The notes beneath the pieces are model-generated. The model ran no database searches, had not been told where the DNA came from, and saw only the letters and a program-made list of their open reading frames with translations. From assembly GCA_023666265.1 (NCBI GenBank), contig JAMPCH010000015.1, positions 1 through 47,982 on the forward strand: a stretch of 47,982 nucleotides of DNA, written 5' to 3'. Position numbers and translations under genes: made by a program. The DNA comes from Roseburia sp. (GTDB lineage Bacteria > Bacillota > Clostridia > Oscillospirales > Ruminococcaceae). Each line of letters begins with the position of its first letter. Positions within the stretch are counted from its first letter, which is position 1. This document shows positions 1 through 47,982 of this stretch, piece by piece.

Positions 1-2
1 CA

Positions 3-1025
3 CTTAGAGCAAGTGCTCTGAAAGAGATGTATATTGTCAGATATGCAGATGACTTTAAAATATTCTGTCGGAAACGGAGTGACGCAAATAAGGTTTTCAT
101 TGCTGTCAAGCAATGGCTGAAAGACAGATTATCGTTGGAAATCAGTGAGGAAAAATCCAAAGTTGTTAATCTCAAAAAGAGCTACTCTGAATTTTTAGGG
201 TTTAAATTAAAAGCGGTTCGGAAAGGGGGAAAATTTGTTGTAAGGTCTCATATATCCGACAAAGCCGTAAAGCGCGAGACGGAAAAAATGAAAGAACAGA
301 TTAAAGCAATCGAATTCTGTAAAGATGCCAATGATGAAATAAGACAAATAAAGCAATATAACTCGGTAGTTTTTGGCATACACAATTATTACAGATATGC
401 GACAGTGGTAAATCTTGACTGTATGGCAATTCAGTTTCGGTTAAATGCGGTGTTATATAACAGACTGAAAACACGGCTCAAAAAGCGAGGTGTAATCAGT
501 CGGAAATATATTGCGGAACACTACGGGGAGAGCAAAATGCTGAGATATATCAGCGGAGAACCCTTATGTCCGATTGGATATGTGCAAACCAAGAACCCAA
601 TGTTCAAGAAGAAAACGATATGTAAGTATACGGCAGAGGGCAGAGAAGAAATTCACCGAAATCTGAAATTTGATGAAACGGTAATGACCGTTCTGCATAT
701 GCTTGCAAGAGCGTATCCGCCAAATCGCAGCGTGGAATATATGGATAACAGAGTGTCGCTCTACGCCGCCCAATACGGGAAATGTGCCGTTACAGGCAGG
801 GTGTTGTGGATTGATGAAATTCATTGTCACCACAAAAGGTCGTTAAGTCAAGGCGGTACGGACGAATACAAAAATCTGATAATCGTCCATATTGATGTTC
901 ATAAGTTGATACACGCGACAAAACCCGAAACGATACAAGCATATCTAAACAAAATTAAACCCAACAAATCTCAACTTGAAAAGATAAGCCAACTCCGAGT
1001 GTTGGCGGGTAATACCGCTATTTAA
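3..1025 (+). CDS. ltrA: Group II intron reverse transcriptase/maturase, C-terminal part
   Basis: This is the C-terminal portion of an intron-encoded protein that reverse-transcribes the intron RNA, helps it splice and takes part in retrohoming. The frame is open from the window edge, so the true start is upstream; the ATG at 27 is internal. The catalytic YADD motif of the polymerase palm sits at the start (RYADDFKIF). It is followed by the thumb/maturase X region, and then an HNH endonuclease near the end (CAVTG, IHCHHKRS, and a closing HKLIH). The presence of HNH implies second-strand DNA cleavage during mobility. Nothing suggests the visible part is broken. The reading frame ends about 60 nt before domain V, as is usual for an ORF housed in domain IV. 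Confidence 0.93.
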   Translation, partial: LRASALKEMYIVRYADDFKIFCRKRSDANKVFIAVKQWLKDRLSLEISEEKSKVVNLKKSYSEFLGFKLKAVRKGGKFVVRSHISDKAVKRETEKMKEQIKAIEFCKDANDEIRQIKQYNSVVFGIHNYYRYATVVNLDCMAIQFRLNAVLYNRLKTRLKKRGVISRKYIAEHYGESKMLRYISGEPLCPIGYVQTKNPMFKKKTICKYTAEGREEIHRNLKFDETVMTVLHMLARAYPPNRSVEYMDNRVSLYAAQYGKCAVTGRVLWIDEIHCHHKRSLSQGGTDEYKNLIIVHIDVHKLIHATKPETIQAYLNKIKPNKSQLEKISQLRVLAGNTAI

Positions 1026-1081
1026 ATGTTTTGATAACTTTGAAAGTGATACCAATCCGATGAAATTGTAATATTGATGGA

Positions 1082-1115
1082 ACGCCGTGTGCGATGAAAG
1101 TCGCACGCACGGTGT
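1082..1115 (+). ncRNA. Group II intron catalytic domain V
   Basis: A 34-nt hairpin has the domain V layout. The lower stem is ACGCCGTG pairing with CACGGTGT, with one G-U pair. A 2-nt CG bulge lies on the 3' strand. The upper stem, TGCGAT with GTCGCA, is closed by a GAAA tetraloop. Length, bulge and tetraloop all match the catalytic core of bacterial group II introns. Confidence 0.85.
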
Positions 1116-1158
1116 GGAACGGGGGAAAAGGCGGAGATAACATCAAAGCCTTACCTAT

Positions 1159-1898
1159 CGTTATCGAAACATTTCCTCATCTCGCTGATTTTTCAGCAAC
1201 TATATCGTGAAATATTGACGGTTGCGGACGAGAAAGGCGGAACGCTTGATAAGCGCGTGATGTTCTACATGGACGAGGTGGGAACGCTACCCAAGATCGA
1301 CGGCTTGGAGATGATATTCTCCGCATCGCGCTCGCGTAAGGTGTCCATTGTGGCGATAATTCAGTCACTCGCGCAGTTCGAGAAAACCTACGGCAAAGAG
1401 GGCGCGGAAATTATCGTGGATAACTGCCAATGCACGCTGTTCGGAGCATTTGCGCCGAACTCGAAAACAGCCGAGGCAATGTCGCAGAACCTCGGCAAGC
1501 AGACTGTTCTCAGTGGAACGGTAACGCGCTCATCGGGGAACAACGGCGACAACCGACAGCTTCAGATGATAGAGCGACCGCTTATGACGGTTGACGAGCT
1601 GAAATCCATGCCAAAAGGTCACTTTATCGTAATGAAAACAGGCTGCCATCCGATGAAAACACGGCTCAAGCTGTTTTTCAAGTGGGGGATTCAGTTTGAG
1701 GAGGCGTATTCTATTGAGGAAAAGTCCGAGCGCAAGGTGCAGTACGCCGACAGCCGCGAGGTTGAGGTGGCGGTGCTGGAGAGGTTTCCGCCGAAGCCTG
1801 TTCCCGTTGAGTTCATGAAAGAATTTGACGGCATGACAGATTATGAAGAACTGTCCGGAAAGCATCCGCCCAAAACAAGAAAAAAACAGATACTATAG
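1159..1898 (+). CDS. VirD4/TraG-type conjugation coupling protein, 3' exon after intron
   Basis: This is the C-terminal part of a type IV coupling protein, the ATPase that brings relaxase-bound DNA to the conjugation channel. The first in-frame codons after the intron read LISLIFQQLYREILTVADE. They lead into the Walker B-like segment FYMDEVGTLPKI, then SASRSRKVSIVAIIQS and KSMPKGHFIVMKTG, all typical of TraG/VirD4 proteins of Firmicute conjugative elements. The Walker A part would be in the exon left of the window. The frame is open straight through the splice junction, so a spliced mRNA could still give an intact protein. An internal TTG at 1215 is unlikely to be a real start. It ends in TAG at 1896-1898, five bases before the convergent patB stop. 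Confidence 0.85.
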
Positions 1899-1903
1899 CA
1901 AAC

Positions 1904-3058
1904 TTATAACAGCTCCACAGCTTTTTTCAGCCTGTTCAGTCCGTCCATAAGAACAGTTTTGAGACAAGCTATATTCATGCGGAGAAAACGCTCACCGTTA
2001 CCGAATTGAATGCCGTCAGACAGATATAGTCCCGTGGTTTTGCGGATATGGGCGGCAAGCTCCCTTGAATTCATATTTAACGAGGAGCAGTCCAGCCAAA
2101 GAAGATAAGTTGCGTCGGACGACACGAGCTTGATTTGCGGAATGTTTTCCGCAAGGAATTTTTTGACGGTTTGTTTGTTTTTGTAAATATATTCCCGTAG
2201 CTCGTCAAGCCACTCGCCGCCGTAATTAAATGCCGCCACAGTAGCTTGTACCGCAAAAGCGTTCGGCTCACCGCACTCATCGGTATTAAGCCCGCGCCAT
2301 ACCTTGTGACGAAGCCGGAGCTCGGGAACGAGCGCCGCCGAGGTTTGCAGTCCCGCAAGGTTAAATGCCTTTGTCGGTGCAATACAGATAACGCAGTTTT
2401 TCGCGCATTTCTCCGAGACGGAAGCAAACGGAACATAGCTGCGATCGGGGTCAGTAATATCGCAGTGTATCTCGTCCGAAATGACCGCAACACCGTTATC
2501 ATAAGCAAGCCCGCCGATTTTGGAAAGAGTTTCCTTGCCCCATATTTTTCCGATAGGGTTATGCGGATTACACAGAAGCATGAGCGTGGTTTGCGGATCG
2601 GCAAGTTTTTCTTCAAGAGAAGCCCAATTTATACTGTATTCACCGTCATTATATTCAAGCGGACATTCCAAAACGTTTCTTCCGTTATTGCGTATGCAAT
2701 TATAGAAAATATTGTACACGGGTGTCATGATCAGCACATTTTCCGCAGGAGCAGTAAGCCTACGGACGCAGCTTGAAATAGTCGGGATCACGCCCGTACT
2801 GAAAATCAAATGCTCCTTTTTGTACTTTATTCCGTGGCGGTTTTTCCACCAGTTGATGTACGCCCGATACCATTCATCGGAATTTGTCGCGTATCCGAAA
2901 ATTCCATGCTCCACGCGCTCCGTGAGCACTTTTATTATCTCGGGAGCAGTGCGGAAATCCATATCCGCTACCCACATAGGCAGCTCGTCTTCCGAAATAT
3001 CCCACTTATAGGAATTAGAGTCTCGTCTGTCAATGACGGTATCAAAATCGTATTTCAT
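1904..3058 (-). CDS. patB: PatB/MalY-type PLP-dependent cysteine-S-conjugate beta-lyase
   Basis: A 384-aa fold-type I aminotransferase-like enzyme. The family cleaves C-S bonds of cystathionine or cysteine conjugates to give a thiol, pyruvate and ammonia in the cytoplasm. It opens with YDFDTVIDRR and PMWVADMDF, hallmarks of the PatB/MalY group. NPHNP lies near 164-168, the PLP-pyridine aspartate in VISDEIHCD is at about 195, and the Schiff-base lysine is K230 in APTKAFNLAG. GAGGT precedes the ATG by 8 nt. It is the last gene of the eight-gene minus-strand operon, 18 nt after DUF3737. In this context it most likely recovers sulfur from cystathionine or cysteine conjugates. MalY-like regulation is possible but nothing shows it. 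Confidence 0.92.
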   Translation of the reverse strand: MKYDFDTVIDRRDSNSYKWDISEDELPMWVADMDFRTAPEIIKVLTERVEHGIFGYATNSDEWYRAYINWWKNRHGIKYKKEHLIFSTGVIPTISSCVRRLTAPAENVLIMTPVYNIFYNCIRNNGRNVLECPLEYNDGEYSINWASLEEKLADPQTTLMLLCNPHNPIGKIWGKETLSKIGGLAYDNGVAVISDEIHCDITDPDRSYVPFASVSEKCAKNCVICIAPTKAFNLAGLQTSAALVPELRLRHKVWRGLNTDECGEPNAFAVQATVAAFNYGGEWLDELREYIYKNKQTVKKFLAENIPQIKLVSSDATYLLWLDCSSLNMNSRELAAHIRKTTGLYLSDGIQFGNGERFLRMNIACLKTVLMDGLNRLKKAVELL

Positions 3059-3076
3059 AATTATACCTCTTTATTC

Positions 3077-3922
3077 TTAGCAGTTGTTTTCAAAAATTAT
3101 TTTTGTCTTGGAGATGTCGACTTCATTCTCCTCCAAGATAAGTTCACCTATTGATTTTGCCCTTATTACGCCGCCGCACGGATTTTTTACGCTGTTAATA
3201 TGACCGATAATATCGGCGTTTACGGTGGAATACTCAAACGCCAAAGTCGTATTTATCAGCTTGCAGTTTTTCATTACAAGATTTTCCGTAAAACACAATC
3301 CTTGAAGGCTCTCGATCGTGCAATCAATAAATGTAACATTTTTCGAGTTCCAAGCAAGATACTCACCCGAAATAAACGAATCGTATACGGTAACATTTTC
3401 GCAGTTCCAGAACGCGTCCTTGCTGAGCAGCGTTGAGTTGCGGACTATGATATTTTTCCCGCCGTCAAAACTGTAATTCCCGACAAGCTTCAAGCCGTCA
3501 ACTTCCATATCGGAGCTTCTCATAGCAAAATAATCGCCCTTTGCGGTCACATCGCCGAGCATCACATTTCCGCAATCCCAAAGCGTTTCTGCGGCGTTTG
3601 AAAAGTTTATTTTTTCAAGTTTAACGCCGATACATCTGCGGAAATTTTTCGGAGCCTCGATAATCGTATCGGTCACGGTGATGTTATTTGTATACCAAAT
3701 TCCCGCGCGCCCCATTTCAAAGATCGAGCAACCGTCCAAAGTGATATTTTCACCGTACCAAAGCGGATATTTCCACTTGAACATGCATCCGTGCAGCTTG
3801 ATATTTTTGCTGTGCTTGAGCGGCGATTCGCCGTTGTCAAAAATCGTATCGTAAATTTCAAGGTCGGTAGCACGAAACAGAGTGCGCTCGCCCGCAAGAA
3901 ATTCTTGATGTATTTCTCGCAT
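3077..3922 (-). CDS. DUF3737 family right-handed beta-helix protein
   Basis: A 281-aa protein with no signal peptide. It consists of short strand repeats that start IYDTIF, KLHGCMF, TLDGCSIF, TVTDTII and so on, giving the regular ladder of a right-handed parallel beta-helix. The N-terminal pattern (REIHQEFLAGERTLF, then SPLKHSKNIKL) is that of DUF3737, a family common in Clostridia and Bacteroidetes whose biochemical role is unknown to me. It sits 35 nt after the broken rhodanese/PP-loop gene and 18 nt before patB, so it is co-transcribed with sulfur genes. The start has a strong AAAGGAGAG ribosome site. No function is claimed. Confidence 0.85.
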   Translation of the reverse strand: MREIHQEFLAGERTLFRATDLEIYDTIFDNGESPLKHSKNIKLHGCMFKWKYPLWYGENITLDGCSIFEMGRAGIWYTNNITVTDTIIEAPKNFRRCIGVKLEKINFSNAAETLWDCGNVMLGDVTAKGDYFAMRSSDMEVDGLKLVGNYSFDGGKNIIVRNSTLLSKDAFWNCENVTVYDSFISGEYLAWNSKNVTFIDCTIESLQGLCFTENLVMKNCKLINTTLAFEYSTVNADIIGHINSVKNPCGGVIRAKSIGELILEENEVDISKTKIIFENNC

Positions 3923-3957
3923 CGTATCCTCTCCTTTGAAAATTATTTGAAACGTCG

Positions 3958-5079
3958 TTAAAATTTATCCAGAAAATTATGTATCCCCGTATCATCTTTA
4001 TAGGCGATGATCGTGTTCAAATTGACGTTCTCGACGCTGCGGAAAATATTGTTTTCCACCTGCGGATTTGTCTTTTTAAGTTCAACTATCAGCCTTTTTA
4101 TTTTCTGCCTCTTTGACCCCGTGCTCGCGGGCGTACAGCTCGTACAGGTGTCCGTGAATTTACAAGCGCATTGAATGAAATGCAATCCGTTATAATCACG
4201 CCAACGCTTGATATCGTCCTCGCGTACAAGATACATCGGACGTATCAGCTCCATTCCTTCAAAATTGGTGCTGCGAAGCCTCGGCATCATAGTTTGTACT
4301 TGTCCGCCGTACAACATCCCCATAAGTATGGTTTCGATAACGTCGTCAAAATGGTGACCAAGCGCAATTTTATTGCAGCCGAGTTCCTTTGCCTTGCTCT
4401 ATAAATATCCCCGTCTCATTCTCGCGCAGATATAACAGGGAGATTTTTCGATGTTGTATACGGAATTAAAAATGTCCGATTCAAACACCGTTATCGGTAC
4501 GGACAGCGCCGCCGCGTTTTTCTCGATAACAGCACGGTTTTCGGGACTGTAACCGGGGTCCATTACAAGAAAAACCAACTCAAACGGGAATTTATCGTGC
4601 CTTTTCAGCTCTTGAAACAGCTTTGCCATCAGCATCGAGTCTTTTCCGCCCGAAATGCAGACGGCGATTTTATCCCCGGGTTCAACAAGCCGATATACGT
4701 TTACAGCTTTCGTAAACCTGCTCAAAATGGTTTTGTGAAATTTTTTGCGAATACTGTTTTCAACGTGTTCGGCGGCTTGAAAATTTTCGAGTTTCTTTCG
4801 CAGCCAACCGTAATATCCGCCGACAAGATTATACGCGTCATAACCGCTGCCGCACAGCAGCTCCGTTGTTTCTCGGCTTATCAGTCCGCTTTTGCAGCAG
4901 ATGACGAGCTTCTTGTCCATTGGCAGCTCCACGCTTTTTTCTTCCAACTGCTTTTGCGGAATATTTACGGCATTGTCAATATGCCCGAAATCAAACGCGT
5001 ATTTATCGCGCATATCTATAAGTATGTAGTGGTCTTCGGGCAGAGCGGACAGTTCTTCAACGGTTACATCATTATTCAT
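3958..5079 (-). pseudogene. Rhodanese-TtcA-like PP-loop fusion with in-frame TAG
   Basis: Two stretches of one protein in the same frame are separated by a single TAG codon (CTA at 4399-4401 on the plus strand). The first 226 codons give a rhodanese domain (residues 10-95, cysteines at 61-62 in ICCKSGLISR). The N-terminal PP-loop ATPase follows, with SGGKDS at 143-148 and a CYIC pair at 215/218. After the stop, the frame continues without a break as SKAKELGCNKIALGHHFDD and ends in the cysteine-rich CKFTDTCTSC segment. TtcA-family enzymes 2-thiolate tRNA cytidine. The stop replaces a residue that is usually Tyr in the RRG-x-LY segment. Both halves look well conserved, so the mutation is recent, the stop is read through, or the base is wrong. 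The gene overlaps the HD gene by 4 nt (ATGA). Confidence 0.85.
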
Positions 5080-5675
5080 AGCGACGCGGCATTCTCCTCG
5101 TTGGAAAAGTTCTCGTAAACGCTCTCACAGCTTCGCATCGCGAGGATCGTCCGTTCGATGAGCGTATCCAAATCCCATTCGAGCATTGCCGCGCCGCGCT
5201 CGATGACCTCTCTCGAACAGCCCGCCGCAAAATTCGCGTTCTTGTATTTTTTCTTGACCGATTTTAGCTCCAGATCGGAAACGCTTTTCGACGGACGCAT
5301 TAATGCCACAGCCCCGATAAGTCCCGTCAGCTCGTCGACGGCGTACAAAACCTTTTCCATTTCGTGCTCGGGCTTTATATCAACGGTAAGCCCGTAGCCG
5401 TGGCTCGCGGTCGCGTGAATGATCTTCTCGTCAACGCCCCTTTCGCGCATAATTTCCTGTTCCTTTACGCAATGCTGCTCGGGAAACTGTTCAAAATCCA
5501 AATCGTGCAAAAGACCGACGATACCCCAAAACTCCTCGTCGTCGGAATATCCGAGCTCCCTCGCAAAATATCGCATAACGCCCTCGACCGTGAGCGCGTG
5601 CTTCAAATGAAAATGTTCCTTATTGAACTCGCGCAGCAGTTCCCACGCCGCGCCTCTTGTAAATACGGTTTCCAT
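5076..5675 (-). CDS. HD-domain (HDIG-type) putative hydrolase
   Basis: A 199-aa cytoplasmic protein of the HD metal-dependent phosphohydrolase superfamily. The pattern is H-x(5)-EGVMR near 26-36, HDLDFEQFP around 57-65, then HATASHGYGL and a later D (AVDELTGLI). This agrees with the small HDIG proteins of Clostridia whose substrate is unknown. GAGGTG precedes the ATG. Its TGA overlaps the start of the rhodanese/PP-loop gene (ATGA), so the two are translationally coupled. It sits 16 nt downstream of cysE. A nucleotide substrate is likely from the superfamily, but nothing in the context identifies it. Confidence 0.85.
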   Translation of the reverse strand: METVFTRGAAWELLREFNKEHFHLKHALTVEGVMRYFARELGYSDDEEFWGIVGLLHDLDFEQFPEQHCVKEQEIMRERGVDEKIIHATASHGYGLTVDIKPEHEMEKVLYAVDELTGLIGAVALMRPSKSVSDLELKSVKKKYKNANFAAGCSREVIERGAAMLEWDLDTLIERTILAMRSCESVYENFSNEENAASL

Positions 5676-5691
5676 AAAACACCTCTCATTT

Positions 5692-6648
5692 TCAGATTAT
5701 GTAATACCAACTGTCGTCTTGTTCAAGTTCTGCCCGCTGAACGGGATGCTGTGCATCATAATTATAGCGGAGTTCTTGATTTTTAATGCTGACCTTTGCT
5801 CCCTCGGGAATGGATTTGGTAATAAAAGCATTTCCCCCGACGACCACATTCTTTCCGACCACGGTTTCTCCGCCAAGAATGGAAGCACCGGAATAAATTG
5901 TTACATTATCTTCAATGGTAGGGTGACGTTTCTTGTTTTTTAACGCTTGTCCGCCCCTTGTAGACAATGCGCCCAGCGTAACTCCCTGATAGATTTTTAC
6001 GTTGTCGCCTATAATCGTTGTTTCGCCGATCACAATCCCAGTTCCGTGATCAATAAAAAAGTATTTTCCGATAGTTGCTCCCGGGTGAATGTCAATGCCC
6101 GTTTCGCTGTGAGCGTATTCCGTCATGATTCTCGGAATAAGCGGGATGTTGAGAAGATAAAGCTCATGCGCTATCCTATTCACCAAAACCGCAAACAGCC
6201 CCGGATAGGAAATGATTATCTCGTCCTTGTTGAAAGCCGCAGGGTCGCCGTTAAACGCGGCTTGAACATCGGTATCCGCATATTCGCGGATCTTGGGTAT
6301 GGCTTTGAGGAAATCCAGCGCCAACTTTTCCGCTTCGTTTGAGATGGTCTTTTCATCGGCATTTTCATACTTTGGCACATACCTCAATACGATTGAAATC
6401 TGCCTTATTAAGTTAAATAACACGTCCTCAAGAAGCATCGTTGTATTGTTTCTTACCGTGTAGACGCGAAAAGCCTTGTTTTTGAAATACCCCGGAAAGA
6501 TAATGTTTCTGAGTTTTTCGACTATCTCAACAATAATCTCCTTTTGTGGGTGGTCAAATGTATTTAAATTATCAATATCTCTGCCCTTTTCATAATCGGA
6601 CAAGATATTTTCAATCAGCCCGTTGATCTCGCTTTCAAGTTTGTTCAT
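5692..6648 (-). CDS. cysE: Serine O-acetyltransferase, EpsC type
   Basis: Makes O-acetyl-L-serine from serine and acetyl-CoA, the carbon acceptor for cysteine synthesis. The start was set at 6648 rather than 6675 because GGAGG lies 8 nt upstream of this ATG; this gives 318 aa. The long helical N-terminal domain (about 1-180) identifies the EpsC subgroup. The left-handed beta-helix with hexapeptide repeats follows, including GIDIHPGATIG, FIDHGTGIVIGET and VKIYQGVTLGALS, with the catalytic His/Asp pair in IDHGTG. It lies between the Rrf2 regulator and the HD gene. No CysK-type O-acetylserine sulfhydrylase is visible in the window, so the MetY-like enzyme at 14.8-16.0 kb is the likely consumer of its product. 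Serine acetyltransferases are also known neighbours of encapsulin-desulfurase pairs. Confidence 0.95.
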   Translation of the reverse strand: MNKLESEINGLIENILSDYEKGRDIDNLNTFDHPQKEIIVEIVEKLRNIIFPGYFKNKAFRVYTVRNNTTMLLEDVLFNLIRQISIVLRYVPKYENADEKTISNEAEKLALDFLKAIPKIREYADTDVQAAFNGDPAAFNKDEIIISYPGLFAVLVNRIAHELYLLNIPLIPRIMTEYAHSETGIDIHPGATIGKYFFIDHGTGIVIGETTIIGDNVKIYQGVTLGALSTRGGQALKNKKRHPTIEDNVTIYSGASILGGETVVGKNVVVGGNAFITKSIPEGAKVSIKNQELRYNYDAQHPVQRAELEQDDSWYYII

Positions 6649-6678
6649 TCGGGAATACCTCCATAACTGTATCAATAA

Positions 6679-7104
6679 TCATTCTTTACTTTGGAACAAT
6701 CCGGGTTCTTTGATCAAATCGGCAACCGTTATCCCATCAAAAAAGCGATTGGTCATATCTTGATATCTTTCCCACATCGAATGCGTTTTGCACTCGTTAG
6801 CGTGCGGACAATCTTCGGGTTTGCGGTCAAAGCAAGTGACTGCGACAAGCCCGCCCTCGGTAAGTCGCAAAATATCTCCCACATTGTACTGCTCCGGAGG
6901 ACGGTTGAGCCGATATCCGCCGCCCTTTCCGTGAGCACCGTCAATCATTTTTTCCTTTACCAGAACCGGTACGATCTGTTCCAGATATTTTTTTGGCAGG
7001 TTCTGCCGTTCGGCGATAGATTTCAATGAAATATAACCGTCACTTTCGTGTTCGGCGAGATCAATGAATATTTGCAGCGCGTATCTGCCCCTTGTTGTGA
7101 TCAC
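6679..7104 (-). CDS. Rrf2-family transcriptional regulator (CymR/IscR-like)
   Basis: A 141-aa winged-helix regulator starting at GTG with GAGGTG eight bases upstream. The N-terminal helix-turn-helix (TTRGRYALQIFIDLA, then SIAERQNLPKKYLEQI) and the glycine-rich wing KGGGYRL are standard Rrf2. Three cysteines at 91, 99 and 105 are spaced as in Fe-S-binding IscR, although Firmicute CymR proteins without a cluster also belong here. Its place between iscU and cysE suggests it senses Fe-S or cysteine status and controls the operon, including its own gene. A 9-bp inverted repeat over the nifS -10 region is the obvious candidate operator. Confidence 0.93.
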   Translation of the reverse strand: MITTRGRYALQIFIDLAEHESDGYISLKSIAERQNLPKKYLEQIVPVLVKEKMIDGAHGKGGGYRLNRPPEQYNVGDILRLTEGGLVAVTCFDRKPEDCPHANECKTHSMWERYQDMTNRFFDGITVADLIKEPGLFQSKE

Positions 7105-7137
7105 CTAGTTTTCACCTCGGATTATCATCGTTTTTTC

Positions 7138-7569
7138 TTATTCGCCGCAATGCCCGCAACTTTCGCAGTCGGGGCATTGAGTCTTGTCGTACTCAATGCC
7201 GTGCCGTTCGTAGTAGTCCTTCACCGCCGCCTTTATCGCCTCTTCGGCGAGCACCGAGCAGTGCATTTTGTGCGCGGGAAGCCCGTCTAGAGCCTCGGCG
7301 ACCGCCTTATTCGAAAGCGCAAGCGCCTCGGAAAGCGGCTTGCCCTTAATCATCTCGGTCGCCATGGAACTGGACGCTATCGCCGAACCGCACCCGAACG
7401 TCTCGAATTTCACGTCGGAGATAATATCTCCGTCGATTTTCAGATAAATTTTCATAATATCGCCACACTTGCCGTTGCCGACCTCACCCACGCCGTCAGC
7501 ATTCTCGATGACACCGACGTTGCGCGGATTTGTGAAATGATCCATTACTTTTTCGCTGTACAAAGCCAT
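7138..7569 (-). CDS. iscU: IscU/NifU N-terminal type Fe-S scaffold with cysteine-rich tail
   Basis: A 143-aa scaffold on which [2Fe-2S] or [4Fe-4S] clusters are assembled from sulfur delivered by the desulfurase encoded directly upstream. The three cluster cysteines are present: C35 in GNGKCGD (with D37), C60 in FGCGSAIAS and C104 in KMHCSVLAEE. The C terminus carries four extra cysteines at 132, 135, 138 and 141 with C-x2-C spacing, which ordinary IscU proteins lack. They could bind a metal or accept persulfide sulfur. It starts 10 nt after nifS, so the pair is co-expressed. No HscA/HscB or ferredoxin genes accompany it. Confidence 0.94.
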   Translation of the reverse strand: MALYSEKVMDHFTNPRNVGVIENADGVGEVGNGKCGDIMKIYLKIDGDIISDVKFETFGCGSAIASSSMATEMIKGKPLSEALALSNKAVAEALDGLPAHKMHCSVLAEEAIKAAVKDYYERHGIEYDKTQCPDCESCGHCGE

Positions 7570-7579
7570 TTCCGTACCC

Positions 7580-8770
7580 TCACTTTAAAAAGAATTCTTT
7601 TTTACCGCTGAGCTTGTCACGCCACAAAGGCGACATATTCCGCAAATATTCTACAACTTTGGGTATTTCGGCGAGCATAAAATCAATTTCCTCCTCGGTG
7701 TTTTCCGCGGAGAGCGTCAGCCGTAGCGAGCCGTGCGCTATTTCATGCGGTTTTCCGATGGCGAGCAGAACGTGGCTCGGGTCGAGCGATCCCGACGTAC
7801 ATGCCGACCCCGATGACGCGCAAATCCCTTTTTGATCGAGCAGGAGCAACAGGCTTTCACCCTCGATGCCCTCAAAGCAAAAATGAACGTTCCCCGGCAG
7901 ACGGTTCACGGGATCGCCGTTCAGCGCGGAATGCGGGATCTTCGACAATCCCTCGATGAGCCGGTCTCTCATTTTCGTGAGCTTTTCGGCGTTTTGCGCC
8001 ATATTTGTGGTCGATTCCTCCAGCGCCGCCGCCACGCCCATTATTGCGGGGATATTTTCCGTACCCGCGCGTTTCCCGCGCTCCTGTGCGCCGCCCTCAA
8101 TAAGATTTGTGAGCGGAACGCCCTGTCTCGCGTAAAGCACGCCGACGCCTTTCGGACCGTGGAATTTATGCGCGGAAAGCGACAGCAGGTCGACGTTCTG
8201 TTCCTTGACGTTTATCGGCAGATGACCCGCCGCCTGCACCGCGTCGGTGTGGAACAGCACGCCTTTTTCGCGGCAGACCGCGCCTATTTCCGCGACCGGT
8301 AGCACGGAGCCGATCTCGTTGTTCGCGAACATCACGCTCACCAGACACGTATCCTCGCGAATGGCGTTTTTGACCTGCTCCGCCGTGACCGTGCCGACCT
8401 CACCGACGGGGAGCAGCTCCACGTCAAAGCCTTGCTTTTTCAGCTTTTCGAGCGTGTGCAGCACCGCGTGATGCTCAAACGCGGTGGAGATGATGTGCTT
8501 TCTGCCCTTGCGCTCGCCTATCGCGGCGGCAGAAAGAATGGCTTGGTTATCGGCTTCGCTGCCGCCCGAGGTGAAATATATCTCCTTGAAACTCGCGCCG
8601 AGACAGTCCGCTATCGTCTCGCGAGCCTTGAACAGTGCCTCCGCCGCCCGCTGTCCAACGCTGTGCAGACTTGACGGATTGCCGAAATTCTCCTCCATAT
8701 ACGGGAGCATCGCCTCGATAGAGGTCTTGCTCATTTTCGTTGTTGCGGCATTATCCGCGTAAATTTTCAT
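7580..8770 (-). CDS. nifS: NifS/IscS-type cysteine desulfurase
   Basis: A 396-aa group I desulfurase that converts cysteine to alanine and an enzyme persulfide. YADNAATTK lies at the N terminus, EHHAV near 99-103 and NEIGS at 151-155. The PLP lysine is K202 in SAHKFHGPKG, and the sulfur-carrying cysteine is C324 in SSGSACTSG. It is the first gene of the minus-strand operon and feeds IscU 10 nt downstream. It is distinct from the SufS-like, encapsulin-targeted desulfurase at 13.0-14.8 kb, so the locus encodes two desulfurases of different groups. GAAAGG precedes the ATG. A nearby minus-strand promoter with a possible Rrf2 site would drive it. Confidence 0.96.
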   Translation of the reverse strand: MKIYADNAATTKMSKTSIEAMLPYMEENFGNPSSLHSVGQRAAEALFKARETIADCLGASFKEIYFTSGGSEADNQAILSAAAIGERKGRKHIISTAFEHHAVLHTLEKLKKQGFDVELLPVGEVGTVTAEQVKNAIREDTCLVSVMFANNEIGSVLPVAEIGAVCREKGVLFHTDAVQAAGHLPINVKEQNVDLLSLSAHKFHGPKGVGVLYARQGVPLTNLIEGGAQERGKRAGTENIPAIMGVAAALEESTTNMAQNAEKLTKMRDRLIEGLSKIPHSALNGDPVNRLPGNVHFCFEGIEGESLLLLLDQKGICASSGSACTSGSLDPSHVLLAIGKPHEIAHGSLRLTLSAENTEEEIDFMLAEIPKVVEYLRNMSPLWRDKLSGKKEFFLK

Positions 8771-8802
8771 TGGTAATTCTTTCCTTTCAACAATTGCATA
8801 TT

Positions 8803-8835
8803 AAATTGGTAGGCTTTGTATATTATAACCAATTT
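8803..8835 (-). promoter_or_regulatory. Candidate Rrf2 operator (9-bp inverted repeat)
   Basis: TAAATTGGT at 8802-8810 and ACCAATTTA at 8828-8836 form a perfect 9-bp inverted repeat separated by 17 nt. It covers the -10 and the start region of the nifS promoter, a usual place for repression. Assignment to the Rrf2 regulator of the same operon is inference. Confidence 0.45.
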
Positions 8836-8851
8836 ACTATAATTTTGTCAA
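8822..8851 (-). promoter_or_regulatory. Promoter of the nifS-iscU-rrf2-cysE operon
   Basis: Read on the minus strand: TTGACA at 8851-8846, an 18-nt spacer, and TATAAT at 8827-8822. Both boxes are perfect sigma-A consensus. The expected transcript start is near 8815, giving a leader of about 45 nt before the nifS ATG. Confidence 0.75.
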
Positions 8852-8986
8852 GATACTTAGCATACACACAGTAATACATAAAATTTATAAGAGATATAGA
8901 TTTTTCATATCGCTAATGGAATCGTTGACCAACAGGTAACATGAAAGGAAAAATCAGTAAAAATGTTGAAATTCTTACAAAGCCTA

Positions 8987-9020
8987 TTGACATTATAGGA
9001 TATTAGTGCTATAATGTCAA
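8987..9020. promoter_or_regulatory. Perfectly symmetric bidirectional promoter
   Basis: TTGACATTATAG (8987-8998) and CTATAATGTCAA (9009-9020) are exact reverse complements around a 10-nt centre. On the plus strand this gives TTGACA, a 17-nt spacer and TATAAT at 9010-9015, aimed at the LysR gene. On the minus strand the same bases give TTGACA (9020-9015), a 17-nt spacer and TATAAT (8997-8992), aimed at nifS. The two polymerase sites overlap completely, so only one can be used at a time. The palindrome is also a natural site for a dimeric regulator. Confidence 0.75.
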
Positions 9021-9090
9021 TGTTTAACTTGATAAAATGCTGTCCCGTACGGTTTCCGATGTTCCCCGATCATCGCAAAGGAGAAACATT

Positions 9091-10029
9091 ATGACGATAC
9101 AACAATTGCACTACATCATCACGATCTCCGAAACTGGGTCGCTCAACAAAGCGTCGGAAATTTTATACGTGTCTCAGCCGTCGCTCACAAGCTCCGTAAA
9201 GGAACTCGAAAAGGAGCTCGGTATCACGATATTTCACAGAAGCGGCAGAGGCGTAACACCTACCAACGAGGGGACGGAGTTTTTACTGTACGCGCGGCAA
9301 CTCTATCAGCAGTACGAATCAATCCTACAGAAATACGGCAAGCTCGGCGGTCTGAAAAAGAAATTCGGCATATCGACTCAGCATTATTCCTTCGCGGTTA
9401 AAAGCTTTGTGGAAATGGTGAAGAAATTCAACACAGCCGAGTATGATTTCGCGATACGCGAGACAAAAACACGCGAGGTCATCGACGATGTAAACACGGG
9501 TAAAAGCGAGATCGGGATCATATATCTGAGTGACTTCAACCGCGCGGCGATCATGAAGCTGTTGAACACAAAGGACTCGGAGTTCCATGAACTGGCGGTC
9601 TGCGACGCCTATGTATACCTCTGGAGAAATCACCCGTTGGCGGGAAAAAGCTCCATTCGGTTCGAGGAGCTGAACGAATACCCTTGCCTGTCGTTTGAAC
9701 AGGGCGATAACGCGTCGTTTTATTTCGCGGAAGAAATTCTCGGAACAAAGGAATACGCGCGGACGATAAAGGCGAACGACCGCGCCACCATGTTAAATCT
9801 TATGATCGGTCTGAACGGGTACACGCTCTGCTCCGGCATCATCTGTGAGGAGCTGAACGGTACGGATTTTGTCGCTGTTCCGTTCGAGTATGACGACCTC
9901 GCCGACGCGGACAGAATGGTCATCGGATATATCAAAAGAAAGAATATGCCGCTGAGCGTTATGGGCGAGCTTTATATCGAGGAGATACGCAATTATCTGA
10001 CCCAATGCGGAGCTATCGGCAAAGTTTAA
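9091..10029 (+). CDS. LysR-family transcriptional regulator
   Basis: A 312-aa LysR-type regulator. The start was set at 9091, where AAAGGAG lies 6 nt upstream, rather than at an upstream in-frame ATG at 9037. Residues 1-60 form the winged helix-turn-helix (QQLHYIITISETGSLNKASE, then SQPSLTSSVKELEKELG). Residues from about 90 form the periplasmic-binding-like effector domain. It is divergent from the nifS operon and stands just before the sulfur-carrier/encapsulin operon, in the position of CysB, CysL or YtlI-type regulators that sense O-acetylserine or sulfide. Two downstream promoters share an identically placed CTATA-x-CTC element that could be its binding site. The effector is unknown. Confidence 0.93.
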   Translation: MTIQQLHYIITISETGSLNKASEILYVSQPSLTSSVKELEKELGITIFHRSGRGVTPTNEGTEFLLYARQLYQQYESILQKYGKLGGLKKKFGISTQHYSFAVKSFVEMVKKFNTAEYDFAIRETKTREVIDDVNTGKSEIGIIYLSDFNRAAIMKLLNTKDSEFHELAVCDAYVYLWRNHPLAGKSSIRFEELNEYPCLSFEQGDNASFYFAEEILGTKEYARTIKANDRATMLNLMIGLNGYTLCSGIICEELNGTDFVAVPFEYDDLADADRMVIGYIKRKNMPLSVMGELYIEEIRNYLTQCGAIGKV

Positions 10030-10055
10030 AATAATATCGGAGATATAAATTCAAC

Positions 10056-10111
10056 CTATAGCTCGGAATACATATTATATATTGGACAACCACCCGCCGC
10101 AGTGGTATAAT
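10056..10111 (+). promoter_or_regulatory. Promoter of the encapsulin/sulfur-carrier operon with upstream element
   Basis: CTATAGCTC at 10056-10064 is followed 16 nt later by ATTGGACAA (10081-10089), which contains a TTGGAC -35. TATAAT is at 10106-10111 with an 18-nt spacer. The weak -35 and the upstream element fit an activator-dependent promoter. The same three parts at the same distances recur at 18994-19049. Downstream, CCTAT and ATAGG can pair across the leader and would cover the AGGTGA ribosome site of the first gene. Confidence 0.7.
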
Positions 10112-10173
10112 ATTAACAGAGATCAAAACGCAAATAAAGCCTATCTTTTCCATATTTTTTATAGGTGAATTTT

Positions 10174-10608
10174 ATGCTGATACTGAATGATAACGTTCGC
10201 GAGGCGCTACTCTCTCACGCGGAGCGCGAATATCCTCATGAATGTTGCGGCGTTCTGCTCGGGCTTCGCGCCGACGGAAAGCGGATCGCCGAGCGGGCGG
10301 TTCGTTTGGAGAACAAAAGCGGTTCGGACAAAACCGTGCGCTTCGCTGTCGACCCGCTCGACATTCCGAGGATAGAAAAAACGGCTTTTGCGGAAGGTCG
10401 GGAGATCGTCGGGTTTTATCATTCCCACCCGAACCGCGCCGCCGTTCTCTCAAAAACGGACGAGCGATATATGCTCGAGGACTGCTCCTATCCCGTCGTC
10501 TCGGTAAACGAGGGCGCGGGCGGAATGGTCTTTAAGATCGCGAGCTTTGAAAAAATGATCGGCACAAGCATCTGCTCGGAGGAGCAAATTTCGGAAAGCG
10601 AGAAATGA
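10174..10608 (+). CDS. JAMM/MPN+ metalloprotease (Mec/QbsD-like), first copy
   Basis: A 144-aa zinc protease of the JAB1/MPN+ family. The active site is complete: E23 in PHECCG, H83 and H85 in YHSHPNRA, S93 and D96 in the H-x-H-x7-S-x2-D motif. Bacterial relatives such as Mec and QbsD cut after the Gly-Gly of ubiquitin-like sulfur carriers, either releasing cysteine or trimming an extended tail. The ATG at 10174 was chosen over a GTG at 10165 because AGGTGA lies five bases before it. It is the first gene of the operon and stops one base before the MoaD-MoeB-rhodanese fusion, whose Gly-Gly is internal. That fusion is its most likely substrate or partner. Confidence 0.9.
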   Translation: MLILNDNVREALLSHAEREYPHECCGVLLGLRADGKRIAERAVRLENKSGSDKTVRFAVDPLDIPRIEKTAFAEGREIVGFYHSHPNRAAVLSKTDERYMLEDCSYPVVSVNEGAGGMVFKIASFEKMIGTSICSEEQISESEK

Positions 10609-10609
10609 A

Positions 10610-12067
10610 ATGAAGAACACGTTATATATTTCGGCGACCCTGCGCCTTTTCACGGAGCAAAACGCCGAGGTCGAGGTCGAGGGAACGACCGTCCGCGAGG
10701 CGTTAGACGACCTGCGCGGAAGGTTTCCGGAAAGTGAGAAAATTTTCGAGGAAAACGGTATCCTCAAACCGTTCGTGAGCGTTTTCGTGGGCGATACGCG
10801 TATTTCAAACGATCGATACGATACCGCTTTAAGGGAAGGCGTGCGCGTTTTGTTGCTCCCCGTTATCGCGGGCGGCGCGCCCGTCGGGAGCGTTATCGCG
10901 GACGAGCGCCGAAAGGCGGTGACGCTGGACGACGGCGAGATCGAGCGCTATAATAAGCACCTTATGCTGAAAGACATCGGCGTTAAGGGACAAAAGCGCA
11001 TTAAGGCGGCGAAGGTCTTGGTGATCGGCTTAGGGTCTCTCGGCGCGCCGGTGGCGCAGTATCTCGCGGCGGCGGGCGTGGGAACGCTCGGGATCGCCGA
11101 CTTTGACGAGGTATCTCTCGGCAATCTTCAAAGTCAGGTGATACATACAACGCGCGATGTACACAGACCCAAAACCGCGTCCGCAAAGGACACGATAAAG
11201 GCGATAAATCCCAAAGTCAAGATCGAGCCGATCAACGAGCGGATCACCGCCGAAAATATCGCCGCAATCATCGAAAATTACGACGTTATCGTCGACTGTA
11301 CCGACAATTATCCGTCGCGCTATCTCATCAACGACGTGTGCGTGCTGGGCGGAAAGCCACTCGTGTTCGGCGCGATGTATCAGTTTGAGGGGCAGGTGAG
11401 CGTTTTCGACGCAAAGAACGGACCGTGCTTTCGGTGTCAGTTCCCGTCGCCGCCGCCTATCGGATTAGTCCCCACCTGTTCGGCGGGCGGCGTGATAAGT
11501 CCGCTCCCCGGCATCATCGGTAGCATACAGGCGAACGAGGTTTTGAAGCTCCTCATCGGCGGCGGCGAGACGCTTACGGGTAAGCTGTTCGTTATGGATT
11601 CGTGGCATTTCCGCGCGTCGGTTTTGAATATATGCAAGGACGAGAATTGCCCCGTCTGCGGGAAATCGCCGTCCGTTACCGAGATGACCGAGTATGATTA
11701 CGAGGATTTCTGCGGCTTGAAGCCGTCCGAGGACGAAATTCCCGTGGAGACCATGGAGGTCGAGGAGCTGGTCGCGAGGATCGAAAAGGGCGAACCCGTG
11801 ACGATCGTGGATATTCGCGAGCCGCACGAACGCGCGATCCACCGCTTCCCGAACGCGATCGTGATCCCGATCGGACAGCTCGCGCGGCGGCAAAAGGAGC
11901 TTGACCCCGACGTCGATACCGTGTTCATCTGCACGGAGGGGAAACGGAGCATTCTCGCGGTGAACACGCTTCGCGAGGCGGGCTACGTCGGACCGATGTA
12001 CAGCCTCAAGGGCGGCATGGACGCGGCAAAGAACGTGATCTTCTCAAACGAGGGAGCATGGTTATAA
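10610..12067 (+). CDS. MoaD-like carrier fused to MoeB/ThiF E1 and rhodanese
   Basis: A 485-aa three-domain protein. Residues 1-89 form a MoaD-like beta-grasp carrier ending in VIAGG, followed without a stop by a linker. Residues 105-370 form an E1-like adenylyltransferase with GLGSLGAPVAQYLAAAGVG at 140-158, D229-C230-TDN and PTC (C290). It has four zinc cysteines at 273, 276, 347 and 350. Residues 383-480 form a rhodanese with C441 in CTEGKRS. E1 enzymes of this type adenylate a carrier's C-terminal glycine, and the rhodanese supplies persulfide sulfur to make a thiocarboxylate. A carrier fused through its Gly-Gly cannot be activated until cut, unless this domain is only a docking module. 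The adjacent JAMM protease could make the cut. Several rhodanese-fused MoeB proteins are known; the carrier-E1-rhodanese order is less common. Confidence 0.93.
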   Translation: MKNTLYISATLRLFTEQNAEVEVEGTTVREALDDLRGRFPESEKIFEENGILKPFVSVFVGDTRISNDRYDTALREGVRVLLLPVIAGGAPVGSVIADERRKAVTLDDGEIERYNKHLMLKDIGVKGQKRIKAAKVLVIGLGSLGAPVAQYLAAAGVGTLGIADFDEVSLGNLQSQVIHTTRDVHRPKTASAKDTIKAINPKVKIEPINERITAENIAAIIENYDVIVDCTDNYPSRYLINDVCVLGGKPLVFGAMYQFEGQVSVFDAKNGPCFRCQFPSPPPIGLVPTCSAGGVISPLPGIIGSIQANEVLKLLIGGGETLTGKLFVMDSWHFRASVLNICKDENCPVCGKSPSVTEMTEYDYEDFCGLKPSEDEIPVETMEVEELVARIEKGEPVTIVDIREPHERAIHRFPNAIVIPIGQLARRQKELDPDVDTVFICTEGKRSILAVNTLREAGYVGPMYSLKGGMDAAKNVIFSNEGAWL

Positions 12068-12108
12068 AGCTTTTTAGCTTTTAAAATATTTTTAAGGAGA
12101 CTAAAATC

Positions 12109-13062
12109 ATGGCAAACGAAGAACAGGTAATCAAGGCGTTGGGCGCACGCGCCGCGTATAACCTCGCGGACGTAAACAAAACTAAGCCGCAGTACGGCGC
12201 GATCACCCCGAAGTGGCTGACAAAGCTGTTGGAATTTAAGGGCTTGGCGACGGGGATCTACCGCGTAAACAAGGTCGTCGAGGGCGAAACGCCGCTGGAC
12301 GTTTTGTGCAGTCAGACGAAGAAATCGGACATTATCCCCGACGGTTATATAGAGTATGAGGAAGAGCCGCGCGAATATCGGTTAAATTCCATTTCGACGA
12401 TCATCAACGTGAATACCGCGATAGAGGACGTGTACAGCGCGCCCTATGATCAGGTGAAGGAGCAGCTTTCTCTCGCGATCGAGAGCCTCCGCGAGCGTCA
12501 GGAGAGCCAGCTTATCAACAACGACGATTACGGCTTGCTGAAAAACGTTCCCGACGGTCAGAGAATACAGCCGGTGCAGAGCAACGGCGCGCCCACGCCC
12601 GACGACCTCGACGAGCTTATCACGAAGGTATGGAAAGAGCCGTCCTTCTTCCTCGCGCACCCGAGAGCGATCGCGGCGTTTGAGAGAGAATGTACCAAGC
12701 GCGGCGTCCCCCCGGTGACGGCGAATATCGCGGGCGGTACGTTCATTACGTGGAGAGGTATCCCGCTGATCCCGACCGACAAGCTGTTGGTGGACGGACT
12801 AAAAAATCCCAAGAGCCAAAGCGGCAAGACCAATATCCTCCTGCTCCGTACCGGCGAGGCGAAGCGCGGCGTGATCGGACTGTATCAAGCGGGTATGAAG
12901 AATGAGCAGTCGAGAGGGCTGTCTGTGCGCTTTAGAGGTATCGACGATAAGGGCGTCGCGTCCTATCTGTTGTCGCTGTACTGCTCGGCGGCGATCTTGG
13001 CGGACGACGCGATCGCCGTACTTGAGGACGTTGAGGTGGGCGAGTATCATGATTACGAATAA
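12109..13062 (+). CDS. Family 2A encapsulin shell protein (SrpI-like)
   Basis: A 317-aa HK97-fold nanocompartment shell protein. It matches the SrpI/MMPI lineage along its whole length: ITPKWLTKLLEF near the N terminus, then GIYRVNKV, EEPREYRLNSISTI, an ERQESQLINNDDYGLL segment, PTPDDLDELITKVWK, FITWRGIPLIP and a C terminus of AVLEDVEVGEYHDYE. There is no cyclic-nucleotide-binding domain, which separates 2A from 2B. Family 2A shells self-assemble and enclose a cysteine desulfurase, and they have been linked to sulfur storage. The next gene overlaps it by 14 nt and encodes exactly such a cargo enzyme. AAGGAG lies 9 nt before the ATG. Confidence 0.96.
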   Translation: MANEEQVIKALGARAAYNLADVNKTKPQYGAITPKWLTKLLEFKGLATGIYRVNKVVEGETPLDVLCSQTKKSDIIPDGYIEYEEEPREYRLNSISTIINVNTAIEDVYSAPYDQVKEQLSLAIESLRERQESQLINNDDYGLLKNVPDGQRIQPVQSNGAPTPDDLDELITKVWKEPSFFLAHPRAIAAFERECTKRGVPPVTANIAGGTFITWRGIPLIPTDKLLVDGLKNPKSQSGKTNILLLRTGEAKRGVIGLYQAGMKNEQSRGLSVRFRGIDDKGVASYLLSLYCSAAILADDAIAVLEDVEVGEYHDYE

Positions 13063-14779
13063 TTGGGGCTTACCCTCGGCGAGCGAACTGGAAGCGCTCG
13101 CGAACGGGCTTTATACCGACATCGACGGAAGCCTTTTTCAGCCCGATGTGTGCGCTGAGGGTATTCAAAAGCTCGTGACAACGGGCGATACGGGAATTAT
13201 CGACACCGCCGCGAACAAAGCCGTTTCCGCATTCGGGATAAGCAATTACGAAAACATTCTCGTCGAACTCGGCGAGGAACTGAATTTCGACGCGCTTTCG
13301 GGAGTGAACGGCGAATTTCCCGCTTTTGACGATATGGGCGGCGCGTTCCGCGAATTGGAGGATCGAGCCGCGCAATACGCCGATCCCGCGCCTTCCCAAA
13401 AAACAAAAACAACGGCTTTTTCCCCCAGCGTGATCTCACAAACACAAGCGGAGAACGATTCTCGGATCAACGTCCGCACCACCGCGAACGACAACAACGT
13501 TATCCCGAAAAAAGACGGCGGCGTGAATTTCGAGACGGTGGGCGGTCAGAAAAATAATACGAAGATCGTCATCGGGACGAAAACGCTCGAACAGATACGC
13601 GAGGACTTCCCGATCCTACGCGAAAGGGTGAACGGAAATCCGCTGATCTGGCTGGATAACGGCGCGACCACACAGCGCCCGAAAGCCGTCATCGACCGTT
13701 TGAGCTATTATTACGAGCACGAAAATTCCAACGTTCACAGGGGCGCGCACACGCTGGCGGCGCGGTCGACGGACGCATATGAAAAGGCGCGGCAGATCGT
13801 CGCGGAGTTCATCGGTGCGCCCTCAAAGGACAATATCGTCTTTGTGCGCGGGACGACCGAGGGGATAAACCTTGTCGCGCAGGCTTACGTAAAGCCGCTT
13901 CTCGAGCCGGGCGACGAGATCATCGTTTCGCTTTTGGAGCACCACGCGAACATCGTTCCGTGGCAGCTTGTCGCGGAGGAAACGGGCGCGGTGATCAAGG
14001 TGATCCCCGTGGATCGATCGGGGCAATTGATCCTCCCCGAATACGAAAAGCTGTTCACCAAGCGCACGAAATTCGTTTCCGTAACGCACGTTTCAAACGT
14101 TCTCGGCACGATAACTCCCGTCGCGGAGCTTGTCGCAATCGCGCACAGGCACGGTGTGCGTATCCTCATCGACGGAGCGCAGTCGGTGGCGCATATCCCC
14201 GTGAACGTTTCGGCGCTGGACGCGGACTGGTTCGTGTTCTCGGGGCATAAGATCTACGCGCCGACGGGGATCGGCGCGGTATACGGGAAAAAGGACGTTC
14301 TCGAAGCGGCAAGACCCTATCACGGCGGCGGCAATATGATAAAGGACGTTACCTTTGAGCGGACGGTGTACAACCCCGCGCCGAATAAATTCGAGGCGGG
14401 AACGGGCAGCATCGCGGACGCGGTGAGTCTCGGCGCGGCGCTCGAGTATCTGAACGGCATCGGAATGCCCGCCGTCAGCGCCTACGAGCACGAGCTCGTG
14501 AGCTACGGCATGAAGGAGCTCGGGAAGATCAACGGACTGCACCTGATAGGCACAGCTCCCGAAAAATCGAGCGCGTTGTCGTTCGTGATAGACGGCGTTC
14601 CCAACGACACGGTGGGGCAGATACTCGACCAATACGGCATTGCTGTGCGGGTGGGTCATCACTGCGCGCAGCCGATTTTGCGGCACTACGGTCTGGAGGG
14701 CGTCGTGCGCCCGACGCTGGCGCTGTACAACACCTTCGAGGACATCGACGCGCTTGTAAAAGCGTTAAAAACGATATGA
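13049..14779 (+). CDS. SufS-type cysteine desulfurase with long N-terminal encapsulin-cargo region
   Basis: A 576-aa enzyme. The start at 13049 overlaps the shell gene by 14 nt; longer frames upstream are shadows of the shell gene. Residues 1-178 are an extension not found in ordinary SufS. They are part helical and part low-complexity (Ala/Pro/Thr/Asn-rich at 110-175), like the disordered loading domain of encapsulated desulfurases. Residues 180-576 are the group II desulfurase, with DNGATTQRPKAV, the PLP lysine K401 in FSGHKIYAPTG and the catalytic C539 in RVGHHCAQP. It removes sulfur from cysteine inside the shell. No SufU, SufE or SufBCD gene is nearby, so its sulfur is probably stored or passed to the rhodanese and TusA-like proteins rather than used for Suf cluster assembly. 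Confidence 0.95.
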   Translation: MITNNWGLPSASELEALANGLYTDIDGSLFQPDVCAEGIQKLVTTGDTGIIDTAANKAVSAFGISNYENILVELGEELNFDALSGVNGEFPAFDDMGGAFRELEDRAAQYADPAPSQKTKTTAFSPSVISQTQAENDSRINVRTTANDNNVIPKKDGGVNFETVGGQKNNTKIVIGTKTLEQIREDFPILRERVNGNPLIWLDNGATTQRPKAVIDRLSYYYEHENSNVHRGAHTLAARSTDAYEKARQIVAEFIGAPSKDNIVFVRGTTEGINLVAQAYVKPLLEPGDEIIVSLLEHHANIVPWQLVAEETGAVIKVIPVDRSGQLILPEYEKLFTKRTKFVSVTHVSNVLGTITPVAELVAIAHRHGVRILIDGAQSVAHIPVNVSALDADWFVFSGHKIYAPTGIGAVYGKKDVLEAARPYHGGGNMIKDVTFERTVYNPAPNKFEAGTGSIADAVSLGAALEYLNGIGMPAVSAYEHELVSYGMKELGKINGLHLIGTAPEKSSALSFVIDGVPNDTVGQILDQYGIAVRVGHHCAQPILRHYGLEGVVRPTLALYNTFEDIDALVKALKTI

Positions 14780-14793
14780 AACGGTATTGAAAT

Positions 14794-16020
14794 ATGGAAT
14801 TTTGTACAAAGGTACTTCACGGCAAGTCGGCGGGGAGATTTCAGAACGGCGCGACGCTTCCGCCGATAAGCCAGGTGTGCGCGTTTTCCTATGAAAACGC
14901 GGAGGAGTTGCAAAAGGTATTCGAGGGCAGAGCGCCCGGGTTCGCGTACACGCGGATCGCGAACCCGACCGTGGACGCTTTCGAGCGCCGCATCTGCGAG
15001 CTGGAGGGCGGCGCGGCGGCGACCGCGTGCGCCTCGGGAATGGCGGCGATCTCTTCGACGCTCTTTAATATTTTACGGGAAGGCGATGAGATCGTCGCGA
15101 GCGCGGGACTTTTCGGGGGTACGGTCGATCTCTTTCGCGATCTTGAGGAATACGGTATCGCGACCAAATTCGTCACGCGTATGACCGCGACAGAGATCGA
15201 AAAAAATCTCACCGATAAAACGAAGGTCATTTTCGGTGAGATAATCGGAAACCCCGGGCTCGACGTCATGGATATAAGCGCGGTCTCGGCGCTCGCGCAC
15301 GCGAACGGTATCCCGCTCATCGTCGACGCGACCACCGCCACGCCCTATCTGATCCGCTCGATCGGATACGGCGCGGACATCGTGATCCATTCCTCGTCGA
15401 AATACATCAACGGTAACGGAAATTCGATCAGCGGGATCATCATCGACAGCGGAAAATTTAAGTGGGATCTCGAGAAATTCCCCGTATTCGCGGAGTATAA
15501 AAAATTCGGCAGTCTGGCGTTTACCGCGCGGCTGAAAAACGATGCTTGGCGAAATATCGGCGGCTGTCTCTCGCCGCTAAACGCGTATCTGAATTTGCTC
15601 GGCGTTGAAACGCTCGCGTTGCGAATGGAGCGAATTTGTGAAAACGCGCTCGCTTTGGCGAGGGAGCTGGAAAAATTCGACGGGATCACGGTGAATTATC
15701 CGGGACTTAAAAATAACCCGAATTATCCGCTCGTGCAGAAGCAATTCGGCGGCAGGGGCGGCGGTATTGTCACGCTGAGGGCGGGTTCAAGGGAGCGCGC
15801 GTACAAGCTGATGAATTCGCTGAAATACGCGCTGAACGCGACGAATATCGGCGACACGAAAACGCTCGTCATTCACCCTGCGTCGACGATCTATCTCCAC
15901 AACACGGAGGAACAGAAAATAAACGCGGGCGTATACGACGATACGATCCGCGTAAGCGTGGGAATTGAGGACGCGAAAGATCTTATCGAGGATTTTTGCG
16001 AAGCCCTTCAAAAACTGTAA
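14794..16020 (+). CDS. metY: MetY-like O-acetylhomoserine/O-acetylserine sulfhydrylase
   Basis: A 408-aa Cys/Met-metabolism PLP enzyme. FAYTRIANPTVDAFE lies at about 50-64, the substrate/PLP loop ACASGMAAI at 78-86, IVDATTATP at 176-184, and the PLP lysine K203 in HSSSKYINGNGNS. Family members join a sulfur donor to O-acetylhomoserine or O-acetylserine, yielding homocysteine or cysteine. Its operon holds a ThiS-like carrier, an E1 and a JAMM protease. This is the arrangement of thiocarboxylate-dependent homocysteine synthesis, as described in Wolinella (HcyS, HcyF, HcyD, MetY), and resembles mycobacterial CysO-CysM-Mec. Whether it uses acetylhomoserine or acetylserine cannot be read from the sequence; cysE in the facing operon favours acetylserine. 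Confidence 0.9.
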   Translation: MEFCTKVLHGKSAGRFQNGATLPPISQVCAFSYENAEELQKVFEGRAPGFAYTRIANPTVDAFERRICELEGGAAATACASGMAAISSTLFNILREGDEIVASAGLFGGTVDLFRDLEEYGIATKFVTRMTATEIEKNLTDKTKVIFGEIIGNPGLDVMDISAVSALAHANGIPLIVDATTATPYLIRSIGYGADIVIHSSSKYINGNGNSISGIIIDSGKFKWDLEKFPVFAEYKKFGSLAFTARLKNDAWRNIGGCLSPLNAYLNLLGVETLALRMERICENALALARELEKFDGITVNYPGLKNNPNYPLVQKQFGGRGGGIVTLRAGSRERAYKLMNSLKYALNATNIGDTKTLVIHPASTIYLHNTEEQKINAGVYDDTIRVSVGIEDAKDLIEDFCEALQKL

Positions 16021-16034
16021 AAGAGGTGTTAAAA

Positions 16035-16280
16035 TTGGCTGATTTTGAAATAACCGACACGGTGGATATTACGGACGTGAATTGTCCCGTGACGTTCGTA
16101 AAGGCGAAAGTGGCGCTCGACGAGCTGGACGAGGGCGATATACTGAAAGTGCATATGAACGGCGGCGAGCCCGCCGAAAACGTCCCGAGAAGCCTTAAAG
16201 AGGAGGGTCACGAAATTCTCGAACTTACTCAAAATCCCGACGGAACGTTTGACCTCATCGTCAGAAAGGTCGGTGATTAA
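16035..16280 (+). CDS. TusA/SirA-like sulfurtransferase
   Basis: An 81-aa protein starting at TTG (GAGGTG eight bases upstream). It has the TusA fold pattern, with the sulfur-carrying cysteine C17 in TDVNCPVTFVKAK. The canonical CPxP motif is reduced to CPVT, as in several sulfur-carrier operons. TusA-like proteins pass persulfide sulfur between proteins. Here the protein sits between the sulfhydrylase and thioredoxin genes, so it likely relays sulfur from the desulfurase or rhodanese toward the E1. The end overlaps the region of the next start. Confidence 0.85.
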   Translation: MADFEITDTVDITDVNCPVTFVKAKVALDELDEGDILKVHMNGGEPAENVPRSLKEEGHEILELTQNPDGTFDLIVRKVGD

Positions 16281-16281
16281 C

Positions 16282-16599
16282 GTGGCGGAACGAGTTGGCA
16301 AGGACGATTTCACCGAAAAGGTGTTGGATTTCACGGGACTTTCCGTGGTGGAGTTTTATACGGACAGCTGTGTCCCGTGTAAGCGAATGTCGCCGATCTT
16401 AGCGGACTTGGGGGAGCGGTACGCCGAAGGCGTTCACATAACGAAGGTAAACGCGGCGTTTGAACCCGAGCTCGCGGAGGAATATGAGATCGCCGCCACG
16501 CCGACATTTTTGTTTTTTAAAAACGGCGAGATCGTCGAGCGCTTTACGGGGGCGCGGAAAAAGGAAGAACTCGAAGAATTGATCAAAGCGAACAGATAG
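16282..16599 (+). CDS. trxA: Thioredoxin
   Basis: A 105-aa thioredoxin with the active site FYTDSCVPCKRMSP (C30, C33) and the cis-proline segment ATPTFLFFKNGE. CVPC replaces the usual CGPC. GTG starts exist at 16273 and 16282. The former overlaps the TusA-like stop and has AAAGG close by; the latter leaves one base between the genes. I chose the latter, with low certainty. It likely reduces persulfides or disulfides in the pathway, recharged by the reductase at 18.0-18.9 kb in the same operon. It ends in TAG, which shows that TAG is an ordinary stop codon in this genome. Confidence 0.92.
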   Translation: MAERVGKDDFTEKVLDFTGLSVVEFYTDSCVPCKRMSPILADLGERYAEGVHITKVNAAFEPELAEEYEIAATPTFLFFKNGEIVERFTGARKKEELEELIKANR

Positions 16600-16608
16600 G
16601 AGGAGCTT

Positions 16609-16827
16609 ATGAAAATAACGGTAGCGGGCGCGGCAAAGGAGGTCGCGGACGGCTTGACCATAGCCGAGCTTATAAAGCAGGAGAACGTGGAAAATCCCGA
16701 TTACGTCACGGTGTCGGTGAACGACGAATTCGCGGAAAGCGAAAGCTTTGCGACGCGCGAGCTGCACGACGGAGACACCGTGGAATTTTTATATTTTATG
16801 GGAGGCGGCGGTTATGGCGTTCACTAA
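16609..16827 (+). CDS. ThiS/HcyS-like ubiquitin-fold sulfur carrier with extended C terminus
   Basis: A 72-aa beta-grasp carrier (MKITVAGAAKEV, then LTIAELIKQ and LHDGDTVEFLYF). The C terminus reads MGGGGYGVH: the reactive Gly-Gly is followed by four extra residues at 69-72. Carriers must end in a free glycine to be adenylated, so YGVH (or more) has to be removed first. The JAMM protease two genes downstream is the clear candidate. This parallels QbsE/QbsD and HcyS/HcyD. The glycine codons also supply the Shine-Dalgarno GGAGG for the overlapping E1 gene, whose ATG lies at 16814. Confidence 0.92.
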   Translation: MKITVAGAAKEVADGLTIAELIKQENVENPDYVTVSVNDEFAESESFATRELHDGDTVEFLYFMGGGGYGVH

Positions 16828-17620
16828 CGAGCAGCTGGAGCGGTATTCGCGGCACATTATCTTAAAGGAAATCGGCGTAAAGGGGCAAAAAAAGCTGTTG
16901 AACGCAAAGGTATTGATCATCGGCGCGGGCGGCTTGGGCGCTCCCGCCGCGATGTACCTCGCCGCGGCGGGCGTGGGAACGATCGGCATCGCCGACGCGG
17001 ACGAGGTGGATCTTTCCAATCTTCAGCGACAGATCATCCACGCGACGGACGACGTGGGAAAGCCGAAGGTTCTCTCCGCGAAAGAGACGATGAACCGCAT
17101 GAACCCCGACGTTACGGTCAACACCTATCACGAATTTGTCACGTCCGAAAACATCACGGAGCTTATCCGCGATTACGATTTCATCATTGACGGCACGGAT
17201 AATTTCCCCGCGAAATTTCTGATAAACGACGCGTGCGTTATGGCGAAAAAGCCCTTTTCTCACGCGGGGATCATCCGCTTTAAAGGTCAGCTTATGACCT
17301 ATGTCCCCGGGGAAGGTCCGTGTTATCGCTGTGTATTCAAAAACCCGCCGCCGAAGGACGCCGTACCTACCTGTAAACAGGCGGGCGTGGTCGGCGCAAT
17401 GGGCGGCGTGATCGGCAGCTTACAGGCGATGGAAGCGATAAAATACATCACCGGCACGGGCGATCTGCTGACGGGTTATCTGCTCACGTTCGACGCGATA
17501 AAAATGGAATTCCGCAAGATAAAACTCCCGAAAACGGACGGAAAATGCGCGGTTTGCGGCGAAAACCCGACGATAACGGAGCTTATTGATTACGAACAGA
17601 CCGAATGCGAGGGCGTTTAA
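16814..17620 (+). CDS. ThiF/HcyF-like E1 adenylyltransferase
   Basis: A 268-aa E1-like enzyme with the nucleotide motif GAGGLGAPAAMYLAAAGVG at 37-55, DGTDNFPAK at 126-134, and C187 in VPTCKQAG. Its zinc cysteines are at 170, 173, 245 and 248. It adenylates the C-terminal glycine of a ubiquitin-like carrier so that a thiocarboxylate can form. It overlaps the carrier gene by 14 nt, so the pair is translationally coupled. No rhodanese is attached, unlike the first E1, so a separate sulfur donor (TusA-like protein or desulfurase) is implied. An ATG further upstream in frame was rejected because the SD sits just before 16814. Confidence 0.94.
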   Translation: MAFTNEQLERYSRHIILKEIGVKGQKKLLNAKVLIIGAGGLGAPAAMYLAAAGVGTIGIADADEVDLSNLQRQIIHATDDVGKPKVLSAKETMNRMNPDVTVNTYHEFVTSENITELIRDYDFIIDGTDNFPAKFLINDACVMAKKPFSHAGIIRFKGQLMTYVPGEGPCYRCVFKNPPPKDAVPTCKQAGVVGAMGGVIGSLQAMEAIKYITGTGDLLTGYLLTFDAIKMEFRKIKLPKTDGKCAVCGENPTITELIDYEQTECEGV

Positions 17621-18033
17621 TGGTTATCATATCAAAAGAGAATTATGAAAAAATCGTCGCGCACGCGCTTTCCGAGCTGCCGAATGAGGCTTGCGGACTT
17701 ATCGCCGGAAAAATCGAAGGCGAAGATAAGCGCGTCGAAAAGGTCTATCTGCTGACGAATGTCGACAGATCCAACGAGCATTTTTCGCTCGACCCGAAGG
17801 AACAGCTCGCCGCCGTCAAGGATATGCGGGATCGCGGGCTGACCCCGCTCGGGAACTGGCATTCCCACCCCGAATCGCCGTCGCGCCCGTCGGAGGAGGA
17901 CAAGCGGCTCGCCTATGACAAGACCGCGAGCTACCTTATTTTGTCGCTGATGGATAGGGAAGCTCCCGTGCTGAATTCGTTTCACATCGAGGGCGATAAC
18001 GCGCGGCGCGAAGAACTTGTAATCGAAGCTTAA
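17620..18033 (+). CDS. JAMM/MPN+ metalloprotease, second copy (HcyD-like)
   Basis: A 137-aa JAB1/MPN+ protease with an intact site: E23 in PNEACG, H81 and H83 in WHSHPESP, S91 and D94. Its ATG shares a base with the stop of the E1 gene (TAATG), indicating tight coupling to the carrier/E1 pair. Its likely jobs are removing the YGVH tail of the carrier and/or releasing homocysteine or cysteine from the carrier adduct. It differs clearly in sequence from the JAMM at 10.2 kb, so the two are not a recent duplication, and each probably serves its own neighbouring carrier. Confidence 0.92.
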   Translation: MVIISKENYEKIVAHALSELPNEACGLIAGKIEGEDKRVEKVYLLTNVDRSNEHFSLDPKEQLAAVKDMRDRGLTPLGNWHSHPESPSRPSEEDKRLAYDKTASYLILSLMDREAPVLNSFHIEGDNARREELVIEA

Positions 18034-18048
18034 AATCGAGGATCGAAA

Positions 18049-18945
18049 ATGAGAGATATTGTTATAATCGGCAGCGGTCCCGCGGGGCTGTCAGCCGCTT
18101 TGTACGCGAAACGCGCGAATCTGGACGTGCTCGTCGTTGAAAAGGAATTCCAAGGCATCGGACAGATCGCCGAGAGCGCTCAAGTGGATAATTATATCGG
18201 GCTTTGCGGAATTAGCGGATTTGATTTGGGCGAGAAATTCCGGAGCGACGCGGAGAAATTCGACGCGGAATTTTACGAGGGTAACGCGCTGAAAATCGAG
18301 CTTCAAAACGGCGTTTGGCATACGTTTTTCGAGAATGAGATCATCAAATCGAGAACGGTAATTTACGCCGCGGGGGCAACTCACAGAAAGCTGAATGTCC
18401 CCGGCGAGGAGCGGCTGATCGGTAGGGGCGTTTCCTTCTGCGCGGTGTGTGACGGCGCGTTATATCGCGGAAAAACGGTCGCCGTTATCGGCGGCGGAGA
18501 TACCGCGCTTGACGACGCGCTGTATCTCTCCGACATTGCCGAAAAGGTGTATCTCATTCACCGAAGAACCAAATTTCGAGGTTCGGAAAAAAGCGTTTTA
18601 AAAATAAAATCCAAAGAAAATATCGAGATCGTCACACCTGCGAACGTTCTTGGAATATGCGGCGAAAACCGCATAAATTCAATAAAGCTCGACAACGGTC
18701 GCGAACTCGCGCTTAACGGGATCTTTGTCGCGATAGGAATGTCCCCCGCGACCGATTTGGTAAAAAACATCGTCACGCTCGACAGCGGAGGATATATCCG
18801 AGCGGACGAAACGGGGATCACCGACGCGCCGGGATTTTTCGCGGCGGGCGACGTGAGGACGAAAAAACTGCGGCAGGTCGTGACCGCCGTTTCCGACGGC
18901 GCGAACGCGGCGTTCTCGGCAATTGAATATTTGAAAAAAATTTGA
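18049..18945 (+). CDS. trxB: Thioredoxin reductase-like flavoprotein
   Basis: A 298-aa FAD/NAD(P)H disulfide oxidoreductase. The FAD motif GSGPAG is at 8-13, the redox-active CAVC at 131-134, the second dinucleotide motif GGGDTA at 148-153, and the closing FAD segment GFFAAGDVR near the C terminus. HRRTKFRGS after the second motif resembles NADPH-binding reductases. It is the last gene of the operon and probably reduces the thioredoxin encoded 1.5 kb upstream. A strong terminator follows five bases after its stop. Confidence 0.93.
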   Translation: MRDIVIIGSGPAGLSAALYAKRANLDVLVVEKEFQGIGQIAESAQVDNYIGLCGISGFDLGEKFRSDAEKFDAEFYEGNALKIELQNGVWHTFFENEIIKSRTVIYAAGATHRKLNVPGEERLIGRGVSFCAVCDGALYRGKTVAVIGGGDTALDDALYLSDIAEKVYLIHRRTKFRGSEKSVLKIKSKENIEIVTPANVLGICGENRINSIKLDNGRELALNGIFVAIGMSPATDLVKNIVTLDSGGYIRADETGITDAPGFFAAGDVRTKKLRQVVTAVSDGANAAFSAIEYLKKI

Positions 18946-18949
18946 AAAA

Positions 18950-18982
18950 CGGTATTGCGGTTCGACGCGATACCGCTTTTTT
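18950..18982 (+). terminator. Rho-independent terminator of the sulfur-carrier operon
   Basis: CGGTATTGCG pairs with CGCGATACCG (one G-U) around a GTTCGA loop, and CTTTTTT follows. It lies directly after trxB. Confidence 0.9.
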
Positions 18983-18993
18983 ATACAAGATTT

Positions 18994-19049
18994 CTATATC
19001 TCACTATATATGTTTCGTATTGGACAAAACGAAATTGCGGCGTTATAAT
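18994..19049 (+). promoter_or_regulatory. Promoter of the cystine transporter operon with shared upstream element
   Basis: CTATATCTC at 18994-19002, ATTGGACAA at 19019-19027 (TTGGAC as -35) and TATAAT at 19044-19049. Distances between the three parts are identical to those at 10056-10111, which points to one regulator, probably the LysR protein. Confidence 0.7.
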
Positions 19050-19072
19050 AATGATACAGCTTAGAGAAAGGA

Positions 19073-19159
19073 ATGAGCGCAGTGAAAAATTATTTTGAGA
19101 TGCTCATAAGGTCTAACTTCCGATTCGGTCGATGTTGCCCCTCGGAGGATAAAGGATAA
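19073..19159 (+). CDS. Candidate cysteine leader peptide (28-aa upstream ORF)
   Basis: The leader between the promoter and the transporter gene has an ATG at 19073 with GAAAGGA just before it. It opens a 28-codon frame ending in TAA at 19157. The peptide ends RFGRCCPSEDKG, with adjacent TGT-TGC codons at 19133-19138. Stalling at Cys codons when charged tRNA-Cys is scarce could alter the downstream RNA, and the next gene encodes a TcyP-type cystine importer. CCGATTCGG and CCTCGGAGG lie around the Cys codons, but I see no clear terminator between the leader and the gene, so control of translation is more likely than classical attenuation. It could also be a chance ORF. Confidence 0.5.
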   Translation: MSAVKNYFEMLIRSNFRFGRCCPSEDKG

Positions 19160-19181
19160 CGTTTTTGGTCAGGAGGACAAT

Positions 19182-20564
19182 ATGGATTTTTTATTGAGCA
19201 TCAACTGGATCGCGTTATTCGCGCTATCGATCGTGGGTCTGTTGTTTGTGCTGATACACGCGCTTTCCAAAAAAATGAATCGGACGCTTTTAACTCTGTT
19301 GGCGCTTCTGTTCGGGGCGGTCGTCGGTATCGTTTTTGCGTCCGAAGGCAATACATACCTCGTTTGGGTGGAGCTTATCGGCAATATTTACGTGAACGTG
19401 ATCACCGCGCTCGCCGCGCCGATCATCCTTGTATCGATCATCTCGAGCTTTGTTTCCCTCAAGAGTAAAGACGCAGTAAAGTCGATCGGTGTCCGCTCCG
19501 TGTTTTGGCTTTTGACAAGCGCGGCGGGAGCGATCGTGTTGAGCCTGTTCGCGGGGTCGGTATTCGGTCTTTGGGAGCGTTCGGCGATATTCGATAATAT
19601 CACCACGGTGAGCGATTCCACCGTTCAGGCATACGGAGACCTGAAAAGATCCTTTGACGAGGTATTACTGGGACTTTTCCCGTCGAACGTCGTCGGCGAC
19701 GTCGCGAATAACAACATCGTCGCGATCATCATTATCGCCGCCACCGTCGCGCTCGCGTACATCGGCGTCGCCTCAAGCGAGGGCGAGGACAAGGTCGTTT
19801 CGTTCAAGAATTTTGTCGAGGCAACGAAAAAGATACTTTTCAAAATTCTGCGGCTGGTAGTCGACATTACGCCCTACGCGGTACTCTGTTTGATCGCCTC
19901 GAGCGCCGCCGCGATCTTCTCCGATATTGATACGATCCTTCAGCTTCTGCTTTTGGTGGGGATCATTTACGCGGTCTCGTTTTTCCACGCTTATGTGTTT
20001 AACGGGCTTTTGATAAAATTCGCGGCGAAGCTAAACCCGCTCAAATTCTTTAAAAAAATATTTCAAGCGCAGGCGACGGCTTTTACAACGCAGAGCAGTA
20101 TCGGTACGTTACCGGTAACGATCGACTGCCTTGAGAATAGGGTCGGCGTAACCGAGAGGATCGCGAATTTCACCGCGCCGCTCGGAACTACGATAGGAAT
20201 GCCCGGATGCACCTGTGTATGGCCCGTCTTACTCGTGATGTTCTTTGTGAACGCCGCAGGATTGGATTGGAGCGTAGGCAACTACATTTTGCTGGCGATT
20301 GTAACCTTGGTGTTGTCGCTCGGAAGCGCGGGCGTACCCGGGATCGCCATCGTGTCGTCGGTGGCGGTGTTCGGCGCGTTGAATTTACCGATCGCGGCGG
20401 TGGTTTTACTTATACCGATAAACACGATCTCGGATATGGCGAGAACGCTTAATAACGCGACCACAGCCGCGGTCGCCGCCGCGATCGTCGCCCGAAAAGA
20501 GGGACAGATCGACGACGCGGTATTTAACAAGGAGGAGGTCGGATCATGGGTAACGGTACAATGA
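19182..20564 (+). CDS. tcyP: TcyP-like L-cystine / dicarboxylate-amino acid:cation symporter
   Basis: A 460-aa polytopic membrane protein of the DAACS family, the length of Bacillus TcyP. Several long hydrophobic segments start at residue 6. The substrate-hairpin region TTQSSIGTLPVT is present, as are the conserved APLGTTIGMPGC and a late NTISDMARTLNNATTAAVAA segment. The D-x-x-R-T-x-x-N motif of this family is clear. TcyP proteins take up L-cystine, which fits the sulfur island, the shared promoter element and the Cys-rich leader. AGGAGG precedes the ATG. The next gene overlaps its end by 19 nt. Confidence 0.9.
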   Translation: MDFLLSINWIALFALSIVGLLFVLIHALSKKMNRTLLTLLALLFGAVVGIVFASEGNTYLVWVELIGNIYVNVITALAAPIILVSIISSFVSLKSKDAVKSIGVRSVFWLLTSAAGAIVLSLFAGSVFGLWERSAIFDNITTVSDSTVQAYGDLKRSFDEVLLGLFPSNVVGDVANNNIVAIIIIAATVALAYIGVASSEGEDKVVSFKNFVEATKKILFKILRLVVDITPYAVLCLIASSAAAIFSDIDTILQLLLLVGIIYAVSFFHAYVFNGLLIKFAAKLNPLKFFKKIFQAQATAFTTQSSIGTLPVTIDCLENRVGVTERIANFTAPLGTTIGMPGCTCVWPVLLVMFFVNAAGLDWSVGNYILLAIVTLVLSLGSAGVPGIAIVSSVAVFGALNLPIAAVVLLIPINTISDMARTLNNATTAAVAAAIVARKEGQIDDAVFNKEEVGSWVTVQ

Positions 20565-21055
20565 GCGCGGCGGCGAAGCTTTCGCTCGCCCTTGCCGCTC
20601 TGGCGGCGGTGTTTTTGGCTTTGAGCGTTGTTTCCGCGAACCTTTCCGTCAGCAGAACGGTGAACGCGATCGGCGCGATCGGTACGGTGGAATTTTCCGA
20701 TCAGAGTAAGGAAAAGATCGACCTCGCGCTGACGTATTACGCGGAGCTTGACCCGAATCTCGCGTTGGAAAGCAAAATAACCAACGCGGACGAGCTGTCC
20801 GCCGCGAAATTCGAGTACGTTCGGCTCGCGATCAAAAAAGCCTATCTCGCCGACAAAAACGGCGATGAAAAAGCGGCGGAATACACCGCCGAGGCACGTG
20901 AGATTTTCGATGAATACTGCTCGACGGGCGAGTGCAAGGCGATCGCCAACTACGACGATCTGACCGCGCTGGAGGAAAAATATTCGGCGGGAACGAGCGA
21001 TAATTCCACGGCTTCAAATACTCCCGCGCCGGCGGAGGAAATAGAACTCTGCTAA
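20546..21055 (+). CDS. Secreted or membrane-anchored protein of unknown function
   Basis: A 169-aa protein not recognised by family. An uncleaved signal anchor or signal peptide covers residues 6-33 (KLSLALAALAAVFLALS). A helical region at about 50-145 follows, with Ala/Glu-rich helices (ALTYYAELDP, VRLAIKKAYLADKNGDE) and two cysteines in YCSTGECKA. A Ser/Thr/Ala/Pro-rich tail ends in Cys. The start overlaps tcyP by 19 nt with GGAGG eight bases upstream, so it is coupled to the transporter and may be an accessory or binding subunit outside the cell. That role is inference only. Confidence 0.75.
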   Translation: MGNGTMSAAAKLSLALAALAAVFLALSVVSANLSVSRTVNAIGAIGTVEFSDQSKEKIDLALTYYAELDPNLALESKITNADELSAAKFEYVRLAIKKAYLADKNGDEKAAEYTAEAREIFDEYCSTGECKAIANYDDLTALEEKYSAGTSDNSTASNTPAPAEEIELC

Positions 21056-21073
21056 TATTTTGGAGGTAATTTT

Positions 21074-22750
21074 ATGTTGAAAATAAATTCAAAACAGCCG
21101 ATAAAACGGCTTGCGGCAGCGCTTTCCGCTACCGTTATATGGGCGCTGTCCGTCTCGTTTTTAGGCGTTTCGGCAACGGCTGAGGGCTCGTCCGACAGCG
21201 CATACGACGCGGGGAAAGCCTATTACAATTCGGATTACAATTATCTGAACGACGAAAGCTCGGTCTTTCAAAGCGTTACATGGGAGGAGGCGGTGTACCT
21301 CTTCCAACAGGAGGGAAACTATCTGATCCTGCTCGGCGGATCGTGGTGTCCGAATACGACCGCAGTCATTGATTATATCAATGAAGCGGCGAAAGCGGCG
21401 GGAGTGGAGACGATCTACAATCTCGATTTTCGCCTTGACGGCGCAAGCGGCGACTCTCATATCCGCGAAACCAACGGCTCGGATAAGGCGGGCGCGGCTT
21501 ATAACTACCTTTACGGCGAGTTGGTAACGCGTTATTTGACGAACCTTAACGATTGGGTGGAATATACCGTCGACAGCGAAAGCGCGTTGACTTATACCAA
21601 CGCGAACGGCGTGGATATTACCGTTCCCAAAGCGCAAGTGCCGTTTTTGTTCCTCTACAATAAAGACAATGCCGTAAATCACGCGGGAGAATCAGCGGAG
21701 GGCGAAAAATATCCCATCGTATACGGCTTTGAAAAAATGGTGTACCGCGACGCGAACGGCGGTAAAACGCTGTTTACAAGCTCCCAAACGCAGGACGGCA
21801 CCACGGAGGTCACCGATTACTCCGCGCAGTTGAACGACGCGATATTCGGTCATATCCGGTCGGAGAATATCAAGCTTTCGTCCTTTACCGATGCGGATTA
21901 TATCCGCCTTGCGTATAACGAAAAATCGGGCGAAAGCATCTTTGAAAACGGCGAAAAAATAAACATACAAACCGTTACCTACCGACAGCTTGAATGGTTG
22001 CTTCGCCAAAACGGGAATTATCTGATCCTGTTCGGCGGCTCGTGGTGCGGAAATACGCAGGCGGTCATCGACATCATCAACGATTACGCGGTCGAAAACA
22101 ACTTGACCGTGTACAATTTCGACACCAAGCTGGACGGCGGCTACGCGAAGAAATATTGGGGCTATTCGGAGGACGTTCATATCCGCGACAGCAATAACGT
22201 TTTCGCGAACCGATACGTCGATATTGTTAAAGAATATCTGGACAACATCGAGACCGAATACACCATCGACAGCGGGAATTTCGTTTTTTATCAGACCGAC
22301 CCCGCCGATGAAAGTTCTCAAGTCATCGCCAATAAGCTCCAAGTTCCGTATTTCTTCGCTTACAATCATGATTGCGTGGACGAAAACGGACACGACACGC
22401 CCATTCTCGGCTATGTTGAAAAAATGTACGTGCTTGACGAGAGCCGCGAGGACTATATCGGAAACGAAAATAACTACGAGGATTACACCACGGCGGCACT
22501 CTCGGTGATCGGCGCTTATCGATCGGAAGGCGCGGTCGAGACCGCCGCTACTGCCGCTCCGCAGGCGATCGTCGATAACGACCCTGTCATAAACGGTAAC
22601 GTCGATCCGACGGACAGCGCTCAATCCGCCGCAAACGACACGACGAAGATCATCGTCGCGGTCGTGGGGGTCGCCGCAGTCGTCGGCGTGGTGATCTTCC
22701 TCGCGGTCGGAAAGAACAGGTCAAATAATAACGGCGGCGGGTGTTGCTGA
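21074..22750 (+). CDS. Secreted protein with two single-cysteine thioredoxin-like domains
   Basis: A 558-aa surface protein. A signal peptide lies at 1-36, and a C-terminal transmembrane helix at about 525-546 is followed by a short tail ending GGGCC. Two similar domains occupy about 68-280 and 299-500. Each contains a helix of the type EEAVYLFQQEGN or RQLEWLLRQNGN, a strand, and then GGSWCPNTTAV (C92) or GGSWCGNTQAV (C325). A thioredoxin follows the same plan, but the second active-site Cys is replaced by Thr, so each domain is monothiol. Each domain later has a VPFLF or VPYFFAYN stretch resembling the cis-proline segment. It is encoded behind the cystine transporter, so thiol capture, glutaredoxin-like exchange or cystine binding at the surface is plausible. 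I do not know a described family for it. Confidence 0.8.
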   Translation: MLKINSKQPIKRLAAALSATVIWALSVSFLGVSATAEGSSDSAYDAGKAYYNSDYNYLNDESSVFQSVTWEEAVYLFQQEGNYLILLGGSWCPNTTAVIDYINEAAKAAGVETIYNLDFRLDGASGDSHIRETNGSDKAGAAYNYLYGELVTRYLTNLNDWVEYTVDSESALTYTNANGVDITVPKAQVPFLFLYNKDNAVNHAGESAEGEKYPIVYGFEKMVYRDANGGKTLFTSSQTQDGTTEVTDYSAQLNDAIFGHIRSENIKLSSFTDADYIRLAYNEKSGESIFENGEKINIQTVTYRQLEWLLRQNGNYLILFGGSWCGNTQAVIDIINDYAVENNLTVYNFDTKLDGGYAKKYWGYSEDVHIRDSNNVFANRYVDIVKEYLDNIETEYTIDSGNFVFYQTDPADESSQVIANKLQVPYFFAYNHDCVDENGHDTPILGYVEKMYVLDESREDYIGNENNYEDYTTAALSVIGAYRSEGAVETAATAAPQAIVDNDPVINGNVDPTDSAQSAANDTTKIIVAVVGVAAVVGVVIFLAVGKNRSNNNGGGCC

Positions 22751-22815
22751 CAGTCACTTAAAAACAGATTTTAATTATGATATAGTAGAACATAAAACAG
22801 AAAGAAGGCAACACT

Positions 22816-25800
22816 ATGAAAATAAATAATAAAACGTTTGGTATAACCAAGGCGCTTGCATTCTTGCTGGCGCTGGTTATAAGCGTTTCCCTTTTACCGC
22901 TTTCGGCATTTGCCGAGGCGAATGCCTCGGCTCCAAAAGCTGCGGCAAAGGAATTGGATTATATCGGAGATAAATACGGTCTTGACGATCATGTGTTCGA
23001 CATACTTACCTTTGACCGTTTGAACCTGCTCCTGCTGGAAAGCAGAGTAAACGAAAAGTCGGTGATCGTGTTTGCCGACGATCAAAGCCCGACAGCTCGG
23101 AAAGCGATTCCCGAGATCAACAAAAAATCGAAAGAGCTGGGGATAGAAAAAGTATACTATTTCGATTTTGTTCTTGCGGGCGAGAACGGTGTGAATATCT
23201 GGGACGCTCCCGAAGAAACATGGCTTAACGCAGTCACTGAGGACGACGTTCCCGTATCGCAGGATCTTGTGATCGTTAAAAAAATACTGCAAAACACTAC
23301 CGCTCTTCGGGATGTTCCTCAGGATTTTACAGCGGCAAACGACGTTTTTCTGTTCGTTCTCGAGGGCTCGGGAGAAGCGCAAGAAAACGACGAGGAGCTC
23401 GCGTTAAGCACGTCGATATCAAAAAGTCTCTTGATAAAAGACGATAACGTAAGCGAAACCGATATTGAAGAAACGCTCTCGGATGTTATAGAGAACGGCG
23501 TATCCACGGCAAGCAGTTATTCGCAGTTTGACTATTTCAACAACGCGATCTGGAGAAGCAACGCCAGCCGCGAATTTTATGAAAACTATGACAAATTTGA
23601 GGATAATTTTAAGCTTCGCGCGGTAACGATCTATGAATTTCTGTACCTGCTTGAACAGGAGGGCGAGCACATTATTCTTGTCAGCGGCTCGTGGTGCGGC
23701 GATTCCAAGCTGGCGCTGCCGTTCGTCATAGAAAATTCCTATTATCGGGATTCCGATACGATCTATGTGTTGGATTTCAAGCTTACCGGAGGCTTTGATC
23801 AGCCATGGTCTTACAGGACGTACCTCAGCGATCACGCGGAGGAATTCGGGCTTTCATCTTACTCGCTCGGCGGAACCGGCATTATCGGTACCGAGGGCGC
23901 GACCCGCATAACGCTTCTTACGCGTCTTGGCGCGAAAATTATGGAGAAATTCGGCTCCGGTTATCCGGTAGGAGACGCGAATACGGTCCGTGATTATGTT
24001 GTCGACGGTAAAATCACTCTGAACGATGACGGAAAAGTCGTTGCGGAATACGCGACGACCTCGGACAAGAGTTTCCGTTCGCCCTATCTTGCCCGTTACA
24101 ACAAGGACGCGGAAAAGCCTATCGTTGACACCTGGCTCTATAAGGTCACCGAGTATGATTCCAACATTGACCAGGAGGTCGGTACTTATAAGGATTACGA
24201 GTTGAATTCGGGCGGATTTTCCGCTGAACAGCTCGCAAGAGGGCGTTATGAACTGGCGCTTTTCTTTGGGGCGGAGGACGTTTCCTATACACATCACGTT
24301 CCGAATATCAGCGAAAATCCCGGCGCGGACAGCGGCTGTGGAGATGAAAACGACACGCTGGACGATCAGGGACAGGAAACATTGATACCGTATCATGGTA
24401 GCAAGCAGTACGACGTTACGTCCTATCGGATCGACGTAACGCTTAACGAGTCCTCAAGCACGCCTGCGAACAGCACCTTCAACGCGACTACCGTAATCAC
24501 CGCAACGGCGGTCAACGAATTGAACGGAAGCAATCTGAGCTTTGATTTCCGAAATATTGATATTTCATCGGTCACGGTCAAGGATCTGACAGCCGATAAA
24601 GTCATCGCCGCCGAATACAGTCAATTAAATAATGACGCGCAGGACAGGCAGAAGCTCAATATCGCGCTCTCCGAAAACATCGCCTCGGGAGATGAATTTG
24701 AGGTGACCGTTGTATACAAGCTCTATACGGTAGATTACAGCGTAAGTGAATTCGGCTCGCCTCAAGGCTTTACGGTTCATGTAGACGGACAAGGTTATAC
24801 CGCCGCCGGCGAGCCTTTCGGCGCCACCTATTGGTTTCCTTGCAACAACACTCCCGCTGACGGCGCGCGGTACGAGATCACACTTCACGCTCCCGCAGGC
24901 TATATCGCGGTCAGCAACGGCGTAAAGGAAAAGACTTTTGTTGATGACAACGGCTACGACGCCGTAGCATGGAAATTAACGCAGGATACCGCTCCTTACC
25001 AGATCTTCGCGACCTTCAGTAAAAACCTTATCGAGTTAAAACAGGAGGGCGAGGCGGACGAAAACGGCAATGTGCAAAATCCTTTGTTTACGACCGCCGA
25101 CGGAAGAGAGATACCGATTTACGCCTATGTCAACAAGGATATATACTCGGATATAAATAATCGTTATCGAGCGGATCGTTATTTCGCGCTTCTCCCCGAA
25201 TACATAAGGTCTCTTGAAAGGCTTTTTGGAGCTTATCCCGGTGAAGCGTTGGGCTTTGTTTTTGAAAACGTCGGGGACGGAAACGGCGGCTCGGCGGGTT
25301 GGGGAGCTATCGAAACGAGGGATCGCCCGCTTTACACAAGCACCGGGATCATAAACGAAAACACTTTCGTTCATGAGTTTATTCACCAATGGTTCGGCGA
25401 CGCGGTAAGGCTCGAACAATGGAAAGAGCTTTGGCTTAACGAGGGTTTTGCCACGCTCGGCACGGACCTTTATTTTGAACTGACCGAAGAAAATGCGTCT
25501 TTTACCGTTGACGATGCGGAAATTCCTTTTACTACGTCGGCTAAATTTAAGGCTTTGTGGGAAAGCAAGGACGAAAACTCCATTTTCTGGGATACTCCCG
25601 TAGCGCTTATCAATAAAGAGACATATCTATTCGGCGGTCCGAGCATTGCTTACAACAAGGGCGCACTTGCACTTGCGGTACTCCGTGACGGGATCGGCGA
25701 CGACGCTTTCTTGGAAACGCTCAGAACATGGGTTTCTGAAAACAATGGCTCCACCGGAACTACGGAATCGTTCATCGCCCTTGCCGAAAGAATATCCGGA

Positions 25801-26067
25801 AAGGACTTGACGGGATTTGCGGATACATGGCTATACTGCTCGGAAAAGCCCGCAACGTTCACATTAGGTAGCGTTCAAAACCAAGACGGCGCGGATACCG
25901 AAATATCCGCATCAATCGTATCCGACGACAACTCCGTCGAGCAGGACAGCGGCAACGATGCATGGGTAACAATGATCATAATTGCCGGTGTTGCCGTGAT
26001 CGTCGCGGTTGTCATAATCGTGGTGATCGGAAAAAAGAAATCTTCCGGCGAAAAACAATCACATTAA
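22816..26067 (+). CDS. Surface protein: thioredoxin-like domains fused to M1 zinc aminopeptidase
   Basis: A 1083-aa protein with a signal peptide (1-33) and a C-terminal transmembrane helix (about 1050-1071) followed by a Lys-rich tail. Residues 45-200 resemble the thioredoxin-like domains of the previous gene but lack the cysteine (FADDQSPTARKA). Residues 260-480 carry SGSWCGDSKLA with C294. From about 535 an M1 peptidase begins. Its zinc site is HEFIH (853-857) with E876, the exact HExxH-x18-E spacing, and the exopeptidase GAMEN motif is changed to GAIET (830-834). M1 enzymes remove N-terminal residues from peptides. Coupling this to thiol chemistry at the surface suggests release of cysteine from peptides or disulfides such as cysteinyl-glycine, but this is inference. 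It lies 65 nt after its relative and ends before a strong terminator. Confidence 0.85.
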   Translation: MKINNKTFGITKALAFLLALVISVSLLPLSAFAEANASAPKAAAKELDYIGDKYGLDDHVFDILTFDRLNLLLLESRVNEKSVIVFADDQSPTARKAIPEINKKSKELGIEKVYYFDFVLAGENGVNIWDAPEETWLNAVTEDDVPVSQDLVIVKKILQNTTALRDVPQDFTAANDVFLFVLEGSGEAQENDEELALSTSISKSLLIKDDNVSETDIEETLSDVIENGVSTASSYSQFDYFNNAIWRSNASREFYENYDKFEDNFKLRAVTIYEFLYLLEQEGEHIILVSGSWCGDSKLALPFVIENSYYRDSDTIYVLDFKLTGGFDQPWSYRTYLSDHAEEFGLSSYSLGGTGIIGTEGATRITLLTRLGAKIMEKFGSGYPVGDANTVRDYVVDGKITLNDDGKVVAEYATTSDKSFRSPYLARYNKDAEKPIVDTWLYKVTEYDSNIDQEVGTYKDYELNSGGFSAEQLARGRYELALFFGAEDVSYTHHVPNISENPGADSGCGDENDTLDDQGQETLIPYHGSKQYDVTSYRIDVTLNESSSTPANSTFNATTVITATAVNELNGSNLSFDFRNIDISSVTVKDLTADKVIAAEYSQLNNDAQDRQKLNIALSENIASGDEFEVTVVYKLYTVDYSVSEFGSPQGFTVHVDGQGYTAAGEPFGATYWFPCNNTPADGARYEITLHAPAGYIAVSNGVKEKTFVDDNGYDAVAWKLTQDTAPYQIFATFSKNLIELKQEGEADENGNVQNPLFTTADGREIPIYAYVNKDIYSDINNRYRADRYFALLPEYIRSLERLFGAYPGEALGFVFENVGDGNGGSAGWGAIETRDRPLYTSTGIINENTFVHEFIHQWFGDAVRLEQWKELWLNEGFATLGTDLYFELTEENASFTVDDAEIPFTTSAKFKALWESKDENSIFWDTPVALINKETYLFGGPSIAYNKGALALAVLRDGIGDDAFLETLRTWVSENNGSTGTTESFIALAERISGKDLTGFADTWLYCSEKPATFTLGSVQNQDGADTEISASIVSDDNSVEQDSGNDAWVTMIIIAGVAVIVAVVIIVVIGKKKSSGEKQSH

Positions 26068-26081
26068 ACGATAAATTTTAA

Positions 26082-26129
26082 GGCTGCGCCGCACAAGGCG
26101 GATTCTCCTGCGGCGTAGCCTTTATTTTA
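26082..26129 (+). terminator. Rho-independent terminator
   Basis: GGCTGCGCCGC (26082-26092) pairs with GCGGCGTAGCC (26110-26120) with one G-U, and TTTATTTTA follows. It ends the cystine transporter/thioredoxin-like/M1 group. Confidence 0.85.
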
Positions 26130-26168
26130 TCTTCGCGATAACAGGTTAAGATATGAAAGGGTAAACAA

Positions 26169-26414
26169 ATGAAAAAACACGTGAAATATAAACCACAGGG
26201 CGTATGCTCCCGCAAGATCGAATTTGACATTATTGACGGGATCGTTTATAATGTCACCTTTCACGGCGGGTGCAAAGGAAATACTGCGGGAGTCGGCGCG
26301 CTCGCCGAGGGCATGGACGCTACGGAACTTGTAAAAAGGCTGAAAGGAATCCCGTGTAAGGGCGATAATTCTTGCCCGAATCAGCTCGCGATCGCGATTG
26401 AACAAAATTTGTGA
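26169..26414 (+). CDS. TSCPD domain protein
   Basis: An 81-aa protein of the small stand-alone TSCPD family. GVCSRKIEFDI opens the domain, HGGCKGNTAGVGAL follows, and the family signature appears as NSCPNQLA near residue 70. Four cysteines are spread as in the domain that also ends some ribonucleotide reductases, where metal or nucleotide binding is suspected. The role of the free form is unknown. It stands alone between the terminator at 26.1 kb and the mobile module, with GAAAGGG upstream of the ATG. Its high cysteine content fits the neighbourhood but proves nothing. Confidence 0.88.
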   Translation: MKKHVKYKPQGVCSRKIEFDIIDGIVYNVTFHGGCKGNTAGVGALAEGMDATELVKRLKGIPCKGDNSCPNQLAIAIEQNL

Positions 26415-26595
26415 TCTTGTCGGAAATCGGCAGTTATATGGCAAAGCATCACATTGCCATTATTTCTTGACCGTTTTTAAAAAAATACTTTTTAGGGAAG
26501 GTTGAGGCGTTATTATACTGTTCCCGAAACGGGGACAGTATGATAACGATAAAAATTCTGGAGTGCAGTCAGTCACTCAAACCCAATTTTATATT

Positions 26596-26629
26596 TGCCG
26601 CAGTTCGAAAAAGAATCGCGGCATTTTTT
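26596..26629 (+). terminator. Rho-independent terminator
   Basis: TGCCGC (26596-26601) pairs with GCGGCA (26618-26623), followed by TTTTTTG. Confidence 0.75.
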
Positions 26630-26701
26630 GTTCGACGAAATTCTATCATTCTCCCTATAAACACCGAAAAAGGGCAATGATATACATAATTAAAACAATT
26701 T

Positions 26702-26735
26702 GCGCGTTTGTTTCACAACAAACGCGCTATTTATT
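26702..26735 (+). terminator. Terminator-like hairpin
   Basis: GCGCGTTTGTT (26702-26712) and AACAAACGCGC (26717-26727) form a perfect 11-bp stem with a 4-nt loop, then TATTTATTTG. Confidence 0.7.
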
Positions 26736-26833
26736 TGTCGTAAAAGTGGATATTTGACATATTACCGCCCCCGCGCCCCTCCTTCTCCAATCTTGGAAAG
26801 AATTCAACAATTTTCAAGATGGAGGACTGTGCA

Positions 26834-27235
26834 ATGATTATTAAGTACAACTTTTTGAGCAAGCTCGCGGGCGAAATGTCCGAGGTCGAGGTCGATGACA
26901 ACCTCGGCAAGAAAATGGAGCAGATGGCACTTGACGAGTATAATCTCAACCGCGCCGAAACTCGCCGTCACACCTATATGTCGCAGTTGGAGGAAAACGG
27001 GCATTACATAGCCGACGACAGCGACCCTCTGGACGATATTCTTGAGGCGGAATTGCATGAGGCGCTTATGGCGGCGATTGAAAAATTGCAGCCGCATCAA
27101 AAGGAGCTTCTGATCCGAGTATATTGGAATAAGGAACTCCAAAAGGATATCGCCGCCGAGGAAGGAGTGTCACCACAGGCGATAGCAAGCCGTATAAAAA
27201 CAATTTTAAAAAATTTAAAAAATTTTTTAAAATGA
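26834..27235 (+). CDS. Sigma-70-family factor of mobile elements (region 4 only)
   Basis: A 133-aa protein. Its C-terminal half is a sigma region 4 helix-turn-helix (EKLQPHQKELLIRVYW, then KDIAAEEGVSPQAIASRIK), and a short acidic N-terminal part carries no clear region 2. Such proteins are common in Clostridial conjugative and integrative elements, next to recombinases, where they are thought to regulate element genes. The start at 26834 has GGAGG eight bases upstream; an in-frame ATG at 26819 overlaps that ribosome site and was rejected. A poly-A/T-rich end (LKNLKNFLK) precedes a 670-nt non-coding stretch. Confidence 0.8.
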   Translation: MIIKYNFLSKLAGEMSEVEVDDNLGKKMEQMALDEYNLNRAETRRHTYMSQLEENGHYIADDSDPLDDILEAELHEALMAAIEKLQPHQKELLIRVYWNKELQKDIAAEEGVSPQAIASRIKTILKNLKNFLK

Positions 27236-27907
27236 ATCCTTGTTTTTCGCTTTTTTCGTGGCTTATATATAGAGGGTTAAATTCTACCCTCTGTTGCTCA
27301 TTGGAAATTGAATAGCAGTATTTCAGATACATTTCCCTGCACAGCCCATAGTGGTTGAAAGCGAAAGTAGCGCCCCGCCAAGACGTTCACTGGATCACAA
27401 AATCGGACAAGTACGGCACTTTGCCGAACGAGTCACAGCTCACAATATTCCGTAAGATGATTTCAACACGATGTTGAACGGTTTCGCCCAAAGGCGCGGC
27501 ACGGACGCCGCGCCAACAAAGCGAAACCGTCATAACCGAGCGATAAAGAGCAGCTCCCGAAACCGACGTGGCAGCAAGTGCGCGACGACCTGCGCAGAGG
27601 GATAATGATACTTCCGTCCAGCCACAACTGCACGTAATGGGGGCGGCGGCATGAGAACCATGCCGAGGTGAGAGTCCTATGACGTAATGCCAATTACGGT
27701 CTGAAATATTCCCGAATGTCGGGGGTGCGGGGCAAATACGACAAAGTTTTTACAGGCAAACAAGGGGAGCGATCCGCTTATAGAATATAAGGAAACGGCT
27801 CTGAAATCGCGCAGAGCCGCGACCGTTTGCACACTGAAAAGTGTGCAAATTTCAGTTGAGTTTACGAACGAGATTGAAAATTGCACATTTTATATGGAGG
27901 AAAAAAC
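27236..27907. other. Non-coding, hairpin-rich stretch between sigma gene and SHOCT-like gene
   Basis: About 670 nt without a credible gene on either strand. Hairpins follow one another: AGAGGGT/ACCCTCT (27271-27292), a compound stem at 27481-27527, CGTAAT/ATTACG (about 27683-27698), CGGCTCTG/CAGAGCCG (27796-27819) and TTTGCACAC/GTGTGCAAA (27826-27849). This could be a structured leader RNA, an attachment or transfer-related region, or a decayed gene. Confidence 0.65.
27481..27527 (+). ncRNA. Compound hairpin, possible structured RNA element
   Basis: GTTTCGC (27481-27487) pairs with GCGAAAC (27521-27527). Inside, GGCGCGGC (27493-27500) pairs with GCCGCGCC (27507-27514). A 5/6-nt internal loop separates the stems and the apical loop is 6 nt. 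No T-run follows, so it is not a simple terminator. Confidence 0.45.
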
Positions 27908-28048
27908 ATGGACAACGAAGCAATCATCAAGTACAAATTCTATCTGTGCAGAAATTTTCTGGACAAGCTGTTAAGCGAAAATCTCATCACCGAAGCACAA
28001 CGCAGAAAGATAGAAAAGGCTGTCATAAAGCGGCTTGCCGAGGTTTGA
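27908..28048 (+). CDS. Small SHOCT-like protein of the recombinase cassette
   Basis: A 46-aa ORF with TGGAGG eight bases before the ATG. It reads MDNEAIIKYKFYLCRNFLD, then a helix with LLSENLITEAQRRKIEKAV. The pattern of a short C-terminal helical hairpin with LIT or LIS-x-E-x-x-R/K-K is that of SHOCT domains, and small SHOCT proteins often precede recombinase clusters in Clostridial mobile elements. The ribosome site and context make it a real gene. Its role is unknown, possibly oligomerisation or regulation. Confidence 0.7.
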   Translation: MDNEAIIKYKFYLCRNFLDKLLSENLITEAQRRKIEKAVIKRLAEV

Positions 28049-28081
28049 ACCCCGTCCGCTTTTGTCGATTTTGACGTGAAA

Positions 28082-28138
28082 AACCGAAGATATTTCGGTG
28101 ACATTGGTGATAGATAAACCCGAACCGTTTCGGTATAA
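28082..28138 (+). promoter_or_regulatory. Tandem CCGAA/TTCGG palindromes at recombinase promoter
   Basis: Two inverted repeats of the same core occur in tandem: ACCGAA-gata-TTTCGGT (28082-28098) and CCGAA-CCGT-TTCGG (about 28119-28132). The second runs directly into TATAAT at 28133-28138, 26 nt before the first recombinase gene. This is a likely operator or recombinase-binding site over the promoter. No good -35 was found at standard spacing. Confidence 0.5.
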
Positions 28139-28163
28139 TGTGTCGTAGAAAGGAGCTGATGAA

Positions 28164-29687
28164 ATGGCTGAAATCACGATAATACCCGCAAAAGACCGCT
28201 CCGACGAGATCGTCAGAACGGCGGCTTACGCGCGAGTTTCGAGCGACAGCGAGGATCAGCTGAACTCATTCGCGGCACAGATACGGTATTACACCGAGCT
28301 GTTAAGCAACAGCACCGACGCAGTCTTCGTGGATATGTACGCCGATAAAGGCATTTCGGGAACCTCTGCGGAAAAGCGCACCGAATTCCAACGAATGATG
28401 AACGACTGCCGAAAGGGCAAAATCGACCGAATACTCGCGAAATCAATCTCGCGATTCGCGAGGAACACAAAGGATAGCCTTGAAGCGGTACGCGAGCTGA
28501 AAACGCTCGGCATAAGCGTATATTTCGAAAAGGAAAATATCGACACGGCAGAAATAAGTTCGGAGATGATGTTGGCGATATACAGCCAATTCGCGCAGGA
28601 AGAATCCATGTCGATATCCAAAAACTGTCGGCTCGGAATTAAAAAACGCATGGCGGACGGCACCTATAAAAATCCGTCCGCACCGTTCGGCTATGATTAT
28701 GTTGACGGCAAGTTGCAAATCAATCCCGAAAAAGCCGAAATCGTAAAACAGATTTTTAACTGGTATGTGAGCGGAATTGGGTTAAACGAAATCGCGATAC
28801 GGTTGAATTCGCTCGGTGTCCGAAGGGAAATCTGGTGGCACGGGACAATTCGGTGCATACTGACGAACGAGCGCTACATCGGCGACAGACTGCTGCAAAA
28901 GCGTTACACCACCGATACGCTGCCATTTAAAACTGCTGTAAACCGCAGAGAAAAGCCGCAATATTACGTCAGCGGCACTCATGAACCGATCATTGAAAAA
29001 TCGGTTTTCGACGCCGCCCAAAAGATATTTTCCCGACGCGAAAAGCCAAGCGGATACGCGGCAGACAGCAGCCCGTTCAGAGGAAAAATTTATTGCGGGA
29101 ATTGCGGAGCGACATTCAGACTGAAAACGCGCACAAACGGCGCACGGTGGGTATGCAGAAATCATGACCAATCAGCTGACAACTGCAATATTCGGCAGAT
29201 ACGGGAAGATGAATTCCGCGTAGCGTTTATACGCTTATGGAACAAGCTGCAAGCGCATTATAAGGCAATCCTCTCCCCCATGCTCCGCCAACTTGAATTG
29301 CTCTCCGAAAAGGAGAAATCGGGCAATATTCAGCTCGCCGAACTCCGTAAGGAAATAGCGGAAATCAAGCAGCAGAGTTACCTACTAACAATGCTGAATT
29401 CGCAGGGAACGCTCGACGGCGCGTACTTCAAGGAACGCACCCAAGAGCTCGACCGAAAGCTGATAACCGCGCAAAAACAACTCCATGCTAACCTTGATGA
29501 CAAGGACAGCGAACGGCTTGACGACTTGCGAAAGCTGATCGGCATATTCGAACGATCCGAACCGATAGCCGAATTCGATGAAATAAAATTCGGACAAATA
29601 GTCGAGAAAATAACCGTACTGTCCGAAACGGAGATACGGTTTGATTTACTCGGCAATATTGGCTTTACAGAACGGATTGAGAGGTGA
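28164..29687 (+). CDS. Large serine recombinase (first of cluster)
   Basis: A 507-aa site-specific recombinase. The resolvase/invertase catalytic domain occupies 15-165, with the nucleophile serine in AYARVSSDSEDQ and the SRFARNTKDSLE arginine motif. The recombinase DNA-binding domain follows (about 170-270), then a zinc ribbon with CGNCG and VCRNHDQSADNC, and a coiled-coil region rich in Leu/Lys/Glu at 370-450. This architecture is that of transposon-type large serine integrases (TnpX/TndX group) that excise and insert elements through a circular form. It has an AAAGGAG site and leads a run of three recombinase-family genes. Confidence 0.95.
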   Translation: MAEITIIPAKDRSDEIVRTAAYARVSSDSEDQLNSFAAQIRYYTELLSNSTDAVFVDMYADKGISGTSAEKRTEFQRMMNDCRKGKIDRILAKSISRFARNTKDSLEAVRELKTLGISVYFEKENIDTAEISSEMMLAIYSQFAQEESMSISKNCRLGIKKRMADGTYKNPSAPFGYDYVDGKLQINPEKAEIVKQIFNWYVSGIGLNEIAIRLNSLGVRREIWWHGTIRCILTNERYIGDRLLQKRYTTDTLPFKTAVNRREKPQYYVSGTHEPIIEKSVFDAAQKIFSRREKPSGYAADSSPFRGKIYCGNCGATFRLKTRTNGARWVCRNHDQSADNCNIRQIREDEFRVAFIRLWNKLQAHYKAILSPMLRQLELLSEKEKSGNIQLAELRKEIAEIKQQSYLLTMLNSQGTLDGAYFKERTQELDRKLITAQKQLHANLDDKDSERLDDLRKLIGIFERSEPIAEFDEIKFGQIVEKITVLSETEIRFDLLGNIGFTERIER

Positions 29688-29693
29688 TACAAA

Positions 29694-30281
29694 ATGCTTA
29701 AAAACAGGAGCATTCCATTCGGCTACTGCATGGTAAACGGCAAATTCGCCATAAACGAAACCGAAGCGGAAACCGTGCAAAAAATATTCGCGGACTACAT
29801 AGGCGGAAAATCGCTCAAAACCATCGCCGCCGAAATGCAGATACCTTACAATTCGGGCAAGGCAATCTGGAACAAAAACATGGTCTGCCGAATGCTCGAT
29901 AACAAAAAATATCTCGGCGAGAACGGATACCCGCAGATCGTCTCCGCAAACGATTTCAAGCAAGCGGCTCGCATAAAGGCAGAGCGAAACACATACCGTA
30001 AACCCGCTCTGCAGGACGAACCTAGGCAAGCAGAGGCAATAATCACGGAATATGAGCCAACCGATGAGATTCAGCGCATGACCAATGAGATTCAGCGCAT
30101 GACCAATGAGATTCAGCGCATGACCAATGAGATTCAGCGCATGACCAATGAGATTCAGCGCATGACCAATGAGATAAATCGGTTGCTTGATTCCGAAAAT
30201 CCCGATAAGGCAAAGGCTGAGTCGCTTATCATAGGGTGCGCTCAATTGAAATATTCGACAATCAAAGAGGTGAGAACATGA
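29694..30281 (+). CDS. Recombinase-domain protein lacking catalytic domain, with heptad repeats
   Basis: A 195-aa protein that begins directly in the recombinase DNA-binding domain (IPFGYCMVNGKFAINETEAE, then KTIAAEMQIPYNSGKAIWN and MVCRMLDNKKYLGENGYP) and has no resolvase domain or active serine. Residues about 122-160 are five and a half perfect copies of the heptad EIQRMTN, encoding a likely coiled coil. It begins 6 nt after the first recombinase and overlaps the next one by 4 nt (ATGA). Non-catalytic members occur between two recombinases in related Clostridial elements. It probably acts as a DNA-binding partner, but this is not demonstrated. Confidence 0.85.
   Translation: MLKNRSIPFGYCMVNGKFAINETEAETVQKIFADYIGGKSLKTIAAEMQIPYNSGKAIWNKNMVCRMLDNKKYLGENGYPQIVSANDFKQAARIKAERNTYRKPALQDEPRQAEAIITEYEPTDEIQRMTNEIQRMTNEIQRMTNEIQRMTNEIQRMTNEINRLLDSENPDKAKAESLIIGCAQLKYSTIKEVRT
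30066..30170 (+). repeat. Five tandem 21-bp repeats in coding sequence
   Basis: Five identical, uninterrupted copies of a 21-nt unit (GAGATTCAGCGCATGACCAA plus T), each encoding EIQRMTN. The next unit begins GAGATAAAT and diverges. Perfect identity indicates recent slippage or expansion; the unit length of seven codons keeps the frame and the heptad phase. Confidence 0.97.
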
Positions 30282-31909
30282 CCGGAACGGCGATACAAAG
30301 CGATATGCGCGTGGTGATGATACCCGCGAAATCACGCGAGGAAATTCAGCGCACCACGCGTTTAAAGGTGGCGGCGTACTGCCGCGTCAGTACCGACCAA
30401 GAGGAACAGGAAAGCAGCTATGAAGCGCAGATCAGCTACTACACCGACAAAATCGGAAACAATTCCGAGTGGCAATTAGCGGGCATTTTTGCAGATGAGG
30501 GAATTACGGGAACGCAAGCAAAAAAGCGCCCCGAATTCATGAAAATGATCCGCCTTTTCCGACAGCGAAAAATTGACATGGTGCTTACAAAATCATTGTC
30601 GAGATTTGCGCGCAATACGGTCGAGTGCTTAAAATATATCCGTGACCTCAAAGCACTCGGCATAGCAATCGTATTCGAAAAAGAAAATTTGAATACGCTT
30701 GAAACCGACACCGAAATGATGTTGACGATAATGTCCTGTTTCGCCCAAGCCGAGAGCGAGTCCATAAGCAAAAATGTGGCTTGGGGCATTCGGCAGAGCT
30801 TCAAAAACGGCAACGTCCCGATGCAGTACGCACGGCTCCTCGGCTATAAAAAGGGCGAAAATGAACTTCCCGAAATCGTTCCCGATGAAGCGGAAATCGT
30901 TCGGGAAATCTTCCGCCGCTACCTTGACGGCGCGAGCATGGAGCAGATAGCGGACGGCTTGAACGCTCGGGGATTAACGACAAAGGGCAGCGGCTCGCCT
31001 TATCGAAAAATAGCAATTCAGCGTATACTCACAAACGAGAAATACACGGGCGACGCGCTGCTGCAAAAGACCTACATAACCGATTGCATTACAAAAAAGA
31101 GCCGCAAAAACAATGGCGAGCTGCCGATGTACTTGGTGAAAAACCACCATGAGCCGATAATATCTCGCGCTGATTTCAATCGCGTGCAGGAAGAAATGGC
31201 TCGGCGTTCGGCGAAACGCACCATAGCCGAGAAACTTACGAAAACCGAGCAGGGCAAATACAGCGCGAAATACGCGCTCTCGGAACTGCTTATCTGCGGA
31301 GAATGCGGGGCACATTACAGGCGCGTTACTTGGACGGCTAAAGGCTTTAAAGAGATAAAGTGGCGGTGCATTTCTCGCATTCAGTATGGCAAGAAGAAAT
31401 GCCACTGCTCTCCCACCGTGGACGAGCAAGCGCTCCACAAGACGATAGTGAGTGCGATAAACGAGTTTTGCGAGGTCAAGGACGATGTGGCAAAGGTACT
31501 CCGTGAGAGCATAACCGAGGTGCTTGACCCAAACCTAAGCGGGAGCGTACAAGCAGCGCAGTAGCGAATCGACGAACTCGCGAGAAACATCGACGAGCTG
31601 ATAAAGCTGGCGACAGTTCCCGAAAACGCGTCGACGACAATGGCTGACATCGAAAAATTCAGCGAGGAAATGAAAATGTTACGCGAGTTTATCGAAATTG
31701 AAAAGTCAAAACAATCCGCGGCGCAGCGAAACTCAACAGAGCTGGACGCAGTGCTGAAGCGGTTCGAATGTGAGGATTTTACCTTGACAGAATTTGATGA
31801 TGTTGTAGTGCGGCAACTGATCGAGAAAATAACGGTTGAGGGCAAAGACATCGTAACGGTCACCTTTAAGGGCGGCTTTGAAATAAGAAAGGAACTGAAT
31901 GGAGATTGA
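30278..31909 (+). pseudogene. Serine recombinase (third of cluster) with in-frame TAG
   Basis: A recombinase of about 543 codons. The catalytic domain has AAYCRVSTDQEEQ and SRFARNTVECLK, the recombinase domain includes GYKKGENELPEIVP, and the zinc ribbon CGECGAHYRR is present. A TAG at 31562-31564 cuts the frame after GSVQAAQ. The same frame then continues RIDELARNIDELIKL, a coiled coil, and ends in the usual VRQLIEKITV segment at 31909. About 115 C-terminal residues would be lost; the catalytic and DNA-binding parts remain. CAG to TAG is a simple transition in a Gln-rich stretch. The start at 30278 overlaps the previous stop (ATGA). Reduced but not absent function is possible. Confidence 0.85.
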
Positions 31910-32033
31910 AATTCCGATATGGCTATACGAGCTGCTTCTGATTGAGGCGGCTCAAACCGATTCTGCAGTCGAACAGATTGCGGAATCTGCTTTTAGAAAA
32001 TTTTTAGAAAGGGATAGGAACAATGTCGACTAA
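31899..32033 (+). CDS. Small unknown protein, translationally coupled
   Basis: A 44-aa frame overlapping the end of the third recombinase by 11 nt and the start of the next gene by 11 nt. It reads MEIEIPIWLYELLLIEA, then EQIAESAFRKFLERD, an amphipathic helical pattern ending in basic residues and resembling a short ribbon-helix-helix half. The ribosome site GAAAGGA lies at the right distance. The chain of overlaps supports a real gene. The function is unknown. Confidence 0.55.
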   Translation: MEIEIPIWLYELLLIEAAQTDSAVEQIAESAFRKFLERDRNNVD

Positions 32034-32544
32034 TGAGAAAAAAGGAGTTACCATCAAAATTGACGCTGAACTTCACGCCGAGGTCAAGCGATACATTGAG
32101 GAACACAGGATAACAATGGGAGATTTCGTCACTTTGGCTTTTCAGGACGAACTTCATCCCAAATTCAACATCAGGGAGGACAAGAACATGAGCAATATGA
32201 GGACGCTGGCGTTTCAGGTGCCGGAAGAACTGTTTCAGCAGATCAAGGACTATCTGCAACGCAACAACATGACACAGAAAGATTTCGTCATCGGGCTGAT
32301 CGAAACCGAGATAAACCGCGATCTGACACAGCGGGCGGCACAGTCAACCCCCGAGGAAAACGCGGACGTGTCGCGCGATTTGAGCGAGGATTCCGCCGAG
32401 GTCGGGGAACAACCCGAGGAACGGGAAAGCACCACCGTTTCGACCGATTTTGACGGCGAGGGCGAGGAAACCGAGAACCCCGACGAGGATATGGACGAGA
32501 TCGAGGAGCAGGACGAGGGGATGGGGATGTCGATGGGTATGTAA
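32023..32544 (+). CDS. RHH-like element protein with acidic tail
   Basis: A 173-aa protein. Two similar N-terminal segments, KKGVTIKIDAELHAEVKRYI (about 6-25) and TLAFQVPEELFQQIKDYLQR (about 61-80), look like two ribbon-helix-helix or helix units of the type V-x-I-x-x-E-L-x-x-x-V-x-x-Y-I. Residues 105-165 are highly acidic and disordered, ending in a Met-Gly-rich GMGMSMGM tail. Similar genes lie near mobilization functions of Clostridial elements. DNA binding is inferred from the fold pattern only. It ends just before a strong terminator, closing the recombinase module. Confidence 0.7.
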   Translation: MSTNEKKGVTIKIDAELHAEVKRYIEEHRITMGDFVTLAFQDELHPKFNIREDKNMSNMRTLAFQVPEELFQQIKDYLQRNNMTQKDFVIGLIETEINRDLTQRAAQSTPEENADVSRDLSEDSAEVGEQPEERESTTVSTDFDGEGEETENPDEDMDEIEEQDEGMGMSMGM

Positions 32545-32552
32545 GCTTTTTT

Positions 32553-32584
32553 TGAAATCCGAGTCTGTCGGGACTCGGATTTCA
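32553..32584. terminator. Bidirectional rho-independent terminator
   Basis: TGAAATCCGAGTC (32553-32565) and GACTCGGATTTCA (32572-32584) form a perfect 13-bp stem with a T-run on the 5' side and an A-run on the 3' side. It can stop transcription in both directions. Confidence 0.85.
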
Positions 32585-32696
32585 AAAACCCTGCCCTGTC
32601 CATTGTGAAATTTCACAAAGCATCGATGATATTTTTGTGCAATTAGACGAAATTTCTGTGCAGCAAGCAAAATTTTGACATTTTGCACAAAAAGGG

Positions 32697-32725
32697 TTGA
32701 AAAATCTTCCAAAGTATACTATAAT
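32697..32725 (+). promoter_or_regulatory. Promoter of the AT-rich cargo genes
   Basis: TTGAAA (32697-32702), a 17-nt spacer and a perfect TATAAT (32720-32725), just upstream of the 178-aa membrane protein gene. Confidence 0.7.
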
Positions 32726-32748
32726 AAATATAAGGGTACGATTGTCCA

Positions 32749-33285
32749 ATGTTGGATAATTGTATATTATCAGAAAGTGAATTTGTAGGATTTTATCATA
32801 CTAGGACAAGTAAACTTGATATAGAAAGGAATTGTAAGATTGTGAGTAAAAAATCTCTTGAGTTGGAATATAGTGCAATAAGGGATGAAATAATCAGTCT
32901 AACAAGTTCAAAAGACCAATTAGTTTCTACTATGTATATTCTATGCGTAACAATTATTGGACTTTCATCAATATTTAATACAGAGCAAATAATTAATCTT
33001 ATTTTTATAGTTGTAATTCCATTTCAGGCTTTTATAAACACCAAGTTATACCAAATAGCCCGATGCGGTGCTTATATAAAAGTTTTTATCGAACCAAAAA
33101 TTAAGGGTTTACAGTGGGAAAAGATAATACACGAAGTGGATTCAACATTTAATAAGACATATAGGTTTAATTTAGGTAAACTTCAATTTACAAGAAACAT
33201 TGGAAAATATGGATCAACTATTTTTTCAGTGCTAGTTTTTTTACTTATTTATGGAATAATGTATCACTTTCAAACTATGGATTAG
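32749..33285 (+). CDS. Unknown small membrane protein in AT-rich cargo
   Basis: A 178-aa protein (start uncertain: ATG 32749, or GTG 32842 with AAAGGA upstream, which would remove 31 residues). Two adjacent hydrophobic helices lie at about 62-97 (TMYILCVTIIGLSSIF and LIFIVVIPFQAFI) and one at the C terminus (TIFSVLVFLLIYGIMY). The segment between them is soluble and basic, and a charged N-terminal helix precedes them. I recognise no family. GC content and codon use (many TTA, ATA, AAA) differ strongly from all flanking genes, a sign of recent transfer. The combination with an unknown Sel1-type gene inside a mobile element is the kind of place defence or toxin genes occupy. Confidence 0.7.
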   Translation: MLDNCILSESEFVGFYHTRTSKLDIERNCKIVSKKSLELEYSAIRDEIISLTSSKDQLVSTMYILCVTIIGLSSIFNTEQIINLIFIVVIPFQAFINTKLYQIARCGAYIKVFIEPKIKGLQWEKIIHEVDSTFNKTYRFNLGKLQFTRNIGKYGSTIFSVLVFLLIYGIMYHFQTMD

Positions 33286-33572
33286 AATTTGAAAAAAATA
33301 GCCTTATACAAATATTAATATATTTCTTTAGTTTTATTTGTATTTTATTTAAATAGAAAAGGAACGAATTTTGAAAAGATATATAGTACATACATTGACA
33401 TATTAAAAAGATATGAGTAATTTGTCTTTAAGCATTGAACCATTGACTGAATTAAAAATTACAAAGTTGTGACAAATGCAGGGAGTATTTTAATAAAATT
33501 TCCAATATAAATTTACATGTTGTATAAAACAATTTCTTTATTTTTATTTAAAAGAAATGGAGATTGAGTAAT
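33286..33572. other. AT-rich spacer
   Basis: 287 nt of very AT-rich sequence between the membrane protein and the Sel1-type gene. No gene or clear structure is seen beyond TTGACATATT at about 33398, a possible -35. Confidence 0.6.
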
Positions 33573-35065
33573 ATGCAAAACATTTGGGATAAAGCCAAAA
33601 ACGGCGACATAGATGCGATTAATCGTGTCGCTACTAAATGTCATGAAGATGGCAATGATGATTTGGCATTTAATTGGCTTTTAAACGGCGCAAAATTAGG
33701 TAGTCCTGTTTCAATGATTAATTTGGCTTTATTTTATGCAAATGGGGTTTGTACAAGTAAAAATTATAAGCAAGCGTTATCACTGTTTGCAAGGCTGCAT
33801 GTTTGGGTGCAAACAGTAAAACCATCAGAGATTGTATTCTTGAAAATTTAGGTATGGAAGTATTGTCTTCGCTTGCGAATGGTGGTAATGAAAATGCACA
33901 GTATTATCTCGCTATAATATTAGCTATGGAATATGGTGAAAATCAAAAAAGTAATAAATTGTTAAAATTGGCTGCTGAAAACAAAATGCCCTTAGCTCAA
34001 TATTGCATAGGATTACGAGAGCTTCTCTCTAATGCCTCATTATCCAATTCATCATTGACCTTACTAAGCGAAGCAATCGACAACGGATATGACTATCATT
34101 CTATGATAAATGATATGATAGTATCAATGAATTCAATGATAAATGTTGTAAGAACCGCGTTACAAAGCGAAAAAAGATCTCGCCAATATGTTTTAGTTAA
34201 AATAACTCGTAAATGTCATGCTGATGATTTTGAAAAGATGGGGGAAGTTTTTATGTCCCCCATGGAAAAATATAGAAAAAACGGGGCTCCTGGAATTGGT
34301 GACATGTATGAGGGTGTAGGTAATACTGGTATCAATCAAATGTGGAGTGATTTGTTTCAGGGCGAAGCGGTAAGTGATTTTGTGGAGTGTGGAGTATTTG
34401 ATGAATACATGGCACATGAAAGTTTATTTTGTCTTTATGCTTTGGAGAAAAATAAAAAGGGGGAAATTATAAAACCAGATATTCGTATGAAGCAATTTGG
34501 AGATACTGCGGTAGTAATTTTGGATGCGCATCAATTTATAGATAGACTTATTACTGCTATAAATAAGCAGTATGGAGATATTTGGATAGGCTATGATAGA
34601 GTTAAGTATGAGGTAGATTTTGCCATAACAAGCAACTATACTGAATTTTCTAAAACAGTGCCATACTCTTGGCAAAATGAGTTTAGAATTGTTGTTGATA
34701 TAGCAAATGGAAAGTTTTCAAAAGAAGTTTGGGATGGAATGACCGAAGGTGAGAAAAAAATACTTGTGGAGAAAGAAGATAGGACACCATACGAGGACCT
34801 TAAACTTCATACAAGCGGAATGACTGATTTTGCAAAATTAATGGCTCTCAATGCTGGCTATACATCTTCTTTGTATGAAGATAGTGGATCGGAAAAAATT
34901 TATCTGGGAGACTTAACCAGCATCTGCAAATCTTTTCCTATAGATGATTTTCTAAATTTGACGCCTGAATTTCTTACGGCAATTGAAAATGCTGAATGGG
35001 GTAGCTTAAATGATGTACCAGAACACATAAGACCATTCGCTTGGCGACCAATTATAAAGACATAA
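33573..35065 (+). pseudogene. Sel1-repeat protein with frameshift and unknown C-terminal domain
   Basis: Two overlapping frames make one protein of about 497 residues. The first (33573 on) encodes Sel1/TPR-like helical repeats (DKAKNGDIDAINRVA, LAFNWLLNGAKLGSPVSMIN). Near 33791-33794 one base is missing: GCA-AG-GCT should read GCA-AAG-GCT, after which the frame continues AACLGANSKTIRD with further Sel1-like repeats (NAQYYLAIILAM, AQYCIGLREL). From about residue 200 comes an unrecognised alpha/beta domain with YVLVKITRKC, a basic YSWQNEFRIVVDIA motif and a C-terminal RPFAWRPIIK. The Y-S-x-Q-N-E-F-R-I pattern resembles one seen in several uncharacterised phage-defence proteins. The gene is AT-rich like its neighbour. 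Whether the frameshift is real or a sequencing error cannot be told. Confidence 0.75.
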
Positions 35066-35278
35066 TAATGAACCATCTGTTGACTTTGGAAATCCCACGG
35101 TTTGGAAAAGTGACGGAATTTGAACTCTCAGTGTACAATTTGAAGTGCATAAAATTAGCATTATATTGAGAGGCGTTAAGAAAATGTCTCTTTCAGCGTA
35201 TCAAACTTGCCGTTTGTGGCGTTGGGTGCTACTGTGGTAAAAGTCGAAAATCTATTTGGTAACGATGTCACAAAAGGA

Positions 35279-35310
35279 AATCCCGTGTCACCCTGACGCG
35301 GGATTTTGTT
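35279..35310 (+). terminator. Rho-independent terminator
   Basis: AATCCCGTGTC (35279-35289) pairs with GACGCGGGATT (35295-35305, one G-U) around a 5-nt loop, then TTGTTTT. Confidence 0.75.
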
Positions 35311-35414
35311 TTGACACCTGCCGAGAGGAGATGAGAACCCCCCGGGGTTAGGCGTTCGCCGCGCGGACGCCGTCGAATCCCTCTTGGCGTGCCATGAAAC
35401 ACTGACAAAAAAGA

Positions 35415-35459
35415 TTTTTGCCCACAAACGGCAGTACAAAGCCATTTGTGGGCAAAAAA
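35415..35459. terminator. Bidirectional terminator-like hairpin
   Basis: TTTTTGCCCACAAA (about 35415-35428) and TTTGTGGGCAAAAA (35445-35458) are perfect reverse complements with T and A runs at the ends. Confidence 0.7.
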
Positions 35460-35640
35460 TTTGCGAAAAAAGGAAATCGCACACCAAGATATTTTCGCCA
35501 CGAAAATAACAGTTCGGGCGCAACATCACCCACCCACCCCACACCGCACGGAAGCGGCGGCGGTGTCGCCCAAAGCGACCCCACGGCAACGCCTCTAGCC
35601 GTCTCCTCTCCTTCCCCAAAATAAAACCAAAACAAAAATA

Positions 35641-35967
35641 AAGATCGGGGACGCGCGATCTCCGATCTCAGTCTGTCGAAAAAGTCAAAACCGACTTACT
35701 TCGGAAGGAAAAGGAGCTTGAGGATTTTGCGAACGTTTTTGTTGCTGCGTCCGTGCGGCAACCTTGGGCGTTCACAATACGACCTCCGTGTCTACCCATC
35801 AAGTTTTCCCTCAAATTAAGATCATAGCCCAAAGCCGCAAAAATTCAAAGAATTTTTGCGGCTTTGGATTTTTGGCTTCGTCAAAAATCGGCGACAGCTT
35901 GTCGAAGAACCGACCGACGGGAGGTTTTTCGACAAGCTGAGATCGTGGACGCGCGATCCCCGATCTT
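35641..35967. repeat. MITE-like element with imperfect 43-bp inverted ends
   Basis: The left end (35641-35683) starts AAGATCGGGGACGCGCGATC. The right end (35925-35967), read in reverse, starts AAGATCGGGGATCGCGCGTC; both end in TGTCGAAAAA. Inside are a perfect 18-bp hairpin at 35829-35867 and a 12-bp inverted repeat CAGCTTGTCGAA/TTCGACAAGCTG at 35895-35939. No transposase gene is inside. The right end touches the stop codon of the rpiR-type gene and may serve as its terminator. Confidence 0.6.
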
Positions 35968-36831
35968 TTAGCTCTCATCATCCTTTTTATACGCCTCGTT
36001 CTCGTCCCAGAGCGCCTCGAGCTTCATCAGGTTCTGTTCGAGACGGGGTCGGCATTTCATGCCGACCGCGACGAGGAGCGCGTTCATCAGACAGAGCGGG
36101 GCGACGAGGCTGTCGGCGAAGCTCACCATGTCGCTCTTGGCGAGTAAGAGCTCGTCCGCGTAGTCCGCGAGGGGCGAGGTCGCGCTGTCGGTGACGGCGA
36201 TGATATTCGCGCCGCTTTTTTTCGCGTATGCCGTCGCGTGGAGCGTATTCCGCGAATAGCGCGGGAAGGACATCGAGATCATCACGTCCCGCTCGCCGAT
36301 CCGTATGAGCTGTTGTAAGATCCCGCTCGTGTTGATCGGCTGGACAAAGATCGCGTTCTCAAAGATCAGGCTCAGGTAATTATAGAGAAACCGCGCGAGA
36401 ATGTTGCTACTCATCGCGCCGAAAATATAGAGATGCTCCGCCGAGACGATCCGCTCGACGGCGGCGTTAAAATGCTCCTCCGAGAGGTTCTCGAGCGTCG
36501 CACGTAGGCGTTCGCCGTCTTGGCTAAAGACGTTTTTTAAGAGATTTCCGTTCCCGAGCCGCTCGCTCGCGATGTCGAGCCGCTGGAGCGTCGTGAGACG
36601 GTTTTTGCTGTAATTTCGGAGCGCGGTCTGCATTTCCGGGTAGCCCTCAAAGCCCATCTCGATCGCGAAGCGAACGACCGTACTTTCGCTTACGCCGACC
36701 GCCGCGCCGAGCTTCGCCGCCGTCATAAACGCGGCTTTTTCATAATGCTCGATCATATAGCCCGCGAGAACGCGCTGACTTTTGGAAAATTCGGGCATTT
36801 TTGCCTCTATGTCGGACAAAAGACTTTGCAT
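35968..36831 (-). CDS. RpiR/MurR-family transcriptional regulator
   Basis: A 287-aa regulator. The N-terminal helix-turn-helix domain (1-77) has MPEFSKSQRVLAGYM and SESTVVRFAIEMGFEGYPE. A SIS sugar-phosphate-binding domain (about 115-250) has YIFGAMSSNILARFLYNYL and GERDVMISMSFPRYSRNT. RpiR proteins control sugar or amino-sugar catabolism in response to a phosphosugar. No sugar gene is adjacent: the divergent neighbour is a BaiN-like flavoprotein, and the nearest transport gene is the ABC lipoprotein at 38.7-40.2 kb. AAAGGAG lies 9 nt before the ATG. Codon use is GC-rich, like the heat-shock operon. Confidence 0.94.
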   Translation of the reverse strand: MQSLLSDIEAKMPEFSKSQRVLAGYMIEHYEKAAFMTAAKLGAAVGVSESTVVRFAIEMGFEGYPEMQTALRNYSKNRLTTLQRLDIASERLGNGNLLKNVFSQDGERLRATLENLSEEHFNAAVERIVSAEHLYIFGAMSSNILARFLYNYLSLIFENAIFVQPINTSGILQQLIRIGERDVMISMSFPRYSRNTLHATAYAKKSGANIIAVTDSATSPLADYADELLLAKSDMVSFADSLVAPLCLMNALLVAVGMKCRPRLEQNLMKLEALWDENEAYKKDDES

Positions 36832-37032
36832 TGACGTTGTCTCCTTTTGTTTTCCTTTTTTGGGGGAAGGGGATCCCCCTCGGGCTTCTTCGCCGATTAT
36901 CAGTATACTACTTTTTTAAAAAAATTGCAAGCTGTTTTTTAAAATCCTGCAAAAAAGTTTCACAAAAAGGATTGAAAGCGCGGGGAAAATGTGGTAAACT
37001 GGTTTAGAAAAAGGATCGAAAGGCGGGAGGGT

Positions 37033-38271
37033 ATGACTGACTTTGAGGTGATCGTGATCGGCGGAGGCGCGGCGGGACTGCTCGCGGCGGGCGAATGCGC
37101 CCGACGCGGGCGGAGGACGGCGCTCGTCGAGCGAAACGAGCGGCTCGGGCGAAAGCTTATGATCACGGGGAAGGGGCGCTGTAACCTCACGAACAACGCC
37201 GACCTCGAGACTGTCCTAAAAAATATCCCGCGAAACCCGCGCTTTTTATACGGCGCGCTCTCCCGCTTTTTGCCCGAGGACGTGATGAATTTTTTTGAGG
37301 AGGAGGGCGTACCGCTCAAGACCGAGCGCGGGGATCGCGTCTTCCCCGTCTCCGACCGCGCCGCCGACGTCGCGGACGCGCTCGTCCGCCGCGCGAAGCG
37401 GTATGGGGTCGCGATCCTCCACGCGCGGGCGGAGGAGATCTTGACCGAGGGGTGCGCCGTGATCGGCGTAAAGACCGACGGGGGCGACCTTTTCGCGGAG
37501 CGCGTGATCCTCGCGACGGGCGGCTTATCCTACCCCGGGACGGGGTCGACGGGGGACGGTTATCGGATGGCGGGGCGGCTCGGGCATACGCTCGTACCGC
37601 CGAAGCCCTCGCTCGTCCCGCTCGAAACGCGCGAGGACTGCGCCCCGCTCGCGGGTCTCAGCCTAAGGAACGTGACCCTCTCCGTCCGGGACAACGAGCG
37701 CGGGAAGGTCGTTTTTTCGGAGCTGGGAGAAATGCTCTTTACCCATTTCGGCGTATCCGGTCCGCTCGTTCTGAGCGCGAGCGCGCGTATGGAGAAATTC
37801 GGCGAAGGACGCTATACCCTCTCGATCGATCTAAAGCCCGGGCTTACGGCGGAGCGGCTCGACGCGCGGCTTCAGCGCGACTTCGCCGAGCGAAAGAACT
37901 GTCAAACGGCGAACGCGCTCCGAAAGCTCCTCCCCGCGAAGCTGATCCCGCCCGTTCTCGAACGCTCGTCGCTCTCCCCCGAGAAGCAATGTAACGCGGT
38001 CACGCGCGCGGAGCGCCTCGCGCTCGGGCGGACGGTGAAGGCTTTTTCGCTCGCGCCGACCCGCTTTCGCCCGATCGCGGAGGCGATCGTCACCGACGGC
38101 GGGATCGACGTCCGCGAAATTTCGCCGAAGACGATGGAGTCGAAGCTCGTAAAGGGACTTTACTTCGCGGGCGAGATCATCGACGTCGCGGGCTTTACCG
38201 GCGGGTTTAATTTACAGATCGCCTTTTCAACGGGCTACTGCGCCGCTTTATCAGCTTCGGAGGACGGGTGA
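37033..38271 (+). CDS. BaiN/HI0933-family FAD-dependent oxidoreductase
   Basis: A 412-aa flavoprotein of the HI0933/YhiN/BaiN family. The FAD motif is VIGGGAAGLLAAGECARRG near the N terminus, followed by MITGKGRCNLTNN. ILATGGLSYPGTGSTGDGY lies mid-protein, and the C-terminal FAD segment is LYFAGEIIDVAGFTGGFN. The start at 37033 has GGGAGG four bases upstream; an earlier in-frame start lacks one. Family members have been linked to bile-acid dehydroxylation (BaiN), but most copies are housekeeping genes of unknown substrate, so no bile-acid role is claimed. Confidence 0.93.
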   Translation: MTDFEVIVIGGGAAGLLAAGECARRGRRTALVERNERLGRKLMITGKGRCNLTNNADLETVLKNIPRNPRFLYGALSRFLPEDVMNFFEEEGVPLKTERGDRVFPVSDRAADVADALVRRAKRYGVAILHARAEEILTEGCAVIGVKTDGGDLFAERVILATGGLSYPGTGSTGDGYRMAGRLGHTLVPPKPSLVPLETREDCAPLAGLSLRNVTLSVRDNERGKVVFSELGEMLFTHFGVSGPLVLSASARMEKFGEGRYTLSIDLKPGLTAERLDARLQRDFAERKNCQTANALRKLLPAKLIPPVLERSSLSPEKQCNAVTRAERLALGRTVKAFSLAPTRFRPIAEAIVTDGGIDVREISPKTMESKLVKGLYFAGEIIDVAGFTGGFNLQIAFSTGYCAALSASEDG

Positions 38272-38336
38272 GAGATTTTGAGAGAGAAAAAGAGAGATAG
38301 AAGAGACAGAAAAGACAAAGTTATGACTAAATGGAG

Positions 38337-38389
38337 CGGGGGGCTTTGCCCCCCGAACTCCCCCCACCAAGGGAAATGATTTCCCTTGG
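38337..38389. repeat. Double palindrome (REP-like)
   Basis: CGGGGGG-CTTTG-CCCCCCG (38337-38355) is followed 11 nt later by CCAAGGGAAA-TGA-TTTCCCTTGG (38367-38389). Both stems are perfect. Pairs like this are dispersed in many Clostridial genomes. Confidence 0.7.
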
Positions 38390-38599
38390 AACCCTCTGTT
38401 CCCATTGTTAGTTTTCTTCTTTCTCTATCTTACTGCCTGTCAGGTCGGTGGTTTTGTTAAAGCGGCGCCGGATTTACGCAATTGCGGGGAAGCCGCGCCT
38501 TCCCTAAAAGGGGGCGAGGTTAGTCACTACGCGGCAACGGAGGGGGTCGTCTCGGCGGCTGTAAGGTCGAAGGTTTTGTTTAAACGGTTTTGTGATTAC

Positions 38600-38637
38600 A
38601 AAAAATCCGCAGATCGGTCAGACCTGCGGATCTTTTT
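38600..38637. terminator. Bidirectional terminator
   Basis: ATCCGCAG (38605-38612) and CTGCGGAT (38624-38631) are flanked by A and T runs. It ends the ABC lipoprotein gene on the minus strand. Confidence 0.85.
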
Positions 38638-38657
38638 ATGTTGGGGCGAAGAGCGAT

Positions 38658-40193
38658 TTAGCCCTGCGCCATTTTCTCGCGGTATTCGTCGAGAATGGAT
38701 TCGATCATGTTATAGTTTTCGTCGCGGAGCTGGGTATACGATACGTTATCCCAGATCGGTCCGTCCATGAGCGACTGATCGCCCATTCCCTCGAAGATAT
38801 TGGAAAGATCCTCGTTAAAGCCCTTACAGTTATCAAAGAGGAAGCTGAACTTCCCGCGCTCGGGGGTGATGAGATCCTGTAAAACCTCATACTGTTCCTC
38901 GGTGTACCAAGCGTTGAATTTCTCTCTTCTCGGCGTGTTACACTCGGGGCAGACCGTCAGATCCTCGGTCTCGTTCTCGACGTAGCTGTACTTACACTCG
39001 GGGCATTTCGGGTAATACTTCGGCGACGAGTCGGTCGCGGTCGCCTTCGCCTCGGCGACGTTCTCGGGGTCGGTCTCCTCGGTACGGTTGAGGGTGATCC
39101 AGTCGACCGCGCCCTTGACGTTTTTCGCGCCCGAGGGGATCATATAGCCGAAGGAGTCGTAAGCTAAGTAATACTGATCGGCGAGATCGTCTCTCGGGAA
39201 GGGGACGAACGCCATATCGTAATCGACGCTCTTTTTAAAGAGCGACTCACAGGCGGCGGAATACGCCCAAGTCGGCTCCATACCGAGGAAGAGGAGATTT
39301 CCGTCGAGGAAGGCTTCGCCCGGGTCGACGTAGCCGTCGCCGGTCAGCCCCTGACGACAGAGATCCTCGACGAATTCCATCGCGCGCTGAACGTTCTCGT
39401 TTTTAAGGTTATTGATGATCTGGTTATCGGTCACGTCGATCAGCTTTGTACCCGTGGTGGAAACGAAGCTCATCGCGCTTACGCCGGTATAGCCGATATG
39501 GTTCTCGTCGGCGTTACACCACTGGGTGATGAGATCGCGAAAAGCCGTCCAGTTCCATTCGCCGCTCTGATAGAGGTCGATCGGGTCGGCGAGACCGTAT
39601 TCCTGTAATAAAAGGCGGTTATAGTTGAGCGCGAAATTTGACGTGATCTTATAGGGGACGTAATAATGCTTCCCGTTATAGACGAATTGATCGGCGATCT
39701 CCTTCATATCCGACCAAAGGTCGCTCTCGAGGTCGATATAGCTGTCGATCGGGGTATACATATTCCGCGACATCCCGTGGGGGAAGGATCGCCACTCATA
39801 GCGGGTAATATCGGGCGATAGATCGGAGGCGACGAGCGTCCCGAGCTTATCAAAATACGCGCCCCCGTTCGAACAGATCTCCTGCTCGATCGAGCCGCCG
39901 TAGCGGGTCTCAAAGAGGTCGACGAGGTCGGCGTCCTGGGTCACGAGGTCGTAATAGATGAGGACCTTGATCGTCCCGGTCTCCTGATTTTCGTCGATCT
40001 CGACGACCTCAGCCTCGGTGAATTCCTGATCGCCGGCGGAGGGACCGCTCGTGGTTGTCGTCACGTCCGCGTCCGCGTTCGCCGGCGTCGTCGTTGTTTC
40101 GCCGCCGCGTCCGCTGTCCGAGCTGCCGCAGGCGCTTATCCCGAGTACTATGCTCGCCGCGAGGATCGCCGCGAGCGTTTTTTTCATTTTCAT
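38658..40193 (-). CDS. ABC transporter extracellular solute-binding lipoprotein with zinc-ribbon insert
   Basis: A 511-aa family 1 solute-binding protein. The lipoprotein signal is at 1-22 with lipobox ISAC (lipidated C22), then a Thr/Ala-rich linker to about 60. The binding domain starts at TGTIKVLIYYD. Features such as YNRLLLQEYGL and QSGEWNWTAFRDLI are typical of carbohydrate-binding members. Between about 395 and 420 sits an unexpected zinc-ribbon-like insert, CPEC (397-400) and CPEC (415-418), not part of the fold. No permease or ATPase gene is adjacent, so it is an orphan binding protein. A possible CcpA/LacI-type operator lies 70 nt upstream. Sugar specificity cannot be told. Confidence 0.88.
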   Translation of the reverse strand: MKMKKTLAAILAASIVLGISACGSSDSGRGGETTTTPANADADVTTTTSGPSAGDQEFTEAEVVEIDENQETGTIKVLIYYDLVTQDADLVDLFETRYGGSIEQEICSNGGAYFDKLGTLVASDLSPDITRYEWRSFPHGMSRNMYTPIDSYIDLESDLWSDMKEIADQFVYNGKHYYVPYKITSNFALNYNRLLLQEYGLADPIDLYQSGEWNWTAFRDLITQWCNADENHIGYTGVSAMSFVSTTGTKLIDVTDNQIINNLKNENVQRAMEFVEDLCRQGLTGDGYVDPGEAFLDGNLLFLGMEPTWAYSAACESLFKKSVDYDMAFVPFPRDDLADQYYLAYDSFGYMIPSGAKNVKGAVDWITLNRTEETDPENVAEAKATATDSSPKYYPKCPECKYSYVENETEDLTVCPECNTPRREKFNAWYTEEQYEVLQDLITPERGKFSFLFDNCKGFNEDLSNIFEGMGDQSLMDGPIWDNVSYTQLRDENYNMIESILDEYREKMAQG

Positions 40194-40265
40194 GCTATAA
40201 AAACACTCCTTTCGATGTATGCTCGATCTCCGACGGTCGAGACCCCCGGAGGAAAACGATCATAA

Positions 40266-40279
40266 TGAATACGTTTACA
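40266..40279. promoter_or_regulatory. Possible CcpA/LacI-type operator
   Basis: TGAATACGTTTACA is a near-palindrome with a central CG, close to the catabolite-responsive element pattern TGWAANCGNTNWCA. It lies upstream of the solute-binding lipoprotein gene on the minus strand. Confidence 0.45.
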
Positions 40280-40495
40280 TTATTATTTTATCAGAAAACG
40301 CCCCGTTCGTCAATCGCCAGTTTGTAAATAAAACGGTGGTTGTTTTTATGCAATTTAAACAATCGGCGGTTGAGGTCGCGGGTCGGCGGTTGGAGATTTT
40401 TTATTTTTGGGGAAGGGGGATGTACGGCGAGCCTGTGTATAAATAATGGTACGATCGCTTTTTCGGCTTTTTTCAAAAAAATTTTAAAAAAGGTA

Positions 40496-40524
40496 TTGAC
40501 ATTTCGGAGAAAAAGTGATACATT
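40496..40524 (+). promoter_or_regulatory. Promoter of hrcA-grpE-dnaK-dnaJ
   Basis: A perfect TTGACA (40496-40501), a 17-nt spacer and TACATT (40519-40524). It lies immediately before the CIRCE operator. Confidence 0.85.
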
Positions 40525-40528
40525 ATGT

Positions 40529-40555
40529 TTAGCACTCGAAGAGCGAGAGTGCTAA
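40529..40555. promoter_or_regulatory. CIRCE operator (HrcA binding site)
   Basis: TTAGCACTC (40529-40537), nine bases, then GAGTGCTAA (40547-40555) is an exact match to the CIRCE consensus. It covers the transcript start, so HrcA represses the whole chaperone operon, its own gene included. Confidence 0.98.
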
Positions 40556-40622
40556 CACTCGACCCGAAGGACTGCTAAAAGCGGTAAAAACTTCTCGGAG
40601 CGGAAAGGATCGGTCAAAAGCC

Positions 40623-41681
40623 ATGGAGAGCCGGGCGCTTAAAATTCTCGAGATCGTCGTAGACGAATATATCCGTACCGGCGAGCCGATCGGATCAAAG
40701 GCGATCCAGTCCCTCCTCGACTTTAAGGTCTCGTCGGCGACGATCCGAAACGAGATGGCGTCGCTCGAACAACAGGGCTATCTCGAGCATCCCCACACCT
40801 CGGCGGGGCGTATCCCGACCTATCGCGGGTTAAGGCTCTATATCGAGCGGCTCTCGGGGCGGACGGCGCTCCCCGAGGAGGAACGTGAAAAGCTCGACCG
40901 GCTTTTTGAGGGGGCGGAGAACGAGACCGACGAGGTCATCATCGGGAACGCCTCGCGTGCGCTAGCGGAGATCACGAAATGCGCGATCGTCTCGACGAGT
41001 GATTCGGCGCGCTTCTCGGTCATTACAAAGGTCGAGGTGATCCCGACGGGGCGGCGGATGTACGTCCTTTTAATGGTGACCTCGGGGGGACAGATCAGAA
41101 ACCGCGTCTGTCGCCTATCCTTTGACCTCACGGAGGAACAGATGGCGTTCTTTCAGGAGTTCGCGCGGGAAAACCTCACCGGGATCTCGCCGGAGCGGGT
41201 CTCGGAGGATTTTTTAAATAACCTCTCCGCCGCGCTCGGGAGCTATCTCGTCTCGCTCTCGCCGCTTTTAAAGGGCGTTATGGATCTCTCGGCGGAGATG
41301 ATCGGCGATCGGGTCATGCTCGAGGGGGAAGAAAACCTCATCGCCTGTCCCGAGCTGAAGGGGACAGAGGTTGCGGCGGTCTTAAAAAACCGAAACGAGT
41401 TCACACGCGTCCTTGACGAAGCCTTCGGCGGGATACACGTGATGTTCGGGGCGGAGGACGAACCCTTCGTGATCTCAAATTCGAGTATGATCACGGGGTC
41501 TTTTTCAAGGAGCGGGGAACGCGCGGGGAGCTTCGGCGTGATCGGTCCGCTAAGGCTCGATTATAAAAAAATCATTCCTTATATAGAATATTTTACGCGT
41601 AAGGTTTCCACCCTTTTATCACAGGAGGAAACGGACGCGGTCGACGTGGAAAAGGAGGCGGAGACGTTTGAGCAAGAATAA
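40623..41681 (+). CDS. hrcA: Heat-inducible transcription repressor HrcA
   Basis: A 352-aa repressor of class I heat-shock genes that binds CIRCE and is kept active by GroE. The N-terminal winged helix (1-75) includes ALKILEIVVDEYIRTGEPIG and SSATIRNEMASLEQQGYL with HPHTSAGRIPT. The inserted and C-terminal dimerisation parts follow, ending in SFGVIGPLRLDYKKIIPYI. First gene of the operon; grpE overlaps its end by 14 nt. The ATG at 40623 has AAAGGA upstream and the length is normal for the family. Confidence 0.98.
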   Translation: MESRALKILEIVVDEYIRTGEPIGSKAIQSLLDFKVSSATIRNEMASLEQQGYLEHPHTSAGRIPTYRGLRLYIERLSGRTALPEEEREKLDRLFEGAENETDEVIIGNASRALAEITKCAIVSTSDSARFSVITKVEVIPTGRRMYVLLMVTSGGQIRNRVCRLSFDLTEEQMAFFQEFARENLTGISPERVSEDFLNNLSAALGSYLVSLSPLLKGVMDLSAEMIGDRVMLEGEENLIACPELKGTEVAAVLKNRNEFTRVLDEAFGGIHVMFGAEDEPFVISNSSMITGSFSRSGERAGSFGVIGPLRLDYKKIIPYIEYFTRKVSTLLSQEETDAVDVEKEAETFEQE

Positions 41682-42243
41682 GCAAAAGGAAAAGGAAGAA
41701 AAAGAAATTTTAAAGGAGGAGGACAACAAAGCCGCGGGCGACCCGGCGGAAAGCTCGCCCGCGAAGGAGGAGAAGCCGAAGGAAGAGCCGAAGGGAGAGC
41801 CGAAGGGCGACCCGAAGGACGATCCAAAGGATCAAGAGATCGCGCGGCTAAAGGATCAGCTTTTAAGGAACGTCGCGGAATACGACAACTATCGGAAACG
41901 CACCGCGAAGGAGCGGACGGAGCTAACCCCCGAGATCACGGCGCGGATCGTGACCGAGTTTCTCCCCGTTATGGATAATCTCGAGCGGGCTTTAAAGACC
42001 GAATGTAACGACGAGAATTATAAAAAGGGCGTTGAGATGATCTGTACCGCGTTCGCGGAGGCGCTCGATAAGCTCGGGGTCGAGCGCGTACCGACCGAGG
42101 ACTTTGACCCGAGTATCCACCAAGCCGTCCAACAGGTCGAGAGCGATACGCTCGAGAGCGGTAAGATCGCCTCGGTATTCCAAAACGGCTATCGGATCGG
42201 GACGCGGGTGTTACGCTTCGCGATGGTCGCGGTCGTAAGCTGA
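41668..42243 (+). CDS. grpE: GrpE nucleotide exchange factor
   Basis: A 191-aa co-chaperone that releases ADP from DnaK. It starts at TTG inside the end of hrcA (GGAGG seven bases before). The first 55 residues are a low-complexity acidic/Lys/Pro tail with [18 protein letters not shown] repeats. The long dimer helix ([28 protein letters not shown]) and the beta-domain [12 protein letters not shown], with [14 protein letters not shown], are all present. A short GAAGG/CCTTC hairpin follows before dnaK. Confidence 0.97.
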
Positions 42244-42346
42244 CGGCGATCAAAGACCCGAGGGCGAAGGAGCGCGCGAAAGCGCACGCCTTCCCCAAAA
42301 AATAAAAACAACACAAACAACAAAGGCTTTAAAGGAGGCATTTATT

Positions 42347-44182
42347 ATGGCTAAGATCATAGGGATCGATTTAGGAACAACAAACTCTTGCGTCGCGGTC
42401 ATCGAGGGCGGCGAACCGTCCGTCATCACCAACAGCGAGGGGTCGCGGACGACCCCCTCCGTCGTCGCTTTTACCAAGGACGGCGAAAGGCTCGTCGGTC
42501 AGCTCGCCAAGAACCAAGCGGTCCAGAGCCCGGATAAGACGGTCATCTCGATCAAGCGGCATATGGGGAGCGACTATAAGGTCGACATTGACGGGAAGAA
42601 ATATACGCCCCAGGAGATCTCGGCGATGATCCTCACCAAGCTCAAAAACGAGGCGGAGAGCTATCTCGGCGAAAAGGTCACCGACGCGGTCATCACCGTC
42701 CCGGCGTACTTCACCGACGCACAGCGTCAGGCGACCAAGGACGCGGGTCAGATCGCGGGCTTAAAGGTCCATCGGATCATCAATGAGCCGACCGCCGCCG
42801 CGCTCGCCTATGGGGTCGATAAAGGGAACGAACAAAAGGTCGTCGTGTATGACCTCGGCGGCGGGACATTCGACGTATCGGTCATCGAGATCGGCGACGG
42901 GGTACAGGAGGTACTCGCGACGGCGGGAAATAACCGCCTCGGCGGCGACGACTTTGACCAGCGCGTGATCGACTATCTCGTAAGCGAATTTAAGCGCACC
43001 GACGGGATCGATCTAAAGAGCGATAAATTCGCCATGCAGCGTCTCAAGGACGAGGCGGAGAAGGCAAAGATCGCCCTCTCTAACTCGACCTCGGTCAATA
43101 TCAGTATCCCGTATATCACGGCGGACGCGACCGGACCCAAGCATATGAACACCACGCTCAGCCGCGCGAAATTCAACGAGCTGACCGCCGACCTCGTCGA
43201 GGCGACGATGGGTCCGTTAAAACAGGCGTTAAGCGACAGCGGGCTATCGATCGGCGAGATCGATAAGGTTCTCCTCGTCGGGGGGTCGACGCGTATCCCC
43301 GCCGTCCAGGACGCGGTCAAGAGCTATATCGGGAAGGACCCGTTTAAGGGGATCAACCCCGACGAATGCGTCGCGATGGGCGCGGCGATCCAAGGCGGCG
43401 TCCTCAATCAAGAGGTCACGGGGCTTCTCCTCCTCGACGTTACGCCGCTCTCGCTCGGGATCGAGACGGCGGGCGGGGTCTGCACCCGTATGATCGAGCG
43501 GAACACGACGATCCCGACGAAAAAGTCGCAGATCTTCTCGACCTACAGCGATAATCAGCCGAGCGTCGACATCAATATCTTACAGGGCGAGCGCGACTTC
43601 GCCAAGGACAACAAGTCGATCGGGACATTCCGCTTAGACGGGATCGCGCCCGCGCCGAGAGGCATCCCTCAGATCGAGGTGACCTTTGACATCGACGCGA
43701 ACGGGATCGTAAACGTCTCGGCGAAGGATCTCGGGACGGGGAAGGAGCAGCATATCTCGATCACCGCCTCGAGCAATATGAGTAAAGAGGACATCGATAA
43801 GGCGGTCAAGGAGGCGGAGGCTTACGCCGCCGAGGACGCCAAGCGCCGCGAGGAGGTCGACCTAAGAAATGAGGCGGATCAGCTCGTTTATCAGATCGAG
43901 AAGTCGATGGGCGATTTCGGCGATAAGGTGAGCGACGCGGATAAGGCGGCGGTCAACCCGAAGCTCGACGCGCTCAAGGAGGCGCTCAAGGGGACGGACG
44001 TCGAAAAGATCAAGACCGCTAAGGATGAGCTCCAAAAGGCTTTTTACGACGTAGCGGGTCGGATCTATCAGGAGCAAGGCGCGGCGCAGGGCGCGGACAT
44101 ACAGGGCGCGGGAACGAGCGGCGCGGCGAGCGGGAACGGAGACGATAACATCGTCGACGCGGATTATACCGACGCGAATTAA
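42347..44182 (+). CDS. dnaK: Chaperone DnaK (Hsp70)
   Basis: A 611-aa Hsp70. The ATPase domain (1-365) carries [42 protein letters not shown] and [12 protein letters not shown]. The substrate-binding domain has [17 protein letters not shown] and [11 protein letters not shown]. The helical lid and a Gly/Ala-rich tail end in the usual acidic [21 protein letters not shown] precedes the ATG. Third gene of the CIRCE-controlled operon; a hairpin lies between it and dnaJ. Confidence 0.99.
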
Positions 44183-44203
44183 AAATTATTCAATTCTGTC
44201 GAG

Positions 44204-44231
44204 GGCAGTACTGCGACATCGCGGTACTGCC
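44204..44231 (+). other. Hairpin between dnaK and dnaJ
   Basis: GGCAGTAC (44204-44211) and GTACTGCC (44224-44231) form a perfect 8-bp stem with no T-run. It may be an mRNA processing or stability element. Confidence 0.5.
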
Positions 44232-44274
44232 TGTCGGCGATTATGACGAGACATAAAGAAAGGAAATGACAGGT

Positions 44275-45474
44275 ATGGCGGAAAAACGCGATTATTACGA
44301 GGTACTCGGGATCTCGAAATCGGCGACGGACGACGAGATCAAAAAGGCGTACCGTAAAATGGCGAAGATGTACCACCCCGACCTTCACCCCGACGACCCC
44401 GCGGCGGCGGAGAAGTTTAAGGAGGTCAACGAGGCGAACGACGTCCTCTCCGACCCTCAGAAGCGCCAGCGCTATGACCAGTTCGGTCACGCGGGGGTAG
44501 ACCCCTCTTACGGCGCGGGACAGGGCGCGGGCGGCTTTGGGGGCTTCGGCGGCTTCTCGACTGGGGACGGGATCGATCTCGGCGATATTTTTGACTCCTT
44601 CTTTGGGATGGGGGGCGGATCGCGGTCGACGACGCAGAACCCGAACGCGCCGCGAAAGGGCGCGGACATCGCGATCAGCCTCGATATATCGTTTATGGAG
44701 GCTTGTAAGGGCGTCCAACACGAGGTCGAGCTCAACCGCGCGGAGGTCTGTGACAGCTGTAACGGGAGCGGCGCGAAGGCGGGGACGACGGCGAAGACCT
44801 GTCCCGACTGTCACGGGTCGGGGACGGTGAGATTTCAACAGCGGACGATCCTCGGGTCGGTCACCTCGACCCGCCCGTGTACCAAGTGCGGCGGTAAGGG
44901 GAAGATCATCGAGACACCCTGTCCGACCTGTCACGCGAGCGGGAGGGTACAAAAGAAGTCAAAGATCACGGTCTCCGTACCCGCCGGGATCGACGACGGT
45001 ATGACGTTAAGGGTCGCGAACGCGGGACACGTCGGTCAAAACGGCGGACCGCGCGGCGACCTCAAGGTCAGGATCTCGGTAAGGAAGGATCCGCTCTTTG
45101 AGCGGCGGGAGAACGACATCTGGACGGAGATCCCGATCACCTACGCCCAAGCGGTACTCGGCGCGGACGTGACCGTCCCGACGATCGACGGGAACGTCAG
45201 CTATCATATCCCCGAGGGGACTCAGCCGGATACGGTCTTTCGCCTACGCGGGAAGGGCGTGAAGCGCCTCCAGCGAGAGGGACGCGGCGACCAGCTCGTA
45301 AAGGTCGTCCTCGAGGTCCCCAAAAATCTCACGAAAAAGCAAAAGGAGCTTTTGACCGAGTTCAGCGAGATGCTCGGCGATAAGAATTATGAGAAGCAGT
45401 CGGGCTTTTTTGAGAAGCTGAAAAAATTCGGCGACGATCTCAAAAAGAATTTTGACAACCTCGGGAACGGCTAA
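44275..45474 (+). CDS. dnaJ: Chaperone DnaJ (Hsp40)
   Basis: A 399-aa DnaJ. The J domain (1-70) has the HPD motif in YHPDLHPDDP. The Gly/Phe region (75-105) follows, then the four zinc repeats CDSCNGSG, CPDCHGSG, CTKCGGKG and CPTCHASG, then the C-terminal substrate domains. ATG 44275 was preferred to ATG 44266 because AAAGGA is then 10 nt away rather than 1; the difference is three residues. It delivers substrates to DnaK and stimulates its ATPase. Last gene of the operon. Confidence 0.97.
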   Translation: MAEKRDYYEVLGISKSATDDEIKKAYRKMAKMYHPDLHPDDPAAAEKFKEVNEANDVLSDPQKRQRYDQFGHAGVDPSYGAGQGAGGFGGFGGFSTGDGIDLGDIFDSFFGMGGGSRSTTQNPNAPRKGADIAISLDISFMEACKGVQHEVELNRAEVCDSCNGSGAKAGTTAKTCPDCHGSGTVRFQQRTILGSVTSTRPCTKCGGKGKIIETPCPTCHASGRVQKKSKITVSVPAGIDDGMTLRVANAGHVGQNGGPRGDLKVRISVRKDPLFERRENDIWTEIPITYAQAVLGADVTVPTIDGNVSYHIPEGTQPDTVFRLRGKGVKRLQREGRGDQLVKVVLEVPKNLTKKQKELLTEFSEMLGDKNYEKQSGFFEKLKKFGDDLKKNFDNLGNG

Positions 45475-45498
45475 GGGAAAGGCTTTTTTGTTTATTTT

Positions 45499-45599
45499 TT
45501 TGGGGAAGGCGTGCGCGGCGGCGCGCTCGGTTTAGGGCGGCGGGTAACGTAAAGTCCGGCGGCGATCGCGAGCGCGCGGAGCGGCACGCCTTCCCAAAA
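45499..45599. repeat. Long inverted repeat after dnaJ
   Basis: TTGGGGAAGGCGTGC (about 45500-45514) matches GCACGCCTTCCCAA (45584-45597) in reverse with one extra G. Inner arms GCGCGCTCG and CGAGCGCGC also pair. The CCTTCCCCAAAA-type end recurs near 35611, 36859, 40405 and 42290. Confidence 0.65.
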
Positions 45600-45774
45600 G
45601 AATAAAGCAAAATCGCAAAAAAGAATAAGGCAAAATCAACAAAAAACAAAAGGCGTTTTAGGGCGAAGTTACAAAATATTCACAAGTCATTTACTTTTCG
45701 GAAAATTTGTGATATTATAAGTATAAGTGAACGCGCGCGACGCGTTCAAATCTCAGATGGAGCGTGGGTTACAT

Positions 45775-47676
45775 ATGAAGGTAAAAAATATATTGATCCT
45801 GGTTTCCGCGATCCTGCTCGCCGTATCTATGGGCGCTTTTGGGGTGTTCTTGACGATCCAGCTCAGCTCGACGGCGGACGCGATGTACGACGATTATCTC
45901 TCCGGGCTTTCCGGGACGCAGGCGGAAAGCCTTCAGAATTATCTGACGGAGATCGCGGCGAAGACAAAGACGATCGCCGAGATCCCGGCGGTACAACAGT
46001 ATACCGACGGCGACAGCGGCGCGACCGACGAGGTACAAAACCTTTTTGATTCGATGGTTGCCGCCTCCGCCGTTTCCTCCGCCGTGATCTATGATAACAG
46101 CGGTAAGATCGTCCTCGGCGCGGGGATCGGGAGCGCGCAGACCTTAGCGGAGGATGTTTGTAAGACGGACGCCGCCGACTATCTCCCCGTGATCGATGAC
46201 AGCGCCTCTCAAAGCGATAAGTCTCAGTATTTTATCTCCGTCCGCGCGAAGGTAAACGATTATGACCTCGCGCTCGTTTTTGCCCAGGAGAGCGGCGGGG
46301 TACGCGCGATCCTTCGCCAGTCGTCGAACGTTTTGTTCGCGGTCGACCCGAACGGTTCGATCATCACGACACAAACGCTCGCGGGGTCGATGGATTCGCC
46401 GCCTCAACAGTATCAGCCGTATAAGGACGCGGTCGCGAACGCGACGACGACCCCGACCCGCTATCGGAGCGGCGAAAAGGTCGCTTACGCGACGGCGACG
46501 GAGAGCGGATGGGTCGTTGTGGCGAATGACGACGCGTCGGCGGCGGGGACGTATTCGGCTTCCTCGGTCTCGTCGGTCATCGGGATCTCGATCCTCCTCT
46601 TTATTATCTTCTTTGTCGCGGTGATCTTACTCGTGATCACGGTCACAAAGCCGCTTTATAAGATTGAGGAGACCCTCCTTAAGATCAGCCGAGGCGACCA
46701 CGAGGCGCGTATCGAGATCATGTCGCGGAACGAATACGGCGACATCGCCCGCGTATTCAACGATATCGTCGACGATATTATCGTGAGCGAGTCGCGCTAT
46801 CGGACGATCATCGAGATGTCGGACAACATCATTTTTGAGTGGAACTTCGTCAATAACGAGGTCATCTTCTCAAACAACTTTAATAAAAAGTTCAGTTATC
46901 GCGCCCCCTCGGATCACTTCGCGGACAGCTTCCTCTTAAAGTGTAAGGTTCACCCCGACGACGCGGATCGCTATAAGGCGGATCTCGAAAAGCTCGCGAA
47001 GGGCGAGAACTTTAAGCATAACGAGTATCGCTGGAAGAATATCTACGGCGACTATATCTGGGTATTGATCCGTACCGCGACGATCGTCGATAAGGCGGGT
47101 ACGCCGATCAAGAGCGTCGGCGTGATCGTCGACATCGACCGCGCGAAGAAGAGTGAAAATATGCTGACGGCGCGCGCGTCCTTTGACTCGCTCACGGGCG
47201 TTTATAACCGCGAGACGATCGAGAGCGCGATCAATAACGAGATCGAGCTGATCGCGGCAAGAAAGAACCAGTTCGCGATCCTCTTCGTCGACATCGACGA
47301 CTTTAAATTCTATAACGACCAGTACAGCCACGCGACCGGCGACCAAGTTCTCCGCTTTACGGCGACGACGATCAGAAACGCGATCGGCGATAAGGGTATG
47401 GCGGGACGCTATGGCGGCGACGAGTTTATTATCTGTATCCGAAACTCCGACCAAAACGACCCCGCTAAGATCGCGGAGCAGATCCTCAATACCCTTAAGG
47501 AGGGCTTTGACAGCGACAGCGGCGACCACCTCACGGTCAACGTAAGTATCGGTATCTCGATCATTCGCGACGACTCAAAGCGCGTCGAGGAGATCATCGG
47601 TATGGCGGACGACGCGATGTATCGGATCAAAAAGAGCGGAAAGTCGAACTTCGGCTTCCTCGAAGAAGAAGTGTGA
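45775..47676 (+). CDS. Membrane-bound diguanylate cyclase with sensor, HAMP, PAS and GGDEF domains
   Basis: A 633-aa signalling protein that makes cyclic di-GMP. A transmembrane helix lies near 5-28. An extracellular Cache-like sensor covers about 30-255, and the second helix is near 262-285 (SVIGISILLFIIFFVAVILL). A HAMP domain (KPLYKIEETLLKISRGDHEA) follows, then PAS with PAC (YRTIIEMSDNIIFEWNF to VGVIVDID), and GGDEF at 547-551 (GRYGGDEFIICI), so the active site is intact. The RxxD inhibitory site normally five residues before GGDEF is absent. Starts at 45727 or 45757 are possible, but they would place charged residues before the first helix; ATG 45775 has GGAG 12 nt upstream. Confidence 0.9.
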   Translation: MKVKNILILVSAILLAVSMGAFGVFLTIQLSSTADAMYDDYLSGLSGTQAESLQNYLTEIAAKTKTIAEIPAVQQYTDGDSGATDEVQNLFDSMVAASAVSSAVIYDNSGKIVLGAGIGSAQTLAEDVCKTDAADYLPVIDDSASQSDKSQYFISVRAKVNDYDLALVFAQESGGVRAILRQSSNVLFAVDPNGSIITTQTLAGSMDSPPQQYQPYKDAVANATTTPTRYRSGEKVAYATATESGWVVVANDDASAAGTYSASSVSSVIGISILLFIIFFVAVILLVITVTKPLYKIEETLLKISRGDHEARIEIMSRNEYGDIARVFNDIVDDIIVSESRYRTIIEMSDNIIFEWNFVNNEVIFSNNFNKKFSYRAPSDHFADSFLLKCKVHPDDADRYKADLEKLAKGENFKHNEYRWKNIYGDYIWVLIRTATIVDKAGTPIKSVGVIVDIDRAKKSENMLTARASFDSLTGVYNRETIESAINNEIELIAARKNQFAILFVDIDDFKFYNDQYSHATGDQVLRFTATTIRNAIGDKGMAGRYGGDEFIICIRNSDQNDPAKIAEQILNTLKEGFDSDSGDHLTVNVSIGISIIRDDSKRVEEIIGMADDAMYRIKKSGKSNFGFLEEEV

Positions 47677-47680
47677 TCTT

Positions 47681-47712
47681 AAAAGAGACCCCAAAGCGGG
47701 GTCTCTTTTTTT
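47681..47712 (+). terminator. Rho-independent terminator
   Basis: AGAGACCCC (47684-47692) pairs with GGGGTCTCT (47698-47706) around AAAGC and is followed by a seven-T run. It ends the diguanylate cyclase gene. Confidence 0.95.
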
Positions 47713-47982
47713 CGGTGGTGTGCCTTGCGGGTCGCTCCGGGCGCTTGCGGTCTTGCACTATGTGTTTTTCTTTTTTGGAAGGAGAGCGCGGCGTGTCGCT
47801 TTGGGCGACCCGCTGACGCGTCCTTGCGTCATTCCGCGACCCTCGGCAAAACGGGCGAAGAAAACGCCTCCCTTGAAAGGGGAGGTGGCGACGCGAAGCG
47901 GCGACAGAGGGGTTCAAAAGGGGAGGCAAAAAAATCCCCGAAAACGCTTGACAAACGGACGAAAAGATGATAAAATAAATTT
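47713..47982 (+). other. Intergenic sequence with repeat-like stretch and promoter at window end
   Basis: No gene is seen. A stretch at about 47870-47915 (CCTCCCTTGAAAGGGGAGG and following) looks like a dispersed palindromic repeat of Clostridia. TTGACA (47948-47953), a 17-nt spacer and TAAAAT (47971-47976) form a good promoter for a gene beyond the window. Confidence 0.7.

Follow-up and report, generated by a model that had tools for sequence, protein, structure and literature searches.

The window, that is, the whole 47,982-nucleotide stretch analysed, harbours a predicted transcription unit on the + strand (10165-18945). Its 11 genes run in the order JAMM1, UBL/E1/rhodanese fusion, encapsulin, desulfurase, MetY, TusA, thioredoxin, UBL2, E1b, JAMM2 and thioredoxin reductase. 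A promoter-like site, TGGACA-17-TATAAT with a TG ahead of the second hexamer (10083..10111, + strand), matches the consensus with a score of 11/12. A terminator-like hairpin of 10 pairs followed by a T-run, found by pattern matching (18950..18975, + strand), lies directly 3' of the thioredoxin reductase gene, and the two elements delimit the predicted unit. The first-pass annotation had placed all of the named genes here, which holds, but one carrier, one E1 and the rhodanese that it listed as separate proteins form a single 485-aa polypeptide (10610-12067). It also had most genes tied together by overlaps of 1-14 nt. Only three overlaps exist, between the encapsulin and desulfurase genes (14 nt), UBL2 and E1b (14 nt), and E1b and JAMM2 (1 nt), while at each of the seven remaining junctions 1-41 nt separate the neighbours. 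A separate LysR-type regulator gene lies upstream (9037..10029, + strand; PF00126/PF03466), and the protein shares 89% identity with its counterparts in L014-L017, the nearest relatives. Farther upstream, a divergent Rrf2-IscU-IscS cluster includes an EpsC-type serine O-acetyltransferase (SAT) gene (5692..6675, - strand; NF041874, 155.1 for a cut-off of 150), a possible supplier of O-acetylserine. A rhodanese/TtcA-like protein is encoded at 4399-5079. No riboswitch or T-box was detected in the window and 14 loci with Rfam at the gathering threshold, a search that covers elements resembling known ones.

The shell gene (12109..13062, + strand) codes for a 317-aa family 2A encapsulin that matches NF041162 (477 bits, cut-off 380), PF19307 and PDB entries 8t6r and 6x8m. 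Its score of 367 against the family 2B model NF041163 is under the cut-off of 400, and PF19307 is its sole Pfam match at E <= 0.01, with no cNMP domain, as befits family 2A. The following gene (13049..14779, + strand) encodes a SufS-type cysteine desulfurase (TIGR01979, 544 bits, cut-off 475), the putative encapsulin cargo, which scores slightly under the cut-off of the cargo model NF041166 (772 bits for 800). We surveyed 80 encapsulin loci, the nearest of 495 relatives found, and the survey is thus weighted to the window's clade. The catalytic Cys and the PLP Lys of the desulfurase are each present in 79/79 sequences (the window and 78 loci). The N-terminal extension of the enzyme contains LEALANGLY, which resembles the published cargo motif LARLANEFFS, and the motif pattern was found in 61 of the 78 desulfurases of the 80 loci. 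Shell assembly and cargo loading are predicted. We also considered a second cargo, with co-encapsulation of the fusion or of TusA. This was rejected, as the motif is missing from all 669 remaining labelled ORFs of these loci, the fusion and TusA included, leaving co-encapsulation without motif support.

The triple fusion (10610..12067, + strand) comprises a CysO-like UBL (UBL1, residues 1-89, ending in AGG), a linker, an E1 domain (about 105-372) and a rhodanese domain with CTEGKRS (about 376-485). The two best solved relatives of UBL1 are 4n6e_B, a ThiS/MoaD family protein, and 3dwg_C, both of which we take to be CysO-type carriers. The Gly-Gly motif expected of such a carrier is present, but it is internal to the fusion rather than C-terminal. 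It is invariant in 79/79 sequences, although the stretch between it and H117 of the E1 is anywhere from 25 to 39 residues long. Because of this invariance, we predict that the fused carrier is released by a JAMM protease cutting after the internal Gly-Gly. JAMM1, a Mec/desampylase-like protein of the M67/Prok-JAB type (10165..10608, + strand, with an alternative ATG at 10174; PF14464), is a candidate, and its HxHx7SxxD motif is present in 58/58 aligned rows (the window and 57 loci). The E1 with its rhodanese and the JAMM with the HxH-S-D residues, both expected of the CysO-CysM-Mec pathway, are present. Of the 71 loci in which 700 bp or more precede the fusion, 16 have no JAMM1. Thirteen of these 16 hold JAMM2, and the remaining three, on contigs that end early, show no JAMM.

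As for the second carrier set, UBL2 (16609..16827, + strand; TIGR01683, 60 bits, cut-off 37) is a ThiS/HcyS-like carrier with a C-terminal tail past its GG, and 2-7 residues follow the first GG in all 54 loci with UBL2. It is followed by E1b, a HcyF/ThiF-like adenylyltransferase without rhodanese (16814..17620, + strand; PF00899), and by JAMM2, a HcyD-like metalloprotease with an invariant motif (17620..18033, + strand; PF14464), which is fused to TusA in two loci. The MetY-like O-acetylhomoserine/O-acetylserine sulfhydrylase gene (14794..16020, + strand) is assigned with 409 bits to TIGR01326, below the cut-off of 495. A tailed carrier, an E1, a JAMM and MetY are thus found together, which is the gene content of HcyS-HcyF-HcyD-MetY, the system for homocysteine synthesis in Wolinella. 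Of the 38 loci whose two flanks both extend to 8 kb or more, 8 lack the full UBL2/E1b/JAMM2 set, and the second carrier is therefore optional. The remaining genes code for a TusA/SirA-like sulfurtransferase in which CPxTFVK replaces CPxP (16035..16280, + strand, start at about 16035; PF01206), a thioredoxin with CVPC (16282..16599, + strand, start at about 16282; PF00085) and a thioredoxin reductase (18049..18945, + strand; PF07992; TIGR01292, 323 bits for a cut-off of 343).

The neighbourhood survey proposed in the first-pass annotation extends the pairing well beyond the window's contig. The encapsulin has the fusion as its neighbour in 78 of the 80 loci, and in the two that remain the sequence begins at a contig end (78/78 evaluable); chance falls far short of explaining this. 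Thiocarboxylate genes are conserved beside encapsulin and desulfurase in Bacillota, Fibrobacterota, a Treponema and on an Aliarcobacter plasmid, which defeats the objection that the pairing might be unique to one contig. According to the strain names of the records, isolates with the system include Ruminococcus flavefaciens and Pseudobutyrivibrio. Among 297 genomes of the family, including that of the window, seven have both encapsulin and fusion, one the encapsulin only (G098), one the fusion only and 288 neither (Fisher p 1.7e-12, uncorrected for kinship). In the fusion-only genome, which is 81% complete, the match lies at a contig edge. In 398 genomes of the phylum, both fusion carriers have the encapsulin. 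Gene-family distance matrices correlate positively (r 0.40-0.84 in 13 of the 14 pairs giving a number), but we give this little weight, as host phylogeny was not controlled for.

Five of the seven phylum genomes with an encapsulin lack the fusion, as does G098, and thus the shell can do without it. Distant encapsulins, unlike the near relatives, occur without the fusion: 11 of the 17 outgroup or other loci examined have no E1 (L103-L106, L108-L111, L113, L117, L118). Of two family surveys centred on outgroup genomes, one reached 9 genomes, 1 of them with the encapsulin, and the other 10, of which 6 had it.

The assignment of the carriers to cysteine or homocysteine synthesis, already put forward in the first-pass annotation, is supported by the enzymes encoded at the loci. 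A CysM-type synthase gene directly precedes JAMM1 and the fusion in L024, L035, L061, L063, L075, L083, L112 and L115, and precedes the JAMM and carrier genes on the Aliarcobacter plasmid (L102), where the synthase is nearest to O-acetylserine sulfhydrylase B/cysteine synthase B chains. By gene content, these nine loci, six of them among the 80 and the others being L102, L112 and L115, complete the CysO-CysM-Mec set. At least one of SAT, CysM, CysK and MetY was found in 76 of the 80 loci, and none was seen in the other four. The window's operon contains no CysM gene and in that respect is not a CysO-CysM-Mec operon; PALP-family and Cys/Met PLP-enzyme genes are present elsewhere in its genome.

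Taken together, these data lead us to favour, with some reserve, the view that the operon serves sulfur recycling, the encapsulin and its desulfurase being coupled to protein-thiocarboxylate synthesis of cysteine and homocysteine. The caged SufS-type enzyme would take sulfur from cysteine, and the surplus would be kept in or at the shell. The first-pass annotation had relay proteins mobilise the stored sulfur as persulfide. Directly, this is probably impossible, given the 3.7 Å pore of the homologous SrpI shell, as stated in the accessible text of PMC8049743, and the restriction of the cargo motif to desulfurases. For the same two reasons, a handoff by a small species that the rhodanese or TusA picks up is more likely than a protein relay. 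Sulfide, or a low-molecular-weight persulfide or polysulfide, would thus exit and load TusA and the rhodanese of the fusion, with electrons from thioredoxin and its reductase. JAMM1, or JAMM2 where JAMM1 is absent, would cut the fusion past the internal Gly-Gly, and the freed CysO-like carrier would be adenylated and thiolated by its own E1. The tail of UBL2 would be trimmed likewise by JAMM2, for E1b and TusA. The thiocarboxylates would then go to a PLP sulfhydrylase, a CysM-type enzyme with O-acetylserine at other loci and MetY with O-acetylhomoserine in the window, and a JAMM would release the amino acid from the carrier. Several observations count against recycling. The window has no CysM in the operon and its SAT gene is in a divergent cluster, JAMM1 is missing from the 16 loci mentioned above, and four loci show none of SAT, CysM, CysK and MetY. 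The encapsulin genomes without the fusion, the optional nature of the second carrier and the SrpI pore size also speak against it. Moreover, a route from cysteine sulfur back to cysteine would be futile if its two halves were not separated in time. It is tempting to speculate further, and more tentatively, that the encapsulin might be the cell's sulfur depot, from which carriers, one of them freed from a polyprotein by a JAMM, would fetch sulfur to be split between cysteine and homocysteine, in a module spread among gut anaerobes of several phyla.

Alternatively, the genes may share a regulon with no direct sulfur handoff, a reading that we find possible but rather doubtful. The encapsulin and desulfurase would buffer or remove excess cysteine and the carriers would use free sulfide or thiosulfate, both being co-located because they respond to sulfur status. 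The encapsulin loci without E1 and the phylum genomes without the fusion agree with this, as does a shell pore that keeps proteins out (PMC8049743, accessible text); the published carrier clusters of types 4c and 4e are also described without mention of an encapsulin in the accessible part of PMC1779556. However, one rhodanese-E1 is already known to accept sulfur from a desulfurase, since the E1 MOCS3 is loaded on its rhodanese domain by NFS1 (PMC3625234, in the sections available). The adjacency in all evaluable loci also argues for a direct link, and eight of the nine sampled genomes with the fusion have the encapsulin, the ninth being interrupted at a contig edge.

It is improbable that UBL1, E1 and JAMM1 tag proteins, such as the shell and the desulfurase, to control the compartment, in the manner of SAMP or urmylation. 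Conjugation of UBLs by an E1 with no E2 does occur with SAMP and Urm1, and both JAMMs score against the desampylase family, but at 71 and 83 bits they fall below its cut-off of 130. In addition, CysM, SAT or MetY genes adjoining the module point to metabolism, and UBL1 is closest to presumed CysO-type carriers. Least probable is that the carriers serve thiamin, molybdopterin or tRNA thiolation: UBL2 scores as ThiS and the window has the rhodanese/TtcA-like gene, but UBL1 and UBL2 are the only ThiS-family matches in the genome, and 12 of the 16 neighbour families present in at least six of the 80 loci match sulfur-gene or regulator queries, the other four lying outside the profile search.

The operon joins two known systems, an encapsulated desulfurase and thiocarboxylate synthesis, in a new arrangement. 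We found no description of encapsulins joined to thiocarboxylate carriers in the literature searched, and 'ThiF' is absent from the main texts of PMC8049743 and PMC8346489, whose supplementary neighbourhood tables, outside this search, may list ThiF/ThiS/JAB. Sulfur recycling would offer candidate answers to two questions, the fate downstream of family 2A encapsulated desulfurases and the source of the thiocarboxylate sulfur of the CysO-type pathway, which is called unknown in the accessible text of PMC3227635. If true, it suggests coupled sulfur storage and reuse in gut bacteria. The predicted maturation of a fused ubiquitin-like carrier by a JAMM protease can be tested in vitro.

With SrpI/CyD of Synechococcus elongatus (PMC8049743, PMC8346489, accessible text), the window shares the shell family, a SufS-type cargo, a LAN-type N-terminal motif and sulfur-gene neighbours. 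SAT and rhodanese are the enriched neighbours of family 2A encapsulins in the sections of PMC8346489 available, and the SrpI locus also has a cysteine synthase. In the window, however, the rhodanese is a domain of the carrier-E1 fusion, and the operon further encodes JAMM proteases, a second carrier and MetY. CysO-CysM-Mec-MoeZR (PMC3227635; type 4c in PMC1779556, both in their accessible parts) has in common the CysO-like carrier, the E1-rhodanese and the JAMM, and the CysM-type synthase in the nine related loci, whereas the window's carrier is fused ahead of the E1, CysM is lacking and a link to an encapsulated desulfurase exists. The likeness to HcyS-HcyF-HcyD-MetY, and to operon type 4e in the same accessible part of PMC1779556, covers the ThiS-like tailed carrier, the rhodanese-free E1, the JAMM, SirA/TusA and MetY, but the window's operon shows no sulfate-assimilation genes and has the caged desulfurase as its probable source of sulfur. 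Finally, in MoaX, according to the available text of PMC4326299, a carrier, MoaD, is likewise fused to its partner and requires cleavage after an internal GG. There, the partner is MoaE and the protease is described as unidentified, whereas here the partner is an E1-rhodanese and a JAMM gene adjoins the fusion.

Every gene that the first-pass annotation had placed in this operon was recovered by ORF translation and profile searches, all on the plus strand. JAMM1, one of two M67-type metalloproteases (10165-10608), precedes a 485-aa protein (10610-12067) in which profile searches detected a ThiS-type ubiquitin-like carrier, a ThiF-type E1 and a rhodanese domain. One carrier, one E1 and the rhodanese, previously listed individually, are thus a single polypeptide, hereafter the fusion. 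Next come the family 2A encapsulin (12109-13062; NF041162, 477 bits, cut-off 380), the desulfurase (13049-14779; SufS model TIGR01979, 544 bits; encapsulin-cargo model, 772 bits, slightly below its cut-off of 800), a MetY-like protein (14794-16020), TusA (about 16035-16280), thioredoxin (about 16282-16599), the second ThiS/HcyS-like carrier, UBL2 (16609-16827), its rhodanese-less adenylyltransferase, E1b (16814-17620), JAMM2 (17620-18033) and thioredoxin reductase (18049-18945). Short overlaps had been said to tie most genes together; overlaps of 14, 14 and 1 nt exist, but the remaining joints are gaps of 1-41 nt. GC content is ~55% over 10-18 kb versus 44-50% upstream of that stretch. A consensus scan placed a promoter-like site at 10083-10111 and a pattern scan a terminator-like hairpin at 18950-18975, both on the plus strand. 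The operon region contains 19 promoter-like sites where shuffled sequence gave 7.6, and 20 terminator-like sites where it gave 15.8, so single sites of either kind are pointers only. The usual TusA motif is CPxP; the protein at 16035-16280 and its relatives carry CPxTFVK, with C, P and T each present in 50 of 50 aligned rows.

Other features surround the operon. A divergent sulfur cluster on the minus strand (1904-8770) encodes a PatB-type C-S lyase (1904-3058), a rhodanese with a TtcA-like part (4399-5079) and an EpsC-type serine O-acetyltransferase (SAT; 5692-6675), together with Rrf2, IscU/NifU and IscS. Between the IscS cluster and a LysR gene (8987-9020), each strand bears a perfect promoter-like site, and the two overlap nearly in full. 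A group II intron RNA (RF00029, 1080-1164) adjoins an open ORF (27-1025). Downstream, 3' of a symporter, a 558-aa protein without Pfam match (21074-22750) carries a thioredoxin-like stretch twice (LLGGSWC..., ILFGGSWC...). Two large serine recombinases follow a pemK RNA motif (RF02913) at 27602-31564; together with a low-GC stretch at 32-34 kb, this resembles an integrated element.

The pairing of encapsulin with carrier machinery, first noticed on this contig, recurs elsewhere. Named genome contigs were scanned for encapsulin relatives, and the best 80 of the 495 found were annotated using window proteins and reference proteins from annotated plasmids as queries. Among these 80, the same strand encodes the fusion and the desulfurase in 78 each (contig ends explain both exceptions in either case), SAT in 59, JAMM1 in 57, MetY in 55, UBL2 in 54, E1b in 53, JAMM2 in 50 (plus two as TusA fusions) and TusA in 49; thioredoxin (27), thioredoxin reductase (19), CysK (18) and CysM (6) are rarer. 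The fusion lies -34 to 189 nt from the encapsulin frame in the 78 loci. UBL2, E1b and JAMM2 form a second module, positioned before or after the core depending on the locus, and all three occur in 30 of the 38 loci with at least 8 kb on each side. When 1502 ORFs selected from the 80 loci were clustered, 16 families occurred in at least six loci, 12 of which match query proteins. Going by record titles, most of the 80 loci come from Clostridia and kin (Ruminococcus flavefaciens, Pseudobutyrivibrio and Lachnospiraceae strains among them); the others belong to four Fibrobacter and one Treponema. Three MAGs have two locus copies on separate contigs (L049/L052, L051/L056, L040/L050), by duplication or strain mixture. 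The gene linkage of encapsulin, desulfurase and carrier machinery is certainly real.

Among 297 genomes of the window's family, encapsulin (E <= 0.001) occurs in eight and the fusion (E <= 1e-90) in eight, with both in seven, including the window genome (Fisher p 1.7e-12, uncorrected for kinship). G098 has only the encapsulin, on a long branch; G254 has only the fusion, matched at a contig edge of an 81% complete genome. Four same-genus genomes surveyed have neither. In 398 genomes of the phylum, encapsulin occurs in seven and the fusion in two of those seven (p 2.7e-4), leaving five with encapsulin only. E1 was absent from 11 of the 17 outgroup and other loci in which it was sought: plasmids of Variovorax, Azospirillum, Synechococcus, Burkholderia and Methylosinus, five genomes of the same phylum whose shells are 45-69% identical (L106, L108-L111), and L113, where encapsulin and desulfurase lie on a long branch and pyruvate:ferredoxin oxidoreductase adjoins. 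Three of the four annotated E1-less plasmids carry at least one of SAT, cysteine synthase and rhodanese, and Methylosinus none, in agreement with the encapsulin partners published in a section of PMC8346489. The Aliarcobacter cibarius plasmid has the carrier still as a separate gene, in the order cysteine synthase, M67 protease, IS110, MoaD/ThiS, E1 domain (a search match, with no annotated gene), IS5, rhodanese domain, encapsulin, desulfurase, cysE, cysK. Both IS elements lie between protease and rhodanese domain (L102:5517-9653), and IS5 splits the E1 match from the latter; this locus was nevertheless entered in the encapsulin tree as trait-positive. That tree comprised 57 of 98 sequences after thinning at 96% identity (44 with an adjoining fusion/E1, 11 without, two unscored). 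The trait requires two changes (none of 500 shuffles gave so few), on a tree made by a quick method, with several long deep branches and near-copies that favour clustering; one gain and one loss (L113) is the simplest reading.

Which chemistry do the carriers serve? The solved chains closest to the fusion's carrier are 4n6e_B (named ThiS/MoaD family protein) and 3dwg_C (named culture filtrate antigen), both of which we take to be CysO-type. The E1 part is closest to MoeB, Uba4 and ThiF, and UBL2 to ThiS chains. JAMM1 has a CysM-type synthase directly 5' of it in six of the 80 loci, as well as in L112 and L115; the latter is a frayed locus, its matches to CysM, encapsulin and desulfurase each being split over two frames. 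The Aliarcobacter synthase is closest to O-acetylserine sulfhydrylase B/cysteine synthase B. SAT is the next labelled gene 3' of the desulfurase in 45 of 80 loci (spacing -48 to 216 nt). The window genome has just two ThiS-family matches, both in this operon, and five ThiF-family matches, of which two are here. Together, carrier relatives, CysM/SAT neighbours and these counts point to amino-acid synthesis and not to thiamin or molybdopterin, and carrier-dependent amino-acid synthesis is likely the operon's role. The operon need not be the sole route, since elsewhere the genome encodes PALP-family proteins, two of them strong matches, another SAT, and a further two strongly matching Cys/Met PLP enzymes.

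For the SrpI shell, part of PMC8049743 describes a 3.7 Å fivefold pore, a roughly sevenfold acceleration of its enzyme and cargo loading through a disordered N-terminus with the motif LARLANEFFS. At residue 14 the window desulfurase reads LEALANGLY. The cargo-type pattern occurs in 61 of 78 desulfurases, and none of the 669 other ORFs labelled in the loci has it. Pore size and motif distribution suggest that the desulfurase probably resides inside and its acceptors outside. Sulfur would then cross the shell as a small molecule, with indirect contact between the two. In humans, according to a section of PMC3625234, an E1-rhodanese receives sulfur on its rhodanese domain directly from a desulfurase; desulfurase-to-rhodanese chemistry is therefore normal, although contact here must be indirect. 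We lean only slightly towards the whole scheme, in which the caged desulfurase feeds thiocarboxylate-dependent cysteine/homocysteine synthesis. Sulfur storage has been described for family 2A shells; storage in this one is a less probable element than that scheme.

The last two glycines of the fusion's carrier are invariant yet internal in 79 of 79 proteins (window plus 78 loci), separated from E1 residue His117 by 25-39 residues. Because adenylation requires a carrier's free C-terminal glycine, cleavage of the fusion is the natural reading. JAMM1 adjoins the fusion, and its HxHx7SxxD motif is intact in 58 of 58 aligned rows. It is missing from 16 of 71 loci, of which 13 carry JAMM2; no JAMM was seen in the other three, whose contigs end early. 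JAMM2 and TusA share one open frame in L064:15085-15801 and L077:12696-13493. Judged from these motifs and neighbours, a JAMM protease may well cleave the fusion, a proposal we favour somewhat. UBL2 extends 2-7 residues past its first GG in 54 of 54 cases; HcyS likewise has a tail beyond GG, with the protease HcyD. A literature search, with most subscription papers and supplements outside its scope, found no report joining encapsulin with ThiF or a sulfur carrier. Four papers that mention both encapsulin and ubiquitin-like proteins concern other topics, by their titles and opening abstract lines, and ThiF is absent from the main text of two encapsulin surveys (PMC8049743, PMC8346489). The components have precedents: MoaX is a proven fused carrier cut after an internal GG, by a protease that PMC4326299 leaves unnamed, and operon types combining carrier, E1 and JAB are already described in a section of PMC1779556.
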